Positions 1 through 64,000 of a stretch of DNA of 64,000 bases are shown here, in pieces. The position numbers were made by a program, and so were the translations under genes. The stretch's first letter is position 1, and every line of letters starts with the position of its first letter. Under the pieces are notes generated by a model. That model was not told the DNA's origin and searched no databases. It was given only the letters and a program-made list of their open reading frames with translations. Source of the DNA: a virus; the IMG/VR virus record IMGVR_UViG_3300031920_000341, positions 1-64,000 of that record, one strand, 5' to 3'.

Positions 1-137
1 TCAAAAGTTCTCCAACCATTACGTCTTAGTGCCTTAACCATTTGTGGTAGTTTAGAACCAGCTTTTATCATATCATCTTCCATACCTTCTGGCATGATAA
101 CATTTCCTTTGTCGTCTGTTTTAACTATTGTTTCCAT
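1..137 (-). CDS. Partial unknown protein, N-terminus only
   Basis: An open frame starts at an ATG at 137 and runs out of the window at position 1, so only about 45 N-terminal residues are visible (METIVKTDDKGNVIMPEGME and onward). The start overlaps the stop of the upstream kinase/phosphatase gene as TAATG, which supports translational coupling in one operon. The fragment is acidic then basic and shows no motif I recognise. It does not look like the usual N-terminus of nicotinamide phosphoribosyltransferase, a common neighbour of phage PRPP synthetases, but too little is visible to exclude anything. Confidence 0.6.
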   Translation of the reverse strand, partial: METIVKTDDKGNVIMPEGMEDDMIKAGSKLPQMVKALRRNGWRTF

Positions 138-1048
138 TATTTAATTTCATCGAAGTCATATATTAAAAATTCTGATACATGCATTGCATTCATTTTACGA
201 TCTTTTATTTTATAAAGTACATCATGAAAATCATCAAGCATCATAATATCTTGTTTATTAATTTTTAATTTAATTGATAAGTTATCGAGCATTTCTGCTT
301 TATGCCTACCTTGATTTACAAAAAATCTTCTATCTTGTGGAATATTAAAAAATTCATTGAGCCATTCGTTTTTTTCTTGTATTGAAAAAGAATTCGGAAC
401 AGCAGAAAGAATGTATAGTTCATAACCTGCCCTATGTAGTAAATGTAATTTATTAATTACAGGATGAACTGGTTTTAGCCATTTATGTATTTCGCCATTT
501 ACAAAATCAATTTCACCATTGATAATTGGTAATGTTCCAAGTGCCGCAACAACTCCATCCATATCAACAAAGATATGTTTGTTTGTAAAATAATTTACAA
601 CTTCGTAAAAATCAACAATTTCAATAAGTCTATTGAATTGTGCTGTTTCTTTTATTGCCTTTTTAATTATTTCTTCATATGGAACTTTACGTTGACGTTT
701 TTGACTACGTTCTATACAAATTTGATATGGTGTTTTAATATGAACTAATTTAACTGCATAATTTTTATCATGAAGCATTTTAATAATTCTTATGGTATAA
801 GAATTATTAATACTACCAGTATCCATAACAACATTTACACCTACATCTGCAATATTATTAATTAATAACTCAGCTTCCTTTACACTATGTTGATGTAGTT
901 TATATGCAAAATTAGGATCATAGTCCAGATGTTTTTCTTTAATATTATCAGCCGATACTATTTTAAAGTCTTTTAAATGTTCTTGTTCTTTTATCCATGA
1001 TGTTTTACCAGCTAATGGTAAACCCATTAAAATTACAGCTAAACTCAT
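137..1048 (-). CDS. pnk: Polynucleotide kinase-type P-loop kinase fused to HAD phosphatase
   Basis: The N-terminal half is a P-loop kinase of the AAA_33/polynucleotide kinase type with Walker A G9..GKTS(14-17) and a conserved D in VVMDTGS near residue 76. The C-terminal half begins a HAD phosphatase at residue 160 with the catalytic DMDGV (162-166), a second motif around LSAVPNS and a third around MMLDDFHDV; it also resembles 5'(3')-deoxyribonucleotidases. The kinase-then-phosphatase order is that of T4 Pnk (PseT), which heals 5'-OH and 3'-phosphate RNA ends before ligation. An Rnl2-type RNA ligase (9.9-11.2 kb) and a CCA-adding enzyme (3.2-4.7 kb) in the same region support an RNA-repair role. 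The gene lies 2 nt after the PRPP-synthetase-like gene in one minus-strand operon. A nucleotide kinase plus nucleotidase is the alternative. Confidence 0.8.
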   Translation of the reverse strand: MSLAVILMGLPLAGKTSWIKEQEHLKDFKIVSADNIKEKHLDYDPNFAYKLHQHSVKEAELLINNIADVGVNVVMDTGSINNSYTIRIIKMLHDKNYAVKLVHIKTPYQICIERSQKRQRKVPYEEIIKKAIKETAQFNRLIEIVDFYEVVNYFTNKHIFVDMDGVVAALGTLPIINGEIDFVNGEIHKWLKPVHPVINKLHLLHRAGYELYILSAVPNSFSIQEKNEWLNEFFNIPQDRRFFVNQGRHKAEMLDNLSIKLKINKQDIMMLDDFHDVLYKIKDRKMNAMHVSEFLIYDFDEIK

Positions 1049-1050
1049 AA

Positions 1051-1950
1051 TTACTTTAATTTATTAAATGGTATGATTGTTACTATTTCGCTTTTCTTTT
1101 CAATTTCAGGTAATTCCATGGAAATATTTGTATACCAAGAATCTGTGGTATATATTTTTTTAAAATACTTAGCTAATTCTTTAAATCCATAACTAAACAA
1201 TCCATGACTAATAGCAAGATAAATATCATTTGCACCAGCATCTTTTAATTTTGTTGCAATTCTCATAAAAGTTCTTCCGCCATCACAAATATCATCAACA
1301 ATTAAACAATCATACCCAGGAGGAATTTCATCATATACCCTAAAACCAGATACTTCTTGTGTAATAGGATCACGATGTTTGTCACACTTAATTAATAAAA
1401 ATTTATTATCTAAGAAATTAAGTAAATCATAAATTTTCTTTTGTGCTCCGGCATCAGGACAAACAATTGCTATTTTTTTATGTGGGATTTCAATAATATC
1501 TTGTATAACCCTATTGATAAAATAATGATTATTTTCAACAATACAATTATCAATTAGAGGATAGGTAACAGATGAATGCGGATCAAATATAATAACCTTA
1601 TCGAATCCTAATGAATTTATAAGGTCAGCATATACTTTTACCGTAAGTGCTTCGCCAGAAGAACGTATGGCATCTTGACGTGCTCCTGGAAAATAAGGTA
1701 GGAATAATTTTATACTTTTAATATTATAAAGTCGTCTTAATGCATCTACAGCAACAGCTAATTCACCAAAATCATTGAAACTTTTTATTCTTTGAGTTAT
1801 CATAACATCTTCTATAACAACTCGATCACTTAAAGTTATTTTAATATGTGGTTCACCTCCAAAAAATGTAATAATTTTAAATGTAATATCAGTTTCATGT
1901 TTTATTGAATTGAATGGATCAAATCCTTTTGTTAAATTTAAATATCTCAT
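1051..1950 (-). CDS. prs: Ribose-phosphate pyrophosphokinase (PRPP synthetase) family
   Basis: This 299-residue protein has the family motifs in order: RQD at 91-93, the FDPHS segment at 122-126, PDAGAQKK at 165-172 and the ribose-5-phosphate/PRPP loop VDDICDGGRTF at 218-228. PRPP synthetases move pyrophosphate from ATP to ribose-5-phosphate and feed nucleotide and NAD synthesis. In phages, members of this family also occur in NAD-salvage operons; in the NARP1 pathway the homologous enzyme Adps works on ADP-ribose instead. Sequence alone cannot separate these activities, and the phosphoribosyltransferase partner is not in this window. The start ATG overlaps the upstream gene's stop as ATGA and the kinase/phosphatase gene follows 2 nt later. 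Confidence 0.88.
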   Translation of the reverse strand: MRYLNLTKGFDPFNSIKHETDITFKIITFFGGEPHIKITLSDRVVIEDVMITQRIKSFNDFGELAVAVDALRRLYNIKSIKLFLPYFPGARQDAIRSSGEALTVKVYADLINSLGFDKVIIFDPHSSVTYPLIDNCIVENNHYFINRVIQDIIEIPHKKIAIVCPDAGAQKKIYDLLNFLDNKFLLIKCDKHRDPITQEVSGFRVYDEIPPGYDCLIVDDICDGGRTFMRIATKLKDAGANDIYLAISHGLFSYGFKELAKYFKKIYTTDSWYTNISMELPEIEKKSEIVTIIPFNKLK

Positions 1951-2243
1951 ATCTTTGTATTTTTTGGATAAAATCCGATAATTGTATCAGAAATTTTCAT
2001 AAAATTATTATTATTTAATAATAATATTAGTGAATTCATTTCAATATATTGAAATTTTCCACTTCGATCTGAGTCTATATAAACAACTCTACCACTAGTA
2101 ACGGTGTTACCTTGTGTATTACGTATAATTATATCTCCCCAGTTTTGTGATTGGTGAATTGTATATGTATCAATATAATCACGTTCTTCACGTTCACCAC
2201 GTAATATAAGAAGTATTGATTCAGTTTTAATATTTATATTCAT
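1947..2243 (-). CDS. Hypothetical 98-residue protein, first gene of the prs-pnk operon
   Basis: No family is recognised. The protein is beta-rich in appearance, with NWGDIIIRNTQGN and GRVVYIDSD segments that would suit a small barrel, and it has no signal peptide. It is the promoter-proximal gene of the operon: a strong early-type promoter (2274-2307) ends about 30 nt upstream, and its stop overlaps the next start as ATGA. A small early protein of this kind could be a host-takeover factor, but nothing in the sequence shows that. Confidence 0.7.
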   Translation of the reverse strand: MNINIKTESILLILRGEREERDYIDTYTIHQSQNWGDIIIRNTQGNTVTSGRVVYIDSDRSGKFQYIEMNSLILLLNNNNFMKISDTIIGFYPKNTKI

Positions 2244-2273
2244 TCAAGATTATCTTTATATTAATTTAGAATA

Positions 2274-2307
2274 CAAATGTATGCATTATAAATGAAACAG
2301 AAAAGTA
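2274..2307 (-). promoter_or_regulatory. Early-type promoter P1 (upstream of 1947-2243)
   Basis: Read on the minus strand, the box TACTTTTCTGTTTC (2307-2294) is followed by exactly 12 nt and then TACATTTG (2281-2274). The second element is a perfect match to the Bacteroidota -7 consensus TAnnTTTG. The same arrangement occurs in three other places in the first 10 kb. The next start codon is at 2243, giving a leader of roughly 25 nt. Confidence 0.72.
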
Positions 2308-2308
2308 A

Positions 2309-2584
2309 TTATAACTGAGGCATAAGAATTTCAGTTGGTATTGAATCAAATTCAAGTTGTTTATATGATATATATTTTACTGATACTTTTTTACCTGGAA
2401 TAATTGTAGCTTTACCATCAAAATCTGTAAACACTTTTAATCCATTAGAATAAATTGAAACTCCAGTAAGTGGTTCTCTTGTTACTGAGTCAAGAACGGT
2501 TATTACAACTGGTTGCATATTAGATGTTGGGTTATTGCTTGACATCAATATTATTAAAAACAAAAATATTATTAAATATTTCAT
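2309..2584 (-). CDS. Exported carboxypeptidase-regulatory-like (CarboxypepD_reg) domain protein
   Basis: Residues 1-15 form a hydrophobic signal peptide or anchor (KYLIIFLFLIILM after the initiator Met). From about residue 26 there is a single carboxypeptidase-regulatory-like fold: VVITVLDSVTREPLTGVSIY, then a TDFDGKATI turn and VKYISYKQ. This arrangement is typical of the small beta-domains at the N-terminus of Bacteroidota SusC/TonB-dependent receptors. There is no Cys after the signal, so it is not an obvious lipoprotein. The phage probably sends it to the periplasm or outer surface; interference with a receptor is an inference. It lies alone between two promoter regions. Confidence 0.72.
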   Translation of the reverse strand: MKYLIIFLFLIILMSSNNPTSNMQPVVITVLDSVTREPLTGVSIYSNGLKVFTDFDGKATIIPGKKVSVKYISYKQLEFDSIPTEILMPQL

Positions 2585-2696
2585 AGTCTATATAATTTTA
2601 ATTATTTACTATATATTATATAGAATATTAAACCTTTGAGTATTAACTTATTACTAACTTATTACTAATATTCACGTTCAATAACTAAACATAATC

Positions 2697-2731
2697 AACT
2701 TAGACACTACGTCTAAGATAGTGTCTAAGTT
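2697..2731. repeat. 13-bp perfect inverted repeat with motif aacttagacacta
   Basis: The arms aacttagacacta (2697-2709) and tagtgtctaagtt (2719-2731) are perfect complements around a 9-nt spacer. A further direct copy, acttagacact, lies at 2761-2771 across the end of the 2759-3109 gene. The hairpin sits just downstream of that minus-strand gene but is not followed by a T run on the minus strand, so it is a weak terminator candidate; an operator or RNA-processing site is equally possible. Confidence 0.6.
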
Positions 2732-2758
2732 AAGCTATATTTTAGATAAAAATTGGTT

Positions 2759-3109
2759 TTACTTAGACACTTTATGTGCAATAAGTCTGTTTACAAACCT
2801 GGCTTGGTTCTTATCAAAACGATTACAAATAGTTCCCATTACATCTCTTGTGAAACTATTTACATCTCTTTTTTTAGGAATATTAATGACATAAAGCACA
2901 CCATTTTCGATTGCCTGTTCAATACCTTTAGAACGTTTAAAGTTATCAAGTGGATTACAAATACTCATACATATTTCAAGTCTTGTACCATCAACTTCGG
3001 CAACAAATGTTGCACGTCTTTTCTTTTCGTGTTTTTCTTGATCATCATCTTCTTCCCAAATATCATGATGTTCTGAATGTACGATGTATTTAAATTCTTT
3101 TGTTTTCAT
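2759..3109 (-). CDS. Hypothetical 116-residue protein
   Basis: No family is recognised. The N-terminal third is strongly charged (WEEDDDQEKHEKKRR near residues 18-32) and the remainder looks like a mixed alpha/beta domain ending in a basic segment. It is a single-gene unit under its own early-type promoter (3139-3172) and is followed by the inverted repeat at 2697-2731. An open frame on the opposite strand covering the same span is a shadow: it lacks a promoter, while this strand has one. Confidence 0.7.
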   Translation of the reverse strand: MKTKEFKYIVHSEHHDIWEEDDDQEKHEKKRRATFVAEVDGTRLEICMSICNPLDNFKRSKGIEQAIENGVLYVINIPKKRDVNSFTRDVMGTICNRFDKNQARFVNRLIAHKVSK

Positions 3110-3138
3110 AAAAATAATGTTTTTAAATTAATTTGATG

Positions 3139-3172
3139 CTAAAGTAAGTAAAATAGTCGAAACAGAAAAGTA
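3139..3172 (-). promoter_or_regulatory. Early-type promoter P2 (upstream of 2759-3109)
   Basis: On the minus strand the box TACTTTTCTGTTTC (3172-3159) is identical to that of P1. It is followed after 12 nt by TACTTTAG (3146-3139), a one-mismatch version of TAnnTTTG. The start codon is at 3109, about 30 nt downstream. Confidence 0.7.
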
Positions 3173-3204
3173 ATAATTGAAATATATAAAAGAAAAGCAT
3201 TTAA

Positions 3205-4686
3205 TTGGTGAAAACCTTAAGCAAATATTTTATAAAAGAATTTAAATATTATATTCCAATGTTTGAAAGTAAGGATATTAAGATGGAAATTCCAGAAGAT
3301 GTAATGCAAGTTTATGATGCATTCAAAAGGAATGGCAAACAATTATATGTTGTTGGCGGTGCTGTACGTGATGCAGTAATGGGTAATATTCCTCATGATT
3401 GGGATTTAGCAACCAATGCAAAACCAGAAGAAAGTATTGCCATTGCTAATAAAGAAGGATTAAAACACACAGAAGAAGTTGGTGAACGATTTGGTATAGT
3501 TATTATAAATGGACATGAAGTTGCTACATTTAGACAAGATAAAGGCAAGGGTCGTCGACCTGATTCTGTATCATATACTGATATAGAAGGTGATGTAATG
3601 CGTAGAGATTTAACAGTTAATGCATTATTTTATGATATTGAAAAGCAAGAGGTTGTCGATATGGTTGGTGGCATAGATGATCTACATAAGAATCAAATAA
3701 GAAGTGTTGGTGAACCTAAATTAAGATTTGAAGAAGATCCATTAAGAAAGCTTCGTGCAGTACGATTTATTGGAAAACTAAATAATGGTAGAATTGAAGA
3801 GAAAACATATACTGCGCTTCAAGAGGATCCTGATATATCAATGATTAATTCTGATAGTATTTATAAAGAATTTATGAAGGGAATAATAGAATCTAGGTCA
3901 ACTAAGCAATATCTTGATGTTGCTGATAAACTTGGCATGCTTGAACAAATACTTCCTGGATTTAATTTAAAGAGACCGTTTATTGATGAGAATGATCCAA
4001 TTATTATGTTGGCATATTTAACCCAAGAAATGGATGGAGACACAGTAGAACGAATGTTAATGAATTTAAAGTATTCTAATGATCAAGCATATGGTGTTAA
4101 ATTTTTATTATCGTTATTGCATTTTGCACCAGAACAAGTATTTAAACATCATACAAATTATGTAAGATCCAAACTTTCTCCTGAGCAGGTAATTAGATGG
4201 GGAGAATTAATAGGTAAAGATCTTTCTAAGTTTGTCGAGTATAAACCATCGGTAAGTGGAAAAGATGCTCCATCTGAATTAAAAGGTAAAGCTGTTGGTG
4301 ATTGGAAAGATAATGAAGAAACAAAAAAATATAATTCAATGTTTGAAAAATTAATACCAATGTTTGAAGATTTTAAAGGTGATGAAGAATTAACTAATTT
4401 ATGGAACATATACATGGAATTTATTGAAGGTATCGATGGAAAAATTTCTGAAACAGGTGAACTTGAATCTAAGTATTGGAAAGAAGAAGTTGAACCTGAA
4501 CTTAATAGAATAACTAGAACGGTAAAAACATTAAGTGATGTTTCATCAGAAAGCGAAGAGATTATTCAAAATTTAAAAGATTTACTTGATGGTCTTGATG
4601 GATTAATTAGTGAACAAGGAAATTCTATAGAAAATTTTTGGGAAACAGGTGTCATCAGAAAGGCTAGATTATTGATTAGTAACTAG
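3205..4686 (+). CDS. cca: CCA tRNA nucleotidyltransferase
   Basis: A class II CCA-adding enzyme/poly(A) polymerase-type nucleotidyltransferase. The motifs are GGAVRD (51-56) followed by the metal-binding DWD (65-67), RRDLTVNAL (133-141) and EDPLRKLRAVRF (177-188). It restores the 3' CCA of tRNAs. The C-terminal 250 residues are longer than needed and include a charged, probably coiled-coil region (about 400-480) without recognised motifs. The open frame begins TTG-GTG at 3205; the first ATG is at 3259 (residue 19, MFESKDIK), which may be the true start. It is one of the few plus-strand genes in this region. With the kinase/phosphatase and RNA ligase nearby it suggests a tRNA repair set. Confidence 0.88.
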   Translation: MVKTLSKYFIKEFKYYIPMFESKDIKMEIPEDVMQVYDAFKRNGKQLYVVGGAVRDAVMGNIPHDWDLATNAKPEESIAIANKEGLKHTEEVGERFGIVIINGHEVATFRQDKGKGRRPDSVSYTDIEGDVMRRDLTVNALFYDIEKQEVVDMVGGIDDLHKNQIRSVGEPKLRFEEDPLRKLRAVRFIGKLNNGRIEEKTYTALQEDPDISMINSDSIYKEFMKGIIESRSTKQYLDVADKLGMLEQILPGFNLKRPFIDENDPIIMLAYLTQEMDGDTVERMLMNLKYSNDQAYGVKFLLSLLHFAPEQVFKHHTNYVRSKLSPEQVIRWGELIGKDLSKFVEYKPSVSGKDAPSELKGKAVGDWKDNEETKKYNSMFEKLIPMFEDFKGDEELTNLWNIYMEFIEGIDGKISETGELESKYWKEEVEPELNRITRTVKTLSDVSSESEEIIQNLKDLLDGLDGLISEQGNSIENFWETGVIRKARLLISN

Positions 4687-4748
4687 ATAATACATTATAT
4701 CTGAACGTTCTGTATATAAGACCACGGTTATCTTACGCGCATTTTATG

Positions 4749-4756
4749 TATAAATA
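4749..4756 (+). promoter_or_regulatory. T4-like late promoter element TATAAATA (phoH)
   Basis: An exact TATAAATA, the T4 late promoter core, lies 37 nt upstream of the PhoH start in an otherwise empty 107-nt interval. Confidence 0.5.
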
Positions 4757-4793
4757 ATAATGAGAAATTTCTTATTAAAAAAATGCGTTTTAT

Positions 4794-5495
4794 ATGCTAG
4801 AGTTAAAAGAAAAAACTAGGGGCCAAGAATACATTAAGAAGCGTCCCAAAAATCCCATCAAATTTAAAATTCAATTAAACGAAGAGCAAAAACAAGCCAA
4901 AACCATCATCATGGAGAATGAAATTTCAGTTCTACTTGGTGCTGCTGGTTCTGGTAAAACTTTGCTTGCTTGTCAGATTGCTTTAGGTGGGCTTTTTACC
5001 AAACAGTTTGAAAAAATAATCATTACAAGACCTACGGTAAGTAAAGAAGATATTGGTTTTTTACCAGGAGACATGCGTGAAAAAATGGATCCATGGGTAC
5101 AACCAATTTATCAAAATATGTTTATTATGTATGATAAAGAAAAAATTGAGAAAACAATTAAGGATGGATTTATTGAGATAGTTCCTGTTTCATTTATGAG
5201 AGGTAGAACATTTGTAAATTCATGTATAATCGTTGATGAAGCTCAAAATATTACACATGATCAAATGCTTATGATTGCAACTAGATTAGGTAAAACAAGT
5301 AAGATGATTATTTGTGGAGATACAACGCAAATTGATTTGAAAAATAAAGGGGAATCTGGATTAAAGTTTCTTTATACTGTTGCTAAACGAATTAATGGTA
5401 TGGCAACAGTAAAATTATTAGAAAATCATAGATCTCCCATAGTTGATGATTTAATAAGAGAATATGAAAGTTTATCACCCGGAATTCTTAAATAG
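4794..5495 (+). CDS. phoH: PhoH-like P-loop ATPase
   Basis: PhoH family ATPase of 233 residues with Walker A GAAGSGKT (49-56), the family's TRPTV segment (78-82), Walker B IIVDEAQN (145-152) and a sensor-like ICGDTTQID. Such proteins are frequent in marine and T4-like phages; biochemical work on relatives points to RNA/DNA-dependent ATPase or helicase activity, and the role in infection is unsettled. It follows the CCA-adding gene by 107 nt with its own late-type element, and its 3' end overlaps the convergent small gene at 5488 by 8 nt. Confidence 0.9.
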   Translation: MLELKEKTRGQEYIKKRPKNPIKFKIQLNEEQKQAKTIIMENEISVLLGAAGSGKTLLACQIALGGLFTKQFEKIIITRPTVSKEDIGFLPGDMREKMDPWVQPIYQNMFIMYDKEKIEKTIKDGFIEIVPVSFMRGRTFVNSCIIVDEAQNITHDQMLMIATRLGKTSKMIICGDTTQIDLKNKGESGLKFLYTVAKRINGMATVKLLENHRSPIVDDLIREYESLSPGILK

Positions 5496-5721
5496 GATTT
5501 TCTGGTATTTTTTGAAATATTCTTTTCCACCAGGATTGTTGGTAGTATTCTCCAACTTTTGTTAACACTCTTTCTGATTGTGTTCTGTTATTACATTTGG
5601 AACATTCAAAGTGATAGTCGTCACCATAATATAGCATACTTCCCCAGCATTGACGAAAAATTTTTCGTTCATGTATTCGTTCTATTTTTGCACTTGAATT
5701 ACATGTACATATTTTATGCAT
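5488..5721 (-). CDS. Small Cys-rich (zinc-ribbon-like) protein, 77 aa
   Basis: The protein has Cys pairs CTC (5-7) and C-S-K-C (40-43), plus C25, which could bind zinc, and a Trp/aromatic-rich C-terminus (QQSWWKRIF). No specific family is recognised. It is the second of two adjacent small Cys-rich genes transcribed from promoter P3 and overlaps phoH tail-to-tail. Confidence 0.6.
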   Translation of the reverse strand: MHKICTCNSSAKIERIHERKIFRQCWGSMLYYGDDYHFECSKCNNRTQSERVLTKVGEYYQQSWWKRIFQKIPENPI

Positions 5722-5728
5722 GAATTAT

Positions 5729-5914
5729 TTACTTTTTATGCGTATATGGTATTACTTCAACGCCAGGTACTTTTCGTGTTTCTTTATTTTCACATTTTGG
5801 ACATAATATAATTGTATGGGGACTTCTGGTACTTATTGTTACATATAACATTATACCTTGTTCAAAATCATTTAAACAATTATGACATGTTTGTTTCCTT
5901 TTAGATTTAGCCAT
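5729..5914 (-). CDS. Small zinc-finger protein, 61 aa
   Basis: Two CxxC pairs, CHNC (10-13) and CPKC (38-41), are 24 residues apart and form a plausible four-Cys zinc site in a basic protein starting MAKSKRKQ. This fits a small nucleic-acid-binding or RNA-polymerase-modifying protein, but the function is unknown. It is the first gene after early-type promoter P3. Confidence 0.65.
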   Translation of the reverse strand: MAKSKRKQTCHNCLNDFEQGIMLYVTISTRSPHTIILCPKCENKETRKVPGVEVIPYTHKK

Positions 5915-5945
5915 TTCTATCTTATTTATTTATTTAAATTTTCTG

Positions 5946-5979
5946 CTAAATTATATAATATATTTGATACAGAAAAGTA
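5946..5979 (-). promoter_or_regulatory. Early-type promoter P3 (upstream of 5729-5914)
   Basis: On the minus strand TACTTTTCTGTATC (5979-5966, one change from the shared box) is followed after 12 nt by TAATTTAG (5953-5946). The start codon at 5914 lies about 31 nt downstream. Confidence 0.68.
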
Positions 5980-5990
5980 TAGATAAATTT

Positions 5991-6476
5991 TTAAGCATTT
6001 TTTGCTACTTCGTTAAATACCTTTTGAACATCGATTTTTCTTGAATTTTCATCAATAGCTTCTATTGCACCAATCTTTATTAAATCCTTTGCATTAATTT
6101 CGGCTAATATTTGTCCACGCATTTTATGTGCATCAAATGCAACAATTGCGATTATATCAGCTGCCTCAAATGGACCGCTGTAAGATGCATATTTATTTTT
6201 GAAATTGAAAAATGGAACTACCTTTACCTTTTTTCCAGTATAGTATTCAAAATCATATCCAGGATCAGTTCCTGGTTTCATTTTAAGATTTATTATATTT
6301 AATAACTTATTACGTCTGGATTTTTGAAATACATATTGTGCAGATTTTGCTGCATATAAAAATAAAGTTTGACTTATTTCATCTGGGCCAAATGAAAAAT
6401 AATATGAATAACATTGTTGTGCAAATGCTATTAAATAGTCATTTTGTGTTTTGTTAATTTGTATTTTTTGTTCCAT
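5991..6476 (-). CDS. Hypothetical 161-residue protein
   Basis: No family is recognised. The N-terminal half is helical and aromatic-rich (QQCYSYYFSFG), and the C-terminal half holds a VVPFFNF strand and a predicted alpha/beta region. It lies downstream of the 126-residue gene on the same strand, separated by 30 nt, and probably shares its late-type promoter. Confidence 0.6.
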   Translation of the reverse strand: MEQKIQINKTQNDYLIAFAQQCYSYYFSFGPDEISQTLFLYAAKSAQYVFQKSRRNKLLNIINLKMKPGTDPGYDFEYYTGKKVKVVPFFNFKNKYASYSGPFEAADIIAIVAFDAHKMRGQILAEINAKDLIKIGAIEAIDENSRKIDVQKVFNEVAKNA

Positions 6477-6506
6477 ATTAATTATATGGAAAATAGGAAA
6501 ATAGTT

Positions 6507-6887
6507 TTATACACCTAGGCCATCACCCTTTAATGGTATACTAACAATCATTCCGAATAATTGATTTATTCCTACAGTACCTGGTTTTACTGGTTCTATT
6601 TTAATTAACCATTTCTTTCGTGTCATATTTGACATCTTTACTGTTGGATCATTTACAGCATCAAGCATTCTTTGTTTTAATTCATTAAATTTTGGTCTAT
6701 TGCCCATAGTTTGCATTATTAACTTAAATTCATGTGCAAGTGTATGTTCCTTTTGGCTTAATTTAGCTTTAGCTAATCTATCACGTTCAAAATATTCGCC
6801 CTTTGCACCTTTATTTTTGTTAAATCTATTTGGTCTTGCAGTTGCTTCATTTATCATTTGATTAACTTTAGGTACAAATTGTTCCAT
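6507..6887 (-). CDS. Hypothetical basic 126-residue protein
   Basis: A Lys/Arg-rich protein, with ARPNRFNKNKGAKGEYFERDR near residues 16-36, then a helical middle and a hydrophobic C-terminus. No family is recognised. A TATAAATA late element lies 19 nt before the start codon, so a role in the virion or late in infection is likely. It is divergent from the plus-strand gene at 6981. Confidence 0.62.
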   Translation of the reverse strand: MEQFVPKVNQMINEATARPNRFNKNKGAKGEYFERDRLAKAKLSQKEHTLAHEFKLIMQTMGNRPKFNELKQRMLDAVNDPTVKMSNMTRKKWLIKIEPVKPGTVGINQLFGMIVSIPLKGDGLGV

Positions 6888-6906
6888 GTTAAAACATTAT
6901 TTTTAT

Positions 6907-6914
6907 TATTTATA
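6907..6914 (-). promoter_or_regulatory. T4-like late promoter element TATAAATA (6507-6887)
   Basis: An exact TATAAATA on the minus strand, 19 nt before the start codon. It is one half of a divergent promoter pair with the element at 6955-6965. Confidence 0.62.
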
Positions 6915-6954
6915 TGTAAAAACCTTATAAAGTTTTTGTATATTATATATGAGA

Positions 6955-6965
6955 GTAAATAAATA
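6955..6965 (+). promoter_or_regulatory. Probable late promoter, GTAAATAAATA
   Basis: A TAAATAAATA run lies 15 nt before the ATG at 6981. It resembles other late elements in the window (GATAAATAAATA at 55235, TAAATAATA at 24606) but lacks the exact TATAAATA core. Confidence 0.42.
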
Positions 6966-6980
6966 AAACAATTATAATTT

Positions 6981-7448
6981 ATGCTTCATACATATATAAA
7001 TGAATTTCATGGATTTTTTAATGATGGATCATTTACACAGGATGAACAAATTCGTAATTGGGCATTATTTGGAAAAACTTATTTTGAAAATATATTTTTG
7101 AAAATAGATGATTTTGAAGTACTTAAATCAACATATTTGGAAAAAACCAAGACTGTGAATAATAGAATAGCAAAAATTGCATTATATTATTTTTACAAAT
7201 ATAGAGAAAAACAACTTCTTAATGATATACAAGAAGGAATTGAAGAAAGAAAACCTAAACCAAAATGGTTTACATTAGATCAAAAAAAATTAAATTATTA
7301 TGAACAAGTAATAACCAATACATATGCAAAAGCAGTTTTAGATACTGTTAAGCAAAATAACGGTCGTTGTTCAGAAAGACAATATACAATATTAAAATTA
7401 GCTATAGAGGGTAATATTACCCCTAGTTTATTTGGTACAAAAAATTAA
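6981..7448 (+). CDS. Hypothetical 155-residue protein
   Basis: A mainly helical protein with no recognised family. Residues 60-100 are basic (KIALYYFYKYREKQ) and the C-terminus ends in a turn-rich segment. It forms a two-gene plus-strand unit with 7455-8213, 6 nt downstream. Confidence 0.62.
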   Translation: MLHTYINEFHGFFNDGSFTQDEQIRNWALFGKTYFENIFLKIDDFEVLKSTYLEKTKTVNNRIAKIALYYFYKYREKQLLNDIQEGIEERKPKPKWFTLDQKKLNYYEQVITNTYAKAVLDTVKQNNGRCSERQYTILKLAIEGNITPSLFGTKN

Positions 7449-7454
7449 ATTAAT

Positions 7455-8213
7455 ATGGAACAATTTATTTTATCATACGAAGAACATTTATTAAGTAGAG
7501 CATTAAACAAATTAATAAACGAAAAGTTACATTCATTTTTAACTGGATCATTTAACAAAAAGGAAGCTCTTAATTGGTTAACTAAAGATGGTCTTAAATA
7601 TATTACAGCATATTTGCTTAAGCATCCAAATAATAATATGACTAAACCATTTATTGAATTATATAAACAAAACAAAGCATCAAGTAATGAATGGACTAAC
7701 TGTAAAGGAATTGATGATCAGTTTCTTTCTGTACTAGATCATTTTAAGAATACTCTTGAAACACGAATAAAGGGTGGAGAACCCGAAGGTAACGCTACAT
7801 CAGAAGAAGCATTAGTATATCAAACATGGGAAGAAGCTGAAGAAGCATTATTACATAATGATACCGAATCTCAAGAATCACAATATGATGATGAAACTCA
7901 AGAATCACAAGATGAAAATCTTGAGTTAGAAGAAATAATTCAAGGTTACATTGGAGAATTTCAAGAATTTATTGTACCTGGTTCTATTGATGGTAGTGTA
8001 GATGAAGATGGCAGTTGGAATTTTTCTGCTAAATTAGAAATACCAAAAAGTTTTCATGAATATTTAGAACCAGATGATATAGAAGAAGATATTAATAGTT
8101 CTTCAAATGGAGGACCTGGTGCAGCATTTCATTCTGTACATGCTACAATGGATGATGAAACACAAGATGAATTTATAGTATCTGTTTCAGGTAGAGGTGG
8201 ATATGATATTTAA
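7455..8213 (+). CDS. Hypothetical acidic 252-residue protein
   Basis: An N-terminal helical domain (1-100) is followed by a strongly acidic low-complexity linker (about 110-165) containing ESQESQ and DDETQESQ, then a C-terminal domain with DDETQDEF near residue 235. The DETQ-type motif also appears in the portal tail and in the 36061-36435 protein, so a shared structural or scaffold context is possible. No family is recognised. It converges with the SLOG gene and overlaps it by 4 nt. Confidence 0.62.
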   Translation: MEQFILSYEEHLLSRALNKLINEKLHSFLTGSFNKKEALNWLTKDGLKYITAYLLKHPNNNMTKPFIELYKQNKASSNEWTNCKGIDDQFLSVLDHFKNTLETRIKGGEPEGNATSEEALVYQTWEEAEEALLHNDTESQESQYDDETQESQDENLELEEIIQGYIGEFQEFIVPGSIDGSVDEDGSWNFSAKLEIPKSFHEYLEPDDIEEDINSSSNGGPGAAFHSVHATMDDETQDEFIVSVSGRGGYDI

Positions 8214-8602
8214 TAAACAATAATTTTATATGGTTTTTGAATTTGCTTTGCATATTCTATTGAATTTTTAGTACCTGGTGATTTTCCATCCCAAAATGCT
8301 ATAATAACATCTGCATTATCGACAATATCACGATTCCTACGGAACCCTGCACGTGAATCGTACTTCCTACCATACCTTTCTTTAATTAATGCATCTGGGT
8401 GGTCTAAAACGTCCCATAGAGCAGGGAACTCTAAATATGGAATTCCCCGTTCATGTGCATAAATCTTTCCGATAGTATCGGCGCCACCTGCGCCACCACT
8501 TACAATTAATGTAATTTTATTAAGTGAATTGAGTTTATCTAACTTTTGAAAAGCTAAAATTTGATTATCAAATTTTCTACCGCCTATTACCGCTACTTTC
8601 AT
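8210..8602 (-). CDS. SLOG-fold (DUF2493/YspA-like) nucleotide-binding protein
   Basis: 130 residues with the family pattern: VIGGRKF at the N-terminus, SGGAGGADT (35-43) followed by a YAHERGIP helix-strand, then the RRN..IV..AD..IAFWDG segment and GTKNSIEYA near the C-terminus. SLOG domains bind nucleotides or nucleotide-derived ligands. In phages their role is generally unknown; sequestering a host signal nucleotide is a possibility but not shown here. The gene is last in a minus-strand unit starting at 9884. Confidence 0.82.
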   Translation of the reverse strand: MKVAVIGGRKFDNQILAFQKLDKLNSLNKITLIVSGGAGGADTIGKIYAHERGIPYLEFPALWDVLDHPDALIKERYGRKYDSRAGFRRNRDIVDNADVIIAFWDGKSPGTKNSIEYAKQIQKPYKIIVY

Positions 8603-9654
8603 ACTATTGTTGGTTTAACCGTTATTGCTGCAATATGGTATGCACGAAAATTTTGCATTATATCTTCTGTAGTATTTGCTAAGATATATTTTTCATATTC
8701 ATCTCGTGTACCAATACTTTCTTCAAAACCCCTTAGCATTTTACCAAGTACTTTGCCACGAAGATATCTAATATCGTCTATTACCATTTTACCATTGAAC
8801 TTTGCATGTATTTTAGAAAGTTCTTCTGAACGTAAATCCAAATCATGAATTTGTTTTATAAATTCAATCTCAGGAAAATTATCGTGTATTAAATCTAAAT
8901 ATTTACTTTTGTCTTTTTCAAATATGAAATTAGGTTCACGTTTAGCTATTGTACCTGTTTGTATAGTATTGATATATTCAAGAAATTCATTGTATGTTTT
9001 ACGTTTACGATTTCGTTTACGATCAACAGCATTTAAATTTTCGAATTTAAAAATATCTGAATTAAAAAATTTACTATTTATTACATAGTCAAATATTTCT
9101 TTCTTTTCATAAAATCCATTACTAAAAATTTCATAATCCAAACCAAGGAATTTAAATATCTTTTTACTATCTTTTGATATAATAATATCTTTAACTATCT
9201 TACCTGAATTTCCACGATATGGATATACTAAACCAACATGTCCATACTTAAGACCAAACTTATGTGCGATTTTTCCCATAAGATTTCCAGATGGATCAAA
9301 ATCAAAAAAGTCAATTGATGTATACCAATCATCTTTAGATACAAAATTTAAATCAACTTGAAAGTTATTATAGTCAACAGAAGTTACTGAACCATTTTTA
9401 TAAAAACCTTTAGAATTCCATTCTGGTACAAGTTTTAATGTTTCTGTTATATTAGGCATACCTTCATACTTAGATACAAGTATATCAATATCACCAAAGT
9501 CAGCTTTATTATAATGACCTTGTATAACATGAAATTTAGATTTTGGATACATCTTTGGTAAAATACTTAGTAAATCTAATTCAGTTCTATCATAATTAGT
9601 TTTAGTAATACGAACAGACATAATTCCAATTTTCCTTAATGCTTTTCCTCCCAT
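8599..9654 (-). CDS. Nucleotidyltransferase-fold protein
   Basis: 351 residues starting MGGKAL, with the nucleotidyltransferase pattern GDIDILV near residue 54 and a later VDLNFV strand around 101-106 that would supply the third acidic residue. The rest (about 180-351) is helical and basic, with a KRNRKRK patch. Members of this superfamily add nucleotides to RNA, proteins or small molecules; the substrate is not evident. The start at 9654 is chosen because MGGKA-like starts are common in this phage family; it overlaps the upstream gene by 19 nt. It sits 0.3 kb from the RNA ligase gene. Confidence 0.68.
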   Translation of the reverse strand: MGGKALRKIGIMSVRITKTNYDRTELDLLSILPKMYPKSKFHVIQGHYNKADFGDIDILVSKYEGMPNITETLKLVPEWNSKGFYKNGSVTSVDYNNFQVDLNFVSKDDWYTSIDFFDFDPSGNLMGKIAHKFGLKYGHVGLVYPYRGNSGKIVKDIIISKDSKKIFKFLGLDYEIFSNGFYEKKEIFDYVINSKFFNSDIFKFENLNAVDRKRNRKRKTYNEFLEYINTIQTGTIAKREPNFIFEKDKSKYLDLIHDNFPEIEFIKQIHDLDLRSEELSKIHAKFNGKMVIDDIRYLRGKVLGKMLRGFEESIGTRDEYEKYILANTTEDIMQNFRAYHIAAITVKPTIV

Positions 9655-9884
9655 GAGTCAATTTGTGTTTTAATGTTATTTAAAATTTCTAATGTATTTT
9701 CATCTAGATCTTTTGGAAAGATACAACCCACATCAATTTCTATATTATTAGTGGGAACAACTATCACACGAACAGTATAGCCTTCAATATTTGAAAAATT
9801 TTCAGACATATACTTATTGAGCAGGTTTGCCTTTTCTTTACCCGCACGAGGTAACTTAAATACGATTATAATTAATTGTTTCAT
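9636..9884 (-). CDS. Hypothetical 82-residue protein, apparently leaderless
   Basis: No family is recognised; it has a beta-strand start (LIIIVFKLP) and an amphipathic C-terminal helix. Its promoter P4 ends only 2 nt before the ATG, so the transcript probably begins at or very near the start codon. It heads the unit with the nucleotidyltransferase and SLOG genes. Confidence 0.62.
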   Translation of the reverse strand: MKQLIIIVFKLPRAGKEKANLLNKYMSENFSNIEGYTVRVIVVPTNNIEIDVGCIFPKDLDENTLEILNNIKTQIDSWEEKH

Positions 9885-9886
9885 TG

Positions 9887-9920
9887 CAAATATATGTCTT
9901 TATTTTGAAACTGAAAAGTA
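9887..9920 (-). promoter_or_regulatory. Early-type promoter P4, adjacent to its start codon
   Basis: On the minus strand TACTTTTCAGTTTC (9920-9907) is followed after 12 nt by TATATTTG (9894-9887), a perfect TAnnTTTG. The ATG is at 9884-9882, so the expected transcription start coincides with the start codon. Confidence 0.7.
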
Positions 9921-9924
9921 TTAT

Positions 9925-11175
9925 TTAATATTCGCCATCCATTATGTTTATAAAATTAGGTCTAATTAATTGTTGAATTTCATTACCAAGAAGTTTTCTT
10001 ACAGTTTTTTGACCACCACTATCAAGATTCATATACATATCCTTGCTATCCTTCATAAAATCTTTAATAATATCTTCCATCATTCCACCTAACAATTTAC
10101 CAAACATCTTATCATTTATTTCATCATACTTTGATATAACATTACGAAGTCTATTGCTGTTTACATATAAACAAATTTCATTAACTACTTTTTGTACTTC
10201 TTCTGTTATTACAATTTCTTCTTTAATCTTTGGTTGTCTATTTGTTTTTCTTTCACTATTTTTCTCGGCAAATTTTTCATTCTTATTTTTAAGAATTACT
10301 CTTGAACCATTACCTAAAAAGATTGGGATATTAGCTGCAATTACATTACCTTCACATATATTGTCTTCTATTGGTGGAAGACCAAGTCTATGTGGAATTG
10401 TTGATTGATACAAATTTGGATATCCAAGACATTCATCAAGTGTACCTATAAATAACGGTTCTGATGAAAATATATCAAACTTTTCAAATAGTGGATATAT
10501 TACAGATTTGGGTAGAATTACTTTATCAACTACAATATCAAAAGCATAGAACATTATATCTGGGCTATAAAATACACCTTTTTGTACAGACTTAGTCTGA
10601 GTAGTCTTGGGTACATCTGGATGTGGATAACTACCACCAAATAATTCACCATATATTCTCATGTGGTGAGTATTAGGAAATAGTACATTTTTGATGTGAT
10701 TAAACATTTTATTAAGTTGATCAGCCATCGCATCTCTTATAATTTGATAATCATGAAATTTACTTTGTTCATCAAGTACACCGATTTCATTTTCATCATT
10801 TTTTGTTCTTCTGGTACATTCCAGCATTGTATCAGTTACTATAAATGAAAAATTAGCACCATGTACTTTCTCTTCAACAACAAATTCATTGTTTTGATAT
10901 CCCTTTTCATAAATATGTTTAACTGTTTTGGTATTGCTTATATTTTCAATATCGCCATATCTTTTAAATGTTGGATTTTTAATATCATTTAAAAATAGAT
11001 TAAGTTCTTTATATGTACTATCAATATATGATTGTACTACTGAATCATTAGAATTAAATGAATCATTAATTATGCCATTTAAATTTTCATATATTGTTTT
11101 TATTTTGTGATTACGTGATATCAACAATATAGAAAAATTATCGTCAACAAACCTTTTTACTTCTATTGCGGTCAT
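9925..11175 (-). CDS. rnl2: RNA ligase, Rnl2 (T4 gp24.1) family
   Basis: 416 residues. Covalent nucleotidyltransferase motifs run in order: motif I EKVHGANF with the adenylated Lys at 103, a motif III-like MFYAFDIVV near 210, motif IV CEGNVIAAN near 270-280 and motif V RVILKNKNEKFAEK near 290-303. Rnl2 seals nicks in double-stranded RNA, joining 3'-OH and 5'-phosphate ends. About 75 extra N-terminal residues precede the ligase core, and the C-terminal helical domain (about 320-416) is of the usual kind. The gene overlaps the upstream unknown gene by 32 nt. It probably works with the Pnk-like protein at 137-1048. Confidence 0.86.
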   Translation of the reverse strand: MTAIEVKRFVDDNFSILLISRNHKIKTIYENLNGIINDSFNSNDSVVQSYIDSTYKELNLFLNDIKNPTFKRYGDIENISNTKTVKHIYEKGYQNNEFVVEEKVHGANFSFIVTDTMLECTRRTKNDENEIGVLDEQSKFHDYQIIRDAMADQLNKMFNHIKNVLFPNTHHMRIYGELFGGSYPHPDVPKTTQTKSVQKGVFYSPDIMFYAFDIVVDKVILPKSVIYPLFEKFDIFSSEPLFIGTLDECLGYPNLYQSTIPHRLGLPPIEDNICEGNVIAANIPIFLGNGSRVILKNKNEKFAEKNSERKTNRQPKIKEEIVITEEVQKVVNEICLYVNSNRLRNVISKYDEINDKMFGKLLGGMMEDIIKDFMKDSKDMYMNLDSGGQKTVRKLLGNEIQQLIRPNFINIMDGEY

Positions 11176-11797
11176 TTATTTTGTATGTTTTTATAGATGC
11201 GAATATTTTTGTAAATATACATAAATCAAATATTATATAAATTGTTTCATTTTTTATTTTAATATTAATTTTATCTAATTTATATAACTTATTATATATG
11301 TTTTGATTAAATACATATAGGTTTTTTATTTTACTATTAATATAAAAATCATGGCCAAATAATGATTCATATTCATAGATTTTACTAAAATCTGTATGTT
11401 CAATATTTATATCATCGGTAATCTCTACACCAAAGTGTTTATGTATGTCGTTTTCTATTCTGAAATATTCCATATAATTTAAAAATATTCCAGAATCTTT
11501 TTTTAATATATCAATAATATTATAATCAGTAATTACATTAGTATCAAGTTTTATAAAAAATAAAAAGTAAATTTGTTCAATCATTTTATCAAATATCGAT
11601 GAAACAATATATTTTTGAACATCAAAATCAATTATATCTAGCCGATTTTTATCAATTTTTATACTTAACATATTATTTAAACATATTGGACTTCCAAGTT
11701 TTGCTAAAACTTCTTTATTTTCCATTGATTTATCCAACATAAATGGATCGGTATAATTAATTAACTTTTCCTTTAGGGTATCTATTATGCGTTGCAT
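11144..11797 (-). CDS. Hypothetical 217-residue protein
   Basis: A very AT-rich gene encoding an Ile/Lys/Asn-rich, mixed alpha/beta protein. No family is recognised and no signal peptide or membrane segment is convincing. It lies between a terminator (11843-11880) and the RNA ligase gene, which it overlaps by 32 nt, so the two are probably cotranscribed. Confidence 0.6.
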   Translation of the reverse strand: MQRIIDTLKEKLINYTDPFMLDKSMENKEVLAKLGSPICLNNMLSIKIDKNRLDIIDFDVQKYIVSSIFDKMIEQIYFLFFIKLDTNVITDYNIIDILKKDSGIFLNYMEYFRIENDIHKHFGVEITDDINIEHTDFSKIYEYESLFGHDFYINSKIKNLYVFNQNIYNKLYKLDKINIKIKNETIYIIFDLCIFTKIFASIKTYKINDRNRSKKVC

Positions 11798-11842
11798 TAA
11801 TTAAGATTGTTTAAAAATTATATAAGAAATGAGATAATAGTT

Positions 11843-11880
11843 TTAATAAAAACGGCGCTAATTAGAAAAGAGCGCCGTTT
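11843..11880 (-). terminator. Rho-independent terminator after 11886-12656
   Basis: A perfect 10-bp GC-rich stem, aaacggcgct (11850-11859) with agcgccgttt (11871-11880), encloses an 11-nt loop. On the minus strand it is followed by a T-rich run (TTTTTATT). It ends the portal-region operon. Confidence 0.85.
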
Positions 11881-11885
11881 ATATG

Positions 11886-12656
11886 TTAATATTTAATACC
11901 ACATGCTGCACAGTACTTGTCATTTTTCTTTTGCTTTCTTCCACATCCAATACAGAATTTAATTATATCTTTCTTTGAATATAATTTCTTTGTTGATTCA
12001 GGTAATATTTTATATTTAAATAAGTGAGTATAATTAGAATTATAATCGCTATTATCATTTTTAAATTTCATATCACTGTCATCACCGTCTGCAATCATTC
12101 CAGTTTCAATAGTTGGTGTGCCTAATGAGTTTACGGACATACCAGTTTTAGTTATATCATCTCCTGGTAAATAAGTTGAATTAGAATTAGTATAACTAAC
12201 TTCTACATTACCATATAATGGACCATCATATACTGGACCACCATATACATAATCAGGTATTTGATGAAAAAAATTATTAAAATTATTAAAATAAATCTCT
12301 GGAATATGTTCTCTTTGTAGATATACTCTAATTATAATATCACCATTATTTTCGATAGCTTCTTGTGTTTCTTTTGTATTCTCAACATCATATGTTTCAA
12401 ATAAAAATTTCTTTTTAGTAAGCATATCACAATCTAACCATACTCTTTCACCAGGTCTGAGTACAATCATTGGACGATCAAAATTAACTTGGTTAATCTG
12501 TACGTCAATTGCAATTTTTGTTTTTAGGGGATTGTAAATTTCAATTTCAAATTCAGTACCATTTTTCATAAATACTGTTTCTACTCTGTTAACTATTTCT
12601 GTGGTTAATACATTTTTGTTTACGGCAATGCGAGCCGAAGGATTCGAATTATTCAT
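11886..12656 (-). CDS. Probable structural protein with C-terminal zinc ribbon
   Basis: 256 residues. The N-terminal 120 residues look like a beta-sandwich (FEIEIYNPLKTKIAIDVQ, VLRPGERVWLDC). A Gly/Tyr/Pro-rich middle (about 135-160) and a Ser/Asn/Asp-rich linker follow. The last 25 residues form a zinc ribbon with CIGCG and CAACG pairs 15 residues apart. No family is recognised for the whole. Its place directly after the portal, before a terminator, suggests a head or neck protein, but the zinc ribbon is unexpected for one. Its ATG overlaps a short open frame upstream as ATGA. Confidence 0.65.
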   Translation of the reverse strand: MNNSNPSARIAVNKNVLTTEIVNRVETVFMKNGTEFEIEIYNPLKTKIAIDVQINQVNFDRPMIVLRPGERVWLDCDMLTKKKFLFETYDVENTKETQEAIENNGDIIIRVYLQREHIPEIYFNNFNNFFHQIPDYVYGGPVYDGPLYGNVEVSYTNSNSTYLPGDDITKTGMSVNSLGTPTIETGMIADGDDSDMKFKNDNSDYNSNYTHLFKYKILPESTKKLYSKKDIIKFCIGCGRKQKKNDKYCAACGIKY

Positions 12657-12742
12657 TTGTCTACGATTTTTTTACGCTTACTAATTCCCTTGTTGCGGTT
12701 AAACAACTCCGAAGCATTATACTCGGAACCAATAAGATTAGA
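12653..12742 (-). other. Short open frame without a canonical start between portal gene and 11886-12656
   Basis: After an in-frame TAG at 12743-12745, a 29-codon frame reads SNLIGSEYNASELFNRNKGI and on to ISKRKKIVDK, ending in TGA that overlaps the next ATG as ATGA. The codons (TCC, GAG, TTG, CGC, AAC, AAG) are richer in G and C than the surroundings. No ATG, GTG or suitably placed TTG start is present; an ATT start, or a remnant of a longer gene, are both possible. In T4 the small core proteins gp67/gp68 follow the portal gene, but no similarity can be claimed. Confidence 0.35.
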
Positions 12743-12755
12743 CTATAATTATATA

Positions 12756-14531
12756 TTACTGTTCTTGTGTACCGGTTTCTTGTGCTCCAACTCCAGGTAA
12801 ATCACCCGCCTGTGCTTGAGCTTGTACTCCACCAGCTTCTTGTGTACCAGTTTCATTATTCTGAGTTTCATCTTGTGTACTAAAATCTTCACCACCACTA
12901 TCACCACCTTGTGCAGTTGCGTCACTAGTTTCCGCATTTGATGCAGATGCTTCACCCTTTTCTGGTTCTTTATCATCTAAATCCCATTCTTGTTGGTTGG
13001 CACGAATATCTTCTTCTGTCATTTTCATATATTTTTTCAATAAGAAGTTAACATGTAATACAGATTCTGGATCATTTTTAATTTCTTGCAGTGCTGTAAT
13101 TGTATTAGTACGTTTAGTTGCAAGTTCAGAATCTTTCATTTCTTCAAATACATTCTCTTGTACATATGACATACCAATAGCATTCTTAAACCTATTATCA
13201 GTTTTTAAATCTGGATAATCAATACATAATTGTAAATACCAAGGCCTAAGCATTAATTCTTGAAATGCTGTACGTAAACGTTTAATAAATTTGCCATATG
13301 CAATTTCTTCACGGCTTACTGTATCAGGTCCCAATAGATATGAACCACCGCCTTCATTATAATCCCAACGTGAGAATGGTAATTTTGAATCCAATTTTAA
13401 CTTCTTTAGGAAGTATGCAAGTAATTGTGAATCTTGTAAATCTGGACCATGATGTTCAATTGCCTCTATATCGATTGATTCACCTGCTGCATTTTTTGGA
13501 GTTATATAATTCTTGTAATATAATATCTTTGGTTTACCATCAACTAATAATTCACCTGTATCCTGATTAAAGTAAATATCTTCTTTAAACATATTAAGAT
13601 ATTCTTTAACATCTTCTTTGGCTTTTTGTAATGACTTAGTACCAATAGGCACTGAAGTTTTCATACGGATTGGTGCATTCATTAAATGCCAAATAACTTT
13701 AGATTGCTCCATAATTCTTAATAAATTAAATGAGCGAATCATTCTTTCTGTAAATGATACACGTTTTGTCCTAAATGTATTAGAATATGATATGTATATT
13801 ATTTGTGCATCAGTTAGTGTTCTATGAACATTATTAATATCATCACGTTGTAACCATTCAAGATATAGTGTACCTTTATGATCTTTCTTAACCAATGGAT
13901 ATAATGTAGCAGGATCAAGATCTTTAAAACCAATTATATTTTTTGGTGAAGTAACACTATCGTAGATCATTTCAAATGCAAGGTGACCTTCAATAAGCCA
14001 TTGATAAAAATATTGCCAAGCGGCATTTCCATTATTAAATCCCCATGCAGTATAAATATCATCAAACCTTTCATAATATGAATCAACTACTTCATCACTG
14101 TAAGTATTATCTTCTTCAACTTTTCCATTACGTTTATTTAATTTTTCTGCGGAAAAATTTGTAGGAAAACAAAATCTATTTCTATCGTCATAAATTATTG
14201 TATCATCTGTTATTGTATCTAATACAAATTCAATTTCAGCATTGGAAGCAATATCACGTAATTTTTCCTTTTTAGTAATATAATCTAATTGAAAAAACGC
14301 TAATGTTTTTGTTCTGAGTTGTGATGTAGTATCAGAAATAGCCATTGAGTACTTAAGTAAATCATCAGCAACAGCTCCTATGCCACCTCTTTTTCTTAAT
14401 TCACCTTCTATGTATCCAATTGCTTGAGAGTTCTGTACTAATTTACTATCAAAATCACGGCCTAGTTTACTTAATTTAATAAAATTATTTCTTAATCTAC
14501 CGAAACCTACTGCATCTAAAAATCCTGCCAT
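12756..14531 (-). CDS. 20: Portal vertex protein (T4 gp20 family)
   Basis: 591 residues, close to the family's usual size plus a tail. The portal core is recognisable by the WQYFYQWLIEGHLAFEM helix region, FKDLDPATLYP, the LPFSRWDYNEGGGS segment, and SREEIAYGKFIKRLRTAFQE followed by a C-terminal KDSELATKRTN helix. It forms the dodecameric ring through which DNA is packaged. The last 60 residues are low complexity (TQDETQ, GTQEAGG, GTQEQ), like the linker in the protease/scaffold protein. The order gp4, unknown, portal is compact with 18-nt or shorter gaps. Confidence 0.9.
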   Translation of the reverse strand: MAGFLDAVGFGRLRNNFIKLSKLGRDFDSKLVQNSQAIGYIEGELRKRGGIGAVADDLLKYSMAISDTTSQLRTKTLAFFQLDYITKKEKLRDIASNAEIEFVLDTITDDTIIYDDRNRFCFPTNFSAEKLNKRNGKVEEDNTYSDEVVDSYYERFDDIYTAWGFNNGNAAWQYFYQWLIEGHLAFEMIYDSVTSPKNIIGFKDLDPATLYPLVKKDHKGTLYLEWLQRDDINNVHRTLTDAQIIYISYSNTFRTKRVSFTERMIRSFNLLRIMEQSKVIWHLMNAPIRMKTSVPIGTKSLQKAKEDVKEYLNMFKEDIYFNQDTGELLVDGKPKILYYKNYITPKNAAGESIDIEAIEHHGPDLQDSQLLAYFLKKLKLDSKLPFSRWDYNEGGGSYLLGPDTVSREEIAYGKFIKRLRTAFQELMLRPWYLQLCIDYPDLKTDNRFKNAIGMSYVQENVFEEMKDSELATKRTNTITALQEIKNDPESVLHVNFLLKKYMKMTEEDIRANQQEWDLDDKEPEKGEASASNAETSDATAQGGDSGGEDFSTQDETQNNETGTQEAGGVQAQAQAGDLPGVGAQETGTQEQ

Positions 14532-14549
14532 TATGATTATCTTTTTTTA

Positions 14550-15167
14550 TTATAATTGAGATATTAATAAAGTTTTAATATTAAATCTCTTTTTTGCATT
14601 AAAAATCATATATCTATCAATATATAGCGTAGTTGCTGGAACCATGCCTTCCCATTTCATGATACGAAGATTTCTTATTTTCTTCCTATCATAGTTATTT
14701 ATTATGATTTTATTTTTTACTTTGACTATCCTGAAATAGTTTGTGCTATCTATAAGTATTGGATCCCATTTCCTTACCGAAGAATTTCCAATATTATGTT
14801 CAATTTGTACTCTAAATATTTTACTTAAATTATAAAATAATTGTTTCCTAGAAATTATAGGAAGTCCCGCTATATCAATTCCAAATATTGTGTTATCATT
14901 GCTTTTAAATGCAAAAACCATTGGTTTAAAATTATAATATAACTTTGAACCTTTACCTGTCATTACATCTCTTGCTAACTCAGTATCTTGATAATCAAAT
15001 GTATAAATATGACCAGGTAAAATTGTATTATATCCATAATCGATAAATTCAATTATACCCTTATTGTGTAATTCTGTACTTTTTTGTTTAGCACCAGATA
15101 ATCCACTATTACTATCAATATATTCATCTACTAAATCAATGTATGTGTTCATTCTTTTCCCAATCAA
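14550..15167 (-). CDS. Unknown 205-residue protein between gp4 and portal
   Basis: No family is recognised. The sequence is basic in its last 80 residues (NYDRKKIRNLRIMKW) and includes a strand-rich centre (GHIYTFDYQ, FAFKSNDN). The open frame starts at 15167; an internal ATG at 15152 (MNTYIDLV) is the more likely start because it reduces overlap with gp4. In T4 the gene after gp4 is baseplate gene 53, but this protein does not resemble gp53, whereas the protein at 31489 does. A head-completion or neck role is inferred from position only. Confidence 0.55.
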   Translation of the reverse strand: MIGKRMNTYIDLVDEYIDSNSGLSGAKQKSTELHNKGIIEFIDYGYNTILPGHIYTFDYQDTELARDVMTGKGSKLYYNFKPMVFAFKSNDNTIFGIDIAGLPIISRKQLFYNLSKIFRVQIEHNIGNSSVRKWDPILIDSTNYFRIVKVKNKIIINNYDRKKIRNLRIMKWEGMVPATTLYIDRYMIFNAKKRFNIKTLLISQL

Positions 15168-15672
15168 TTATTTTAAATTGTTTATGTGCTTTGTTATATT
15201 CCATTACAATAAATTTAAACCCTAATCTACCTGCATATTGTCTTGCTGCTTTAAACTTAGCAATGTTCATTAAATATCTTTTAACACCTCCTGTATAATT
15301 CTTCATAGACTTATACGTTTGCTTTTTGGGTTTACCTGGTAGCTTAGTATGCTTATCTGGTTTGATTTCTACTAACCATCTAATCACTTTACCATTTGTT
15401 CCAAGCGTTTCTATATAAAAATCAACAAAGTAATCATGTGTACGCTTATCAAGCGGACTGATATATTTTATTGCTAATGGTTCAGAACCGTATTTCAATA
15501 CATTTTCATCTCTATCGCAATATTTTAAAAATTCTAATTCCCAACTTGATCTGTAAATAATTTGTGTAATATCACCAACATACTTTTCAGGATGCATTGT
15601 TTTATAATAACCCTGTTTTATATATTTCTTTCGTCTTGGTTTTAAAAACGATTGAATTGGTTGATTTGCCAA
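15136..15672 (-). CDS. 4: Head completion nuclease (T4 gp4/gp50 family)
   Basis: 178 residues that follow T4 gp4 closely in pattern: HPEKYVGD then IIYRSSWELEFLKYCD, SPLDKRTHDYFVDFYIET, WLVEIKPDKHT and AAR.Y..R.GFKF. The fold is a TnsA/PD-(D/E)xK-type endonuclease, with D in YFVDFYIE and the VEIKP strand as likely active-site elements. Gp4 is needed to finish DNA-filled heads before tail joining. A GATAAATA late element lies 18 nt before the start. Confidence 0.88.
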   Translation of the reverse strand: MANQPIQSFLKPRRKKYIKQGYYKTMHPEKYVGDITQIIYRSSWELEFLKYCDRDENVLKYGSEPLAIKYISPLDKRTHDYFVDFYIETLGTNGKVIRWLVEIKPDKHTKLPGKPKKQTYKSMKNYTGGVKRYLMNIAKFKAARQYAGRLGFKFIVMEYNKAHKQFKIIDWEKNEHIH

Positions 15673-15690
15673 AGTATTTCATTTTCTTTT

Positions 15691-15698
15691 TATTTATC
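15691..15698 (-). promoter_or_regulatory. Late promoter element GATAAATA (gp4)
   Basis: GATAAATA followed by AAAAAG on the minus strand, 18 nt before the gp4 start and just inside the 3' end of the primase gene's region. It would give late transcription of gp4, the unknown gene and the portal independently of the replication genes upstream. Confidence 0.58.
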
Positions 15699-16819
15699 TA
15701 TAAATTAAATACGTCAAGACGATGATTACCAAAATGCTTATCTACAAAATTATTAAAATCTCTGATGTTTACATTAGAATTTGCTTTTATTAAATTATAT
15801 AAATTATTGACGTCTTTAACCTGTAATACTTTATCCATATTTTTATAATACAATTTCTTTAATATTTTCATTATATCGGACCACAAAAAAACATTCATGC
15901 CATTGTGTATTGCTTTAATTGCAGATTCTATACCTGATTCATCATTGTCAAATACAATATATGTATTTTTAGGGTCAACAAAATCAAATAACATACTAGT
16001 TTTTGTAATACCCTGTATGGCTAAATAATTATATAAAAAGCTACCATCGATTGGTCCTTCTGTTATTTTTATTGGCTTTCTAAAGTCAACATTAAATACA
16101 TTGAATATATTACTGAGTTGGTCAATTAATTCAATATCTGGGATTTGTGTATAGTCTAAGCTAATTTTTGACATAAGATCAGATAATTGAAATACCATAA
16201 ATTTCTTTCTTTCAATATCTCTTGTTGAAATACTTATGACTTTTTTCGTTTCATAATCATGATTTACCATGTAAACCTTATTATCGAATGAATCTTTAAA
16301 ATATCCATCTACATTCATTTCAGTATCAAATATGTTACGATTTGCCATATACTGAAAAACTTTTGAACCAGTAGACGCTTTTATTAATGGAATTAATCCA
16401 AGTCGTTTTGTAAAATAATCCAAGTCTGGTAGATGTTGCATAATACCAACATCAAATAAGTAATCACGAATTGCATTACTACCTTTATTTTCAATATTAA
16501 GTGAACCTGGATCATAATTGCTATCTGTTTCAACTTCAAGATCCATTATATTTATGTTATATTCTGATGCATATTTTGAAACGAAGTTACCAAAAGACAT
16601 GAAAGCACGACAACCACCATTAAAACACTTGTATGTATTTGTGTTTAAATAGATATTACCACGCTTACTTGATATTTTATTTTCTGAATCACCACAGATT
16701 GGACAAGCAATTCTATATCCTTTACTTGTAGCTTCAACCTTTTGCTTTTCAGAAATTCCAGGAAACCGTGCATCAAGCACGATCTCCAAAAATTCCTCTA
16801 TTGTATTTGCACTATGCAT
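15698..16819 (-). CDS. DNA primase, DnaG type
   Basis: 373 residues with an N-terminal zinc-binding domain (CPIC at 39-42, then C65 and C70) and a TOPRIM domain with ITEGPIDG near 250 and IVFDNDESG near 290. It makes RNA primers for lagging-strand synthesis and matches the T4 gp61 role. No helicase domain is attached; the C-terminus is about 80 residues of helical sequence. It directly follows GroEL with 2 nt between. Confidence 0.85.
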   Translation of the reverse strand: MHSANTIEEFLEIVLDARFPGISEKQKVEATSKGYRIACPICGDSENKISSKRGNIYLNTNTYKCFNGGCRAFMSFGNFVSKYASEYNINIMDLEVETDSNYDPGSLNIENKGSNAIRDYLFDVGIMQHLPDLDYFTKRLGLIPLIKASTGSKVFQYMANRNIFDTEMNVDGYFKDSFDNKVYMVNHDYETKKVISISTRDIERKKFMVFQLSDLMSKISLDYTQIPDIELIDQLSNIFNVFNVDFRKPIKITEGPIDGSFLYNYLAIQGITKTSMLFDFVDPKNTYIVFDNDESGIESAIKAIHNGMNVFLWSDIMKILKKLYYKNMDKVLQVKDVNNLYNLIKANSNVNIRDFNNFVDKHFGNHRLDVFNL

Positions 16820-16821
16820 TT

Positions 16822-18438
16822 TTATTTTTTATCTTCTACTTCATCAATAATTATACAGTCAAGTGTTAAAAATATTTTTGCAACTGATACTGCACTTTCA
16901 ATTGCAAGCCTAGTTACTTTGGCAGGATCAAGAATATGCATTTTATACATATCACCAAATTTCCTGTTTTTAGCATCATAACCAAAGTTAACATCTACTG
17001 ATTTACTCATTTCAAGTCGAACAAGTTCTTTGTTCTCTCCAGTATTGGCCACTATATGCTCCATAGGACTCATTAGAGCGTCCATAACTATAGTCATACC
17101 CGTTTTTATATCATCAGTATCTTTATCACGATATAGGTTGTCTATGTGCTTTTTAAGTAGATATGAACAATGATAATATATTGTACCGCCACCAGGAACC
17201 ACACCTTCTTTAAGTGCTGATTTTGCAGCATGTAATGCATCATCAATTCTATCACCCTGTTCGTAAATTTCCATTTCTGAATTTCCACCAACTTTAATTG
17301 TAACAGCCGCGCCGTTTAATTTTGATATACGTTTTTTAAGTGATGCTTTTGGTTGTGCGTTTTTTTCTTCCTTCATATTACTGTTAAGTTGTGCAATACG
17401 TTCTTTAACACGTAATTTATTCTTTTTTTCTTTTATAAGAACTGTTTCTTTTTCAGAAATTACAATTCTATCAACTGAACCAAGTATTGATAAATCTTTT
17501 ATTTCAGCAAGTGATATTCCTGTTTCTGCTCCAACAACTGTACCATCAATAAATGCAGAAATATCTTCAAGTGCTTCAAGTTTGCTTTTAGCAAATCCAG
17601 GTGATTGTATAAGTGCAATTTCTAATCCATTCTGTAATCTATTTAAAATTATTGTTTGTGCCAACCTGGTTTCAAAATCTTCTGCAATTATAATAATGGG
17701 ACGTTTCTCCATTTTAACTGTTTCCAAAATTGGTAACAATTCACTAAGTCTGTCCATCTTATCAGCATACAATAATACAATTGCATTTGTAAATTCAGCT
17801 TTACCTGTTGACATATTTGTAATAAAATATGGTGAAAAATATCCTTTTTCAAACATCATACCTTCTTTTATTTCCAATTTTGTTTCAGGTTCTACGCCCT
17901 TTTCAACATCAACAATACCATCAGCGCCAACACGTTTAATTGCTTCTGCTATTAATTTACCAACTGGTTCATCATGATTTGCAGATATGATAGCAATATC
18001 TTCAAGTAATGGACTATCTTCATCAATTTGAATTGCGTTTTCTTCTACCATATCAGTAACAAACTTTAATGCTTGATCCATACCATCTTTAAGATGTATT
18101 GGATTGGCTTCAAGATTTAATTGTTTCCTGATTTTTTGAATTAAAGCAGTTGCTAGAACAGTTGCTGTTGTAGTTCCATCGCCCGCATCAAATGCCATTT
18201 TTGCTGTTACGTTTTTGATAATATTTGCCCCAATATTTTCACCTGGGTCTTTTAAAGTAAGTGCATTCGCAACAGTTACACCATCTTTTGTTACATGTGT
18301 TAATCCTCTGTGTATCGCAACATGGCGTCCACCAGGCCCAAGAGTGCTAGATACAGCAGTATATAATTTTTCAATTCCATTATATACTACATTTTTTGCT
18401 TCTTCTCCTGTTAAAAAAGTTTTACTATTATTACTCAT
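16822..18438 (-). CDS. groEL: Phage-encoded chaperonin GroEL (Hsp60)
   Basis: 538 residues spanning all three chaperonin domains. Signatures are TLGPGGR (32-38), KDGVTVA (51-57), DAGDGTTTATV (84-94), VVPGGGT in the C-terminal equatorial domain, and DPAKVTRLAIESA..VA. The Gly/Met-rich C-terminal tail of bacterial GroEL is absent, and a Lys-rich insertion (about 345-370) lies at the end of the apical domain. Phage GroELs can fold capsid or other proteins with altered or no need for a co-chaperonin. No GroES- or gp31-like gene is visible in the window. Its start overlaps the GIY-YIG gene by 4 nt. Confidence 0.95.
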   Translation of the reverse strand: MSNNSKTFLTGEEAKNVVYNGIEKLYTAVSSTLGPGGRHVAIHRGLTHVTKDGVTVANALTLKDPGENIGANIIKNVTAKMAFDAGDGTTTATVLATALIQKIRKQLNLEANPIHLKDGMDQALKFVTDMVEENAIQIDEDSPLLEDIAIISANHDEPVGKLIAEAIKRVGADGIVDVEKGVEPETKLEIKEGMMFEKGYFSPYFITNMSTGKAEFTNAIVLLYADKMDRLSELLPILETVKMEKRPIIIIAEDFETRLAQTIILNRLQNGLEIALIQSPGFAKSKLEALEDISAFIDGTVVGAETGISLAEIKDLSILGSVDRIVISEKETVLIKEKKNKLRVKERIAQLNSNMKEEKNAQPKASLKKRISKLNGAAVTIKVGGNSEMEIYEQGDRIDDALHAAKSALKEGVVPGGGTIYYHCSYLLKKHIDNLYRDKDTDDIKTGMTIVMDALMSPMEHIVANTGENKELVRLEMSKSVDVNFGYDAKNRKFGDMYKMHILDPAKVTRLAIESAVSVAKIFLTLDCIIIDEVEDKK

Positions 18439-18839
18439 AAATCATGTTTTTTTTTAAAGTATTCGTTTTCATTACGTAAAAATTGAAAATTTTTTTCAAT
18501 TGTTTTGCAGTTATCTTGGAAACTGTTAACCAATTCCGGTGTCAAATAAAACCATTCTCCTCGTTTATTTTTATGACGAAGCATATTATGCATCGCTGTC
18601 TCGATCATTATAGCAAATTCACTTTCGTATTGATCTACTACAATTAAATCGGAATCATTCCCTGTTTGTAATTGTTTAAGACGTTTAAGACGTTGTGGAT
18701 CTTTTCTTGTAAATCCTATCTTATATGTTTCTTCATCGTTTTCTTTTTTAGCGATTAAATATATGTAAGGCAATTCATTATTCTGTTTTTTCTTGTGATT
18801 CGTTAGCTTCTTGTTCAATTTCTTCAGGCGGCGGAGCAT
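18435..18839 (-). CDS. GIY-YIG-type nuclease domain protein (T5orf172/MUG113-like)
   Basis: The region YIYLIAKK..ETYKIGFTRKDPQRLKRLKQLQTG, then ESEFAIMIETAMHNMLRHK and GEWFYL, follows the T5orf172/MUG113 pattern of the GIY-YIG superfamily: Y..L..K..YKIG.T, R from the central helix and the downstream E. Such proteins are common as stand-alone mobile endonucleases in phages. The frame opens at 18839, overlapping the polymerase C-terminus by 62 nt; a TTG at about 18771, right after the polymerase stop, is an alternative start. It lies directly downstream of the split polymerase gene, which is where a homing nuclease would be expected. Confidence 0.72.
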   Translation of the reverse strand: MLRRLKKLNKKLTNHKKKQNNELPYIYLIAKKENDEETYKIGFTRKDPQRLKRLKQLQTGNDSDLIVVDQYESEFAIMIETAMHNMLRHKNKRGEWFYLTPELVNSFQDNCKTIEKNFQFLRNENEYFKKKHDL

Positions 18840-20496
18840 CTGCTACAATAAATGCATCATTTATTATATGTATAGCACCATTTACTGAATAGTTTTTAAT
18901 TCGTTTCAAAAAGTCAAGTGATAATTCATATGTAAATTTACTATATGTTTTTTTAACAACAGGTGCAAGGGTTTCATTATTCATAATAAAACCATATGTT
19001 CCCTTTTCTGGTTTATATGCTTTTATTTTTTTACTAAACTCAACATAAACTTCTTTATCCATTTCAGTAAGTTGACTAAAAAATTCTGTTTTTTGTTTTT
19101 TCTTAAGTTGATCGTTTCTCTTACGTTTAATATACTTTGCTAATTCAAATTTAGGAACAACTTCAGATAATAAACCATATGTCGATACACTTGCTATATA
19201 TTCATCTTCATGTTTTTTTGGAACCTCAAGTAATGAATTAAGAATATAAGGATATAAAATCCTTGGTATTTCTTTATATTCAAGTGTTTCATTATTTATT
19301 ACATATAATGGATATAAATCATCATCATTAATTGTTCTTTTAACTTTTGGTGCATTATATTTAACTGAACGTTTTAAACTACGGTCAACAGCCTGTGAGC
19401 CCATTGCAACTAATAATTTATTTACCGGTTCAACTACAGTCTGAAAAAATTGCTCATTGTAATCAACAGGAAATGCAAACTCAATTGGATAATTACCAGG
19501 AATGTATCCAAATACATTCATTTCTTCATTATCAGAATGCTTTGCATAATAAAATTTAATTTTAGCGCCTTCACGTATTTTATAGTACTTTCCAATTTTA
19601 GTTTCATTTATCATAAAATTATAATATAAAGAAGCTCTACTATTAATAGGCATTCCTTTTGGAATTTCTAATACTGTATCATCTGGTACGTATTCATTAT
19701 ACTTCTTTACAAATTTATTGAAACTAATATCTTCTACATCATTATTTTCATAACCCTTACGCATTTTCTTAAGATGAGGTATTATATCTTTTTCAAGAAT
19801 GGTTTCCTTACCTTTATCTAACATGATTTCAACAAGCTTACGTTGTTGATCACGTGCCCACTTTGGTATAGATGCTTGTGCTAATCCGATTCCACGTGCT
19901 TTGATTTTATATTTAGCTGTTAAATCCCGGTGATCAGCAATTTTAATAACGTAATGTTTCTTACCTGTCCATATTCCAGAATATGAAATATTTTCAAGTG
20001 CGAAGTTCATATGGTTTTCTGTATTGTAACTACTCGAATATTCTTTAAATGCATTATTAAGAAAACTTGAAAATCTAAAATCAATTATCTTTTTATTAAA
20101 TTCAATTTGTTTGATATTTGATAATTGATAATTTTCTATTGAGGAATATGCTAAATCAAAATTAATATATGTTGAATCAGTATCTGAATAAATTGCACCC
20201 TCTATTGATGGTTTATTAATCTTTAAATGAGATATACCCAAATGTTCATGTAATTCTTTATCAAGATGCCATCTTTCACGGAAATAATAATTAACTGCAG
20301 CAATACTATATTTAATAAGATCTTGTCCTTGTAAAGTAATACTCTGTGCAATATTTCTATCATGAAAATTAAACCACTTATTACCAAAAGCACCATAGAT
20401 ACTATTAATAATAATCTTTATTGCATATTGTTGTTGATTAAGATACGCAATACGTTTCTTAATATCCTTTATTCGATCTTCTTTAGATTGTTCCAT
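18778..20496 (-). CDS. 43: DNA polymerase family B, C-terminal half (split polymerase)
   Basis: 572 residues beginning just before motif B (K27xxxNSxYGAFGN) and continuing to motif C YSDTDS (103-108), KKHY (179-182) and a long thumb region. The exonuclease domain, NTP-binding N-terminal part and motif A (DxxSLYPS) are missing. The ATG at 20496 is preceded in frame by a stop, so this is a separate gene and not a truncated reading. No N-terminal half occurs elsewhere in the window. Split gp43 genes with the break between motifs A and B are known from some T4-like phages. The product must assemble with an N-terminal subunit encoded elsewhere. The C-terminus is acidic. Confidence 0.85.
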   Translation of the reverse strand: MEQSKEDRIKDIKKRIAYLNQQQYAIKIIINSIYGAFGNKWFNFHDRNIAQSITLQGQDLIKYSIAAVNYYFRERWHLDKELHEHLGISHLKINKPSIEGAIYSDTDSTYINFDLAYSSIENYQLSNIKQIEFNKKIIDFRFSSFLNNAFKEYSSSYNTENHMNFALENISYSGIWTGKKHYVIKIADHRDLTAKYKIKARGIGLAQASIPKWARDQQRKLVEIMLDKGKETILEKDIIPHLKKMRKGYENNDVEDISFNKFVKKYNEYVPDDTVLEIPKGMPINSRASLYYNFMINETKIGKYYKIREGAKIKFYYAKHSDNEEMNVFGYIPGNYPIEFAFPVDYNEQFFQTVVEPVNKLLVAMGSQAVDRSLKRSVKYNAPKVKRTINDDDLYPLYVINNETLEYKEIPRILYPYILNSLLEVPKKHEDEYIASVSTYGLLSEVVPKFELAKYIKRKRNDQLKKKQKTEFFSQLTEMDKEVYVEFSKKIKAYKPEKGTYGFIMNNETLAPVVKKTYSKFTYELSLDFLKRIKNYSVNGAIHIINDAFIVADAPPPEEIEQEANESQEKTE

Positions 20497-20546
20497 ATAA
20501 AAAGTTTAATTATTAATTATATGAATAAAATCATTATAGTTTTTAA

Positions 20547-20810
20547 TTATAACTTTTTGTTTATGGTTTCGGTATGAAAATTTTGTTCTTTGTATATTTT
20601 CATACGATCATCAGCATGTTTTTTTGAATATTTACCAAAATCATCAATGATATCAATAACAGTAAGATATTTCTTTGTTTTGAATTTACGAAGGCCACGA
20701 CCAATTGATTGACGGATTAAAGTATATGCTTTATATGATTCAGTAAATATTATGTAAAATAAATTGCTAACATCAATACCTGTAGAAAATGTACCGTCAA
20801 TAAGAGGCAA
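20547..20810 (-). CDS. UvsW-like helicase, C-terminal fragment
   Basis: This frame carries helicase motifs V and VI, GTFSTGIDVSNL and QSIGRGLRKF, followed by a short basic C-terminus. It is clearly the missing end of the helicase encoded upstream. The reading frame opens after a stop near 20844 and has only a TTG at 20810 as a possible start. The expected preceding residues, VASY, are encoded in a different frame (20811-20800) and end in TGA; deleting one T at TATTGAC would join them. It could be a separately translated fragment, a frameshifted exon, a broken gene or an assembly error. Confidence 0.7.
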   Translation of the reverse strand: MPLIDGTFSTGIDVSNLFYIIFTESYKAYTLIRQSIGRGLRKFKTKKYLTVIDIIDDFGKYSKKHADDRMKIYKEQNFHTETINKKL

Positions 20811-20828
20811 CCATATTAGTTGCCTCTT
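20802..20828. repeat. 10-bp perfect inverted repeat at the helicase junction
   Basis: The arms aagaggcaac (20802-20811) and gttgcctctt (20819-20828) enclose a 7-nt loop. One arm encodes the conserved VASY residues of the helicase and the other belongs to the inserted sequence. On the plus strand it is followed by TTTATTAATTT. It may be a terminator-like hairpin or a mark left by the insertion. Confidence 0.6.
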
Positions 20829-21066
20829 TATTAATTTCCTTTATGTTTTTATGAAATGTAACTTTTGCCATGTCTTTTATATTTTTTAATATCTATATCA
20901 GTCATGATAAGTTTTTTAATTATATATTTACTTATTTATATGAGTTTATCCAAGAATCTAATATATCATCACCAACTATTATATCTTTAGCATATTTTAT
21001 TTTCCCATTAGTTAATTTAACGTTTGTATATTGATTTACTTTTATTTTAATATCATTTAATTCAAT
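20812..21066 (-). other. 255-nt insert in the helicase gene, Hint/intein-like in part
   Basis: Between the helicase residues LELVTI and the expected VASYDGTFSTG lie 85 codons in the frame of the N-terminal part. The first 44 read on smoothly and include TNVKLTNGKIKYAKDIIVGD, which resembles the second conserved block of inteins/Hint domains. After that come a stop at 20932-20934 and more in-frame stops. The catalytic Cys/Ser start of an intein and a His-Asn end are not seen. A decayed intein is the best reading, but it is not proven. Confidence 0.5.
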
Positions 21067-22353
21067 AATTGTAACTAATTCTAAATTATCCATAATATTT
21101 ATATAATCGTCTCTATCATTTTCATCAACATTACCATCAATATAAAAAACATTAGTATTAGATTCTTTTAAATTTTGATATAGTTTATAACCATACTTAT
21201 CTTTAACATTATTGAAAAGAAATAATTTATTGTTTGGTAATGCGCTAGCTAGTTTTTTTATGAATTCCATTCTAAGTGGATGCTTTATTATTGTTTGTCT
21301 TTCAAAATCAAATAATTCTCCGGCAAATTTTATTCTAGCATCGCCTTTAAGTTCATTACCTTTTGCTTTGAATTTCATATAATCATTAACTAATTCATCA
21401 TTCTTTGGATATTCTAATATAATACGTTTAACTGTTACTTCTGGTGCATATCCATCCTTTATAAGTTGATGTGTTTCATATTCATATACAAATGGCCCAA
21501 AGAATTTCTGTACTGTAAGGAAACTTGATTTAGTTCTATTTTCAATTAAAGTTCCAGATAATCCAAATCGTGTATGTAAAGTCCCACATGAATTAAGAAT
21601 ATTTTTAATACTATCACCTTTAATTCCATGTGCTTCATCTACACCAATATGATATACTTTTTTAAAATCTTCTTTTTTTCTTCTAAGTAAACTTTGATAT
21701 GTACTTATAACAATTTCGGCTTCATCAAATTTCTTTTGATTAAATTTACTTTTACCGCCAAAATATGCTATTTTAATTGGAACTGATCCATTATTATAAT
21801 TTTGTGTAAATCTTTTATATGTCTGTGATGATAGGCCTTTCTTAGGTACAACAATTAACATTTTATGATTAACATCAATTTCTTTTGTCACTTTAAGATA
21901 CATTGCAATTATAAAAAATATTACTGTTTTACCCGCAGCTGTAGATAAATCAGCGGCGGCATATTTATATTTGAGTAAATTATATGCTGATTCATATTGG
22001 TAGTATCTTAATTCTTTTACATCAGTACCTTTAAAAATTGTACTAAGAAATTTATCGTAATGTTCTTTTGTTATATCACGCATAAATTCTTTTATTCCAT
22101 CAATTTTAACTGTATATTGTGGTCTATCATGGAAAAATTTTAATAATTCATGCCATAAACCAAATGGTAGTTTATAACCCACAAAGAATCTATCCCATCC
22201 ATCCCATGCACCTGATCGATATGCTGGATCAAAAAAGAAACTATCTCTTTCTCGTTTAAAAAAGCTTCTTAATTCCTGTAATGCATGATCATTAGGATAT
22301 GAAGTTAAGATAAGGTGTTTGTAATCGTTTGTTGTTTTAAATACAAATTCCAT
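20932..22353 (-). CDS. uvsW: UvsW-like superfamily 2 helicase, N-terminal part
   Basis: 473 residues. An N-terminal domain of the T4 UvsW kind (AWDGWDRFFVG near 49-59) is followed by helicase motifs: I STAAGKT (137-143), II DEAH (239-242), III LSGTL near 268, and a RecA2 region with LFLFNNV and YIDGNV. The helicase sequence stops at LELVTI (424-429), just before motif V; the last 44 residues belong to the insert. Motifs V and VI are in the fragment at 20547-20810. UvsW remodels recombination intermediates and stalled forks. The domain that is present looks undamaged, which argues for continued use. Confidence 0.85.
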   Translation of the reverse strand: MEFVFKTTNDYKHLILTSYPNDHALQELRSFFKRERDSFFFDPAYRSGAWDGWDRFFVGYKLPFGLWHELLKFFHDRPQYTVKIDGIKEFMRDITKEHYDKFLSTIFKGTDVKELRYYQYESAYNLLKYKYAAADLSTAAGKTVIFFIIAMYLKVTKEIDVNHKMLIVVPKKGLSSQTYKRFTQNYNNGSVPIKIAYFGGKSKFNQKKFDEAEIVISTYQSLLRRKKEDFKKVYHIGVDEAHGIKGDSIKNILNSCGTLHTRFGLSGTLIENRTKSSFLTVQKFFGPFVYEYETHQLIKDGYAPEVTVKRIILEYPKNDELVNDYMKFKAKGNELKGDARIKFAGELFDFERQTIIKHPLRMEFIKKLASALPNNKLFLFNNVKDKYGYKLYQNLKESNTNVFYIDGNVDENDRDDYINIMDNLELVTIIELNDIKIKVNQYTNVKLTNGKIKYAKDIIVGDDILDSWINSYK

Positions 22354-22856
22354 TACTGTCCGGTCAGAACCGATTCAAGTTCTTCATTTGGAAAAACACT
22401 GAGTATTTCGTTTCTGATATCATCGTTTATTTTTATAACAAAACTAACGTTTTGTTCCCATTCATCAAAGGTTGTACCAATTGTTATGTTATCTGGGTAT
22501 TCTTCGTTAATATATGAAACTATAAATTCACCTGGAATATCTGACAATGAACCAATATCTACTGATTCAAAATTATATTCGGGTTCACCATCAATAAGTT
22601 CTCTATTTACACCAACATAATCAATTGCTAATGTTTGCCATAATGATGCATCTTTTGTTTCAATTCCCATTATATCTATTAAGTAAAGCTCTTCTTCCAT
22701 TTTAGCAATAATAATCTCATTATTACCATACACATAAGTAAATGGTGTATTTATAACAGATTTTTCACCTTGTGCTTCGTTTCTATTTGCTGGGTTATCT
22801 TGTAATTGATCAAACCAATCTTCGAATAATGGTAATTGAACCGATGTATTTGTCAT
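22353..22856 (-). CDS. Hypothetical acidic 167-residue protein
   Basis: No family is recognised; the protein is acidic with many Glu/Asp and a beta-rich pattern (FTYVYGNNEIIIAKM, YLIDIMGIE). The longer open frame begins at 22907, but I take the ATG at 22856 (MTNTSVQLP) because a GATAAATA late element lies 14 nt upstream of it and the longer version would overlap the UvsY-like gene. Its stop overlaps the helicase start by 1 nt. Confidence 0.62.
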   Translation of the reverse strand: MTNTSVQLPLFEDWFDQLQDNPANRNEAQGEKSVINTPFTYVYGNNEIIIAKMEEELYLIDIMGIETKDASLWQTLAIDYVGVNRELIDGEPEYNFESVDIGSLSDIPGEFIVSYINEEYPDNITIGTTFDEWEQNVSFVIKINDDIRNEILSVFPNEELESVLTGQ

Positions 22857-22870
22857 GCTATTGTTTTTTT

Positions 22871-22878
22871 TATTTATC
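22871..22878 (-). promoter_or_regulatory. Late promoter element GATAAATA (22353-22856)
   Basis: GATAAATA followed by AAAAAAAC on the minus strand, 14 nt before the chosen ATG at 22856. It also decides the start of that gene. Confidence 0.55.
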
Positions 22879-22884
22879 TGAAAA

Positions 22885-23349
22885 TTAAATACCCAATAGG
22901 TCTTCAAGTGCCATACGATTCTTTATAGCATATAAGATATGATCAACCGTTTTGATAGAATTAGTATAAAAACTTATCTGTTCGTTAAATAAATCATCGA
23001 TTTTCTTAACATTAATATGTCTAATATTGCCTTCTACCATTATATTTTTTTCAGTTAAGTTACGGGTCCTAAACTGCATATTATTGTTTATTTGTTCAAA
23101 TAAATCATGTTTAATTACTACTTTCTTGTTTATTAATTGATTATGCATTATCATTAAGGTATGTGAATCTTCCAATAAACGTTGTCTCATAGATAATGAT
23201 AAGACAGTCAACTCACTAAGCTTATTAATATCTCTCATCATTATTATTAAAGTTTTAATTTCCGTGCTTAGATCTTTCCTATTCTTTTCAAATTTAGTAT
23301 TGAATTGATCATATACCTCTTGACTAAAATCTTCCATATGATTTATCAT
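22885..23349 (-). CDS. uvsY: Probable UvsY-like recombination mediator
   Basis: A 154-residue, almost entirely helical protein. The second half (NLTEKNIMVEGNI, then YTNSIKTVDHILYAIKNRM) follows the UvsY pattern in which a conserved acidic turn is followed by a long helix ending in Ile-Lys-x-Arg. UvsY loads the UvsX recombinase onto SSB-coated DNA. Gene order supports this: uvsY lies near uvsW in T4. No UvsX is in the window. The similarity is weak by eye, so a generic helical protein remains possible. Confidence 0.5.
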   Translation of the reverse strand: MINHMEDFSQEVYDQFNTKFEKNRKDLSTEIKTLIIMMRDINKLSELTVLSLSMRQRLLEDSHTLMIMHNQLINKKVVIKHDLFEQINNNMQFRTRNLTEKNIMVEGNIRHINVKKIDDLFNEQISFYTNSIKTVDHILYAIKNRMALEDLLGI

Positions 23350-23453
23350 TTTAATATTTTATATGATTTTTAGCAAAAGTTTCATTAAAACTTTATCTAA
23401 GTTTTTCCATATAAAATAAGTAAAACAATTATTAAATTAATATAAACAATAAT

Positions 23454-24023
23454 ATGAAAGAATTAATTATTTGGGATTTTGATGATACATTTATTAGAAC
23501 ACCAGGTCCAGAAGCATTTAAAGAACTTATTGATAATAAAATATTAGATATTGATAAAATAAATGAAGATAGAATATTATTCTGGGAAGATTCAATTTCT
23601 CTTGATACTAATTATTTTCAACTTGTATCTAAAAAACCAGTTGTGGATTTATTTAAAAGCTATGAAGATCAGGGAAATGTTGAACATATTTTAATAACAA
23701 ATCGTAGTACACGAATGTTACCACAAATTAATCGTATACTTAAAGGAATTGGTGTTAATATACCACATATTTATAGTGGTACAGATTATGGTGGAAAAAT
23801 AAATGTATTAAAGAATCACATAAAAAAACATAGTCCATATGATTATTTTGTGGTAGTTGAAGATTCAATACATAATTTATATGACTATCAAGAATTTTTT
23901 CTTAGTTCTGCTTTACAACATAAATTTATATTTGTTAATACCCATTCGATGGGTGAAATTGTGGGTAGAATACCAAGAATGACAAATGAACAAGATGTAC
24001 AAATGATTTTACATAAAGATTAA
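23454..24023 (+). CDS. HAD-superfamily hydrolase
   Basis: 189 residues with HAD motif I WDFDDT (7-12), motif II ILITNRS near 80, a conserved Lys in GGKINVLKNH and motif IV VVVEDSIHNL near 135. This gives a complete phosphatase active site. The cap region is small. Similar stand-alone HAD proteins in phages are thought to trim 3'-phosphates or nucleotides; the substrate is unknown. It opens a plus-strand unit after a divergent promoter region and is followed 4 nt later by the next gene. Confidence 0.78.
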   Translation: MKELIIWDFDDTFIRTPGPEAFKELIDNKILDIDKINEDRILFWEDSISLDTNYFQLVSKKPVVDLFKSYEDQGNVEHILITNRSTRMLPQINRILKGIGVNIPHIYSGTDYGGKINVLKNHIKKHSPYDYFVVVEDSIHNLYDYQEFFLSSALQHKFIFVNTHSMGEIVGRIPRMTNEQDVQMILHKD

Positions 24024-24027
24024 ATAT

Positions 24028-24591
24028 ATGATAACACTACTCGAACATCCAGAAATGGACCAGGATTTAATTAATAGAATGAATGAAAGAGCAGATTTTT
24101 TAGGATTTAAGTGTTTAAATCTATTTGAAATTAATGAGAAATTCCATTCTGGAAAATCTATAAATGAAAGATATAATATATTGAAAAGTTATATAGATCA
24201 TATGATGGGATTTATTACATACCATTCTAAGATTGATACAACAACAAGTATACTGATAAATCCTGGTTTATTTTGGGTAACATGGCTTGCTGAAAAATTT
24301 AATATCCATGGAATTGATGAATATTTATTAAATGCTACAAAAAGTAATAATTTCAGTCGTATCGTTACGCTATATGTAGTTCCAAGTATTGATAGTCAAA
24401 GTATAACAATAGATCAAAACTTTGATAAATCCTTTAAATTTCAGCATGATATCATGTTAAAAAACTATCTTAATATTTCTGATAGTAGGCGTTATAATAA
24501 ATATTATCATATTGTATGTAGTACAAATGACGATGATTTAGTTGCTGATGTTGAAAGGATGTTAATAAAAACATGGAAGCTAAAGGCCTAA
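24028..24591 (+). CDS. Hypothetical 187-residue protein
   Basis: No family is recognised. A helical N-terminus is followed by an alternating strand/helix pattern (RIVTLYVVPS, YYHIVCSTNDDD) compatible with a Rossmann-like or P-loop-related fold, but no Walker A is present. It is coupled to the HAD gene by a 4-nt gap and may act with it. Confidence 0.6.
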   Translation: MITLLEHPEMDQDLINRMNERADFLGFKCLNLFEINEKFHSGKSINERYNILKSYIDHMMGFITYHSKIDTTTSILINPGLFWVTWLAEKFNIHGIDEYLLNATKSNNFSRIVTLYVVPSIDSQSITIDQNFDKSFKFQHDIMLKNYLNISDSRRYNKYYHIVCSTNDDDLVADVERMLIKTWKLKA

Positions 24592-24635
24592 CAATTTTTT
24601 TAAAGTAAATAATAAAGAAAAACAAAATACATTAA

Positions 24636-26369
24636 ATGCCAGGTATAAGAACATTACAAGAAATTTATAAAGACAAGAGCGAGGATTTTTTAGTCAAATT
24701 ATTAAATTCCTTTGTTATAGTTAACCAACAAAATCAAGGTTCTTTTTTTTCATTTCATAAAGAAGATGGTGAAGTTATATTTTCAAAGAAAGGTGGTATA
24801 ATTACTCATATTGATAGGATTCTTATGAAATATTACGAAAGTGCCATATTACAAGTAAATCAAATACCTGCAGATGTAATGTCACAAATTGATGATGGAT
24901 ATCAATTCTGTTTTGATTATATTCCTGACGAACCTGCTAAAATGAGCTTAACTTATATTGTAAACATGCAAACAAACAAGCATGTACATACTAATGTTGA
25001 ACTTCAAAAATGGGCTAAATTATTTAATGTCAATGGACCTAATATTTTATTTGAAGGATTTCTTTCAGATGAACAAAAGAAAGATATACTTGATTTTGTA
25101 TATGCTGATGAAGAAAAACTGATCAGTAAATATAAAAAATATAGTTTTACTGCATTTTTATGTAATTTATTTGGCATAGACGAAGCTAATGAAAATTTAA
25201 AATCTATAGTATTTAGGTTTTATTATGCAGGAAAAGAAACAGGAGCATATATCGGAAAGATGATTGATCCATTATTTAAACATAGAACTAAAGATAATGA
25301 AAAGATACATGATATTGGTGTTAATGATTATGTGTATCTAATAATAATTGATTTAATGAATTTTATTGAAAAGTATACAATACGTGATTTAAAACGTATG
25401 GTTAAACTTGGGCCGAATCAATATGATAATTATATTCTTTTAATGAATGCAATATTTAAAGAATTTATTGCTGAGTTTGGTGAGAAGTATTTTAATATTA
25501 AAATTGAACCACCAAAATTTATGCAAAATGATATATTTGATATAAATTCAGATATGCTTGACGATAATGCAGTAAAAGTACTTCTTGATATACATCCGAA
25601 TTACAAAGAGATTTATAAAATATTATTAAATTTCTTTAGAAAGAAAAGGAAAAAGCCAAATGGTATTTTTGATAAAAACTTACTTATGTACTTTAATGAT
25701 TTGGTTAATAAACTTAATAAATATGTATTAAGTACCGATGTAATGGAAACAAGTATTCCATCATTCAATGAATATATTTCACCATTATCTGAAAACTTTA
25801 CAATATACAATCCTTTATCGGATAAGAACAGTTTTAAAGCGTATCGTAAAACATTACCAATTACAGTATTGGTTGATGAATTCCAACCATTTTCAAATAA
25901 GCATGTTAATAATATGCTTGCAATGCACAAGAAATATAGAAATAAAATTGTATTATTCCCCATATATAACGAATCAACATCAATGTTTTCTGGTCAACTT
26001 ATGCAAAATATGATGTCCAAATTGATGAATGAATTCAGTAAAGTAATACATGGATATTATTTAGTCGAAAATGAATCTATGGATGGTATAGTTGATAAAT
26101 TATATCCGGAGTACAAACTTAAGCATTTAAGCTCAAGTGCTCCTAGAATACGCGATTACGTCCTCTATCTTGATTTTTTAAAGAACAAGAAGAAAGAGTT
26201 AAACATTGATAGAGATTTTACTATGGTATCTTTAGATTATGACAATACAGAAATAATAAATGCATTACTTGAGGACAACTATCAGCTGTTCTCAGAAAAT
26301 GTACCATCCTGCCTACATATGTTTTTTCCTGAAATGCGACACTCAATGAGTCAGCGTCAAGAAACATAA
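24636..26369 (+). CDS. Large protein with probable degenerate cytidylyltransferase-like domain
   Basis: 577 residues. The N-terminal 150 contain HKEDGEV near 41-47 and YQFCFDYIPDE near 89-99, reminiscent of motifs I (KxDG) and III of covalent nucleotidyltransferases/ligases. The middle is helical. The C-terminal 180 residues follow an HxGH nucleotidyltransferase pattern, with VLVDEFQPFSNKHVNNML near 409-426, and a final segment (NTEIINALLEDN..LF...VP) like the end of NMNAT/cytidylyltransferases. The HxGH signature is changed to SNKH, so catalysis by that domain is doubtful. It heads the baseplate-region operon, so a structural role is also possible. Confidence 0.5.
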   Translation: MPGIRTLQEIYKDKSEDFLVKLLNSFVIVNQQNQGSFFSFHKEDGEVIFSKKGGIITHIDRILMKYYESAILQVNQIPADVMSQIDDGYQFCFDYIPDEPAKMSLTYIVNMQTNKHVHTNVELQKWAKLFNVNGPNILFEGFLSDEQKKDILDFVYADEEKLISKYKKYSFTAFLCNLFGIDEANENLKSIVFRFYYAGKETGAYIGKMIDPLFKHRTKDNEKIHDIGVNDYVYLIIIDLMNFIEKYTIRDLKRMVKLGPNQYDNYILLMNAIFKEFIAEFGEKYFNIKIEPPKFMQNDIFDINSDMLDDNAVKVLLDIHPNYKEIYKILLNFFRKKRKKPNGIFDKNLLMYFNDLVNKLNKYVLSTDVMETSIPSFNEYISPLSENFTIYNPLSDKNSFKAYRKTLPITVLVDEFQPFSNKHVNNMLAMHKKYRNKIVLFPIYNESTSMFSGQLMQNMMSKLMNEFSKVIHGYYLVENESMDGIVDKLYPEYKLKHLSSSAPRIRDYVLYLDFLKNKKKELNIDRDFTMVSLDYDNTEIINALLEDNYQLFSENVPSCLHMFFPEMRHSMSQRQET

Positions 26370-26399
26370 GCTATAAATTCAAATAAATAAAAATAAAAA

Positions 26400-26588
26400 A
26401 TGGCGAAGAGTGCGAAAAAGAATTATTTAAATTATATCGCTGGTAAAGAGCCATTAGAACATGCTGTACTTCATCAAGGAGATGAAACGCCTATACATGA
26501 CTTTATTAATAAGAACATAAATAGACGTTTTTGGGTTTTACCGTTTGAGAAATATAAGAAGTCACAGAAAAATAAAGGTAAAAAATAA
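26400..26588 (+). CDS. Hypothetical small basic protein, 62 aa
   Basis: Lys-rich at both ends (MAKSAKKNY, KKSQKNKGKK), with no family recognised. An A-rich stretch with AAATAAATAAAAATAAAA precedes the ATG and may include a late promoter. Its stop overlaps the next ATG as TAATG, indicating coupling to the coiled-coil protein gene. Confidence 0.6.
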   Translation: MAKSAKKNYLNYIAGKEPLEHAVLHQGDETPIHDFINKNINRRFWVLPFEKYKKSQKNKGKK

Positions 26589-28510
26589 TGAGCATATTCA
26601 CAAGCTTACATGGATTTTCTTTCATAAACGAAAATAAAGGTGTTGTACATGTTGATGTATCTGCACTTAATAACAGTGAATTAGTTCAATTTGCAAATTA
26701 TTTAAATAAAACTAATTTAAAGTATAATAGTGCAGGTGGCAGTATTATGGAAATATGGTCAGATAAGTCTGGTAATGAAATAATAGATTTACTTAATAAA
26801 TCAAATGTTGGCAGTAAACTTAAAGTAAAAATTGCTAGTGTTGAAGATTTTCATTTAGAAGTAATTAATGATTTAGATACAAGAAATTATTCTGATGATG
26901 AATTTAAAGGAATAATGAATAAATACCGAGCTGATATTGATAGTAGAATGGGTGAACTTACAGCTAAGATTAATAGTATGGAAGATAATTTTGATCCATA
27001 TAAGTTAACAGAAATAAAAAACTTGGTACTTTCACAATCAAAATACATTGAAGATTTAAAAGGCAAACTAGAACTTGAATCTTCGAACCGTAAGAATATG
27101 CAAGATTACATTAATACAATGCGTAGTCAAATTGATAATCTTAATGTTCAAAACACACAACAAACAGTTGAAATACAAAGAGTAATTGAAAATAAAATTG
27201 ATGATATCAATGTAAGAATTGATGATATATTAGATACCACAAATACAAATACACGTAAAGTAGAAGGTGACATTAGACGTCTTGTTACTGAATTTGATAG
27301 CATACGAGATGTACGTGAAAAAGATGATGCACGTGTAATAGAACTTGAAAGAAAAATTGATGCATTAAGTAAAAAATTAGAAAAGGGTGATACTGGCGGT
27401 TTAGTTAACTCTGTACTTATTGCAAATATTGCTGAAGATATTGAAACATATACTAAAACTAGGCAAAAAACTGTTGATGAAATTACTGCTCAACATATGG
27501 CAATTGAGGCACAATTAAAAGAACTAAAAGATACTGATCCTGAAAATTTCAAAATAATGACTGAAGGATTAGGCGAAATCACTAAAACTAAAATTGCTAT
27601 TTTAAATGTAGTTGAGGCTAAAAAGAAAGAAGGAAAACCTGAAGAAGAAGATAAAACCAAACCTGAAGGTGAAGAAACTTTTGATTTTGGTAAAAAGGAT
27701 CATATGACAGGTAATCAATATGTACATACAATTCATTTACCTATTGATAAAATGGTTATTTTAAATGATCTTGAAAAAATTAAAGTTATTGGAAAACAAA
27801 GGGAAAAGAAATTTGATCCTGAACTTGATAGTACAATGGCAAAAGTTTCTCGTGGCTTACATAATCTAATGGGATATGATGCTGAAAATGAAGCTGCTCA
27901 TGTGCTTGAATTTTATAGTGATTTTCGTGATGCTGTTGGTTCATTAACCGAATGGATATTTGCTAATCCTGTTGCAATGCTAACAGGTATTGCAGGTGGT
28001 ACAGTTGGTGCTCTTGTTGGTAAATCAAAAGAAGGATATGCTGCCGGAGCAGATTCTGCAGCAACAGTTGGAGAATTTATAAAACATGAAATGATTCAAA
28101 ATCCCGGAGAATTAAATCCGGCCATTATAAAATTTGAAAATTGGGTAAGAGATAAATTACATCTTGGTATAAAAACCGAAAAACCTGTTGAATCAAACGT
28201 AACCCCAGCATCAATTAGTGAAAATATGGAAGCTGGAGCTGTTGCTACACCCGATACATCAAGTGGAATGGGAGCAACACCTGGAACTACATTTGATACT
28301 GGATTAAGTATATCTGGAGCTGGAGCTGCTTTTGCACCTACAGAAACTAAAGATGGTTCGGGTGATAAATTTGAACCGGTTGGAAAGAAACAAAAGAAGA
28401 AAAAGAAAGGTGCATATAAGCAACAGCATAGATATGTTCCATTTCAAATACAAGATTTTGCTACATATAGTAGTACACTAAAAAAAATAAATTATTATGA
28501 TTGTTTATGA
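26588..28510 (+). CDS. Large coiled-coil protein with central hydrophobic Gly/Ala segment
   Basis: 640 residues. Residues 1-100 form a small domain starting with FSFINE (10-15), then a long coiled coil runs from about 120 to 300. A further alpha-helical domain follows. A Gly/Ala-rich hydrophobic segment (AMLTGIAGGTVGALVG near 465-480) could insert into a membrane, and the last 100 residues are Pro/Thr/Gly-rich and then Lys-rich. No family is recognised. Position between replication/HAD genes and baseplate genes suggests a virion protein; the FINE/N junction near the start resembles a protease-cleaved capsid-targeting peptide. An injected or tail-length-related protein are both conceivable. 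Confidence 0.55.
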   Translation: MSIFTSLHGFSFINENKGVVHVDVSALNNSELVQFANYLNKTNLKYNSAGGSIMEIWSDKSGNEIIDLLNKSNVGSKLKVKIASVEDFHLEVINDLDTRNYSDDEFKGIMNKYRADIDSRMGELTAKINSMEDNFDPYKLTEIKNLVLSQSKYIEDLKGKLELESSNRKNMQDYINTMRSQIDNLNVQNTQQTVEIQRVIENKIDDINVRIDDILDTTNTNTRKVEGDIRRLVTEFDSIRDVREKDDARVIELERKIDALSKKLEKGDTGGLVNSVLIANIAEDIETYTKTRQKTVDEITAQHMAIEAQLKELKDTDPENFKIMTEGLGEITKTKIAILNVVEAKKKEGKPEEEDKTKPEGEETFDFGKKDHMTGNQYVHTIHLPIDKMVILNDLEKIKVIGKQREKKFDPELDSTMAKVSRGLHNLMGYDAENEAAHVLEFYSDFRDAVGSLTEWIFANPVAMLTGIAGGTVGALVGKSKEGYAAGADSAATVGEFIKHEMIQNPGELNPAIIKFENWVRDKLHLGIKTEKPVESNVTPASISENMEAGAVATPDTSSGMGATPGTTFDTGLSISGAGAAFAPTETKDGSGDKFEPVGKKQKKKKKGAYKQQHRYVPFQIQDFATYSSTLKKINYYDCL

Positions 28511-29510
28511 ATTTAAAGATTATCTCGAAGTTAAAGAAAGCATCAGACGAATAGATGAAACTAGGCTAGGTGATTGGCTAGGTAAAATGAAAGACAAATT
28601 AAAAAGTTGGCTTAGAGGTTCAACTACAAAGATTGATAACCTTATCGGTCCTCCAATATTAGATAAAATGATTGATAAAAAAACCGGTAAACTTATAGGT
28701 AATATTGTTAATCAAGATGATATTGCTAATGAAACTATACCAATATCACAAATTCTTGATAATGTAAAAAATAATATAAAAACAGGTAAATTCTTTTTAA
28801 CTGGATTACAATTTTTACAAGATTCACTTGAAAAGACTGATAATAAATTTAAACAAGATATTGCAGGTAAAACATTAAAAGAATCAATTGATGCAAATTC
28901 AACAGATAATGTTAAACAAGCAGCGGCTGGTGCATTAAAAGATAGAGGGATTGAATATGAACAAGCATTTCGTAAAAGTGTTAAGGGTGTTAAAGCCAAT
29001 CTTGAAAAAGAAATAAGTCAACTTGTTAATTCAATTGGTGCTAATAAAATGCCTACAATTAAATTAATGGCTGAGGCACGTTTTATGAATGCTCAGAATG
29101 TTTTACTATTAATTGAATACTTATTCAAAAAACGTCGTTGGAAAGTTGAAGACTTAAAAGAACTTGGTGATGAAATGGTTGATTCATATAAGAAAACCTT
29201 GGAACTCGAAGCCGATCTTGCTGAAAAAATAAAGGAAGCAGAAGATGAAATTAATGCTGCTGTTCCGGATTCAACAGATCCTAATGATTCAACAGATCCT
29301 AATGATTCAACAGATCATAAAGCAGAAGTTTATGCTAAATTTACTCTTGGACAGGAAGTTGATTATACCAAAGTATCTGGTAAAAATGCTGGAACTCCAA
29401 TTAAAGTTAAAATTGTTGCATTTAATGATTCAGCTGTAGTTATTAAAAGTGTTAATGGAAGTTCAAATTATGGAATAGGATATGAGAACTTTTTGGCTCG
29501 TACACCATAA
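28497..29510 (+). CDS. Hypothetical 337-residue helical protein with DSTDPN repeats
   Basis: The N-terminus (YEFKDYLEVKES) resembles a T4 capsid-targeting peptide ending in an acidic cleavage site. The body is helical and amphipathic. From about residue 257 there are three tandem copies of an acidic DSTDPN repeat (29267-29313), then a C-terminal beta domain of about 65 residues (FTLGQEVDYTKVSG) that looks like a small barrel. No family is recognised. It overlaps the preceding gene by 14 nt and is followed by a strong terminator. Confidence 0.55.
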   Translation: MIVYEFKDYLEVKESIRRIDETRLGDWLGKMKDKLKSWLRGSTTKIDNLIGPPILDKMIDKKTGKLIGNIVNQDDIANETIPISQILDNVKNNIKTGKFFLTGLQFLQDSLEKTDNKFKQDIAGKTLKESIDANSTDNVKQAAAGALKDRGIEYEQAFRKSVKGVKANLEKEISQLVNSIGANKMPTIKLMAEARFMNAQNVLLLIEYLFKKRRWKVEDLKELGDEMVDSYKKTLELEADLAEKIKEAEDEINAAVPDSTDPNDSTDPNDSTDHKAEVYAKFTLGQEVDYTKVSGKNAGTPIKVKIVAFNDSAVVIKSVNGSSNYGIGYENFLARTP

Positions 29511-29549
29511 TAAAGTACATTTATAAGACATGTCCCATAAATGGGATAT

Positions 29550-29590
29550 AATAGGGACAGAATAAAGGACATTCTGTCCCTATTTTTATC
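29550..29590 (+). terminator. Rho-independent terminator after 28497-29510
   Basis: A perfect 14-bp stem, aatagggacagaat (29550-29563) with attctgtccctatt (29571-29584), encloses a 7-nt loop and is followed by TTTATC. It ends the operon that started near 23.4 kb. Confidence 0.85.
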
Positions 29591-29628
29591 TTATATACAA
29601 AGACATTCTATATACTTATTGTTTTACA

Positions 29629-29636
29629 GATAAATA
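29629..29636 (+). promoter_or_regulatory. Late promoter element GATAAATA (baseplate operon)
   Basis: GATAAATA followed by AAAATAAAC, 17 nt before the ATG at 29654 and after the terminator. It would drive the 29.65-35.3 kb baseplate operon. Confidence 0.62.
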
Positions 29637-29653
29637 AAAATAAACATTATATA

Positions 29654-31474
29654 ATGCCAGGAATAATTGGAGGAATAATTGGAGGAACAATTCCAGTAGG
29701 ATCATTTAAAGGAATAGTTGATAAAGTAGGTCCAGATTTTGATGTATATGATAATAAAATAAATGTAGATGAAGTACCAGGAATGATGGGTACAGAATCT
29801 TTATTTAATCAATATAGTGTTTTTTCATTAATTAAAGCATCAGCAAATTCAAGAACTGATTCATATAATACTAATGTACATAAAGATGTGCAAAAAAGTT
29901 TTGATGATTTTAGTAATTATAGTTTTAGTACAATTACATATGAAGATCCAATAACTGGTAAAATAGCAGATAATGGAGGATATTTACACTCTGATGATTA
30001 TTCATCAAATTCTTCAAAAAGACCCACTGCTCAAAATATAATAGATTATGCTAAAGATGAAGGAGGCTTACAATTAACAGGTCCAATGCCATATTCGTGG
30101 TCAGATTTTTTATATTGCAAATACTATGGAATGATACCAAATAATAATCTTATTACATTAAGAAGGTATCCGCTTCCTGTATATGATAATGCAAAAACAC
30201 CTAATGGCGAACCAATACCTCCAATTGCACAAGCAGTAACATGGATGGGTGAACAAACTGAGAATAAAATGTCTGAAGTTATGTCATTCAGTTATGGATT
30301 AGTATGGAAAGAGATTGAAGCTGAAGTACAGGATATAGAAGGTATAGAACGAGGATTTGGTGTTGGAGCAGAAGCCGCTGGAAGTAAATATGTAGGTAAA
30401 GCAGGATCTATTTTATCTATGTTTGGCGGTAAAGCCGCACAAAGTAGATGGTCTGGTCTTTCTGAAAAGGAACAAGATTGGAGAAGAGGAGCCTGGGATA
30501 ATAATGGACCATACTGGAATCAAGTATATGGACCAGTTAACGTTGTACATAAAACTCATATGCGTGATAGAGGTATGGAATTTGATCATACAATAAAATT
30601 AAATTTTCATTATTCATTAAAATCAATAAACAGCTTAAATCCAAAAGTTGTTATGCTTGACTTAATTTCTAGTTTCCTTAGTTTAACATATAATAATGCT
30701 AAGTTTTGGGGTGGTGCAAATAGATACTTTCCAAATTATGCTGATGCTACATTATTCATGGGCGATCAAAATGCTTTTTATAGTGGTAATTGGGATGGAT
30801 ATTTTGAAAGTGTAGGAGATAAGTTATCAAGCATGGGTTCAAGTTTAATAGATGGTTTAAAACAAATGTTTTCAAAAGGTGGTGGTGGTTTAAGTGAATT
30901 ACTTAATGTAATAAAGGATAAAGCCGGAAATGCTATAATGGGTAAATTAACAAGACAAAGTAGACCACATATTTTATCAATACGTAGTTTATTAAGTGGT
31001 GATCCAATTGGAGAATGGCACCTTACAATTGGTAATCCAATGAATCCTTCATTTACGATAGGTAATTTAATTGTTGATGATGTTAAAGTAGTATTTGGTG
31101 ATATACTTGGTGCAGATGATTTTCCAACTGATGTAACATTTACTGTAACACTTAAACACGGAAGACCAAGAGATAAGGGTGATATTGAATCTATGTTAAA
31201 TTACGGTTATGGTAGAATGACATATTCTCCAATGACTCGTATGCCGTCAGCAGCTGGTACATTTGGTCAAGCATATGTAAAAGATGCAGCAGCAAATGCA
31301 GCAGCAGCTATTAGTGGAGGTGCTAAAAATTTAGAAACAGAAACAGAAAAGTTTGTTACTACAGCAGATACATATAATAGAGTTCATGGTCGTATGAGTA
31401 GACAATGGGGTCCTAAATATGCAGATAGTAGTAACTTTGGTTGGATATTAGGTAAAACTAAAGGTAAGTTTTAA
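29654..31474 (+). CDS. Probable tail/baseplate structural protein, 606 aa
   Basis: Starts with a Gly/Ile-rich segment (PGIIGGIIGGTIPVG) that could be a hydrophobic or membrane-active N-terminus. The C-terminal part (GEWHLTIGNPMNPS, VVFGDILGADDFPTDVTFTVTLKHGRPRDKGD, near 455-510) has the look of a tail-tube-like or baseplate beta domain. No specific T4 orthologue can be assigned; gp54/gp48-like or a hub component are candidates. Being first in the baseplate operon supports a structural role. Confidence 0.6.
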   Translation: MPGIIGGIIGGTIPVGSFKGIVDKVGPDFDVYDNKINVDEVPGMMGTESLFNQYSVFSLIKASANSRTDSYNTNVHKDVQKSFDDFSNYSFSTITYEDPITGKIADNGGYLHSDDYSSNSSKRPTAQNIIDYAKDEGGLQLTGPMPYSWSDFLYCKYYGMIPNNNLITLRRYPLPVYDNAKTPNGEPIPPIAQAVTWMGEQTENKMSEVMSFSYGLVWKEIEAEVQDIEGIERGFGVGAEAAGSKYVGKAGSILSMFGGKAAQSRWSGLSEKEQDWRRGAWDNNGPYWNQVYGPVNVVHKTHMRDRGMEFDHTIKLNFHYSLKSINSLNPKVVMLDLISSFLSLTYNNAKFWGGANRYFPNYADATLFMGDQNAFYSGNWDGYFESVGDKLSSMGSSLIDGLKQMFSKGGGGLSELLNVIKDKAGNAIMGKLTRQSRPHILSIRSLLSGDPIGEWHLTIGNPMNPSFTIGNLIVDDVKVVFGDILGADDFPTDVTFTVTLKHGRPRDKGDIESMLNYGYGRMTYSPMTRMPSAAGTFGQAYVKDAAANAAAAISGGAKNLETETEKFVTTADTYNRVHGRMSRQWGPKYADSSNFGWILGKTKGKF

Positions 31475-31488
31475 AATAAAATTGTTGT

Positions 31489-32079
31489 ATGATTACATTA
31501 GAAACAATATATAGAAAACCTGCATTTCTTAAATCGGATGGCAATTATGTTATAGACTTAATTAAATCTTCTATTAATTACTTATTTTATCCAGATGCCA
31601 AAAGTGTAGTTATAGTGACTGATGATTTTCAGATGCGTCCAGATTTGATAGCAGGTAGTACAATGGGAGATCCAAATAAAATGGATTATATTTTAAAATT
31701 CAATGGTGTATCTAATCCATTTTCTCCAATAATTGGTGATGTTTTAGTAATACCAGATGATCAACAAATGGCTACATCATTTTTTACACCAGAATCTGAA
31801 GAAAGCGAACAAGAGAGTGAACTTAAAGTTGCTGCAACAAAACCAGCTTTAGCTAAAGATAAACTAAGATTAGAATATTTGAAAAGAAAACTAGATGATG
31901 CAAATCTACCATTATTGCCTCCAAACATTAATCAACCAGATGCACAAAATATTAAATATAAAAATGGTAAGATTATATTTGGCGAAGACGTTACAAATTT
32001 TAATGAAGATAATTGTCCGGTTGTATTAACAAGAGCACGTGTTAAGGAAAGACTTCTTAGTAAAAAAATATTTGCATAA
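31489..32079 (+). CDS. 53: Baseplate wedge protein, gp53-like (LysM-like)
   Basis: 196 residues. The segment MRPDLIAGSTMGDPNKMDYI followed by LKFNGVSNPFSPIIGDVLVIPD (about 44-90) follows the gp53/LysM-like pattern: RPDLIA, a structural unit, a NG..NPF turn, and an ending G..L.IPD. Gp53 clamps neighbouring baseplate wedges. The rest is a charged linker and a C-terminal extension. It sits between the 606-residue protein and the gp27-like hub gene, whose ATG overlaps its stop. Confidence 0.66.
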   Translation: MITLETIYRKPAFLKSDGNYVIDLIKSSINYLFYPDAKSVVIVTDDFQMRPDLIAGSTMGDPNKMDYILKFNGVSNPFSPIIGDVLVIPDDQQMATSFFTPESEESEQESELKVAATKPALAKDKLRLEYLKRKLDDANLPLLPPNINQPDAQNIKYKNGKIIFGEDVTNFNEDNCPVVLTRARVKERLLSKKIFA

Positions 32080-33551
32080 TGGGTGTTAAATTAAAAACAT
32101 ATACTCAGCCAACAATACCATTAAAAGAAATGGCAATAATGGATACTGAAACACCTGATAATGAAGTAGGTGCTGAAGATACATCAGTATTAAAAAGTAG
32201 ATTAACAGGTAGAATATCGCCATATCTTAAAATTGATGGATTTGTTTTGGATCATCATTCTATTATATCAATGGAAATAGATATTAAAGGAAATATACCA
32301 AAATATTCATTTACAATAATTGATAAAAATGGTGTATTTGCATCAAACCATATTCCAAAAAGCGATATTATAGCCAATTTATATATAAGATCTAGTAATG
32401 ATACATATAAACCTATTCGTAATGATATTTATATAACACAGATTACTCCACTTGGTAGAGGAACTCCAGCTGAAGCATCTGAGGGTAAGGGTAATACGTA
32501 TTTAATAAAGGGTATATTATTTATACCTAATATTAGTGACAAAAGCACAGCAAAGGCTTATCCTGGTACATCTAAAAATGCTTTACTTAAAATATCAGAA
32601 AATTTAAAATTAGGATTTGTTACAAATGAAGATGTAACAGTAGATTCTATGAATTGGCTTAAGCTTGATTCATATTATCAAGCAATAAATGATATAACGA
32701 AAAGTGCATATAAAAATGAAAATAGTTTTTATGATTGGTTTATTGATCCTTATTATTGTTTAAATTTTATTAATATTTCTGATATGCTTAATAGTGATGA
32801 TAATTGGGATTATTTTATTCCGCAATTTGTTGGCGGTATTAAATATTTGAAAACATCATCACGTGGCGGCGGAGCAAAAGAACCTATTAAAAATATTGAA
32901 AATTCCGATATACCATTAATGCTTTCTAATTTATCTAATTTATCCGGTCTTGATAATTTTATTTCATCATATAAATTAGTTACAAAACAAGGTTTAACAT
33001 TAAATGAATATTCATATATGCATGGGTTAAATTTTTATGAGAGTACTGAACCATATAAAGAACCGAGTGAAAATTTTGTTAGTTATAATTTATCATCATA
33101 TGAGATGTATAAAATAAAAAATACTGATATTAAAGATGTTAAAAGATATACTTATGGCGGTATAGAATATCACAATGGACATGAATTTTATGTACATGCA
33201 CAGACAATGAATAAGAAAAATTTATCTGAATTAAATAATATAAACCTTGTAGTTGAAACCGATGAAGTAAATTTTCATATAGTACGTGGTATGCGTATTC
33301 CTGTATTTATAATTAAAGAAGGCTTAGAAACAAGAAATGAGGATACTGATTCACAATTAGAAGATAATAAAAGTAAAGCATTGAAGAAGATAGAAGATAT
33401 TTTACAAATTAATATAAGTAATGTATTAACAGGATATTATTTTGTTCGCGGAATCAAATACACATATGGTTTAAGCAATAGAGATGGATACTTCTTTAAA
33501 ACAGAATTTACATTGGCAAAAACTGTATGGGAAGATTTTTTTAAAAATTAA
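32079..33551 (+). CDS. Probable baseplate hub protein (gp27/VgrG-like)
   Basis: 490 residues with the layout of hub proteins: an early KIDGFVLDHHSIISMEIDI barrel strand set, a second barrel (KGILFIPNISD), a central segment rich in Asn/Tyr and a C-terminal strand (GYYFVRGIKYTYG). T4 gp27 forms the trimeric cylinder carrying the gp5 spike. The gp5-like spike gene 1.0 kb downstream supports this call; the sequence similarity is too weak for certainty. Confidence 0.58.
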   Translation: MGVKLKTYTQPTIPLKEMAIMDTETPDNEVGAEDTSVLKSRLTGRISPYLKIDGFVLDHHSIISMEIDIKGNIPKYSFTIIDKNGVFASNHIPKSDIIANLYIRSSNDTYKPIRNDIYITQITPLGRGTPAEASEGKGNTYLIKGILFIPNISDKSTAKAYPGTSKNALLKISENLKLGFVTNEDVTVDSMNWLKLDSYYQAINDITKSAYKNENSFYDWFIDPYYCLNFINISDMLNSDDNWDYFIPQFVGGIKYLKTSSRGGGAKEPIKNIENSDIPLMLSNLSNLSGLDNFISSYKLVTKQGLTLNEYSYMHGLNFYESTEPYKEPSENFVSYNLSSYEMYKIKNTDIKDVKRYTYGGIEYHNGHEFYVHAQTMNKKNLSELNNINLVVETDEVNFHIVRGMRIPVFIIKEGLETRNEDTDSQLEDNKSKALKKIEDILQINISNVLTGYYFVRGIKYTYGLSNRDGYFFKTEFTLAKTVWEDFFKN

Positions 33552-33560
33552 TAAAAAGTA

Positions 33561-34580
33561 ATGTATAATTTTATAAATGTATTTAATAATGTAGAAAGAT
33601 TTAGAAGGGGTTATATTGAAGCGCCCGAAGGTAGAGATGAACCAACATTTTTAACATTTTCAATTGATTTTGATTTTGAATCTACATTTAATAATGAATT
33701 TTTTGGTTTATATGATAGTCCATTATTTCAAGAAACCGATCCGCAATATAGTGCAATACACTTTTTAGAAAATAGGGGATTTAGGGCAGAGGCTGCTAGA
33801 TTACGTGAATTTAGAACTTTGCTTCATTATATTACTGTATATGAACCTTGGTTTTTCCAATCTATAAGCGGATTAGGTGGTTTATGGAAAGGCGCAACTC
33901 AAATGGATCAAAATTATAAAGGCAAAGAAAAGGTTGTTGAAATACAAACATTAGAATCACTTGATCTTACTGTTACATATCTTGCTGATTTATATAGAAA
34001 TGCGGTATATGATATGATATACATGAGAGAATTATTACCTGAAAATCTAAGGTATTTTTCTATGGATATTTATGTTTCTGAATTTAGGAATCTAAAAACA
34101 CTTCTTGAAAATGCTGTATTTACTGGTATTATGAAAACAAGTGCTACAACAGATCTTTTATCAAGAGGTTTAGAATTAGTAAGAGGAGCATCAAATTATT
34201 TTGAAAAGAATTCATCATTTATAAAGTTCACTTGTAATTTTTGTGAATTTGATTTTTCTGGTTCACTTCCAGTACAGGATGGTATGAATGTTCATACACC
34301 AGAACTAGCTACCAATAAATTTGCAATTAAAACAAATTGGTATAGAGAAACAAGTAACTATCCATTACATCCAGTTAAAACCGAACAAAAACTTTCAAAG
34401 CATAAAGACAATGATGGTGAATGGTTAAATAAGAAAATGGTTAATTTAAATGATATTGCAAATTCTGTTTCTACAATAATAAGTAGTGGACAGTATCTTA
34501 AAAATACCTTTAGTGATTTAGGTACATTCAATGGAGGAACTGGTGCTTCTGCTTCTAATAGTGGATACTATGGTAATTAA
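33561..34580 (+). CDS. Probable baseplate/tail-tube-associated protein, 339 aa
   Basis: A PTFLTFSIDFDFES start, an AIHFLENRG..REFRTLLHYI helix pair, PWFFQSISGLGGLW and a conserved-looking FCNFCEFDFSG strand near 220-230. The C-terminus is Gly/Ser/Asn-rich. The pattern of an amphipathic beta start and aromatic loops is typical of baseplate tube-cap proteins such as gp48/gp54, but the assignment is by context only. It lies between the gp27-like and gp5-like genes. Confidence 0.5.
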   Translation: MYNFINVFNNVERFRRGYIEAPEGRDEPTFLTFSIDFDFESTFNNEFFGLYDSPLFQETDPQYSAIHFLENRGFRAEAARLREFRTLLHYITVYEPWFFQSISGLGGLWKGATQMDQNYKGKEKVVEIQTLESLDLTVTYLADLYRNAVYDMIYMRELLPENLRYFSMDIYVSEFRNLKTLLENAVFTGIMKTSATTDLLSRGLELVRGASNYFEKNSSFIKFTCNFCEFDFSGSLPVQDGMNVHTPELATNKFAIKTNWYRETSNYPLHPVKTEQKLSKHKDNDGEWLNKKMVNLNDIANSVSTIISSGQYLKNTFSDLGTFNGGTGASASNSGYYGN

Positions 34581-34596
34581 TTAAAAATTTATTAAT

Positions 34597-35340
34597 ATGC
34601 AATTAACTGATAATTATATAGGAACAATAGAGGATATCGATGATCCTCAAAAAAGCGGTAGAACTAAAATTAGAATCCCATGGTTACATGGTGATATAGA
34701 AACACAATATTTACCATGGGCTACACAATTAAATGCTGAAATATTTGGATTAGATGCTCGTGCAGGGAATATATCTATACCTAAAGTTGGTGGAGTTGTT
34801 AATGTTCACTTTAGAGATAATGATATGTATAAACCAGAATATACTTCCATACAAGAACTTGCAACTGATGTATTAGATGAATTAAATAATGAATATGTCG
34901 GAACACACATTTTTGCATTTGATGGTGATGTTAAACTTAAAATGTATTATACTAAGACCAAAGGTTTAACATTTATGTTAGATGGTTCAAGAATTAATAT
35001 AGCTACAGATAATGTTGTTACTATTGAACATAAAGATAGTACATCAATGATAGAACTTGATGGTGGAACAATAACAGTTACATCAGATAGCCAAGTTAAT
35101 ATAACTGCCGGTACACGTATTAAATCTGAAGCACAAGAAATATGGGAAAACGGAAAGATAACAAAGATTGGGCATGAACCACAATTTTCAGCGGTATTAG
35201 GTGAACCATTAATGGCATTATTACAACTATTGGCACAGATGATTGATGTTAAAATGTATCCAACACCACAAGTTGCAGCTGCAGCTGTAGATAAGCTAAA
35301 GACTCAAATATTATCGGATACGGTTAGGGTTTCTAAATAA
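34597..35340 (+). CDS. Baseplate central spike protein, gp5/VgrG-like without lysozyme
   Basis: 247 residues. The N-terminal OB-fold is clear: YIGTIEDIDDPQKSGRTKIRI, then LPWATQLN and IPKVGGVVNVHFRDND (to about 85). It is followed by repetitive beta strands (DGSRINIATDNVVTIEHKD, DGGTITVTSDSQVNITAG) that fit a triple-stranded beta-helix spike. The lysozyme domain found between these parts in T4 gp5 is absent, so peptidoglycan digestion must come from another protein. It is the last gene of the operon. Confidence 0.82.
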   Translation: MQLTDNYIGTIEDIDDPQKSGRTKIRIPWLHGDIETQYLPWATQLNAEIFGLDARAGNISIPKVGGVVNVHFRDNDMYKPEYTSIQELATDVLDELNNEYVGTHIFAFDGDVKLKMYYTKTKGLTFMLDGSRINIATDNVVTIEHKDSTSMIELDGGTITVTSDSQVNITAGTRIKSEAQEIWENGKITKIGHEPQFSAVLGEPLMALLQLLAQMIDVKMYPTPQVAAAAVDKLKTQILSDTVRVSK

Positions 35341-35760
35341 TTATGTTAAAATATAATTTGGATCGGTTCCGTAATCAAAGAATTCAAAATCATTTTGATT
35401 AATTATTATGAATGAATATTCATAAGGATCACGTATTTCAACAATAACAAAGGATTTATCATTGTATTTATATTTTGTTAAATATGTTGTTTGGTCTATA
35501 CTACGTAATGTTACATCATCAACTTGCTCAGATTTAGCAAGGATATGCATTTTAAAAAATCCAAAGTCTTCTGAATCACCTGGTGTATTTACTGTAAATA
35601 ATAAATTTTCTGGTTTTGCTTGTAATAAATCAGTAACCGCATTTACAAGTTTTTCTATACTACCATGTTCTATAATATCAGGTATTGGAGAATCAGATTG
35701 AAAACTAATCCATTCGGTTTTATTTAATCGTTCATTTATGAAGTTATAAAATTCTTTCAT
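35341..35760 (-). CDS. Hypothetical 139-residue protein with T4 capsid-targeting-like N-terminus
   Basis: Begins MKEFYNFINER, strikingly like the T4 internal-protein targeting peptide (MKTYQEFIAEA), with a possible cleavage after INE (residue 10). The rest is an alpha/beta domain with no recognised family. It converges directly on the spike gene with no gap. It may be an internal head protein injected with the DNA; this is an inference from the N-terminus only. Confidence 0.58.
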   Translation of the reverse strand: MKEFYNFINERLNKTEWISFQSDSPIPDIIEHGSIEKLVNAVTDLLQAKPENLLFTVNTPGDSEDFGFFKMHILAKSEQVDDVTLRSIDQTTYLTKYKYNDKSFVIVEIRDPYEYSFIIINQNDFEFFDYGTDPNYILT

Positions 35761-35761
35761 C

Positions 35762-36064
35762 TTACCATGTATGTGATAACCACAATAAATAATTTTCTAT
35801 CGATACTCCATGTGGAACATCATTTAACATTTCGTCAAAATCTGTTCCACTTAGATTAAAATCAACACCATCAGATCTCAGTATATAAATAGTTTTCTTT
35901 TCATCATCTATAATAACTTCCCCGCCTTTTAGTGCCGTATTATTAATATCATCAATTATATCACTATCCAAATATTGCTTTTGTTGTTCCTGATTAGTAG
36001 GAAGCGGATCACCAACAATATTGACAGCCCAATCCTCAAAAAACTCTATTTGGAATGTTTTCAT
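35762..36064 (-). CDS. Hypothetical acidic 100-residue protein
   Basis: An acidic protein starting MKTFQIEFFEDW, with KKTIYILRSDGVDFNLSG in the middle. No family is recognised. The start also has the aromatic/acidic form of a short targeting peptide (FQIEFFE). Its start overlaps the upstream gene by 4 nt and it is 1 nt from the next gene. Confidence 0.58.
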   Translation of the reverse strand: MKTFQIEFFEDWAVNIVGDPLPTNQEQQKQYLDSDIIDDINNTALKGGEVIIDDEKKTIYILRSDGVDFNLSGTDFDEMLNDVPHGVSIENYLLWLSHTW

Positions 36065-36435
36065 TGCGCTTGTGGTAAATCATCATCATCCTCTTCTTGT
36101 GTCTGTATTACACCTGCATCGGGAATTTGAAATTCATCCTGTGTTTCGTCTTGTATATCACCAGGTAATTCCATTGGTAATTCATCTTGCACTTGAGTTT
36201 GAGTTTGAATTTTTGGTTCATTAGGATCAGAAATTGTACTTAATTCGCCTTTAAAATCAAGTATGACTTCATTAAGTTTTTTAAGAGCTGCGTTTAATCC
36301 TGTAGATGCAACTGGTTTTTCACCAAGTAATTCTTGGAATTCTTTATATAAAGCTACAATGTCAGAATATTTGTCTGTCATTATACTTATATTCTCATTT
36401 AACTTGAGATATTGTTTTAAATTAACGAATGCCAT
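36061..36435 (-). CDS. Hypothetical 124-residue acidic protein with DETQ-rich tail
   Basis: Begins MAFVNLKQYLKLNEN, which resembles a capsid-targeting peptide with a cleavage site after LNE (residue 14). A helical middle is followed by a low-complexity acidic tail with QTQTQVQDE, QDETQDEF and TQEEDDDD. The DETQDEF motif is shared with the 7455-8213 protein. First gene of a three-gene set of small proteins. Confidence 0.58.
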   Translation of the reverse strand: MAFVNLKQYLKLNENISIMTDKYSDIVALYKEFQELLGEKPVASTGLNAALKKLNEVILDFKGELSTISDPNEPKIQTQTQVQDELPMELPGDIQDETQDEFQIPDAGVIQTQEEDDDDLPQAQ

Positions 36436-36484
36436 GTTATTAAGGTATTTTTAATTATATATTTGTTATTATAACACGTGTTTC

Positions 36485-37324
36485 TTATTTGCCGCGTAAT
36501 GATTCTAGTTTAGACATTTCAGATGGAAATATTATTCTTTTTCCCGGTTCATATTGACAAGCATGTTCAATATCACGAATTCCTTTTACTAATTTGAATA
36601 ATCCAGAAGGTTCAACCGATGATTTCTGGTCAGAACCCCATAAATCGCGATTTAGAGTCACGTGGCGCTCTATCCACGTTACGCCCATAGAAACAGTAGC
36701 AAATGTGGTTGCAAGCCCATATTCGTGCCCAGAATAGCCCACTTCTGTTCCATATGTATCTTGTAGATGTTTTATGTATAGTAAATTAAGTTCTTCAACT
36801 GGTGAAGGATAAGTTGAACATGTATGCATTATTACATCAGGATTAGCATGACATACCGCTTCTACTATTTGATCTTCTGTACTCATACCTGTTGACATAA
36901 TAAGTATATCTGAATTTTCACGTGCATATTTAGCAAGATCCTCATTAACTAAATGTGCTGAAGGTATTTTTAATATTAAAGGTGTAGATTCTTTTTTATA
37001 TTGTTGTAAAAAATCAACTGAATCTTTATCCCAAACCGAAGCGAACCATTTAATTCCTGCACGTAAACAAAATTCATCTATTTGATCATATTCGGCTTTA
37101 TTGAATTCAACTTTATATTTATATTCCATATAGGTCATTTCTCCCCATGGTGTTTGTTTAATCTTATTACGTTGTTCAATAGGTACACATAATTCAGGAG
37201 TACGTTTTTGAAATTTAACATAATCGCAACCAGCAGCAGCAGCAATTTCAATTAATTGTTTGGCTATTCTTAAATCACCATTTGCATTAATACCAATCTC
37301 GGCAATAATATTGACTTTTTCCAT
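36485..37324 (-). CDS. neuB: N-acetylneuraminate (nonulosonic acid) synthase, NeuB family, without SAF domain
   Basis: 279 residues forming a complete NeuB TIM barrel: AEIGINANGD (9-17), VKFQKRTP near 36-43, KIPSAHL, LIMSTGMST, HTCSTYP, YSGHEYG and ERHVTLNRDLWGSDQKSSVEP at the end. NeuB condenses phosphoenolpyruvate with a 2-acetamido sugar such as ManNAc to make a sialic-type acid. The C-terminal antifreeze-like SAF domain (about 60 residues) of bacterial enzymes is missing. A NeuA-type activating enzyme is encoded at 47508-49517, so the phage carries two consecutive steps of the pathway. Confidence 0.9.
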   Translation of the reverse strand: MEKVNIIAEIGINANGDLRIAKQLIEIAAAAGCDYVKFQKRTPELCVPIEQRNKIKQTPWGEMTYMEYKYKVEFNKAEYDQIDEFCLRAGIKWFASVWDKDSVDFLQQYKKESTPLILKIPSAHLVNEDLAKYARENSDILIMSTGMSTEDQIVEAVCHANPDVIMHTCSTYPSPVEELNLLYIKHLQDTYGTEVGYSGHEYGLATTFATVSMGVTWIERHVTLNRDLWGSDQKSSVEPSGLFKLVKGIRDIEHACQYEPGKRIIFPSEMSKLESLRGK

Positions 37325-37367
37325 TAATATGGTTTTTTTAAATTATACAATTAAAAACATTTAAGTT

Positions 37368-37676
37368 TTATCTTATGAACTCACCTTTTATTGTAAATGA
37401 TTTCCATTCTATACTTTCATTATTCTGTAGTATTTTTTTTATTTTAAATAATTTACTACTTAATCGTATATTTGAGTTTACTCGTATAAATGGACCGCCT
37501 GTGAATTCTATGGATTTAATACTGTTTCCAGCACTATTTCCAAATCCAAGTGTTGTTGCATAAATATCTTTTGCTTTTATTGTTATGGTTTCTTCGTTAA
37601 TTACATTAACATATCGTTCATCGGCATATTTTGAATAAATAACATGCTTTGAACTATGATTAGTTCTTTGTGACAT
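37368..37676 (-). CDS. Hypothetical 102-residue protein
   Basis: A basic, beta-rich protein (TITIKAKDIYATTLG, SIKSIEFTGGPFIRVNSN) with no recognised family. It lies between the methyltransferase terminator and the NeuB gene. Confidence 0.55.
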   Translation of the reverse strand: MSQRTNHSSKHVIYSKYADERYVNVINEETITIKAKDIYATTLGFGNSAGNSIKSIEFTGGPFIRVNSNIRLSSKLFKIKKILQNNESIEWKSFTIKGEFIR

Positions 37677-37700
37677 ACAAATATTTTGTAAGTTTTTAAT

Positions 37701-37732
37701 ATGAAAAGAGGACCAGTCTGGCTGGTCCTCTT
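37701..37732 (-). terminator. Rho-independent terminator after 37739-38656
   Basis: A perfect 11-bp stem, aagaggaccag (37706-37716) with ctggtcctctt (37722-37732), encloses a 5-nt loop. On the minus strand it is followed by TTCAT and a T-rich stretch. It ends the methyltransferase transcript or the whole glycan island transcript. Confidence 0.8.
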
Positions 37733-37738
37733 GGTAAG

Positions 37739-38656
37739 TTAAATTATTTCTGCTTTGGTTGCTGGACGGTATCCTTTCTTTTCAGCAGATTCTTGTGTTA
37801 TCTTTGTTACTCTTTTACCTGTATAATACCAATACAGTTTTTTGCCTGTTCTAGTTTCACCTGCTTCATGCATTTCTTCAATTGCTTCTTTATCTTCGCT
37901 TACATGTTTTGGAATATCTTCATCAATAGGTTCTATTATATCTAAATGTATAGGTTCATCTGGAAAATCAATAATAGGTTCTATAATATCTAAATGTATA
38001 GGTTCTATTAAATCAGGATGCTCAATATATTCTGGTTTAATTTTAAATATAGCATATATTATACCTACGGTATCACTAGCCCATTTTAATTTATATTTAG
38101 TTAATAAACTAAGAATATAATCCATATTTAATAAATTAGCTTTAATTATGTTTTCTTGAGTTATATTATCCAATGTATAGTTTGAATCTATGTTAAATGT
38201 AACTGGGCCTGATCTATAATTCAAAACAATTTCTTTTGCATTAGAATCATTAAGTTTTGTTAAAAACTCATCAGCAATTATTTTATGTGGTAAGTGATGA
38301 ATAACATTAAAACATGTTATTACATCAGGTGGAGTAATAAATAGATTATCAATATACCCATCACCAAGATTTAATTCATATTCAAATTCTGTATTGTCTA
38401 ATACATCTTTAGTTAGCTCTAATGCTTTTTTAACTATATCACTACCTATATATTTTTCAATCTGGTATTTATTTAAATATAACATTTCAGGTAACCATCC
38501 GCCACCGCATCCTATATCAGTTATTACTTTATTTGTTAAATCAATCTGACTTAACCAACCATTTTCCCAATTTTTAATTGTTGGGGTTTTGTGTTTATTT
38601 GTTGCATGTAATAACCAAGCATGTGTGTTATTCCAAAATTTTTCAATATTAATCAT
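37739..38656 (-). CDS. SAM-dependent methyltransferase with EPIHLDIIEPI repeats
   Basis: 305 residues. The N-terminal 200 residues are a class I methyltransferase with the SAM-binding DIGCGGGW near 47-54, an acidic SD near 72-73 and FNVIHHLPH. A linker near 218-245 holds two copies of EPIHLDIIEPI separated by IDFPD. The C-terminal 50 residues (YWYYTGKRVTKIT) form a small basic domain seen in some phage structural proteins. Methylating a sugar of the phage glycan is likely from context. It has its own TATAAATA late element 19 nt before the start. Confidence 0.75.
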   Translation of the reverse strand: MINIEKFWNNTHAWLLHATNKHKTPTIKNWENGWLSQIDLTNKVITDIGCGGGWLPEMLYLNKYQIEKYIGSDIVKKALELTKDVLDNTEFEYELNLGDGYIDNLFITPPDVITCFNVIHHLPHKIIADEFLTKLNDSNAKEIVLNYRSGPVTFNIDSNYTLDNITQENIIKANLLNMDYILSLLTKYKLKWASDTVGIIYAIFKIKPEYIEHPDLIEPIHLDIIEPIIDFPDEPIHLDIIEPIDEDIPKHVSEDKEAIEEMHEAGETRTGKKLYWYYTGKRVTKITQESAEKKGYRPATKAEII

Positions 38657-38675
38657 AACTATTGATTTTTTTTAT

Positions 38676-38683
38676 TATTTATA
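38676..38683 (-). promoter_or_regulatory. T4-like late promoter element TATAAATA (37739-38656)
   Basis: An exact TATAAATA on the minus strand, 19 nt before the methyltransferase ATG, indicating late expression of this part of the glycan island. Confidence 0.6.
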
Positions 38684-38723
38684 TTAAAATCATTATTAAT
38701 TTATTTCTAATAAACAATATACA

Positions 38724-39542
38724 CTAAAGTGTGAAGTTTTTTAGATCTTCAAGTTGTGTTTTTATATCAGGAATATAATATAACATATTGTAGATAGAAC
38801 ATAAAGATTTGTCATGTGCTTCATTTGCATCAACTGGTTCTATTTTTATATTAAGATCATATACTTCATTAATAATTGAAACCAATTCATATTTAGTAAC
38901 ATGTTCAATAAATAAATGTCGAATACCTTCCCAATATTCACCATTGCTTATAATAGATCCTATTATTTCAGCAAGTTTAAGGCAAGTTATACCACTCCAA
39001 ATATGGTTTTTATATCCTGATACTGTTTTATTTTTATTCGATTTAACCCATTCTAATAGAGATACTTTATTATGTAATTCTTCTCCAACAATAGATGTTC
39101 TTATTACTGTACAGTCTTTTGGTTCACCTAATGCTTTTGATTTACCATAAATATCAGTTGCATCTGGAGTATGTATTTCAGAATAATTACCTTCTTTGCC
39201 ACTAAAAACACAATCAGTTGATATGTGAATTAACTCATAATTATAGTTTTTAGTAAATGTATTTAAGTTATGTGGCAATAGTGAATTAAGCGTAATAAAA
39301 TCACCATCTGTATATTCTCTAGTAGATAGTCGTTGTGGTATTAATCCAACACAATTTATTATTACATCACCTTCATTTAAATTATATGGTAAAAATACTG
39401 CTGCTAGTTTGGGTATGGTATTTAAGTGTAAGAAATCCATTTCATTACTTGTTATTGGAATTACTTCAGTAAATATTGAACTAAGATATTTAAACACATA
39501 TCTACCTAACATTCCATTAGCACCTAATACTATTATTTTCAT
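38724..39542 (-). CDS. Nucleotide-sugar 4-reductase, RmlD/WbvR-like SDR
   Basis: 272 residues with the NAD(P) motif GANGMLG (7-13), STDCVFSG (108-115) and catalytic Y132GKSK136. RmlD-type reductases reduce 4-keto sugars. Between a UDP-GlcNAc 4,6-dehydratase and a 2-epimerase it fits the reductase of UDP-N-acetyl-L-fucosamine or UDP-N-acetyl-L-quinovosamine synthesis. It lacks the C-terminal cupin domain of CapF, which favours the WbvR (quinovosamine/rhamnosamine) type. It follows the dehydratase gene with a 6-nt gap. Confidence 0.8.
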   Translation of the reverse strand: MKIIVLGANGMLGRYVFKYLSSIFTEVIPITSNEMDFLHLNTIPKLAAVFLPYNLNEGDVIINCVGLIPQRLSTREYTDGDFITLNSLLPHNLNTFTKNYNYELIHISTDCVFSGKEGNYSEIHTPDATDIYGKSKALGEPKDCTVIRTSIVGEELHNKVSLLEWVKSNKNKTVSGYKNHIWSGITCLKLAEIIGSIISNGEYWEGIRHLFIEHVTKYELVSIINEVYDLNIKIEPVDANEAHDKSLCSIYNMLYYIPDIKTQLEDLKNFTL

Positions 39543-39548
39543 AGTTTT

Positions 39549-40541
39549 TTATTTTTTTAAAAAATCACAATCAGATAACAATTGAAATAAAAATTTATCT
39601 GGTTGTATATTATCTTCAGAAGAAAATTCTTCAAAGTCAACCATCTTCGCTTTATCATAAAAATATGTGCGATTTATATTCAATTGTGGTAATATTACAT
39701 AATAATTCTGATTGAATTTATATGTGCTTTGTGATTCATGTTTAGAAATCAAAAGTTCATGTAATTTCTCACTTTCACGCATTCCAATTTCTTTTATTGT
39801 TGTTTCTTCATTACCATATGATTTAATCAAGATATTTGCTAAATCACTTATAAAAAATGATGGCATATTCATAACAAAGATTTCACCACCTACGCTATTT
39901 TCAACAGCTTCAAATAGTAAACCAATTGCTTGAGGTAATGTTAAAAAATATCTGGTCATTCTAGTATCTGTTATTGTTATTTCATTTTCATTCCTTATTT
40001 GATCAATAAAGAATGGTAAAACACTACCATTTGAACCTAATACATTACCACCACGAATACATATAAAATCTGTATCAGTTGTTAAACTATTTGCTTGAAT
40101 TGTGATTTTCTCGCCTATTGCTTTAGTCATTCCATATAAATTAGATGGCGATACTGCTTTATCTGTTGATACATCAATAAATTTAGTTACTTTATATTTA
40201 ATTGCAATATTAATTAAATTTGTAGTTCCTACTATATTTGTTTTTATTGCTTCTTGTGGTTGATTTTCACATATGGGTACATGTTTTAATGCAGCTAAAT
40301 GAAATACATAATCAATATCATTTATACTAAACATTTGATCTAATACATTTAAATCACGTATATCACCGATTACAAATTTAATTTTTTCATCATTAAATTT
40401 ACGTTGCATATTAACTTGTGCAAATTCACCTCGTGAAAATATAATAATCTTTTTTGGTTTTTTATCTAATAATTGTTTAGTTAATTCATTTCCCCATGAA
40501 CCAGAACCACCTGTTATTAAAATAGTTTTATCATTAAACAT
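39549..40541 (-). CDS. fnlA: UDP-GlcNAc 4,6-dehydratase/5-epimerase (FnlA/CapE/PseB type)
   Basis: 330 residues: TGGSGSWG (10-17), HLAALKHVPICE near 81-92 typical of inverting UDP-GlcNAc dehydratases, STDKAV near 125-130, YGMTK (136-140), RGGNVLGSNGSV and a C-terminal KHESQ segment. It makes UDP-2-acetamido-2,6-dideoxy-4-keto hexoses from UDP-GlcNAc, which its neighbours (reductase and 2-epimerase) would complete. A PseB role for pseudaminic acid is possible, but no PseC aminotransferase is visible. Confidence 0.88.
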   Translation of the reverse strand: MFNDKTILITGGSGSWGNELTKQLLDKKPKKIIIFSRGEFAQVNMQRKFNDEKIKFVIGDIRDLNVLDQMFSINDIDYVFHLAALKHVPICENQPQEAIKTNIVGTTNLINIAIKYKVTKFIDVSTDKAVSPSNLYGMTKAIGEKITIQANSLTTDTDFICIRGGNVLGSNGSVLPFFIDQIRNENEITITDTRMTRYFLTLPQAIGLLFEAVENSVGGEIFVMNMPSFFISDLANILIKSYGNEETTIKEIGMRESEKLHELLISKHESQSTYKFNQNYYVILPQLNINRTYFYDKAKMVDFEEFSSEDNIQPDKFLFQLLSDCDFLKK

Positions 40542-40550
40542 TGTTTATTA

Positions 40551-41612
40551 TTATTTTCCTAATAGAATTTTTATTACTTTATCTGAAACATTAATACAAG
40601 AATAATCTTCCATTAAATTCCATGATATTTCTAAATTCGTTATATTATTATAAGAATTAATCATAGTATCATAATCTATTCCAGTAAGTATAGTTGAACC
40701 ATTTTCGATTAATTCTTGTCGTTCAGTAGATTCTCGTATTATTAAAGAAGGAATATTAAATATTGTGGTTTCTTCTGTTACTGTACCCGAATCACTAATA
40801 ACACAGAATGCATTCTTTTCTAATTTAACAAAATCAAAAAATCCAATAGGTTCAATTAAAATAAGATTTTCATTTATTTTAATTTCACTTTTAATTTTAG
40901 ATTTTGTTCTTGGATGGATTGGAAATATTACTGTTTTATCTAATGATATTGTATTTAAAAATTTAAATATTTCTAATAAATTTTTATTATTATCAACATT
41001 TTCTGATCTATGGATAGTTGTTAATATATATTCTTTTTGTATATTTAATTTATTTAAAATATTGCTATTATCAATTTCCTTTTGATAATAATGTAATACT
41101 TCATAAATAGGATTACCTATTTTATAAACAAAATTTTTATGAAACCCTTCATTTAATAGATTATATTTACTATTTTCAGTATATGGTAAATTATATGTTG
41201 ATGTTAAATCAATTATTTTTCTATTGATTTCTTCTGGAACTCTATCATCATAACAACGATTACCAGCTTCCATATGATAAATTGGAATTTTATATTTTTC
41301 ACATATAATAGAAAGTAATCCAGTGTTAGTATCACCCAAGATTAATATTTTATCTGGATTTTCTCTTTTTAATATCTTTTCAAATTCAATAATGGAATTT
41401 CCAAAAAATTCACCAAATGAATTGAATAAAAAATCAAAATAATAATTTGGATTTCTTATATTTAAATCTTCAAAAAATATAGTACTTAAATTCTTATCAT
41501 AATTTTGATTTGTGTATACCAATACATGTTCAACTAAGTTATCTAATTTTTTAATTATCAAACTGAGTCTAATTAATTCTGGTCGCGTTCCTGCTATTGT
41601 TAGTACTTTCAT
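40551..41612 (-). CDS. UDP-N-acetylglucosamine 2-epimerase family (WecB/FnlC)
   Basis: 353 residues: GTRPELIRL (8-16), GDTNTGL, HMEAGNRCYDDRVPEE near 132-147, TTIHRSENVDN near 213-223, and DSGTVTEE near 280-287. All the usual active-site positions of the non-hydrolysing family are present. As the third enzyme of the neighbouring trio it would epimerise C2 of the dideoxy sugar. It could instead supply ManNAc or UDP-ManNAc for the NeuB step. Its start overlaps the preceding gene's stop as TAATG. Confidence 0.86.
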   Translation of the reverse strand: MKVLTIAGTRPELIRLSLIIKKLDNLVEHVLVYTNQNYDKNLSTIFFEDLNIRNPNYYFDFLFNSFGEFFGNSIIEFEKILKRENPDKILILGDTNTGLLSIICEKYKIPIYHMEAGNRCYDDRVPEEINRKIIDLTSTYNLPYTENSKYNLLNEGFHKNFVYKIGNPIYEVLHYYQKEIDNSNILNKLNIQKEYILTTIHRSENVDNNKNLLEIFKFLNTISLDKTVIFPIHPRTKSKIKSEIKINENLILIEPIGFFDFVKLEKNAFCVISDSGTVTEETTIFNIPSLIIRESTERQELIENGSTILTGIDYDTMINSYNNITNLEISWNLMEDYSCINVSDKVIKILLGK

Positions 41613-42160
41613 TAAAATTTATATGTTCTACTTTCTACATTAAGTTCATAAAATCCCTTTTTAGCAATTTCATCTAATTTCTTAGTTAAATAATTTTTAA
41701 CTCTGTCTTGCCAAATTTTAGAATTTATTGTTTTTACTTCACCATCATGAATAGTAGAATAATGATTTTGTTTAATATATTCAATTGATATTCGATCTAA
41801 CATCTCACCAATACTATATACAATATCATCACTCATCCAAGTTTCAGTTTCATATTCTTTAACTTTACTAAACATTTTATGAATAATCTTATTGATATTT
41901 AATTTACTATTAACTCTCATTTCCCCAACAGTTCTGGCCATATTTTCAAAATATGCTATCTTTTTATAATCAATATCAACCTCTTTTCTACATGCTATAA
42001 TTTCCATATTTGCTTTATAACAAGTAAAATTACTATCACATAATATTATTAGATCATTTTGTATATTTTCATAAATATCTGAACTATTGATAAATACAAT
42101 ATTTCTTAATTCATCAATTAGATTACGAAAATTTATATTCATTAATATTGCTTCTTTCAT
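41612..42160 (-). CDS. Unknown glycan-island protein with SIGEMLDRISIEYIK motif
   Basis: 182 residues, helical. The segment VYSIGEMLDRISIEYIKQNHY (near 108-128) recalls the G-E-x-x-D-R-x-S-I pattern of small unknown proteins often found among glycosyltransferase genes (DUF6165/DUF4254-like). No catalytic function can be assigned. It lies between the sulfotransferase and 2-epimerase genes in the same operon. Confidence 0.6.
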   Translation of the reverse strand: MKEAILMNINFRNLIDELRNIVFINSSDIYENIQNDLIILCDSNFTCYKANMEIIACRKEVDIDYKKIAYFENMARTVGEMRVNSKLNINKIIHKMFSKVKEYETETWMSDDIVYSIGEMLDRISIEYIKQNHYSTIHDGEVKTINSKIWQDRVKNYLTKKLDEIAKKGFYELNVESRTYKF

Positions 42161-42191
42161 ATTACTAATCTTATTTTTATATTATATTAAA

Positions 42192-42749
42192 TTAAATTGA
42201 TTTGTTTCGATGTAATTTCATTTTATTAATTACAGGAATTTCTAAAAAATCACATATTTTTATTACTGAATCATCATCTTGTGTAATATCTATTGTTAAT
42301 AAATCATGTAATCTATCTTTAAAATAATTCTCAACCATTAATTTATGTGAGTCATAAACAAAAGAAAACCTATCTTTATTAAAATAATAAGTACCAAATG
42401 TTATTAAATGGTGATGTATAGTTTCCTGTTTTGAATTAGGATTATTAATCATACGATCCCAATGCTTTTTAATTGATACTAACCAACTTGATTTTTTTCT
42501 GATTGTATAAATAAATTTACTATTGGGATAAGTTTTATCTACTTGAGGAAATATCATTTCAAATGCATTAGTTATACCATGGTATCTGTTTAATGTATCA
42601 AATGTGTAAATTCCCTTATACATCTTATTTCTTATTTCTTCACATACTGGACTACCAAAATGTATAGTTTTTATATTATTGTTATTTAATATACCAGTTA
42701 AACTAGATGTAGCAGTTTTTGGTAATCCTATTCCAATTACTTTATTCAT
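42192..42749 (-). CDS. Sulfotransferase family protein
   Basis: 185 residues beginning with the 5'-phosphosulfate-binding loop GLPKTATSSL (8-17). A second pattern, NSKFIYTIRKKSSWLVSIKKHW (near 75-97), matches the 3'-phosphate-binding region (usually F.Y..R.P..W..S). It would move sulfate from PAPS to a sugar or protein hydroxyl. At 185 residues it is short for the family but retains the core. Sulfotransferases are unusual in T4-like phages; the surrounding glycosyltransferases suggest a carbohydrate acceptor. Confidence 0.8.
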   Translation of the reverse strand: MNKVIGIGLPKTATSSLTGILNNNNIKTIHFGSPVCEEIRNKMYKGIYTFDTLNRYHGITNAFEMIFPQVDKTYPNSKFIYTIRKKSSWLVSIKKHWDRMINNPNSKQETIHHHLITFGTYYFNKDRFSFVYDSHKLMVENYFKDRLHDLLTIDITQDDDSVIKICDFLEIPVINKMKLHRNKSI

Positions 42750-43502
42750 TTATTCATTAGACATATTTTCAGCACCCTTTGGTCTCTTACCTTTTCTTTC
42801 AACAGCTTCATAATGATAAACAATAGAATCCATGCTCATTGTAAATTTAGCACCAGCATCATGACAACGTTGAAAAAAATTTCTATCTGGTGTACCATTC
42901 TTTAATGTTAATTCCCAAGGACCAGCTATTTCCCAAAATCTTTTTGGAATTAAATATGGCATAGTATTAGTATTTTTCCAACCACCTCTTTGTTGTTCAG
43001 TTTCTAATTTATCAGATTGGTATAGTTTTTTATACAACTCATTAAAATCAGACATATTAAATTTTCCATATTCTGGAATTCCAAGATTAGCATGAACAAC
43101 ATGTTTACCAATATTTTTAGGATGAATATGTATTGAGTTAACAATATCATTTTCATTGGCATGTTTCATTAAATTAATTAACCAATCTTTACCAAAATAC
43201 TGGTCAGTATTAACTAAACCACAATAATTATTTAATTCAAACCCATAATTAAACCCATCATTCATCATTCCCCTTAAATTTGGAACATAACCAACATTAT
43301 CAATAGTTTTATGCTCAATTATATGAATATTTCTATATTGTTTTAAATCTTCTAAATAATAAATAACTTCTTGTGAAGGTAACCATGTTACTACAATATA
43401 ATCAAAATTATCTGTACCTGCATTATTATAAATTGAATCAGTTGAAAATTTTAACATTTCTAATGCTGTTGAAACACAATTAAAAATTGATACTCTTTCC
43501 AT
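42750..43502 (-). CDS. Glycosyltransferase, family 2-like
   Basis: 250 residues. A nucleotide-diphosphate-sugar binding start with DNFDYIVVTWLPS, a NVGYVPNLRGMMNDGF helix and LVNTDQYFGKDW, where TDQ takes the DxD position, are followed by an acceptor region (PYLIPKRFWEIAGPWELTLKNG) and a DRNFFQRCHDAG motif of GT2 type. It ends in a basic tail. The sugar and acceptor are unknown. It is 1 nt from the sulfotransferase gene and overlaps the methyltransferase gene by 1 nt. Confidence 0.72.
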   Translation of the reverse strand: MERVSIFNCVSTALEMLKFSTDSIYNNAGTDNFDYIVVTWLPSQEVIYYLEDLKQYRNIHIIEHKTIDNVGYVPNLRGMMNDGFNYGFELNNYCGLVNTDQYFGKDWLINLMKHANENDIVNSIHIHPKNIGKHVVHANLGIPEYGKFNMSDFNELYKKLYQSDKLETEQQRGGWKNTNTMPYLIPKRFWEIAGPWELTLKNGTPDRNFFQRCHDAGAKFTMSMDSIVYHYEAVERKGKRPKGAENMSNE

Positions 43503-44077
43503 TACTTTAATTTTATTTTTTCTTTTATTGCTAAAAATGCATCATCGCAATTTAGTTCACTGAATATATAAATATCATATCCATGTTTCTCATATAATGA
43601 TGGATCTAAATTAATTAAATGTTTTTGATATTTATTATTTGTTTTTGTTATACATAAATCATTATTACTTTTTCCAACTGGTCCACCTAAAATAGCATAT
43701 TTATAATTCATATTTTCAATTCTATTAAATATGATATCGTGTTCTTCTTGTGTTATATGTTCTAATGTATGATGACAAATAATTACATCAAAATCATCTT
43801 TAATATCATAATCTAATATATTCATACATATATAATCGCCAGGAGGACCATTTTTTCTTCTCCATAATACATCAGCTTCAAAAATATCAATACCCTTTAT
43901 ATCTTTACTATTAAATACAGAATATAATAAATCATTTTCTGGAAAATGCATAGGATGTGAAACAAATGAACCACATCCTAAATCTAAAACAGTTGTTATA
44001 CTGTTTAAATCTAACTTTTCTTTAAGCATATTAATTATTGAGTGAATTCTTTTCATAATTTTTAATTTATTTTCCAA
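43502..44077 (-). CDS. SAM-dependent methyltransferase (glycan island)
   Basis: 191 residues with TTVLDLGCGSF near 24-34, GIDIFEAD for the acidic loop, and DVIICHHTLEHI near 104-115 in motif IV. This is a complete small class I methyltransferase. It is one of three consecutive methyltransferases, overlapping its neighbours by 1 and 16 nt; a glycan hydroxyl is the probable acceptor. Confidence 0.8.
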   Translation of the reverse strand: MENKLKIMKRIHSIINMLKEKLDLNSITTVLDLGCGSFVSHPMHFPENDLLYSVFNSKDIKGIDIFEADVLWRRKNGPPGDYICMNILDYDIKDDFDVIICHHTLEHITQEEHDIIFNRIENMNYKYAILGGPVGKSNNDLCITKTNNKYQKHLINLDPSLYEKHGYDIYIFSELNCDDAFLAIKEKIKLK

Positions 44078-44685
44078 ATACTCATACTACGCTTCCATCT
44101 ATCTTCATTATGAATTTCTAATGGTTCACCTAAATCAAAGGGTTCAATTTCTAAATTTATTGGTTTCCATCCACATTCCATTTTTAATTCCTTTGGAGTT
44201 AATTCATTGTTCTTTTTAACCCACCTTTGTTCAGTTGCTAATAAATATGTAGATTTACTATCCTTAAAATTTTTAAGTGTTCGTGATACAAAATCATTAG
44301 GTAAATGAAATAAACAATCTCTACAAATTATTAAATCGGTTTTAGGTAATATTTCTTCACACATATCAAATTCAATAAATTTAACATTTGGATTTTCTTC
44401 TTTATTTCTTTGAATAATTAAATCATTAATATCATATCCTATATAATCAATATTTCTATTAGGTAAATCTAACAAGTATATCCAATTTTGATATACGCCA
44501 CTTGGACTATCACTAATAGATGTAATATTATATTTTTTTAATATATCATTTATAAAATCAATAGTTCCTTCCTCTTTGATATGTTTATCAACTGAACCCG
44601 GTCCATTTGGTGGTAATTTTTTCCCCACCTGTAAGTTATAATAATACTTTTGTGATTCTTTTAATTTCATAATTATTTCTCCCAA
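44062..44685 (-). CDS. SAM-dependent methyltransferase-like protein
   Basis: 207 residues. The usual glycine-rich loop is altered to SISDSPSGVYQNW near 56-68, but DYIGYDINDLII, FIEFDMCEEILPKTDLIICRDCLFHLP and ATEQRW follow the class I methyltransferase order. The likely start is MKLKESQ (residue 6). The degenerate motif I leaves some doubt about activity. Confidence 0.68.
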   Translation of the reverse strand: MGEIIMKLKESQKYYYNLQVGKKLPPNGPGSVDKHIKEEGTIDFINDILKKYNITSISDSPSGVYQNWIYLLDLPNRNIDYIGYDINDLIIQRNKEENPNVKFIEFDMCEEILPKTDLIICRDCLFHLPNDFVSRTLKNFKDSKSTYLLATEQRWVKKNNELTPKELKMECGWKPINLEIEPFDLGEPLEIHNEDRWKRSMSIWKIN

Positions 44686-45200
44686 ATATATGTTCCAATT
44701 TTTACTAATCCATTTGGATTAAATCCTACATGAATTGATTTATAATTAAATAGACTTGTCAATTCTTCATCTTTCCATTGATATAAATGACTTTCATATG
44801 GATTTCCTATCTTATTACCATCTTGTTTACATAAAGAAATTGGTATTGATAAATATATTTTTTTAATGTGCTTTATGGCCTCTTTCATAAATATAATAGC
44901 ATTATCATAAGTTAAATGTTCTAATACATCACCTAATATCATTATATCATATTTCTTTTTTGTATAATCAAAATTAAGCATATTAACATTAAATAAATTA
45001 TCATAATGCTCATCTAATTTAAATTTTACTATATTAGGTTTCCATATTTCAACACCATCTATTGATTTAACTTTACCTTTGAGTTTTTTACCCCATTTTC
45101 CTTCACCTGCTCCAATATCTAAAACATTAGTATCGGATGTTTTTAAAATTTCTTGGAATATTAATTCTATTCCACCATCGGGTTGTTGTGATTCTGGCAT
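44673..45200 (-). CDS. SAM-dependent methyltransferase (glycan island)
   Basis: 175 residues with NVLDIGAGEGKWG near 24-36, DGVEIW as the acidic loop and YDIMILGDVLEHL near 84-96. This is a complete small class I methyltransferase. It overlaps the following methyltransferase gene by 13 nt and follows the GT32-like gene. Confidence 0.8.
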   Translation of the reverse strand: MPESQQPDGGIELIFQEILKTSDTNVLDIGAGEGKWGKKLKGKVKSIDGVEIWKPNIVKFKLDEHYDNLFNVNMLNFDYTKKKYDIMILGDVLEHLTYDNAIIFMKEAIKHIKKIYLSIPISLCKQDGNKIGNPYESHLYQWKDEELTSLFNYKSIHVGFNPNGLVKIGTYIWEK

Positions 45201-45203
45201 AAC

Positions 45204-46070
45204 TTAGTTTATTATTTTTTTTATGATATCTCTTACTGAGTTATCAAATTGCATGTAATTATCAGCTGTAACTTTATCATTATATGGTCTCGAATGACTA
45301 GGATTTCCACCATACCAATGGATTCCTACTACATTTTTATGTATCATTTGACTATTATTTTCTGAAAAAGTCATTGCTGCAGATTGTTTAATATTTGTTT
45401 TAGCAAAAGGAAAGACAATATCTTCATCCATTTTATGTATTTTTAAATCTGTAAATTTATTTATAATTGCATATAAAGATGAATAGCCAATTGCATTTGT
45501 ACCACATGACTCATATACAGCAGGATTATATTTTTTAATACTATTGTGATATATCTCCTCATATAGTCTATTCTTGCCGTCTAGTGTGACCTTAGAGACC
45601 ATGAAGGATACTGGGATATAATTCTTCCAATAGTCATAATTACTAAGATTAACATTGGCATCCCAATCTATTAATTCATTTTCATCTAATGTATTACAAA
45701 AAAGAATATCCATATCAGCAACAATACAAGTTCGTGTAGCTAATAAATACCAATTAAGTATATCTTTAAACTGAACATTACATATATCTTTAATATTCTT
45801 AAGTTCGATTGGAACTATATTTTCTATGTTTATTATATTCAATTTAGGTATATCAAATAGCTTTAATCTATAATCTTCACCATTATAAAATTCATCATCT
45901 TGTTTTGGTTCTTTTATTGATTTATTCCATTTATTAGTATTAGGCTTTTTATCATCTAATATTAAGTTAATAGTCCATTCTGGGTTATGAAAGCTAAATG
46001 ACTTTATTGTCAAATATCTTAAAAATGACATTGATTGATTTCCCCAGAAAAAATATATTTGCTTTTCCAT
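45204..46070 (-). CDS. Glycosyltransferase, GT32-like (DXD)
   Basis: 288 residues. IYFFWGNQSMSFLRYLTIKS at the N-terminus, NPEWTINLILDD and RTCIVADMDILFC (DMD as DxD, near 132-134) match small sugar-binding DXD glycosyltransferases. The C-terminal GIHWYGG (near 255) is the usual closing motif of this group. Sugar specificity is unknown. Confidence 0.75.
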   Translation of the reverse strand: MEKQIYFFWGNQSMSFLRYLTIKSFSFHNPEWTINLILDDKKPNTNKWNKSIKEPKQDDEFYNGEDYRLKLFDIPKLNIINIENIVPIELKNIKDICNVQFKDILNWYLLATRTCIVADMDILFCNTLDENELIDWDANVNLSNYDYWKNYIPVSFMVSKVTLDGKNRLYEEIYHNSIKKYNPAVYESCGTNAIGYSSLYAIINKFTDLKIHKMDEDIVFPFAKTNIKQSAAMTFSENNSQMIHKNVVGIHWYGGNPSHSRPYNDKVTADNYMQFDNSVRDIIKKIIN

Positions 46071-46077
46071 GTTCGCT

Positions 46078-46851
46078 TTATTTTTTATTTACATGTATAA
46101 TAGATTCTTGTTGAATTTCAGCATACAGTAGATTATTCTTCTTTGTTAAAACTGGTTCATATATGGTTGGTTTATGATGTTGATGTAAAACAAATGGATT
46201 ATCTATCATTACGATATTCATGTTCATTCGTTTTATCCTTAATACAAATTCCATATCATCTCTACCTATTCCATATGCAAATCGTTCATCAAATCCACCA
46301 AGTTTATCTAGATCCTTTTTGCTTATAGCACTACAAAAGTGTAATAATGCTGGTCTATACTTACTGTGTTGATACCAAGCAGAGTCTTTAGTATTAAATA
46401 ATCTTCTATTTTTTATTGGTTGTATTACATCAAAAGCTTTTTTTCCTTTACTTATATTTTCAAATTCCTTTTTATTGCTTGCATAACAACCAAATACCAA
46501 ATATTTGTTATCTTCTATTTCACGATTTACTGTTTTAATTAATTCACCAATATGTAAACATTCGGGATTTTGAATTATTACAACATCACCAGTTACTTTA
46601 GCGAAGCCTATATTATATGGTACAGATGGATTAACCCACCATTTATCTTTTTTTGAAATTTTAATTACAGTTATATCTAATTTGTTAAATAAATGAGGCA
46701 TATCATCTATATTATGTTCATCTGAGCTATTATCATTAACTATGATTATTTCTAAATTATCATAATGTTGATTCATAATAGAATTAAGTGTATTTATGAG
46801 ATGGATCCTACGATTATAATATGACATTACTATAGAAATTTTCATATACAT
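46078..46851 (-). CDS. Glycosyltransferase family 2
   Basis: 257 residues with the GT2 start ISIVMSYYNRRIHLINTLNS, IIVNDNSSDE (near 36-45), YNIGFAKVTGDVVIIQNPE and the acceptor/catalytic region GGFDERFAYGIGRDDMEFVLRIKRM (near 188-212). A typical inverting GT-A enzyme for chain extension. It follows the 216-residue glycosyltransferase gene by 1 nt. Confidence 0.86.
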   Translation of the reverse strand: MYMKISIVMSYYNRRIHLINTLNSIMNQHYDNLEIIIVNDNSSDEHNIDDMPHLFNKLDITVIKISKKDKWWVNPSVPYNIGFAKVTGDVVIIQNPECLHIGELIKTVNREIEDNKYLVFGCYASNKKEFENISKGKKAFDVIQPIKNRRLFNTKDSAWYQHSKYRPALLHFCSAISKKDLDKLGGFDERFAYGIGRDDMEFVLRIKRMNMNIVMIDNPFVLHQHHKPTIYEPVLTKKNNLLYAEIQQESIIHVNKK

Positions 46852-46852
46852 A

Positions 46853-47503
46853 TTAATTTTTTATCCATGTTGTAAATCCCATATTTTTACTACTACTTTT
46901 AGCTAATTTATGAGATTCTCTCCAAATTCTACCAATATCATTTACGATTATATTACCCTCTGAAATTGAATTATATTCAGGATAATTTAGCATAATATAA
47001 TTAGACTCAATTTGTCTTAATTGTAATTCTGGACAATTATTAAATAATAATTTTTTTGCCATACTTTGTGTCCAACTGCCTTTAAATAAACCAGGAGAAA
47101 GTCTAATTCTAAATTTATTTGAATTAAAGAGATATGCATTTAAACTTACACCAAGAATATTATTATCTGAATCAATCATTTTTATAAGTGTATTAATATC
47201 AACTGGTCTATTTAATAACCAATCATCTTCAAGATTAAATACATACTTAGATATTGCATTTTTCCATACCCAACTTAATGCTTTAGGAAAATTACCTTTT
47301 TTAGGAAAATTACATTTTACTGTATTAAAGTATTGTTTTGCTACATTAACAACATCAATTTGGTTTGTTGTTGGTATTGGATCAATATTTATGTATAATG
47401 TACAATCTTTAATATCTATTCCATATAAATTTTTACTAAAACTAGAATATGTTTTATCAATTAAATCAGGTCGTACTGTTGCTGTTGTTGTAAATGATAT
47501 CAT
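46853..47503 (-). CDS. Glycosyltransferase, GT2-like
   Basis: 216 residues. FTTTATVRPDLIDKTYSSF at the N-terminus, FPKALSWVWKNA and YVFNLEDDWLLNRP (EDDW in the DxD position, near 93-96) show a GT-A fold. It lacks some C-terminal elements and is short. It lies 4 nt downstream of the NeuA fusion gene. Confidence 0.7.
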   Translation of the reverse strand: MISFTTTATVRPDLIDKTYSSFSKNLYGIDIKDCTLYINIDPIPTTNQIDVVNVAKQYFNTVKCNFPKKGNFPKALSWVWKNAISKYVFNLEDDWLLNRPVDINTLIKMIDSDNNILGVSLNAYLFNSNKFRIRLSPGLFKGSWTQSMAKKLLFNNCPELQLRQIESNYIMLNYPEYNSISEGNIIVNDIGRIWRESHKLAKSSSKNMGFTTWIKN

Positions 47504-47507
47504 AATT

Positions 47508-49517
47508 TTATTTTTTTTCTATTTCTATTAATGGTTTATAATCAAGAAATTGATTTAATTTAGAATTATTAGTTAATGATATAAGATTAAATCCTTTATT
47601 TTTTAATGATAAAAAATTTGCTTCAACTTTTTTAAATCTATCATTATACCAATTTGGGTTATTATCATGTGGATTCCTTGTATCATGTACATTTGACCAA
47701 AAATGATTTTTATTATCATCATAACTTAAACTTACAGCATAAATATAATACATAGTTTCAAATCTTTTATTACCAAAAATATATTTATCAAATATATCTA
47801 TAGCTGTTGAAGTTGAATCTGGGTATTTTGATCTATCGATTCTATTAAATAATTTAAGTTCACCACTTCGTATAAGTTTAGATGTTAATCTATGGTGTTT
47901 ATTATTAGAGGCATGTACTAACCAATCACTACATACTAAATTCATACTCTTTAAATCAGCATTGCTTTCAATTAATTCTAATAAAATATCAACATCATTA
48001 AAAAATAAGTAATCAGTTTTACAATGTAACCACGTACGATTAATACCAATAGTAATTATATTATCAGGTATTTTGTTAATATCAAGATTAGTTAAATTTT
48101 TATCATTACCTAAAATTAATATTTTCCTTCTAATTTTACTATCAATAATTTTATCTGCTTTAATATACCTTTTCATTTTTCTGATTTCATGTATATCAGT
48201 AAATTTATTAACATATGGTATAAATTCATTTATTAATGAATTATTAGTTATAGATACTATATCATAACCATTTTCAACCATATTTTTTACTGACATTACT
48301 ATACTGTAATATTCTGAATTAATTGTATCTTTATCAATTTCACGTATTGGTTTAAAATCTGTATTTTCCCATATTAATGAATTTGGTGTATATACAAAAT
48401 CCATTCCACCTAAATAAAATTTACAGTCATAATCTAAAAATATAATATTTGTAAAGATTTCTATTATAGAAGATACATTATTTGATTCATATTGTGTTTT
48501 ATCATTATTATATATTGTTAAATTTTTTTGTCTAAGTAAATCTTTTACGACATTAAATCTTTTACTACTTTTTGCTGAAGTTAATAGTTTATTTGATGCG
48601 ATTAAACGATATTCTTTTATTGTATTATGTTTATATTTTGATATTTCTATTAATTGATTTATATCATCAACATAATAATAATCTGGTTTATTTATTAGCC
48701 ATGATCTATTTAACCCAACTACTATAATATCTCTTGGTAATTTATTAATATTAATATTACGCATACTTTTACTATCACTAAGTAATAAAATATTCATAGG
48801 TGGTTTTACTATTTTATCTTCTAATATATGTTCTGTTAATTCATTAGTGTCTATGTTATAATTATTTACAATACTATTTTCTAAGAAATTATTAAGTTGA
48901 GATTCTAAATCTATATCAAGTACATCATTTTCTAAATCAAAAAATATTGTATCTTTATTATAAAGGTTTAATGTTAATTTTTCAATTTCACTCACTTTTG
49001 CAATAGCAATATAGTGTGACATTTCAAATACATCAGGATGGTCTTGTCTTCTATAATAATCAGTATTTGTTAATGGTGTACCATGTATTCCATCTATTGA
49101 TTTATAAAAACATAAAAATGGTGAAGATTTTGGTTCCTTTTTACATAATAATGATTTAGCTTTTTCTTTTAATATCATAGTATATGCAGATTCAACATGT
49201 TCCCATTTTCTTTCAGGATATGTTAAATATAATGTTAATATAAAATCTGATGATTTTAATGTTAATTCATTTATGAAATGAGATAATACTTCTTTTGTAG
49301 ATGCAGTATCAGAAGCAATTTTATCTGGTCTAATAATATAATTAACATGATTTTCTTTACAATAGTTAATTATTTCTTCATCATCAGTACTAACATAAGT
49401 ATTTTCTTTAAGTTTTTCTGGAATTATGCTTAAAGTATATGGCAATAATTTCCTGTTTTTGAATGGTGCACCTTTTGATCCACGTCTTGCTGGTATTAAA
49501 ATGTATAAGTTATTCAT
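47508..49517 (-). CDS. neuA: NeuA-type cytidylyltransferase fused to two Maf/DUF115-like domains
   Basis: 669 residues in three parts. Residues 1-215 are a CMP-sialic acid synthetase: IPARRGSKGAPFKNRKLLPY (8-27), VSTDDEEI, IIRPD, LTYPERKW and DIDLESQL at the domain end. Residues 241-440 and 464-669 are two related domains, each opening with a strand (ILLLSDSKSM; ILILGNDKNL), then NINKLP/DINKIP and GLNRSWL/GINRTWL, and including FYLGGMDF in the first copy. They resemble the DUF115 domain of Maf proteins that attach nonulosonic acids to flagellin. The fusion would activate a NeuB-made acid with CTP and transfer it. The gene overlaps the upstream Maf-like gene by 8 nt. Confidence 0.8.
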   Translation of the reverse strand: MNNLYILIPARRGSKGAPFKNRKLLPYTLSIIPEKLKENTYVSTDDEEIINYCKENHVNYIIRPDKIASDTASTKEVLSHFINELTLKSSDFILTLYLTYPERKWEHVESAYTMILKEKAKSLLCKKEPKSSPFLCFYKSIDGIHGTPLTNTDYYRRQDHPDVFEMSHYIAIAKVSEIEKLTLNLYNKDTIFFDLENDVLDIDLESQLNNFLENSIVNNYNIDTNELTEHILEDKIVKPPMNILLLSDSKSMRNININKLPRDIIVVGLNRSWLINKPDYYYVDDINQLIEISKYKHNTIKEYRLIASNKLLTSAKSSKRFNVVKDLLRQKNLTIYNNDKTQYESNNVSSIIEIFTNIIFLDYDCKFYLGGMDFVYTPNSLIWENTDFKPIREIDKDTINSEYYSIVMSVKNMVENGYDIVSITNNSLINEFIPYVNKFTDIHEIRKMKRYIKADKIIDSKIRRKILILGNDKNLTNLDINKIPDNIITIGINRTWLHCKTDYLFFNDVDILLELIESNADLKSMNLVCSDWLVHASNNKHHRLTSKLIRSGELKLFNRIDRSKYPDSTSTAIDIFDKYIFGNKRFETMYYIYAVSLSYDDNKNHFWSNVHDTRNPHDNNPNWYNDRFKKVEANFLSLKNKGFNLISLTNNSKLNQFLDYKPLIEIEKK

Positions 49518-50169
49518 TGAATAATTCTAATTTTCCCTTAGGTACACCAGTTATAAGACTATGTTCACTTAAATTAGAAAGATGTGTACCATTTTTTTTT
49601 AACTGTTCATATAAGTATTTATAATCTTTACTTATTCTTTCAACATAACCACGTTCAACTAAATTATGTTTTCCATCATTGGCATAAAAATGATTATCGG
49701 TAAAATCAACACCAAGCATACTAATATGCTTAGCTCCCATTTTATATGCTAATATAATTGCAATAAATGGTGAGTTATTACTGTAATCTAATACCATTGC
49801 ATCATCTTTTAATGTTGCTAAATGTTTTGTGCCAAGTTCAAATAAAACTTGTTTCTTCATATCATGTAATTTCCAACCCTTTATTTGGGTAAATACATAT
49901 TTAGCATTACTATTATATACCGATTTATATCTAATACCTTGAAATTTAGCTGGGTGGTCAACAACTAATAAATATGTCGGATCGATAAAACGACCTATAT
50001 CATTAACACCAATAGTTATTAGTTGTTTATAATTTGGTATTTTTACAATATCTTTAACAGAAGTTCCACATCCTAATACAAGGATTTTTTCATCTTTATG
50101 AATATCCTTGAATTCTGATATATTCATATGGTATAAAACATTTATATTATTATATAGAAAAAAATTCAA
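49510..50169 (-). CDS. Maf/DUF115-like probable glycosyltransferase
   Basis: 219 residues with a nucleotide-binding start [13 protein letters not shown], then [39 protein letters not shown] and [12 protein letters not shown]. This order matches stand-alone DUF115/Maf-type and related sialyl- or LPS glycosyltransferase-like domains, and it is the same fold as the two domains fused to NeuA. The open frame starts at 50169; an internal ATG at 50127 (MNISEFKD) is a plausible start. It is the first gene of the glycan island operon. Confidence 0.7.
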
Positions 50170-50207
50170 AAGATTTAAACTTTATTATATTTTTTTATAT
50201 AATAGGC

Positions 50208-51164
50208 ATGGTAAAAGATTATTACAAAATATTAGAAGTAAAAAAAGATACATCTCAAAAGGATATTAAGTCAGCTTACAGAACATTGGCTAAGAAATAT
50301 CATCCAGATAAAAATCCAGATAATAAAGAATCGGAAGCTAAATTTAAAGAGATTGTGGAAGCATATGAAGTACTGAGCGATAAAACTAAACGTGCCGAAT
50401 ATGATAGACCAAAAAATTATAATGGTTTTGGTAATGGATTCACTGGAGCATATGGTAGACCATTTAATAATGGCCGTGGATATAGTGGAGCAGAATTTGC
50501 TAAAATGGTTAGGATTAGACAAGTAAAGGAACAATTAACATTAGGATTTTTATCAAGAGTTGAATTAAAAAACATAATGCTTGGTGAAACTATTAATATT
50601 AATTACAAGAGAGAAACAGTATGTTTAGAATGTAGACATATGGTAAATAAAAATAATTGTAAAGTTTGTAATGGTAGTGGAATTATAGTTGAAAATACAA
50701 ATGCTACATTTGAAATAAACATTTCAAAAAATAGATATACAGTAGAAATTATTAATGGTATATCTACACTTCGTTTAGAATTATCTGAACGTGGACATCA
50801 AGCATTGGTTGAAGATACAATAGTAACCGGAAATTTAATTATACGAGTTGAAATAATAACTAATAAAAATGTTGAATTAAATTTCTTTAATGGTAATATT
50901 ATACATTTAGTAGATATCAACCTGGTAGATTTATTAGACTCCCATATAAAATTAAAGACTATACATGATAAAGAAATCAAAATGTCTTTAGAAAATAAAC
51001 AAATTGCAAGTAATGGGAAATTACGTATACCAAATTATGGATTACCTAACGCTCAAGCCTTTGGTGATTATTTTTTCAAGTTAAATATCAAATTACCTGA
51101 CTTTAGTAAGCTATCAAAAACTAATAGACGTAGGTTAATAAACATTTTAAATAAACTAGAATAA
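50208..51164 (+). CDS. dnaJ: DnaJ-like co-chaperone with reduced zinc domain
   Basis: 318 residues. A complete J domain comes first (YYKILEV, HPD at 32-34, YEVLSD, YDRP), then a Gly/Phe-rich linker (about 70-100), two C-terminal beta domains and a dimerisation end (PNYGLPN). Only two CxxC pairs (CLEC and CKVCNGSG) remain of the usual four, so only one zinc site can form. It would stimulate host DnaK during virion assembly or replication. It is divergent from the glycan operon and followed by a terminator. Confidence 0.9.
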
Positions 51165-51188
51165 TCATTTTTTAAAGTATATTTTCAT

Positions 51189-51221
51189 AAGCGTTGGTTT
51201 TAATTAATCAGCGCTTTTTTT
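51189..51221 (+). terminator. Rho-independent terminator after dnaJ
   Basis: The stem aagcgttggttt with its G-U-containing partner ending in cagcgctt (51189-51216) is followed by a run of seven T. It separates dnaJ from the capsid operon. Confidence 0.75.
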
Positions 51222-51284
51222 ATAATGTAACTAACATATGTATTTTATTTAATTTAATGTTACTTTTTTTGTTTAAGTTTCAGT

Positions 51285-51292
51285 TATAAATA
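51285..51292 (+). promoter_or_regulatory. T4-like late promoter element TATAAATA (capsid operon)
   Basis: An exact TATAAATA followed by ATAAAAAAC, 20 nt before the protease/scaffold start and after the dnaJ terminator. This is the best late promoter in the window and drives the major head genes. A TACTTTTTTTGTTT string upstream (51260-51273) resembles the early box but lacks a following TAnnTTTG. Confidence 0.68.
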
Positions 51293-51312
51293 ATAAAAAA
51301 CTTGCAAGTTAT

Positions 51313-53433
51313 ATGAATACTAACTTTAATACCGGCGATTATGTTCTATTGTTAGAACGACATAACATGACACGTAGTTCAAATGACGATTATGTATTTG
51401 AGGGTATTTGTGCCAAATTTGGCATAGCTAACGAAAATATGAGAGAATATTCTAAATCTGATTATTTGCCTCACCTAGAATACTTAAATCAAAAAATAGC
51501 AAAAAGGTCTTTACTTGGAGAACTTGACCATCCTAAAGATTATGAAGTATCTTTACAAAATGCATCACATATTGTAGAGAAACTATGGTACGAAGAATCT
51601 GACGATAGTGTTAGAATTCGTATCCGCTTATTAAATGGTACACCTAATGGTGACTTAGCTAAATCACTTGTTGATATGGGCGTTCCCTTATCTATCTCAT
51701 CTCGTGCTGTTGGTCAAATCAAAGAAAGCAAGCAAGTTAAATTACACAGAATATTTACATATGATTTAGTTGCTGAACCTGGATTTTCTGAAGCTGTTCT
51801 TGATAGAAAATTAAATGAAAGTTTTAGCCCTATGGTTGGAATTAACGAACAATTTGATGAAATGAAAAAAGATTCATTATTTACATCACATATAAATGAT
51901 GTTAATAACCAACAAAATTTTGCCGATGGTATTAAAATATATAAAATAAACGATTCAGATGAGATTTTATCTAAATTTAAACTTAATGAATCCTCTGAAA
52001 ATAATAACGAAACAATGGATAATAACTATGTTAAGAGTGACGATTTTAATGATTTCAGCTTAGTGACTAAGACTGAAATATCGAGTATTAAAAATACACT
52101 CGGTACTATAAATGAAAATCTTAAAACTGTAATTGATGCAACAAAACCTAAAAAGACTAATGAGGCTATTGAAGATATTCAAGCCATGCAAGCACAAGAG
52201 GTAGCACAAGATACAGAAGCACAAGATGCTCAAACGCAAATACAGGATGTAGATGCTCAAACTCAAGGAACACAAGAAGCTGAAACAACAGAACTTGAAA
52301 ATGTAAGTGCAGATGATGATGATAAAACAGTAATTAGCAAACTTGCAGCTTATGTACAATACTTATCAGATCAAGTTAAAGTTGTAATGGATCACAGTGA
52401 TATTGTTACTGAGAATCTTAATAAGGTAATCAATTATTCACAGAATATTGGTTTTGCGGTTAACGAACATGTTAATCATACTAACGGTGGATTTAAAACT
52501 GTTAATGATGCAATCAATTACATGCAATTTGTTGGACAGGTAGTTAATAGAGTTGATGAAAGTCAAGAGAAGATAATTAAATATGCTAATGAGCATACTA
52601 AAGTAATTAATGAAATGATTTTATTTAGTGATTACAATAGCGGTTTAGTTGGTAACATTGTTGAACATACAAACTATTTAGCAAACGTTCTACGTGGTAG
52701 TTCACTTGCTGACGGTAAAGGAACATCTGCAATCGAGAGAAATCTTGGTGCAAACATTGAATCAATCAGTGAAAGTATAGTTACTGATACAGGAATGGTA
52801 AAAACCGATACAAGTAATGTAGTAAATGAAACTAAAGGTGAATTGATTACTGAAAAGGTCGATGCTTTACTTAGTTCAATTGAAAAGGACAGAGTATCAA
52901 ATGTACTTGAAGCAAGACATCCGTTCCTTAAACTGTTAACTGAAGATGATAAAGGTAAATTCTATAAATTAGGCAATGATATGAAAACTAAAGTTGTTGC
53001 TACAATGGAAGCTTCTGTATATTTCAATAGAGAAGATGTTGTTAATCTTATGAATTCAATAATTCTTGAAGAAAATGCATCATTACCAAATCACTTAAAA
53101 TTCATACCGGAAAAATTTAAACCAATTTATTCTGAAATGAATGAATCACAAAAAGTACAGCTCGATAGAGCAGCTAAAAGCGGTATCTATAAACTTAATT
53201 CTGCCTACCAGGTTAAGTTTTTCTGGGAAAGCCAAGATTTTTCTGGCATAAAGGCTCAGATACATAATGATAGGTTAGTTGAACAAAAAGCTAACAATGC
53301 ACAAAAGAATTTAAATGAAGACCAAAGTAAAGAAGGTTTCATAAAAATCTCTGATTTAAACGAAGCAAAAAGAGGATATTCTTCTGATTACTTAGATTCA
53401 ATCAGAAACACTGGTAGAAAAATAACAAATTAA
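51313..53433 (+). CDS. 21: Prohead protease (T4 gp21-like) fused to scaffold/core region
   Basis: 706 residues. Residues 1-165 are a prohead protease: GELDHP with the catalytic His at 73, VPLSISSRAVG with the catalytic Ser at 129 or 130, and DLVAEPGF (from D151). Directly after comes KLNES (166-170), a T4-type (I/L)xE cleavage site, and another KLNES near 225. The remaining 480 residues are helical and coiled, with a Gln/Ala/Thr/Glu linker (VAQDTEAQDAQTQIQD, near 296-330), and look like a scaffold core ending in a basic tail. In T4 protease and scaffold (gp22) are separate genes. The major capsid gene follows 2 nt later. Confidence 0.85.
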   Translation: MNTNFNTGDYVLLLERHNMTRSSNDDYVFEGICAKFGIANENMREYSKSDYLPHLEYLNQKIAKRSLLGELDHPKDYEVSLQNASHIVEKLWYEESDDSVRIRIRLLNGTPNGDLAKSLVDMGVPLSISSRAVGQIKESKQVKLHRIFTYDLVAEPGFSEAVLDRKLNESFSPMVGINEQFDEMKKDSLFTSHINDVNNQQNFADGIKIYKINDSDEILSKFKLNESSENNNETMDNNYVKSDDFNDFSLVTKTEISSIKNTLGTINENLKTVIDATKPKKTNEAIEDIQAMQAQEVAQDTEAQDAQTQIQDVDAQTQGTQEAETTELENVSADDDDKTVISKLAAYVQYLSDQVKVVMDHSDIVTENLNKVINYSQNIGFAVNEHVNHTNGGFKTVNDAINYMQFVGQVVNRVDESQEKIIKYANEHTKVINEMILFSDYNSGLVGNIVEHTNYLANVLRGSSLADGKGTSAIERNLGANIESISESIVTDTGMVKTDTSNVVNETKGELITEKVDALLSSIEKDRVSNVLEARHPFLKLLTEDDKGKFYKLGNDMKTKVVATMEASVYFNREDVVNLMNSIILEENASLPNHLKFIPEKFKPIYSEMNESQKVQLDRAAKSGIYKLNSAYQVKFFWESQDFSGIKAQIHNDRLVEQKANNAQKNLNEDQSKEGFIKISDLNEAKRGYSSDYLDSIRNTGRKITN

Positions 53434-53435
53434 AA

Positions 53436-55166
53436 ATGAACACTAAATTAATTAAACGTAGTCATGACCGTGCGATTTTAGAAACTTGGACTCCGATACT
53501 TAAGGATTATGGTATTGTAGCTAGTGGAGATAACGCATATCAGAAAGTACGTAGTCAAGAGCGTATCGAAATGATTGCCGAGTATGCACATAACCATGCA
53601 GCCTGGGACAATTATGGCGACGATTTTGGTAGTAAAATGTTGAATGAAGCAGTAACACCTGGTTTATTCTTCCAACAACCTGGTTCAATCTCAGCAATGG
53701 GTAATCCTATTGCTCCAACCCCATCTCAAATACCTTTCCCTAGTGGTGATAAAGGTGCGAGTGGTGACTCTGGATCTGGTGACAAATTCCCAAGTCTATT
53801 ACCTATAGCAATCCAGGTAGCAGCTAAAACTATTGGATTTGACCTTGTGTCTGTAATTCCAATGGATACACCTGTAGGATTTATTCCTTACCTAGATTAC
53901 GTATATATGGGCGGTAACCTTGATACTGAATTTCCACCATTCCTAATCAAACTTAGTCTATTTGACACAACAGCTGAATCCGATGCATCTCCTGCTGAGA
54001 TACTTGGTGATGTTGCTGTTGGTACAACATTTATGGTAATGGGTGGATCACCTAGTACTGAAATGATTGAATTAAAACTTGTTGGTTTTAGTCGTGTAGA
54101 TGCATCTGCAGTATTCCGCGTTATTGATTTAACCGCTGCTACTGTAGAAGCTGCTTTCGCTGCTGGTTATATTTTAACTAATACATCTTCAAGCAAAGAG
54201 TACACTTTAACTACAAGTAATAATACTGTTGATCTTGTATCAGCTCTTGAGAATCAAATTTCTGGTTTCACAAGTACTGATGATACAATGACAGACGACT
54301 GGTCTGGTCCTTTCCTACCGGAAATGACTTCAGGTAGTATGGCATTCCCAGGTTCAATGAAAAGAGAACAAGCTGAGAAAGCTAAATTCCGTCAAATGGG
54401 TGTTAAAATGTTCACAAAATTTGTAGAGGCTGAAGGTGACCAAGTTGCTTTAAGTGCTACAGTTGAACAAATCCAAGATTTCAACCGTGTTTGGAACTTT
54501 GATGTTATCTCAATGTTAGAGAACATTGGTGTTAATGACATTGCTCAAAACATCAACAAGCGTATTGTTTCACGTCAAATGGAACTTGGCTATATTCACG
54601 ATCAAGAAATTGCAAAAGCAGAAGGTGCTGGTTTAACTACACTTAGCTTAGCAGCAGGTGGTGGATTTGAGAATACTTCAACTTTACAGCGTAGAGTTGC
54701 AACGAAGATTCTTGAAATGGCAAACCTTGTTTATCACAGAAGTCGTTGGGGTGGTGGTGAATATGTTGTAACAAACGGTCGCGTTGCTTCTGCAATCGCT
54801 GATATCGCAGGTTACTCAATCGCAACTGCACCTATCAATACTCCTTCTGCAGCTGGTCAGCTAACTCCTGCCGGTTCAGTTTGGGGACTTCAAATCTATG
54901 TTGATCCTAACTTAAAGTGGGGAGATAACAAAGTACTAATTGGACGTAAAGGAAAAGATGAAGAGCCTGGTCTCAAATTCTTACCTTATATCATGGCTGA
55001 AAGCCTACAGACAATCTCTGAAGGAACTTTCTCACCTAAGATTGGTATAAAAAGCAGGTATGCAATTACTGAAGCTGGATGGCATCCAGAAACTCAGTAT
55101 ATCCTGTTAGAAGTTGATGGCATCAATAAGATTGTTGCTGGAGCTCCTGCAGTACCTGAAGCATAA
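53436..55166 (+). CDS. 23: Major capsid protein (T4 gp23 family)
   Basis: 576 residues with the HK97/gp23 order: an N-terminal helical region removed during maturation, a PGLFFQQPGSISAMGNPIAPT segment, LLPIAIQVAAKTIGFDLVSVIPMDTPVG (a strong gp23 hallmark), a variable insertion, then MKREQAEKAKFRQMGVKMFTKFVEA and a C-terminal domain with GGGEYVVTNGRVASAIADI. A cleavage site is likely at MLNE/A after residue 71; IAE/Y after 49 is an alternative. Codon use is less AT-rich than its neighbours, as expected for the most abundant protein. Confidence 0.93.
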   Translation: MNTKLIKRSHDRAILETWTPILKDYGIVASGDNAYQKVRSQERIEMIAEYAHNHAAWDNYGDDFGSKMLNEAVTPGLFFQQPGSISAMGNPIAPTPSQIPFPSGDKGASGDSGSGDKFPSLLPIAIQVAAKTIGFDLVSVIPMDTPVGFIPYLDYVYMGGNLDTEFPPFLIKLSLFDTTAESDASPAEILGDVAVGTTFMVMGGSPSTEMIELKLVGFSRVDASAVFRVIDLTAATVEAAFAAGYILTNTSSSKEYTLTTSNNTVDLVSALENQISGFTSTDDTMTDDWSGPFLPEMTSGSMAFPGSMKREQAEKAKFRQMGVKMFTKFVEAEGDQVALSATVEQIQDFNRVWNFDVISMLENIGVNDIAQNINKRIVSRQMELGYIHDQEIAKAEGAGLTTLSLAAGGGFENTSTLQRRVATKILEMANLVYHRSRWGGGEYVVTNGRVASAIADIAGYSIATAPINTPSAAGQLTPAGSVWGLQIYVDPNLKWGDNKVLIGRKGKDEEPGLKFLPYIMAESLQTISEGTFSPKIGIKSRYAITEAGWHPETQYILLEVDGINKIVAGAPAVPEA

Positions 55167-55186
55167 GCTAATGGATACTGATAATA

Positions 55187-55220
55187 TAAAAGGGAAGATA
55201 TTAGTTATCTTCCCTTTTTT
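55187..55220 (+). terminator. Rho-independent terminator after major capsid gene
   Basis: A perfect stem, aagggaagat (55190-55199) with atcttccctt (55207-55216), encloses a 7-nt loop and is followed by a T run. Confidence 0.9.
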
Positions 55221-55234
55221 TATTATAAATCGTA

Positions 55235-55242
55235 GATAAATA
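55235..55242 (+). promoter_or_regulatory. Late promoter element GATAAATA (55296 operon)
   Basis: GATAAATAAATAAAAC lies 53 nt before the next start, directly after the capsid terminator. The longer leader is unlike other late elements here, so a second unseen signal may exist. Confidence 0.5.
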
Positions 55243-55295
55243 AATAAAACAAATAGTACTATAATGTACTGATAATAAAAAAAATATTCATTACT

Positions 55296-55748
55296 ATGAG
55301 TGATTCAATTGTAAAGAAAGAAAAATCAGGTCTTTTCTCAATGTCAAGTCCAAGTAAAGTTGTTGATTTTAATACTTTTAGAAAAGCACCAGAACAATTT
55401 ATAACAGGTAAAAGTTTAAAAAGCGGTGAAAGTGTTAAAAAAGTAGCTGGAGATAAAGATTATAAAAAACTTATTAAAAGCGAACTTATGATGGAAGCGT
55501 TAAAAGAAGCCGGCGTAAGCGAAGAGCAAACAGCTAAGGTTGTTTCAATTCTTGAGAAAAAAACTCGTCCAGTTGGTTTAAAACAACGTTTAGATGAGAA
55601 GAAAGAAAAAGATGAGAAAGAAGCTAAATTGAAGAAAGACAAAGAAGCTAAATTGAAGAAAGACAAGAAGGAAAAAGAAGAAAAAGAAGCTAAACTGAAG
55701 AAAGACAAAGAAGCTAAACTGAAGAAAGCTAAAGAGGCTAAAAAATAA
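55296..55748 (+). CDS. Lys-rich repeat protein, 150 aa
   Basis: Residues 1-95 form a small, mostly helical domain (FRKAPEQFITGKSLKSGESVKK, then ELMMEALKEAGVSEEQTAKVVSI). From about residue 100 to the end there are degenerate tandem copies of a KEAKLKKD heptad/octad, giving a highly basic coil like bacterial histone-like tails. DNA binding or condensation inside the head is possible; no family is recognised. It is the first gene after the capsid terminator. Confidence 0.6.
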   Translation: MSDSIVKKEKSGLFSMSSPSKVVDFNTFRKAPEQFITGKSLKSGESVKKVAGDKDYKKLIKSELMMEALKEAGVSEEQTAKVVSILEKKTRPVGLKQRLDEKKEKDEKEAKLKKDKEAKLKKDKKEKEEKEAKLKKDKEAKLKKAKEAKK

Positions 55749-55756
55749 GATACATT

Positions 55757-56350
55757 ATGCCTAAGGCTAAATTTATTACATTAGATGAATACTTGAATAG
55801 TAGTACTGAACCTATTGTTGGTAAAAAACCGATAGATCCAGTGCTGCTAAATGAGATTCTTATGGAATCTATTTCAAGTGAAGATTTTGCTAAGGCGCTC
55901 GATAGGTTAGTATCTTTAAATTTTTCCACTGGTGCTGTTCAACAGGTTAATGAAGACAGAGGCCGTTTGAAGCGTTTGGTTGGCAAAGAACCTGATACTT
56001 ATTTAGACAGTGCCGATACCAAAAAGATTGGTTTAATGATAGCCAATATGGATGGTACAAATAGACGTGACTATATGGGTATAATTAATTTCCTTGGTGC
56101 ATCTTGTAGAATTCATCATGAATTAAAAGAAGCATACATCGAAGAAGTTAGATCACAGCGTCAAGATAATAGACAACCTCAATTATCAGATGAAGATTTA
56201 GCTGCAATTTCAAAAGCGGAAGCTGCTGGACGTGCACAAGATGATAAACGAGATCAAGAACGTCTTCAAAAAGAAAAACAACGTGAGTTGCAATCTAAAG
56301 GTGTTGGTGATTCAAATGCTCAAGAAGAAACACAATATGGAAGATCGTAA
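55757..56350 (+). CDS. Hypothetical 197-residue protein, probably head/neck
   Basis: A basic N-terminus (MPKAKFITLDEYLNSS) is followed by a helical core with SLNFSTGAVQQVNEDRGRL and ANMDGTNRRDYMGIINFLGASC, and a charged C-terminal tail with QDDKRDQERLQKEKQRE and NAQEETQYG. No family is recognised. It lies in a tight plus-strand run between capsid and tail tube genes, where head-closure or neck proteins are expected. Confidence 0.58.
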   Translation: MPKAKFITLDEYLNSSTEPIVGKKPIDPVLLNEILMESISSEDFAKALDRLVSLNFSTGAVQQVNEDRGRLKRLVGKEPDTYLDSADTKKIGLMIANMDGTNRRDYMGIINFLGASCRIHHELKEAYIEEVRSQRQDNRQPQLSDEDLAAISKAEAAGRAQDDKRDQERLQKEKQRELQSKGVGDSNAQEETQYGRS

Positions 56351-56364
56351 AAAGTTAAAGTAGA

Positions 56365-56913
56365 ATGAGTGAAACAATGATTACGTTTGAAATGATATTT
56401 AATCATAATATAACATTTGATACAAATGGTGAAGATGTTGTATATAATAAAGAAGAACAAGATATTGTTTTGCGCGAATTTAGTATATTTCCAAGTCTTG
56501 ATATTAAAAAGATGGAAGTTATCGCTAAATATAATGGAGATGCTACTGAGGCAATAAAGGCTGCTGTTAAGAAAGTTAGAACACCACCAGGTGGTCCAGT
56601 TAGAAAGAATGCAGCAAAACCTGTACAAGTAGTTGGTGAGAAAACTAGTGAAGAGCCAAATATAAATAATAAAAAGCGTTCTTTTAATATAATAACAAAT
56701 AGACTGAAAGTATCAAAACAATTTCCTATTACATCAAATTCGAGTTTTTTTGAATTTGAATTTAATCCGAAAGAAATTACTAAGTTTATTAATTATGTTG
56801 AAAGTAAAAAGATAAAAATATTTATTGATGGTGAAGAAATAAAACCTAAAAGTGAGATTGATTTTTTAAAAGAAGTTATTCCTACGGTTCAGGCTAAAAT
56901 TTACCTTAAATAA
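56365..56913 (+). CDS. Hypothetical 182-residue protein, probably head/neck or tail
   Basis: An N-terminal alpha/beta domain (1-75), a Pro/Lys linker (VRTPPGGPVRKNAAKP) and a C-terminal domain with FEFEFNPKEITKFINYVES. No family is recognised. Gap sizes of 14 and 18 nt place it in the same operon as the tail tube gene. Confidence 0.58.
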   Translation: MSETMITFEMIFNHNITFDTNGEDVVYNKEEQDIVLREFSIFPSLDIKKMEVIAKYNGDATEAIKAAVKKVRTPPGGPVRKNAAKPVQVVGEKTSEEPNINNKKRSFNIITNRLKVSKQFPITSNSSFFEFEFNPKEITKFINYVESKKIKIFIDGEEIKPKSEIDFLKEVIPTVQAKIYLK

Positions 56914-56931
56914 CAAAATAATTAATTAAAC

Positions 56932-57501
56932 ATGGCAAAAGTTACAAGTGGTCTTCCACATTACGATAACAGCACAGCAGCAAGAGATAATTTAGAACCT
57001 TTATTTCTTAATCAGTTTGAAGTTATAATTACACCACCTCAGATTATATCTGGTGGTAATATTTTAACTGAACACGTTAAGAAAGTAACAGGTCTTCCTG
57101 AAATCACTCCTACTGGATTTGTTGAACAATTCTATAAATTCGCGAAACGTACATATGCTGATGCACGTCCTGAGGATACTACTGCAGAATTAACAATTGA
57201 TTTTGAAATAAACCTTAGTGAAACTAATTCAATGTATATTTATAATACATTAAGATCATGGGCAGATTTACAATATAATCCCATGACTGGTGGACAGGGT
57301 CTTAAACGTGATTATGCTGGAGCACTTTCAGTATTAATACACAATAAGGCATTGGACCTTTATCGTGAATTTAGATTTACTCCAGTATATCTTATTGATG
57401 GATTTAATGCAATGGAATTAGATTATGTTTCAAATGAAATTTATATAATGACTGTTAAATTCAAAGCTGATTCTTGGAAAGAAATGAGAAAAGAAGGTTA
57501 A
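56932..57501 (+). CDS. 19: Tail tube protein (T4 gp19 family)
   Basis: 189 residues with the tube protein pattern: FEVIITPP, VKKVTGLPEITPTGFVEQFYKFAKRTYADA, DTTAELTIDFEINLSETNSMYIYNTLRSWADLQYNPMTG, KRDYAGALSVLIHNK and a C-terminal LDY..NEIYIMTVKFKADSW. It forms the inner tube of the contractile tail. The sheath gene (gp18) is not in this window. Confidence 0.85.
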   Translation: MAKVTSGLPHYDNSTAARDNLEPLFLNQFEVIITPPQIISGGNILTEHVKKVTGLPEITPTGFVEQFYKFAKRTYADARPEDTTAELTIDFEINLSETNSMYIYNTLRSWADLQYNPMTGGQGLKRDYAGALSVLIHNKALDLYREFRFTPVYLIDGFNAMELDYVSNEIYIMTVKFKADSWKEMRKEG

Positions 57502-57515
57502 AAACATATTGAATT

Positions 57516-57818
57516 ATGAATAATTTTAATTTTGATGAAATAAATGAAATGGAAATGTTTAATATTAAAAGGCGTGATATTATTTCATTTAAAGAATTCA
57601 GTAAATCATATGATAATGTAACTAAAATTACAAAACCAGGTGATAAGAAAGCTGTGCTTAAGCCATGGATACATGAAATAAAAAGGCTTGATATGTTTAG
57701 TCATGAAGCATTTGATCCAACCTATGATATGCTTGATAAAGCAAAAGGTAAGAAACCATCTAGTGAAACTAATCGAGCAAATGGTCTTTTATATACTCAG
57801 AGCCCTCCTCAAAGTTAA
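57516..57818 (+). CDS. Hypothetical 100-residue protein
   Basis: A short protein rich in Lys, Asp and Asn with no recognised family. It follows the tail tube gene by 14 nt and overlaps the convergent minus-strand gene by 50 nt, so the last 16 or so residues are encoded opposite another gene. Confidence 0.55.
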   Translation: MNNFNFDEINEMEMFNIKRRDIISFKEFSKSYDNVTKITKPGDKKAVLKPWIHEIKRLDMFSHEAFDPTYDMLDKAKGKKPSSETNRANGLLYTQSPPQS

Positions 57819-58224
57819 TTAAATGTAAATCTGGAACACTATATTTTAAAGGAAGATGCGAAAGCTCTTCCTTTTCGTTTATAACAATAAATGTAAAATT
57901 AATTAATTTATAATTGGCCTTTAGAAATTCTATAGTATTTATAATACCAGACGTACTCATATTACTACTTACATAGATTATACGATTATATTTCTTATTA
58001 GCAATAGAGATTGCTTTATCCAATAGTTTCTTTATTTCAAAGTTTAAAAGAAAAGCTTGAATGTTATTTAATATAAAACATTCATCTTCAAATTTTTCTT
58101 TTATTATTCTATCTATGTTGAGAACATAGTCATTTTTCTTTTTCTTATTTTTACGATTAAAAAATAATTTACTGTTCTTTACAAAAAATATATTAATTCC
58201 TCTCGACTCATTAAGATCTAGCAT
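57769..58224 (-). CDS. Hypothetical 151-residue protein
   Basis: An alpha/beta protein with a basic stretch NRKNKKKKNDY near residues 23-33 and a Rossmann-like segment (RIIYVSSNMSTSGIINTIEFLKANY). No family is recognised. It overlaps the kinase gene upstream by 14 nt. Confidence 0.6.
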   Translation of the reverse strand: MLDLNESRGINIFFVKNSKLFFNRKNKKKKNDYVLNIDRIIKEKFEDECFILNNIQAFLLNFEIKKLLDKAISIANKKYNRIIYVSSNMSTSGIINTIEFLKANYKLINFTFIVINEKEELSHLPLKYSVPDLHLINFEEGSEYIKDHLLD

Positions 58225-58717
58225 CTATTTCTTTATTATTTTTTAACCAAAAATCAACAACCTGTTGTGCAGCATTATTATCAAATGGGTCTACTATAAC
58301 TTTAGGTATATTAATTGTATCATATACCTGATCATACTTAGATATTGTTTTTAGATTATCTTCTTCTGTATAATCCTCATCACGATCTTCCCATTTATAA
58401 TTCTTACGTTTACATAATACTAATATATATCCACATCTATTTAAAAAGTCCTCAATGTGTAACTTTATTAAATTTGTAATACCAGTTCCATTACGAAAAA
58501 TATCACCATAAACAATCTCTGACATATAAGACCTATCAAATATAATAGGTTGAAAATCATTCTTCTGTATATCTTTTATGTATTCATTAGAAAAGTCAGT
58601 ATGCTTATCAGGAATACCAAAATGCATAATTGGCATATTAATCATTTCCTGTACTTTCTTAGCTAATGTTGTTTTACCGGATTGATCCGATCCTTCGAAT
58701 ATTATTCCACCTATCAT
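58211..58717 (-). CDS. Deoxynucleoside monophosphate/thymidylate kinase-like
   Basis: 168 residues with P-loop EGSDQSGKTT (8-17), then IIFDRSYMSEIVYGDIF (near 57-73, the DRS..S motif of thymidylate kinases) and a lid region WEDRDEDYTEED. It would phosphorylate a nucleotide for DNA synthesis; specificity is uncertain. Overlaps the next gene by 14 nt. Confidence 0.75.
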   Translation of the reverse strand: MIGGIIFEGSDQSGKTTLAKKVQEMINMPIMHFGIPDKHTDFSNEYIKDIQKNDFQPIIFDRSYMSEIVYGDIFRNGTGITNLIKLHIEDFLNRCGYILVLCKRKNYKWEDRDEDYTEEDNLKTISKYDQVYDTINIPKVIVDPFDNNAAQQVVDFWLKNNKEIDARS

Positions 58718-58722
58718 AATTG

Positions 58723-59037
58723 CTATTTTTTTATTAATTCTGAAGTTTGAAAACTTACTGGCATTACTAATGGCATTCCAAAAATGTCACTATCGTAACT
58801 AGATGTAGATATTCTAATTTTACCACTCTTATCATTTGTTTGGAATTTAAAATTAGTTAACACATCACCGATATTAACACTTTCAAATTTTTCGCCTTTG
58901 GTTATCCTATATCCACATTGTTCTATAGTATCCATATTTTCAACAATAGCTACTTTGTAGTCTGGAAATTGTTTTCCATTTCTTGTTAAGAGTGATGGTT
59001 TAAACTTGTTTTTTAATGCTTTAATTTCTACGTTCAT
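58723..59037 (-). CDS. Hypothetical 104-residue protein
   Basis: A beta-rich small protein (VEIKALKNKF, GYRITKGEKFESVNIGD, GKIRISTSSYDSD). No family is recognised, and it does not look like a GroES-type co-chaperonin. It lies between the kinase and gp46 genes with gaps of 5 and 7 nt. Confidence 0.58.
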   Translation of the reverse strand: MNVEIKALKNKFKPSLLTRNGKQFPDYKVAIVENMDTIEQCGYRITKGEKFESVNIGDVLTNFKFQTNDKSGKIRISTSSYDSDIFGMPLVMPVSFQTSELIKK

Positions 59038-59044
59038 TGTTAAT

Positions 59045-61519
59045 TTATTTTAATTGATTTATATCTGAAAAATTACCATCAAATACTGGTTCATAAATTT
59101 TATCGAAATACTCAAATGGAACATCCATATGAGAAATAACAAATATCGACATATCATATTTTATAGAGAAATCCTTTAAAAGTTTTACCGTAAGCGCAGT
59201 ATTTTTTTTATCAAGTGAATAAAATATCTCATCCAAGAACAATATATTAGTATATGGATTCCTCATTTTAATCAATGGAATGAATGCTAACGCTGCCATT
59301 ATATCAATTTCTTTTTTCTCACCTGCTGATAAAGTATCTAATCCAATGGATTCATTATTATCTGTTACGATTGGATTAAAATTATCATCAAAGTAAAAAC
59401 TATACCTAAAATTCAATTGAGTATGTACATCATGAATGTTTTGATTAAGTATTGGAATAAATTTTTGCATAAAATCACGCTTTAAACCATCTTCGCCAAT
59501 TAACTTATCGACTGCTTTGTATAAACCTAAAGTATAATCAGCATTATCTCTATTCTCAATAGATTTATTATAATCAATTTCAAGAATTTCAACATTATCT
59601 CTCATTCCTTTTAATATTAAAGCTGCTTGATCATCTGTTGATGCTTTTGTTATTTCTTCTTTTTTGTTTAAAAATTGTGATTGTAATACTTTAACACTTG
59701 TTGCTTTTTCATTATATTCATGTAATTTTTCATTATACAAACAGATATTAGTATCTCTTTCATTGGTTTTCTGCTCATTAAGTATTTTTAAATCATTTAT
59801 CTGTTTTTCTATTGAATCTTTTAATTTTTGTGTTTCTGTTTGAAATTTATTTTTTAGATTAAATTCTTTATCGGAATATTCAGAAACAATATCTTCTTTT
59901 TTTACTTCATATTCTAAAATAAGCGTGTTGTTTATTTTATCAATTTCTTCTTCTATTTTTGTATATTCATTTTTTATTGTTTCTTTCTCTAAAAGATATA
60001 ATTCTTGTAATTGTTGCTTATTTTCATCAAGTTCAGTATTTCTTTTTTGTAATTGATTATTTCTTATCTGAGTTTCCTTTACTTGGAGCTCGATAATGGT
60101 TTTTTCGAATGTAGAAGAGTTTGTATAGATTTCATTATACCGGGTTTTTTCTTTTTCGAAGTTTGATTTTGCTGTACTTCGTTTTTTTTCGATTTTATCA
60201 TATTCTATTAAATAATTTTCATTTTTATGCACATGATCTCCTGCTGTTAAATCGGTTTCACATTCTGGACACTTACCTAATTTATATAAATCAATTTTCT
60301 TTTGAATATTAATTAAATCATTATTTAAATCAATTGCTAATTTATAATGATCAGTTTTTAATTTTTCTGACTCTTTAAGTTGTTTTGTAAAATTTGTACG
60401 CGTTACTTCAGCCTCTTTTAGCGTTACTTCAGTTTCCTTTGCTGTTATTTTGGCTATTTTATCATGTTTGACATTTATCTTTGCTATTTTATCATTTTCT
60501 AATATTGTATGCTTTTCAAATCCCTCATCACTTAATTTATTTAATTTAGTATTTTTTTCATTTAATGGTTTTAATAATTCAGTTTGTTTTTGAATTCGTT
60601 CATTATTAAGGTTAGTAAATAAATCAATTCTTTCAGAATTTAATACATTTAATTCTGAAGTTAGCTTAGATTCTTGTTTATTATCAATAGAAATGAGTTC
60701 CATTGATAATTCCAGCGATGGGGTTGAAATTTGGTCTCGTATGGTGACATTTAACGCATCTATTTCGGTTTTCAATGAAGATGTGCTATTCTCTAATAAA
60801 ACGTGCTCACTTGTCGCGATATGTACCTTATTTTCAATATCAGCCAATGCGCTCTTCAATAATATTAGAGTAGAGTCCTTTTTTTGAGTAGACGTTACAG
60901 TTAACTCTGAAATTTTGAGTTTTTGCTGCTCAATTATTGAATTTTTAGTATTTACTTCATTATCGAATAATATGTATTCATCTTGTGGTTCTCTTCTTTT
61001 TTCATTAAGTTCCTTTTTCATTACATTGAAAATATCAATGCCAAAAATCCTGTCAACAATTTTTCTTTTGCTTGCCGCATTCATATCGGCAAAAGATTCA
61101 AAGTCATTAATTGATAAAAGCAATGTATTTGAAAATACGTCAAATGGAATTCCAATTAATTCATTTTCTAACATATTTTTAATCACATTCTTATCATTTA
61201 CTGTTTTATCTATACCATCGACTTCAATATTAAAAAAATCAGGTTTTATTCCACGATGTGTTTTAACAATACGGTTATCTTCTGTTACAAATGTACTAAA
61301 TGCTTCACCTGCTTTATTTTTTCTATTAACAAACCCAGAAATCTTTCTTTTTCTAAGTTTACCATAATTGGCAAATGTAATAACATCACTTATTGACGTT
61401 TTACCTGAACCGTTTTCACCTATTATTAAAATAAGTTCAGGATCATCAGATAATGTAAAAGTGTGTAGCTTATTACCATATGATGTAATATTTCTAAATC
61501 CAAATTCTTTTAATTTCAT
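59045..61519 (-). CDS. 46: Recombination nuclease subunit gp46 (Rad50/SbcC-like ATPase)
   Basis: 824 residues. ABC ATPase halves flank a long coiled coil: Walker A GENGSGKTS (34-42), zinc hook CPEC near 416-419, signature LSAGEKKE near 728, Walker B ILFLDEIFYSLD and a FVISHMD His switch near the C-terminus. With gp47 it processes DNA ends for recombination-dependent replication and host DNA breakdown. It is longer than T4 gp46 (about 560 residues), mainly through a longer coiled coil. Its start overlaps the preceding gene as ATGA. Confidence 0.93.
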   Translation of the reverse strand: MKLKEFGFRNITSYGNKLHTFTLSDDPELILIIGENGSGKTSISDVITFANYGKLRKRKISGFVNRKNKAGEAFSTFVTEDNRIVKTHRGIKPDFFNIEVDGIDKTVNDKNVIKNMLENELIGIPFDVFSNTLLLSINDFESFADMNAASKRKIVDRIFGIDIFNVMKKELNEKRREPQDEYILFDNEVNTKNSIIEQQKLKISELTVTSTQKKDSTLILLKSALADIENKVHIATSEHVLLENSTSSLKTEIDALNVTIRDQISTPSLELSMELISIDNKQESKLTSELNVLNSERIDLFTNLNNERIQKQTELLKPLNEKNTKLNKLSDEGFEKHTILENDKIAKINVKHDKIAKITAKETEVTLKEAEVTRTNFTKQLKESEKLKTDHYKLAIDLNNDLINIQKKIDLYKLGKCPECETDLTAGDHVHKNENYLIEYDKIEKKRSTAKSNFEKEKTRYNEIYTNSSTFEKTIIELQVKETQIRNNQLQKRNTELDENKQQLQELYLLEKETIKNEYTKIEEEIDKINNTLILEYEVKKEDIVSEYSDKEFNLKNKFQTETQKLKDSIEKQINDLKILNEQKTNERDTNICLYNEKLHEYNEKATSVKVLQSQFLNKKEEITKASTDDQAALILKGMRDNVEILEIDYNKSIENRDNADYTLGLYKAVDKLIGEDGLKRDFMQKFIPILNQNIHDVHTQLNFRYSFYFDDNFNPIVTDNNESIGLDTLSAGEKKEIDIMAALAFIPLIKMRNPYTNILFLDEIFYSLDKKNTALTVKLLKDFSIKYDMSIFVISHMDVPFEYFDKIYEPVFDGNFSDINQLK

Positions 61520-61869
61520 ATTTGTATTATATTAATTTCATGTTCGGGTTTAAATTTAGTATGCTTTGTGTATATCATTCCAAAATCATGGTTTTTATCT
61601 TCTTCCATATTAATTTCTTTATTGCTTTTCATTATTATGATATTATCATAGTAATCAGAATATGTAACATTACCAATAAAATTTAATTTAAACTTTTTAA
61701 TTGCATCATAAATTGGTTTACCTAATTTTCCTCTTATTGTAATATCATCTGGTAAACTACCATATATCTTTTGAAACATATCCATCTCTCGTAAAAAATC
61801 ACGAGTAATTCTAAGTTTACGTTCTACTTCTGTTTCCCAGTCATATATGTAAAATGTACTTGATTGCAT
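61516..61869 (-). CDS. Hypothetical 117-residue protein between gp46 and gp47
   Basis: Starts MQSSTFYIYDWETEVERKLRITR; mixed alpha/beta, no recognised family. Its overlaps with both neighbours (4 and 1 nt) point to tight translational coupling inside the gp47-gp46 operon, so it may affect the nuclease complex. Confidence 0.6.
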   Translation of the reverse strand: MQSSTFYIYDWETEVERKLRITRDFLREMDMFQKIYGSLPDDITIRGKLGKPIYDAIKKFKLNFIGNVTYSDYYDNIIIMKSNKEINMEEDKNHDFGMIYTKHTKFKPEHEINIIQI

Positions 61870-62483
61870 TAGTCATTTAATTTTCCACTACTTGAGAATG
61901 TTTTAACTGCCATCATTCCTTTTTTCTTTTCCCATAATGCTCTTTGTTGCCAATTACATTCTTCATAATCAATATTTGGATCTAATTGAATATGCGACCA
62001 ATATATAAATCCTTCTGCACTATTGCCATTTGGAAATAATAATACACCTGGTTTAAAATTATGTGGTGTAAAATCCTTTACTTTAATTTGTGTATCTCCT
62101 TCTTTTGTAAAGAATGATGAATCAATAACCTCAGAATTTTTAATAACAGATTTAAATTTAATATTTATAATTTGTTCATATATCTTTGGTTTATCTTTAT
62201 CTTTGATATTTACTGTACGGGTAATTTTAATAAATGATTGTAAGCTATTATTAGACAATGTTTCAAATTGCATTGTTTTCATCATATTATTATTTTTAAA
62301 AACAGGTAATAGGAAATGAATGTCATTACCATGAAATTCACAAGTATCAGCAGGTCCAAGTTTGGATTCCATGAAGATTCTATTTGATGCTAACATTACT
62401 ATTGTAATAAGAGCACGCTTATCTTCAGGAGAAATAGTATTGTCATTATTTAATGTTATTTTTATTTCTTGTAAATTATTCAT
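61869..62483 (-). CDS. Hypothetical 204-residue protein between gp47 and gp46
   Basis: A beta-rich protein (EIKITLNNDNTISPEDK, IKFKSVIKNSEVIDSSFF) ending in a basic Ser/Gly segment. No family is recognised. It overlaps gp47 by 8 nt and the next gene by 1 nt. Its sequence somewhat recalls a sliding-clamp-like repetitive beta pattern, but this is not enough to name it. Confidence 0.6.
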   Translation of the reverse strand: MNNLQEIKITLNNDNTISPEDKRALITIVMLASNRIFMESKLGPADTCEFHGNDIHFLLPVFKNNNMMKTMQFETLSNNSLQSFIKITRTVNIKDKDKPKIYEQIINIKFKSVIKNSEVIDSSFFTKEGDTQIKVKDFTPHNFKPGVLLFPNGNSAEGFIYWSHIQLDPNIDYEECNWQQRALWEKKKGMMAVKTFSSSGKLND

Positions 62484-63570
62484 TATTAATTCTTGTTTTT
62501 TCTAAAGATGAATTATATATTTCATTAAATAATTCCATTATATCATTAATTTCATTTGGTTGATATATTCCATTGCCGCTAAGATTACCTTTTGCTAATG
62601 CTTGTATATCTAAATTAAATTTAAGAATGGTTGGTGTACTACCAGCGACATCAGGAAATGGATCAAAATCAAATTTATGTAATGTTCCTACTAATTCTTT
62701 GATATAATTCTTAACATCATCCTTTTGTATATGTTGTATAACAGAATTAGGGCCTTTAACTTTTATAAATGAATTATAACAAATATCTTTTAATTGAGCA
62801 TCTGTCATTTCAAGTAAATCAAATATATCAATATACTTAAATTCCGGAGATTTATCATTCCTAACAAAATCCATTTTCATATTAGGCATATCAAGTGTAT
62901 ATAGACCTTTTTTCTGTCCAATATCACCAAAATCTAAATGATATGGTGTTCCTAAGTAAATAAAATTATCTTTTACTTGTGGTTTGTGAATATGACCTGA
63001 AATTACAATTTCATATTTTTTTAATATAGAAAAATCAATACCTTTTTGTATTGGATAACCATTATCATAACTCATGCCAGCAACATCAAAATGAGAAAAT
63101 ACCATATCGGCTTTTCCTACATTATCTTCAAGTAATGTCATGATTTCATTAAAATCAGTTATCCAAGGAATAATTAATAATTTTTTATCGTTTATTCCTA
63201 TAATTTCTGGTTTATTAAATACATGTACATTGGGAGTATTATATAAAATTTTTAATGAATGAATTTCATTGTTATCTGTATAATATGTGTCATGGTTTCC
63301 AATAAGAACATATACTGGAATTAATTTTGCTAACTCATAAAACAAATCCATTACATTATTGAATATATTTACATTAATTTGGTGTTTGGTTTCAAATATG
63401 TCACCAAATTGAAATAATATATCACCTGGCTGTACTGTTTCCTTAATATAAGGTATCAGAATGTCATTAAAAAATCTTTTCTGGTGATTAAGCCAAACGA
63501 TTGAATTTGCATCTACACCAAAGTGTAAATCACCAACCAAATATATTTTACCTACTTTGTTTATTTGCAT
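62476..63570 (-). CDS. 47: Recombination nuclease gp47 (Mre11/SbcD-like)
   Basis: 364 residues with the metallophosphoesterase motifs VGDLHFGVD (12-20), GDIFE (56-60), GNHD (91-94), FSHFDVAG and SGHIHKPQ near 185-192. This is the nuclease partner of gp46. Two small genes separate it from gp46 in the same operon. Confidence 0.93.
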   Translation of the reverse strand: MQINKVGKIYLVGDLHFGVDANSIVWLNHQKRFFNDILIPYIKETVQPGDILFQFGDIFETKHQINVNIFNNVMDLFYELAKLIPVYVLIGNHDTYYTDNNEIHSLKILYNTPNVHVFNKPEIIGINDKKLLIIPWITDFNEIMTLLEDNVGKADMVFSHFDVAGMSYDNGYPIQKGIDFSILKKYEIVISGHIHKPQVKDNFIYLGTPYHLDFGDIGQKKGLYTLDMPNMKMDFVRNDKSPEFKYIDIFDLLEMTDAQLKDICYNSFIKVKGPNSVIQHIQKDDVKNYIKELVGTLHKFDFDPFPDVAGSTPTILKFNLDIQALAKGNLSGNGIYQPNEINDIMELFNEIYNSSLEKTRINNE

Positions 63571-63595
63571 GTTAATTTATTTGTTCACTTGCATA

Positions 63596-63775
63596 TTATA
63601 TAATATTAGTTAATGTTTCTCCATCAATTTCATATGTTTCAATGTAATCACCAGTATCCCATTCTTTGTATACTTCAATTACAGGAACAATAAGATTACC
63701 TATTTCCTTTTTAGTGAAAAAACCTATTACCCATTTTTTATTGTCTAACCTTCGTGCTTTAAATTTTACATTCAT
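63596..63775 (-). CDS. Small YopX-like protein, 59 aa
   Basis: A short gene not exceeding 60 residues: ATG at 63775, stop TAA at 63598-63596. The protein starts MNVKFKARRLDNKKWVIGFF and ends ETYEIDGETLTNII. The KF+ARRLDN..W..G start with the later YEIDxETL resembles the N-terminal part of YopX family proteins common in phages and Bacteroidota prophages. Function is unknown. Confidence 0.55.
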   Translation of the reverse strand: MNVKFKARRLDNKKWVIGFFTKKEIGNLIVPVIEVYKEWDTGDYIETYEIDGETLTNII

Positions 63776-63779
63776 GATT

Positions 63780-63977
63780 TTAAAACATTTTACTTGTTTT
63801 TCCTAATATATTTATAGACTTATCTAATTCACTAACAAGTTCTGATTTATATTCAAACTTAAGAAAATCAAATAGTGTTTTTGTTTTTATTCCTGTTAAA
63901 CTTGATAATATATCAAATAAATATATTACATTAAACATATAACGATTACTTGGATCTTCTAAAAATATTACTTTCAT
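63780..63977 (-). CDS. Hypothetical 65-residue protein
   Basis: A short helical protein (MFNVIYLFDILSSLTGIK, then a basic/acidic C-terminus). No family is recognised. It lies 4 nt upstream of the YopX-like gene, on the same strand, and its own upstream region leaves the window. Confidence 0.5.
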   Translation of the reverse strand: MKVIFLEDPSNRYMFNVIYLFDILSSLTGIKTKTLFDFLKFEYKSELVSELDKSINILGKTSKMF

Positions 63978-64000
63978 TTTACCAAAGATCTCATTTAATA

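Follow-up and report, generated by a model that had tools for sequence, protein, structure and literature searches.

What does a large T4-like phage do with a block of sugar enzymes lodged among its structural genes? Glycan clusters of phages are usually read as lists of glycosyltransferases without an assigned use. We analyzed a 64,000-nucleotide stretch of virus DNA (positions 1 to 64,000 of IMG/VR record IMGVR_UViG_3300031920_000341; here "the window"), where such an island can be linked, gene by gene, into a make-activate-transfer set for a sugar of the sialic-acid family.

Results

The island consists of 17 minus-strand open reading frames (ORFs) filling positions 36485-50169, most of them with sugar-enzyme signatures. 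Its coding density is 98.3%, with intergenic gaps of -16 to +67 nt, and its GC content is 25.0% compared to 28.6% in the rest of the 64-kb window. All 17 ORFs lie at the place and on the strand given by an earlier sequence-only reading, in agreement with its account of gene content and tight one-strand packing. To assign functions, we searched Pfam profiles with family cut-offs, along with NCBIfam, PHROGs, and sequence comparison to the PDB; all island genes below are on the minus strand.

The gene at 36485-37324 encodes a NeuB-type nonulosonate synthase of 279 aa. It matches the TIM-barrel domain PF03102 with 204.8 bits (cut-off 22.1; E 2e-60), and its PDB matches include PseI (8h2c, E 2e-27) and 6ncs (E 4e-24). 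The motifs SGHE, IERH, AEIG, VKFQ, and KIPS align with PseI 8h2c, retaining what we take to be the metal-binding histidine pair and the substrate-binding lysine and glutamate. The C-terminal SAF (antifreeze-like) domain is absent, with the PF03102 match ending before it; this domain is likewise missing in the solved structure 6ncs (290 aa), and in bacteria SAF-less NeuB of the same kind occurs fused to NeuA. The protein scores below the equivalog cut-offs for Neu5Ac or Pse synthases (TIGR03569, 195 vs 400 bits; TIGR03586, 150 vs 340 bits). In a NeuB tree it groups with NeuB of unrelated phages and not with its own clade; the p-AU of 0.051 is borderline and no more than hints at horizontal replacement.

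Judging by model scores and a DegT search, the record encodes no enzyme that would supply ManNAc or a Leg/Pse precursor, and therefore the NeuB substrate must come from the host. De novo synthesis of the nonulosonic acid (NulO), part of the sequence-only reading, is thus incomplete: the record contains neither a NeuC-type hydrolyzing epimerase nor a DegT aminotransferase, and the latter absence led us to reject Pse/Leg synthesis by the phage. DegT-like genes and a NeuD are confined to some relatives, and the NeuD-type acetyltransferase of one of these (L066) scores barely above its cut-off. This need for host metabolites counts against a cassette model for the NulO branch.

At 47508-49517, a fusion gene encodes a NeuA-type CMP-sugar synthetase (aa 1-225) followed by two GT42-like domains, D1 (about 48168-48818) and D2 (47511-48152). 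The NeuA domain matches CTP_transf_3 (E 5e-8) and, with its Mg-binding DxD in register, the CMP-Neu5Ac synthetase 6ifd (E 3e-13). The CTP motif ARxGSKGxxxKN corresponds to ARRGSKGAPFKN and the DxD site lies in VLDIDLE; both align with NmNeuA and are conserved in relatives. D1 has lost a histidine nearly invariant in its family and looks degenerate from its sequence. The adjoining gene (49510-50169) encodes MafN, a single-domain, CstII-type protein of 219 aa that its model, profiles, and synteny mark as a putative nonulosonate transferase. Its start is probably Met15, at about 50127, and it is the most conserved gene of the locus.

The three domains of MafN and the fusion had been read as Maf-like. 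They are present, but GT42 sialyltransferases fit them better in folds and profiles. AlphaFold (AF2) models of two domains, MafN and D2, reached pLDDT values of 90 (MafN) and 87; D2 was modeled alone because aligning the whole fusion against separate genes wrongly put GT42 rows on NeuA. A structure-based search, which the earlier reading had proposed, returned the CstI/CstII fold as the top PDB match for both domains independently (probability 1.00), with only moderate TM-scores to CstII of 0.43-0.56. For MafN, the best folds are Campylobacter jejuni CstII and CstI, followed by other sialyltransferases, and its profile matches CstII in the PDB with E 2e-7, as opposed to only 0.06 for Maf 5mu5. 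Pfam labels the GT42-like domain MptE-like, below cut-off, and its CST-I family (PF06002) matches 2 of 37 family members at E<0.01 and not the island protein. A conserved DGxH in MafN of the clade contains a candidate catalytic histidine. Since the MafN profile carried contaminating NeuA sequence from the fusion, its weak matches in bacterial loci were disregarded. Overall, the Maf-like domains resemble GT42 sialyltransferases in modeled fold and profile, and on the strength of that likeness NeuB, NeuA, and a sialyltransferase-like transferase can be viewed as one set. NulO synthesis, activation, and transfer are supported as readings, the transfer step now with structural evidence.

A second branch comprises an RmlD-type NDP-4-keto-sugar reductase (38724-39542; 272 aa; PF04321, RmlD_sub_bind, 70 bits, E 2e-19), a 5-inverting UDP-GlcNAc 4,6-dehydratase of the PseB/FlaA1/CapE type (39549-40541; PF02719, Polysacc_synt_2, 332 bits, E 3e-99; FlaA1 2gn4, E 8e-72; CapE 3vvb, 2e-65), and a non-hydrolyzing UDP-sugar 2-epimerase of the CapG/WecB type (40551-41612; Epimerase_2, E 4e-84; CapG 7ya2, E 1e-95). 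The reductase has homologs in four other viral contigs, and a search of genome contigs gave no matches. The 2-epimerase passes the non-hydrolyzing wecB model (TIGR00236) and scores 69 bits against the NeuC model (TIGR03568, cut-off 236), on which basis we rejected a NeuC role for it. A 182-aa protein without family match (41612-42160) adjoins the 2-epimerase, as does its homolog in another relative (L183; 128 bits).

In the UDP-L-QuiNAc pathway, an RmlD-like reductase acts without the CapF cupin domain. By gene type, the trio is compatible with the WbvB/R/D enzymes of that pathway, and its dehydratase and 2-epimerase also match the types found in CapE/CapF/CapG, the UDP-L-FucNAc enzymes. Unlike CapF, however, the island reductase has no cupin domain, and no CapF/FnlB-type reductase is among the trio; L-QuiNAc or L-RhaNAc is for this reason favored over L-FucNAc. 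The predicted "L-FucNAc or L-QuiNAc type" sugar is upheld as a separate L-deoxy-hexosamine route, with its first option now less likely.

The remaining genes include a sulfotransferase (42192-42749; PF17784, Sulfotransfer_4, 60.5 bits vs cut-off 22.8, E 3e-16) and an ORF of 102 aa without a Pfam or PHROGs match (37368-37676). Of four methyltransferases claimed earlier, three exceed Pfam cut-offs: a SAM methyltransferase with a C-terminal extension (37739-38656; PF13489, 30 bits) and those at 43502-44077 (PF08241) and 44673-45200 (PF13489, 36 bits). The fourth, at 44062-44685, is a probable SAM methyltransferase with sub-threshold matches to several Methyltransf families (E 1e-3). Four glycosyltransferases had likewise been called. 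The GT2 enzyme at 46078-46851 is identified directly (PF00535, Glycos_transf_2, 54.6 bits, E 2e-14), while two others are probable via homologs only: a DXD enzyme (45204-46070; 42-bit homology to a protein of L183 scoring above cut-off for PF04488, Gly_transf_sug) and a GT-A enzyme (46853-47503; type-B island homologs, with that in L045 matching PF00535 at E 1e-4). The product of 42750-43502 is a possible glycosyltransferase, GT-A-like by eye, with no match in Pfam, NCBIfam, or PHROGs. None of the 17 proteins has a transmembrane segment, and none is a flippase, polymerase, ligase, or initiating prenyl-phosphate transferase.

The island occupies a slot bordered on the left by a gp5-like baseplate hub protein (34597-35340, plus strand; PHROG baseplate hub, E 2e-13) and on the right by a DnaJ-like co-chaperone (50208-51164, plus strand; PF00226, 94 bits), both syntenic in relatives. 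Beyond DnaJ lie the head maturation protease and major capsid protein (MCP; 51313-55166, plus strand; PHROG 207 and 138). Between hub and NeuB, the slot holds three small minus-strand ORFs without family (35341-36435), one of which (139 aa) recurs in relative L082. The order hub, island, DnaJ-protease-MCP is conserved in a clade of T4-like phages, and hub, protease, and capsid genes surround the slot in every subclade. The sequence-only reading also placed late promoter elements here; T4 late promoters were not enriched, with 31 copies of TATAAATA where chance predicts 30.5, and we dropped them.

Slot contents vary: among 49 typed relatives, 21 have a NulO island, nine are empty, nine carry an unrelated glycosyltransferase set, as in sister phages, eight a degenerate NeuB relic, and two are near-minimal. 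In a set of 17 records, NeuB, NeuA, and MafN occur together in all three with the full island. NeuA is found in 0 of the 14 without this island type, and MafN only in L082, as its sole remaining transferase. NeuB and NeuA thus travel with the GT42-like gene, the co-occurrence that the earlier reading proposed to check. MafN is syntenic in type-B relatives. Further enzymes of CMP-sialic-acid metabolism turn up in these islands: the NeuD-type acetyltransferase of L066, and homologs of GT29 sialyltransferases, present in 6 of the 20 type-B loci fetched by MCP but in none of types A, C, or D.

Judging by shared traits, the slot-bearing clade is probably that named "moraphages" in 2025, which are marked by a T4-like MCP lineage beside the Lak phages, by DnaJ, and by doing without Shine-Dalgarno motifs, as expected for Bacteroidota hosts. 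Here, the MCP has its best named relatives in Prevotella Lak phages and in LR756500, a huge phage from an uncultured source; DnaJ is present, and Shine-Dalgarno motifs precede 0 of 16 flanking genes. The passages on moraphages in that report (PMC12619734) describe T4-like, DnaJ-bearing aquatic phages of 200-307 kb with Bacteroidota hosts, several core glycosyltransferases, and variable islands, whose study they urge; NulO genes and this slot do not figure in those passages. Our search of the open-access literature found no relevant report on phage nonulosonate genes.

Discussion

From the gene identities, folds, linkage, and slot polymorphism observed here, we infer a scheme of enzyme activities, sugar identities, step order, acceptor, and purpose. 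We consider it reasonably probable that the phage carries the island as a glycosylation cassette of its own, open to exchange, with NulO and L-deoxy-hexosamine branches and a virion protein as likely acceptor. NeuB would condense a host-supplied N-acyl-mannosamine-type sugar with PEP to a nonulosonic acid, the NeuA domain would activate it with CTP, and two GT42-like transferases, MafN and the domain joined to NeuA, would move it from the CMP donor. Starting from UDP-GlcNAc, dehydratase, reductase, and 2-epimerase would yield a UDP-2-acetamido-2,6-dideoxy-L-hexose, with L-QuiNAc or L-RhaNAc as the likeliest sugar; the GT2/GT-A enzymes may build it into a short glycan trimmed by the methyltransferases and sulfotransferase. 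Relatives would alter their coat by exchanging the whole slot content. Since all steps would be cytoplasmic, a virion protein is the probable acceptor; its glycosylation in the cytoplasm is our best guess, given the lack of membrane segments in island proteins. Adjacency to hub and MCP, together with the absence of membrane, flippase, and polymerase proteins, strengthens the inference of virion decoration. Structural-gene adjacency is in itself no proof of a structural target.

During infection, the enzymes could instead modify the cell's own LPS, capsule, or S-layer; such a change might, for instance, keep out superinfecting phages or mask the receptor so that progeny escape trapping by debris. 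Many homologs are surface-polysaccharide enzymes, NulO and L-deoxy-hexosamines are typical of O-antigen and capsule, and the GT42 enzymes with solved structures target lipooligosaccharide; the island may also alter the host surface via host lipid carriers, which weighs against the cassette. The lack of any membrane-bound, flippase, polymerase, ligase, or initiating transferase protein, and the structural genes around the slot in every subclade, make host-surface remodeling a minority option, perhaps one chance among several. Less likely still is a passenger island of partly decaying host surface-polysaccharide genes with little function. GC below that of the flanks, the degenerate-looking D1, and the inactive-looking NeuB relic or empty slot in sister phages would suit this idea, yet the 17 ORFs are intact and tightly packed, NeuB and NeuA keep their catalytic motifs, and 21 of 49 typed relatives retain the NeuB-NeuA-MafN set.

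We regard as very improbable that the sugars are put on phage DNA to block nucleases, in the style of T4-like DNA glucosylation, though the island holds several glycosyltransferases and the moraphage authors, where they discuss core glycosyltransferases, raise this use (PMC12619734). The record's gene of the thymidylate-synthase family scores 316 with the model for true thymidylate synthase (cut-off 108), leading us to reject DNA hypermodification, and no hydroxymethylase was recognized in the record, annotated in part outside the island. Furthermore, the island is optional among relatives, and we know of no NulO-DNA transferase.

Among known systems, the proposed virion cassette recalls Maf-dependent flagellin O-glycosylation in Campylobacter and Clostridium (NeuB/PseI, NeuA/PseF, and Maf), with its cytoplasmic NulO synthase, CMP-synthetase, and Cst-II-like transferase; Maf attaches NulO to flagellin, and its central domain (pfam01973) resembles Cst-II in structure (PMC11339370). 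The island differs in being phage-encoded and free of precursor enzymes and of a flagellin operon, in its NeuA fused to two transferase domains, and in a MafN that is a single domain nearer GT42 than Maf 5mu5 and not of three-domain architecture. Maf systems modify a polymeric structural protein without a lipid carrier. Likeness to CstI/CstII extends to fold and sequence profile, whereas the island domains are shorter, share about 12-18% identity, and have predicted activity only. In mycobacteriophages, which are unrelated, capsid and tail tube subunits of the virion are glycosylated (Freeman 2023, as cited in PMC12619734). The island also stands apart from these in its predicted sugar: to our knowledge, no NulO synthesis module accompanies mycobacteriophage virion glycosylation.

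These assignments give neglected "MptE-like/Maf-like" proteins a testable function and suggest how to annotate many as yet unlabeled phage proteins with a GT42-like fold. At one place beside hub and capsid genes, the relatives offer slots that are empty, full, or filled with a relic or with unrelated genes, a natural series in which the purpose of phage glycosylation is directly testable. A broader reading, which we hold tentatively and rate somewhat below even, is that a clade of large T4-like phages carries a glycotype slot coding lineage-specific virion coats, from none through unrelated glycans to phage-made, CMP-activated NulO attached by GT42-like and GT29-like sialyltransferase homologs of the phage. 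If true, these phages would switch coats by cassette exchange much as bacteria switch capsule types, and a phage would in effect sialylate its own particle.

Architecture of the island and probable identity of its clade

The glycan island proposed by the sequence-only reading is real and largely as described. It comprises 17 minus-strand ORFs over positions 36485-50169, 98.3% coding and spaced by -16 to +67 nt, within a minus-strand block that a baseplate hub gene (34597-35340, +) flanks on one side and a DnaJ gene (50208-51164, +) on the other. The hub matches a T4-type PHROG family, as do the major capsid protein (MCP), head protease and portal. GC content is 25.0% in the island versus 28.6% in the remainder, and a Shine-Dalgarno motif precedes one of 17 genes inside the island and none of 16 outside; absence of this motif is usual for Bacteroidota hosts.

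The virus record spans 208,266 bases, the window being its bases 1-64000. The clade is probably that of the moraphages, an assignment with which our MCP searches agree (Lak phages are the best named relatives). As described in 2025, moraphages are aquatic phages of 200-307 kb, sister to Lak phages and associated with DnaJ and Bacteroidota, with four core orthogroups termed glycosyltransferases and islands of variable composition left for later study (PMC12619734). Elsewhere in the record, thymidylate synthase (179667-180695; L091 2667-3692) is longer than usual at 342 aa and matches its models in several pieces, which together suggest inserted segments.

Nonulosonic acid enzymes and GT42-like transferases

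The predicted NeuB and NeuA-type enzymes were both borne out. NeuB matches PF03102 at 205 bits and lacks a SAF domain, its closest solved structures being pseudaminic acid synthase and a SAF-less sialic acid synthetase. Bacterial counterparts of SAF-less NeuB are often NeuA fusions, and short NeuB genes are common in viral contigs. The NeuA domain, part of a fusion protein (47508-49517, -), retains its CTP motif and DxD metal site. Only two INPHARED records contain a NeuB relative, LR756508 (with NeuA too) and marine virus AG-345-L05, and we found no phage nonulosonate genes in the literature searched. Several related islands, though not the window, have a ~100-aa HAD-like ORF with an IDIDDT motif between NeuB and a GT42-like gene (L076 11171-11473; L066 11319-11615; L045 11815-12117). 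This could be a phosphatase for nonulosonic acid (NulO) phosphate, in which case NeuB of those islands would make a phosphorylated product.

The three domains first read as Maf-like are instead GT42-like. We call the 219-aa product of 49510-50169 (-) MafN. Its AlphaFold model, built from a 37-row alignment (mean pLDDT 90.4), retrieves sialyltransferases from the PDB as top matches, in the order CstII, a Pasteurella enzyme and human ST8SiaIII; the MafN family profile matches CstII (E 2e-7) and CstI (8e-7), and Maf only at 0.06. The fusion's last domain, modeled apart (pLDDT 87), matches CstI best (E 1.4e-5), and the two families are mutually homologous (hhalign 95.9%). In the middle domain the histidine is gone, with SLIWEN in place of SHFWK, and by its sequence this domain may be inactive. 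Because TM-scores are moderate (0.43-0.56) and MafN of the window does not match the Pfam CST-I model, we describe these proteins as GT42-like rather than proven family members. This reading agrees with the reported Cst-II resemblance of the Maf central domain (PMC11339370).

A separable deoxy-sugar module

The dehydratase/reductase/2-epimerase trio also held up: a FlaA1/CapE-type 4,6-dehydratase (39549-40541), an RmlD-type reductase without the CapF cupin (38724-39542), and a CapG-type 2-epimerase (40551-41612) that exceeds the non-hydrolysing wecB cut-off and falls far under that of NeuC. Two related records, L183 and L184, carry the trio and its 182-aa partner (41612-42160 in the window), and NeuB was not found in either; the four genes are a second module, separable from the NulO genes. 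In L183 (7914-10001), and likewise in L184, an intein-like insertion splits the 4,6-dehydratase homologue at a conserved enzyme motif, separating VYH from CAALKHV. The sulfotransferase scores 60 bits against a cut-off of 23. Three of four proposed methyltransferases exceed a cut-off and one falls under; of four glycosyltransferases, one is recognized directly and two by homology through relatives, leaving one without support.

The island as one state of a proposed variable glycan slot

A better explanation is that the island represents one of several states of a glycan slot. Scans retrieved 80 loci with NeuB and 80 with MCP, and we typed the slot in 49 loci, window included. Members of the MCP clade (52-62% identity) share the gene order hub, slot, DnaJ, protease, MCP. 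DnaJ flanks the slot in almost every subclade; L082 lacks it at this position. Type B, the nonulosonate island, has MafN and NeuA beside DnaJ and NeuB usually at the far end (21 loci, including the window). The slot is empty, with hub abutting DnaJ, in nine type A loci; nine type D loci hold unrelated sets with GT2, RgpF, GT92, WbsX, FkbM and GT10 families. Eight type C loci encode a NeuB relative without metal-site histidines and a small Cys-rich protein. MafN stands alone in L082, the window's closest MCP relative (type E), and L133 has only small ORFs, among them the Cys-rich ORF seen in type C (type F). Slot states require five changes on the MCP tree, where type C and L133 nest inside the B group; the island was therefore probably lost there, type C retaining a NeuB relic. 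The type C relative is an open frame of 250-263 aa beside a ~95-aa Cys-rich protein in at least eight related phages (L126 6123-6881; L176 6107-6868; L182 3852-4637; others); it could be either a relic or a pseudo-enzyme put to new use.

Gene linkage, probable donor sugar and likely target

We searched the whole records of 17 relatives, most of uncertain completeness, so that absences refer to sequenced bases only. The co-occurrence that the sequence-only reading suggested checking appears in the three full-island records, which have NeuB, NeuA and MafN together. NeuA was not found in the other 14 records searched, four of them 250-271 kb; MafN recurs only in L082, and beyond the three full NeuB genes there are weak relics in two type C records. 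Homologues of GT29, a eukaryotic-type sialyltransferase, make up 7 of 98 accessory ORFs in type B islands; among MCP-fetched loci they occur in 6 of 20 of type B and are absent from types A, C and D. One island has a NeuD-type acetyltransferase, barely over its cut-off. This linkage, the bacterial NeuB-NeuA fusions, the GT29 homologues and the acetyltransferase make CMP-NulO very probably the donor sugar. More broadly, phages often have GT29 homologues next to NeuB/NeuA, with ~42 strong ORFs across fetched loci (L045 11165-11815; L107 4165-4794; L016 6402-6932; L083 27025-31843; others) and five in the 484-kb phage LR756508.

In the pathway we propose, NeuB would condense a host acceptor sugar with PEP to form NulO, NeuA would convert this to CMP-NulO, and the GT42-like proteins would transfer NulO from it. 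The trio would convert UDP-GlcNAc to UDP-L-deoxy-HexNAc, from which GT2/GT-A enzymes would build a glycan before methylation and sulfation. A simple hydropathy scan found no membrane segments in island proteins; the island therefore does not encode lipid-linked export, which favours a protein acceptor in the cytoplasm. The island enzymes could possibly modify the host surface; the location of the island points to virion proteins as the target.
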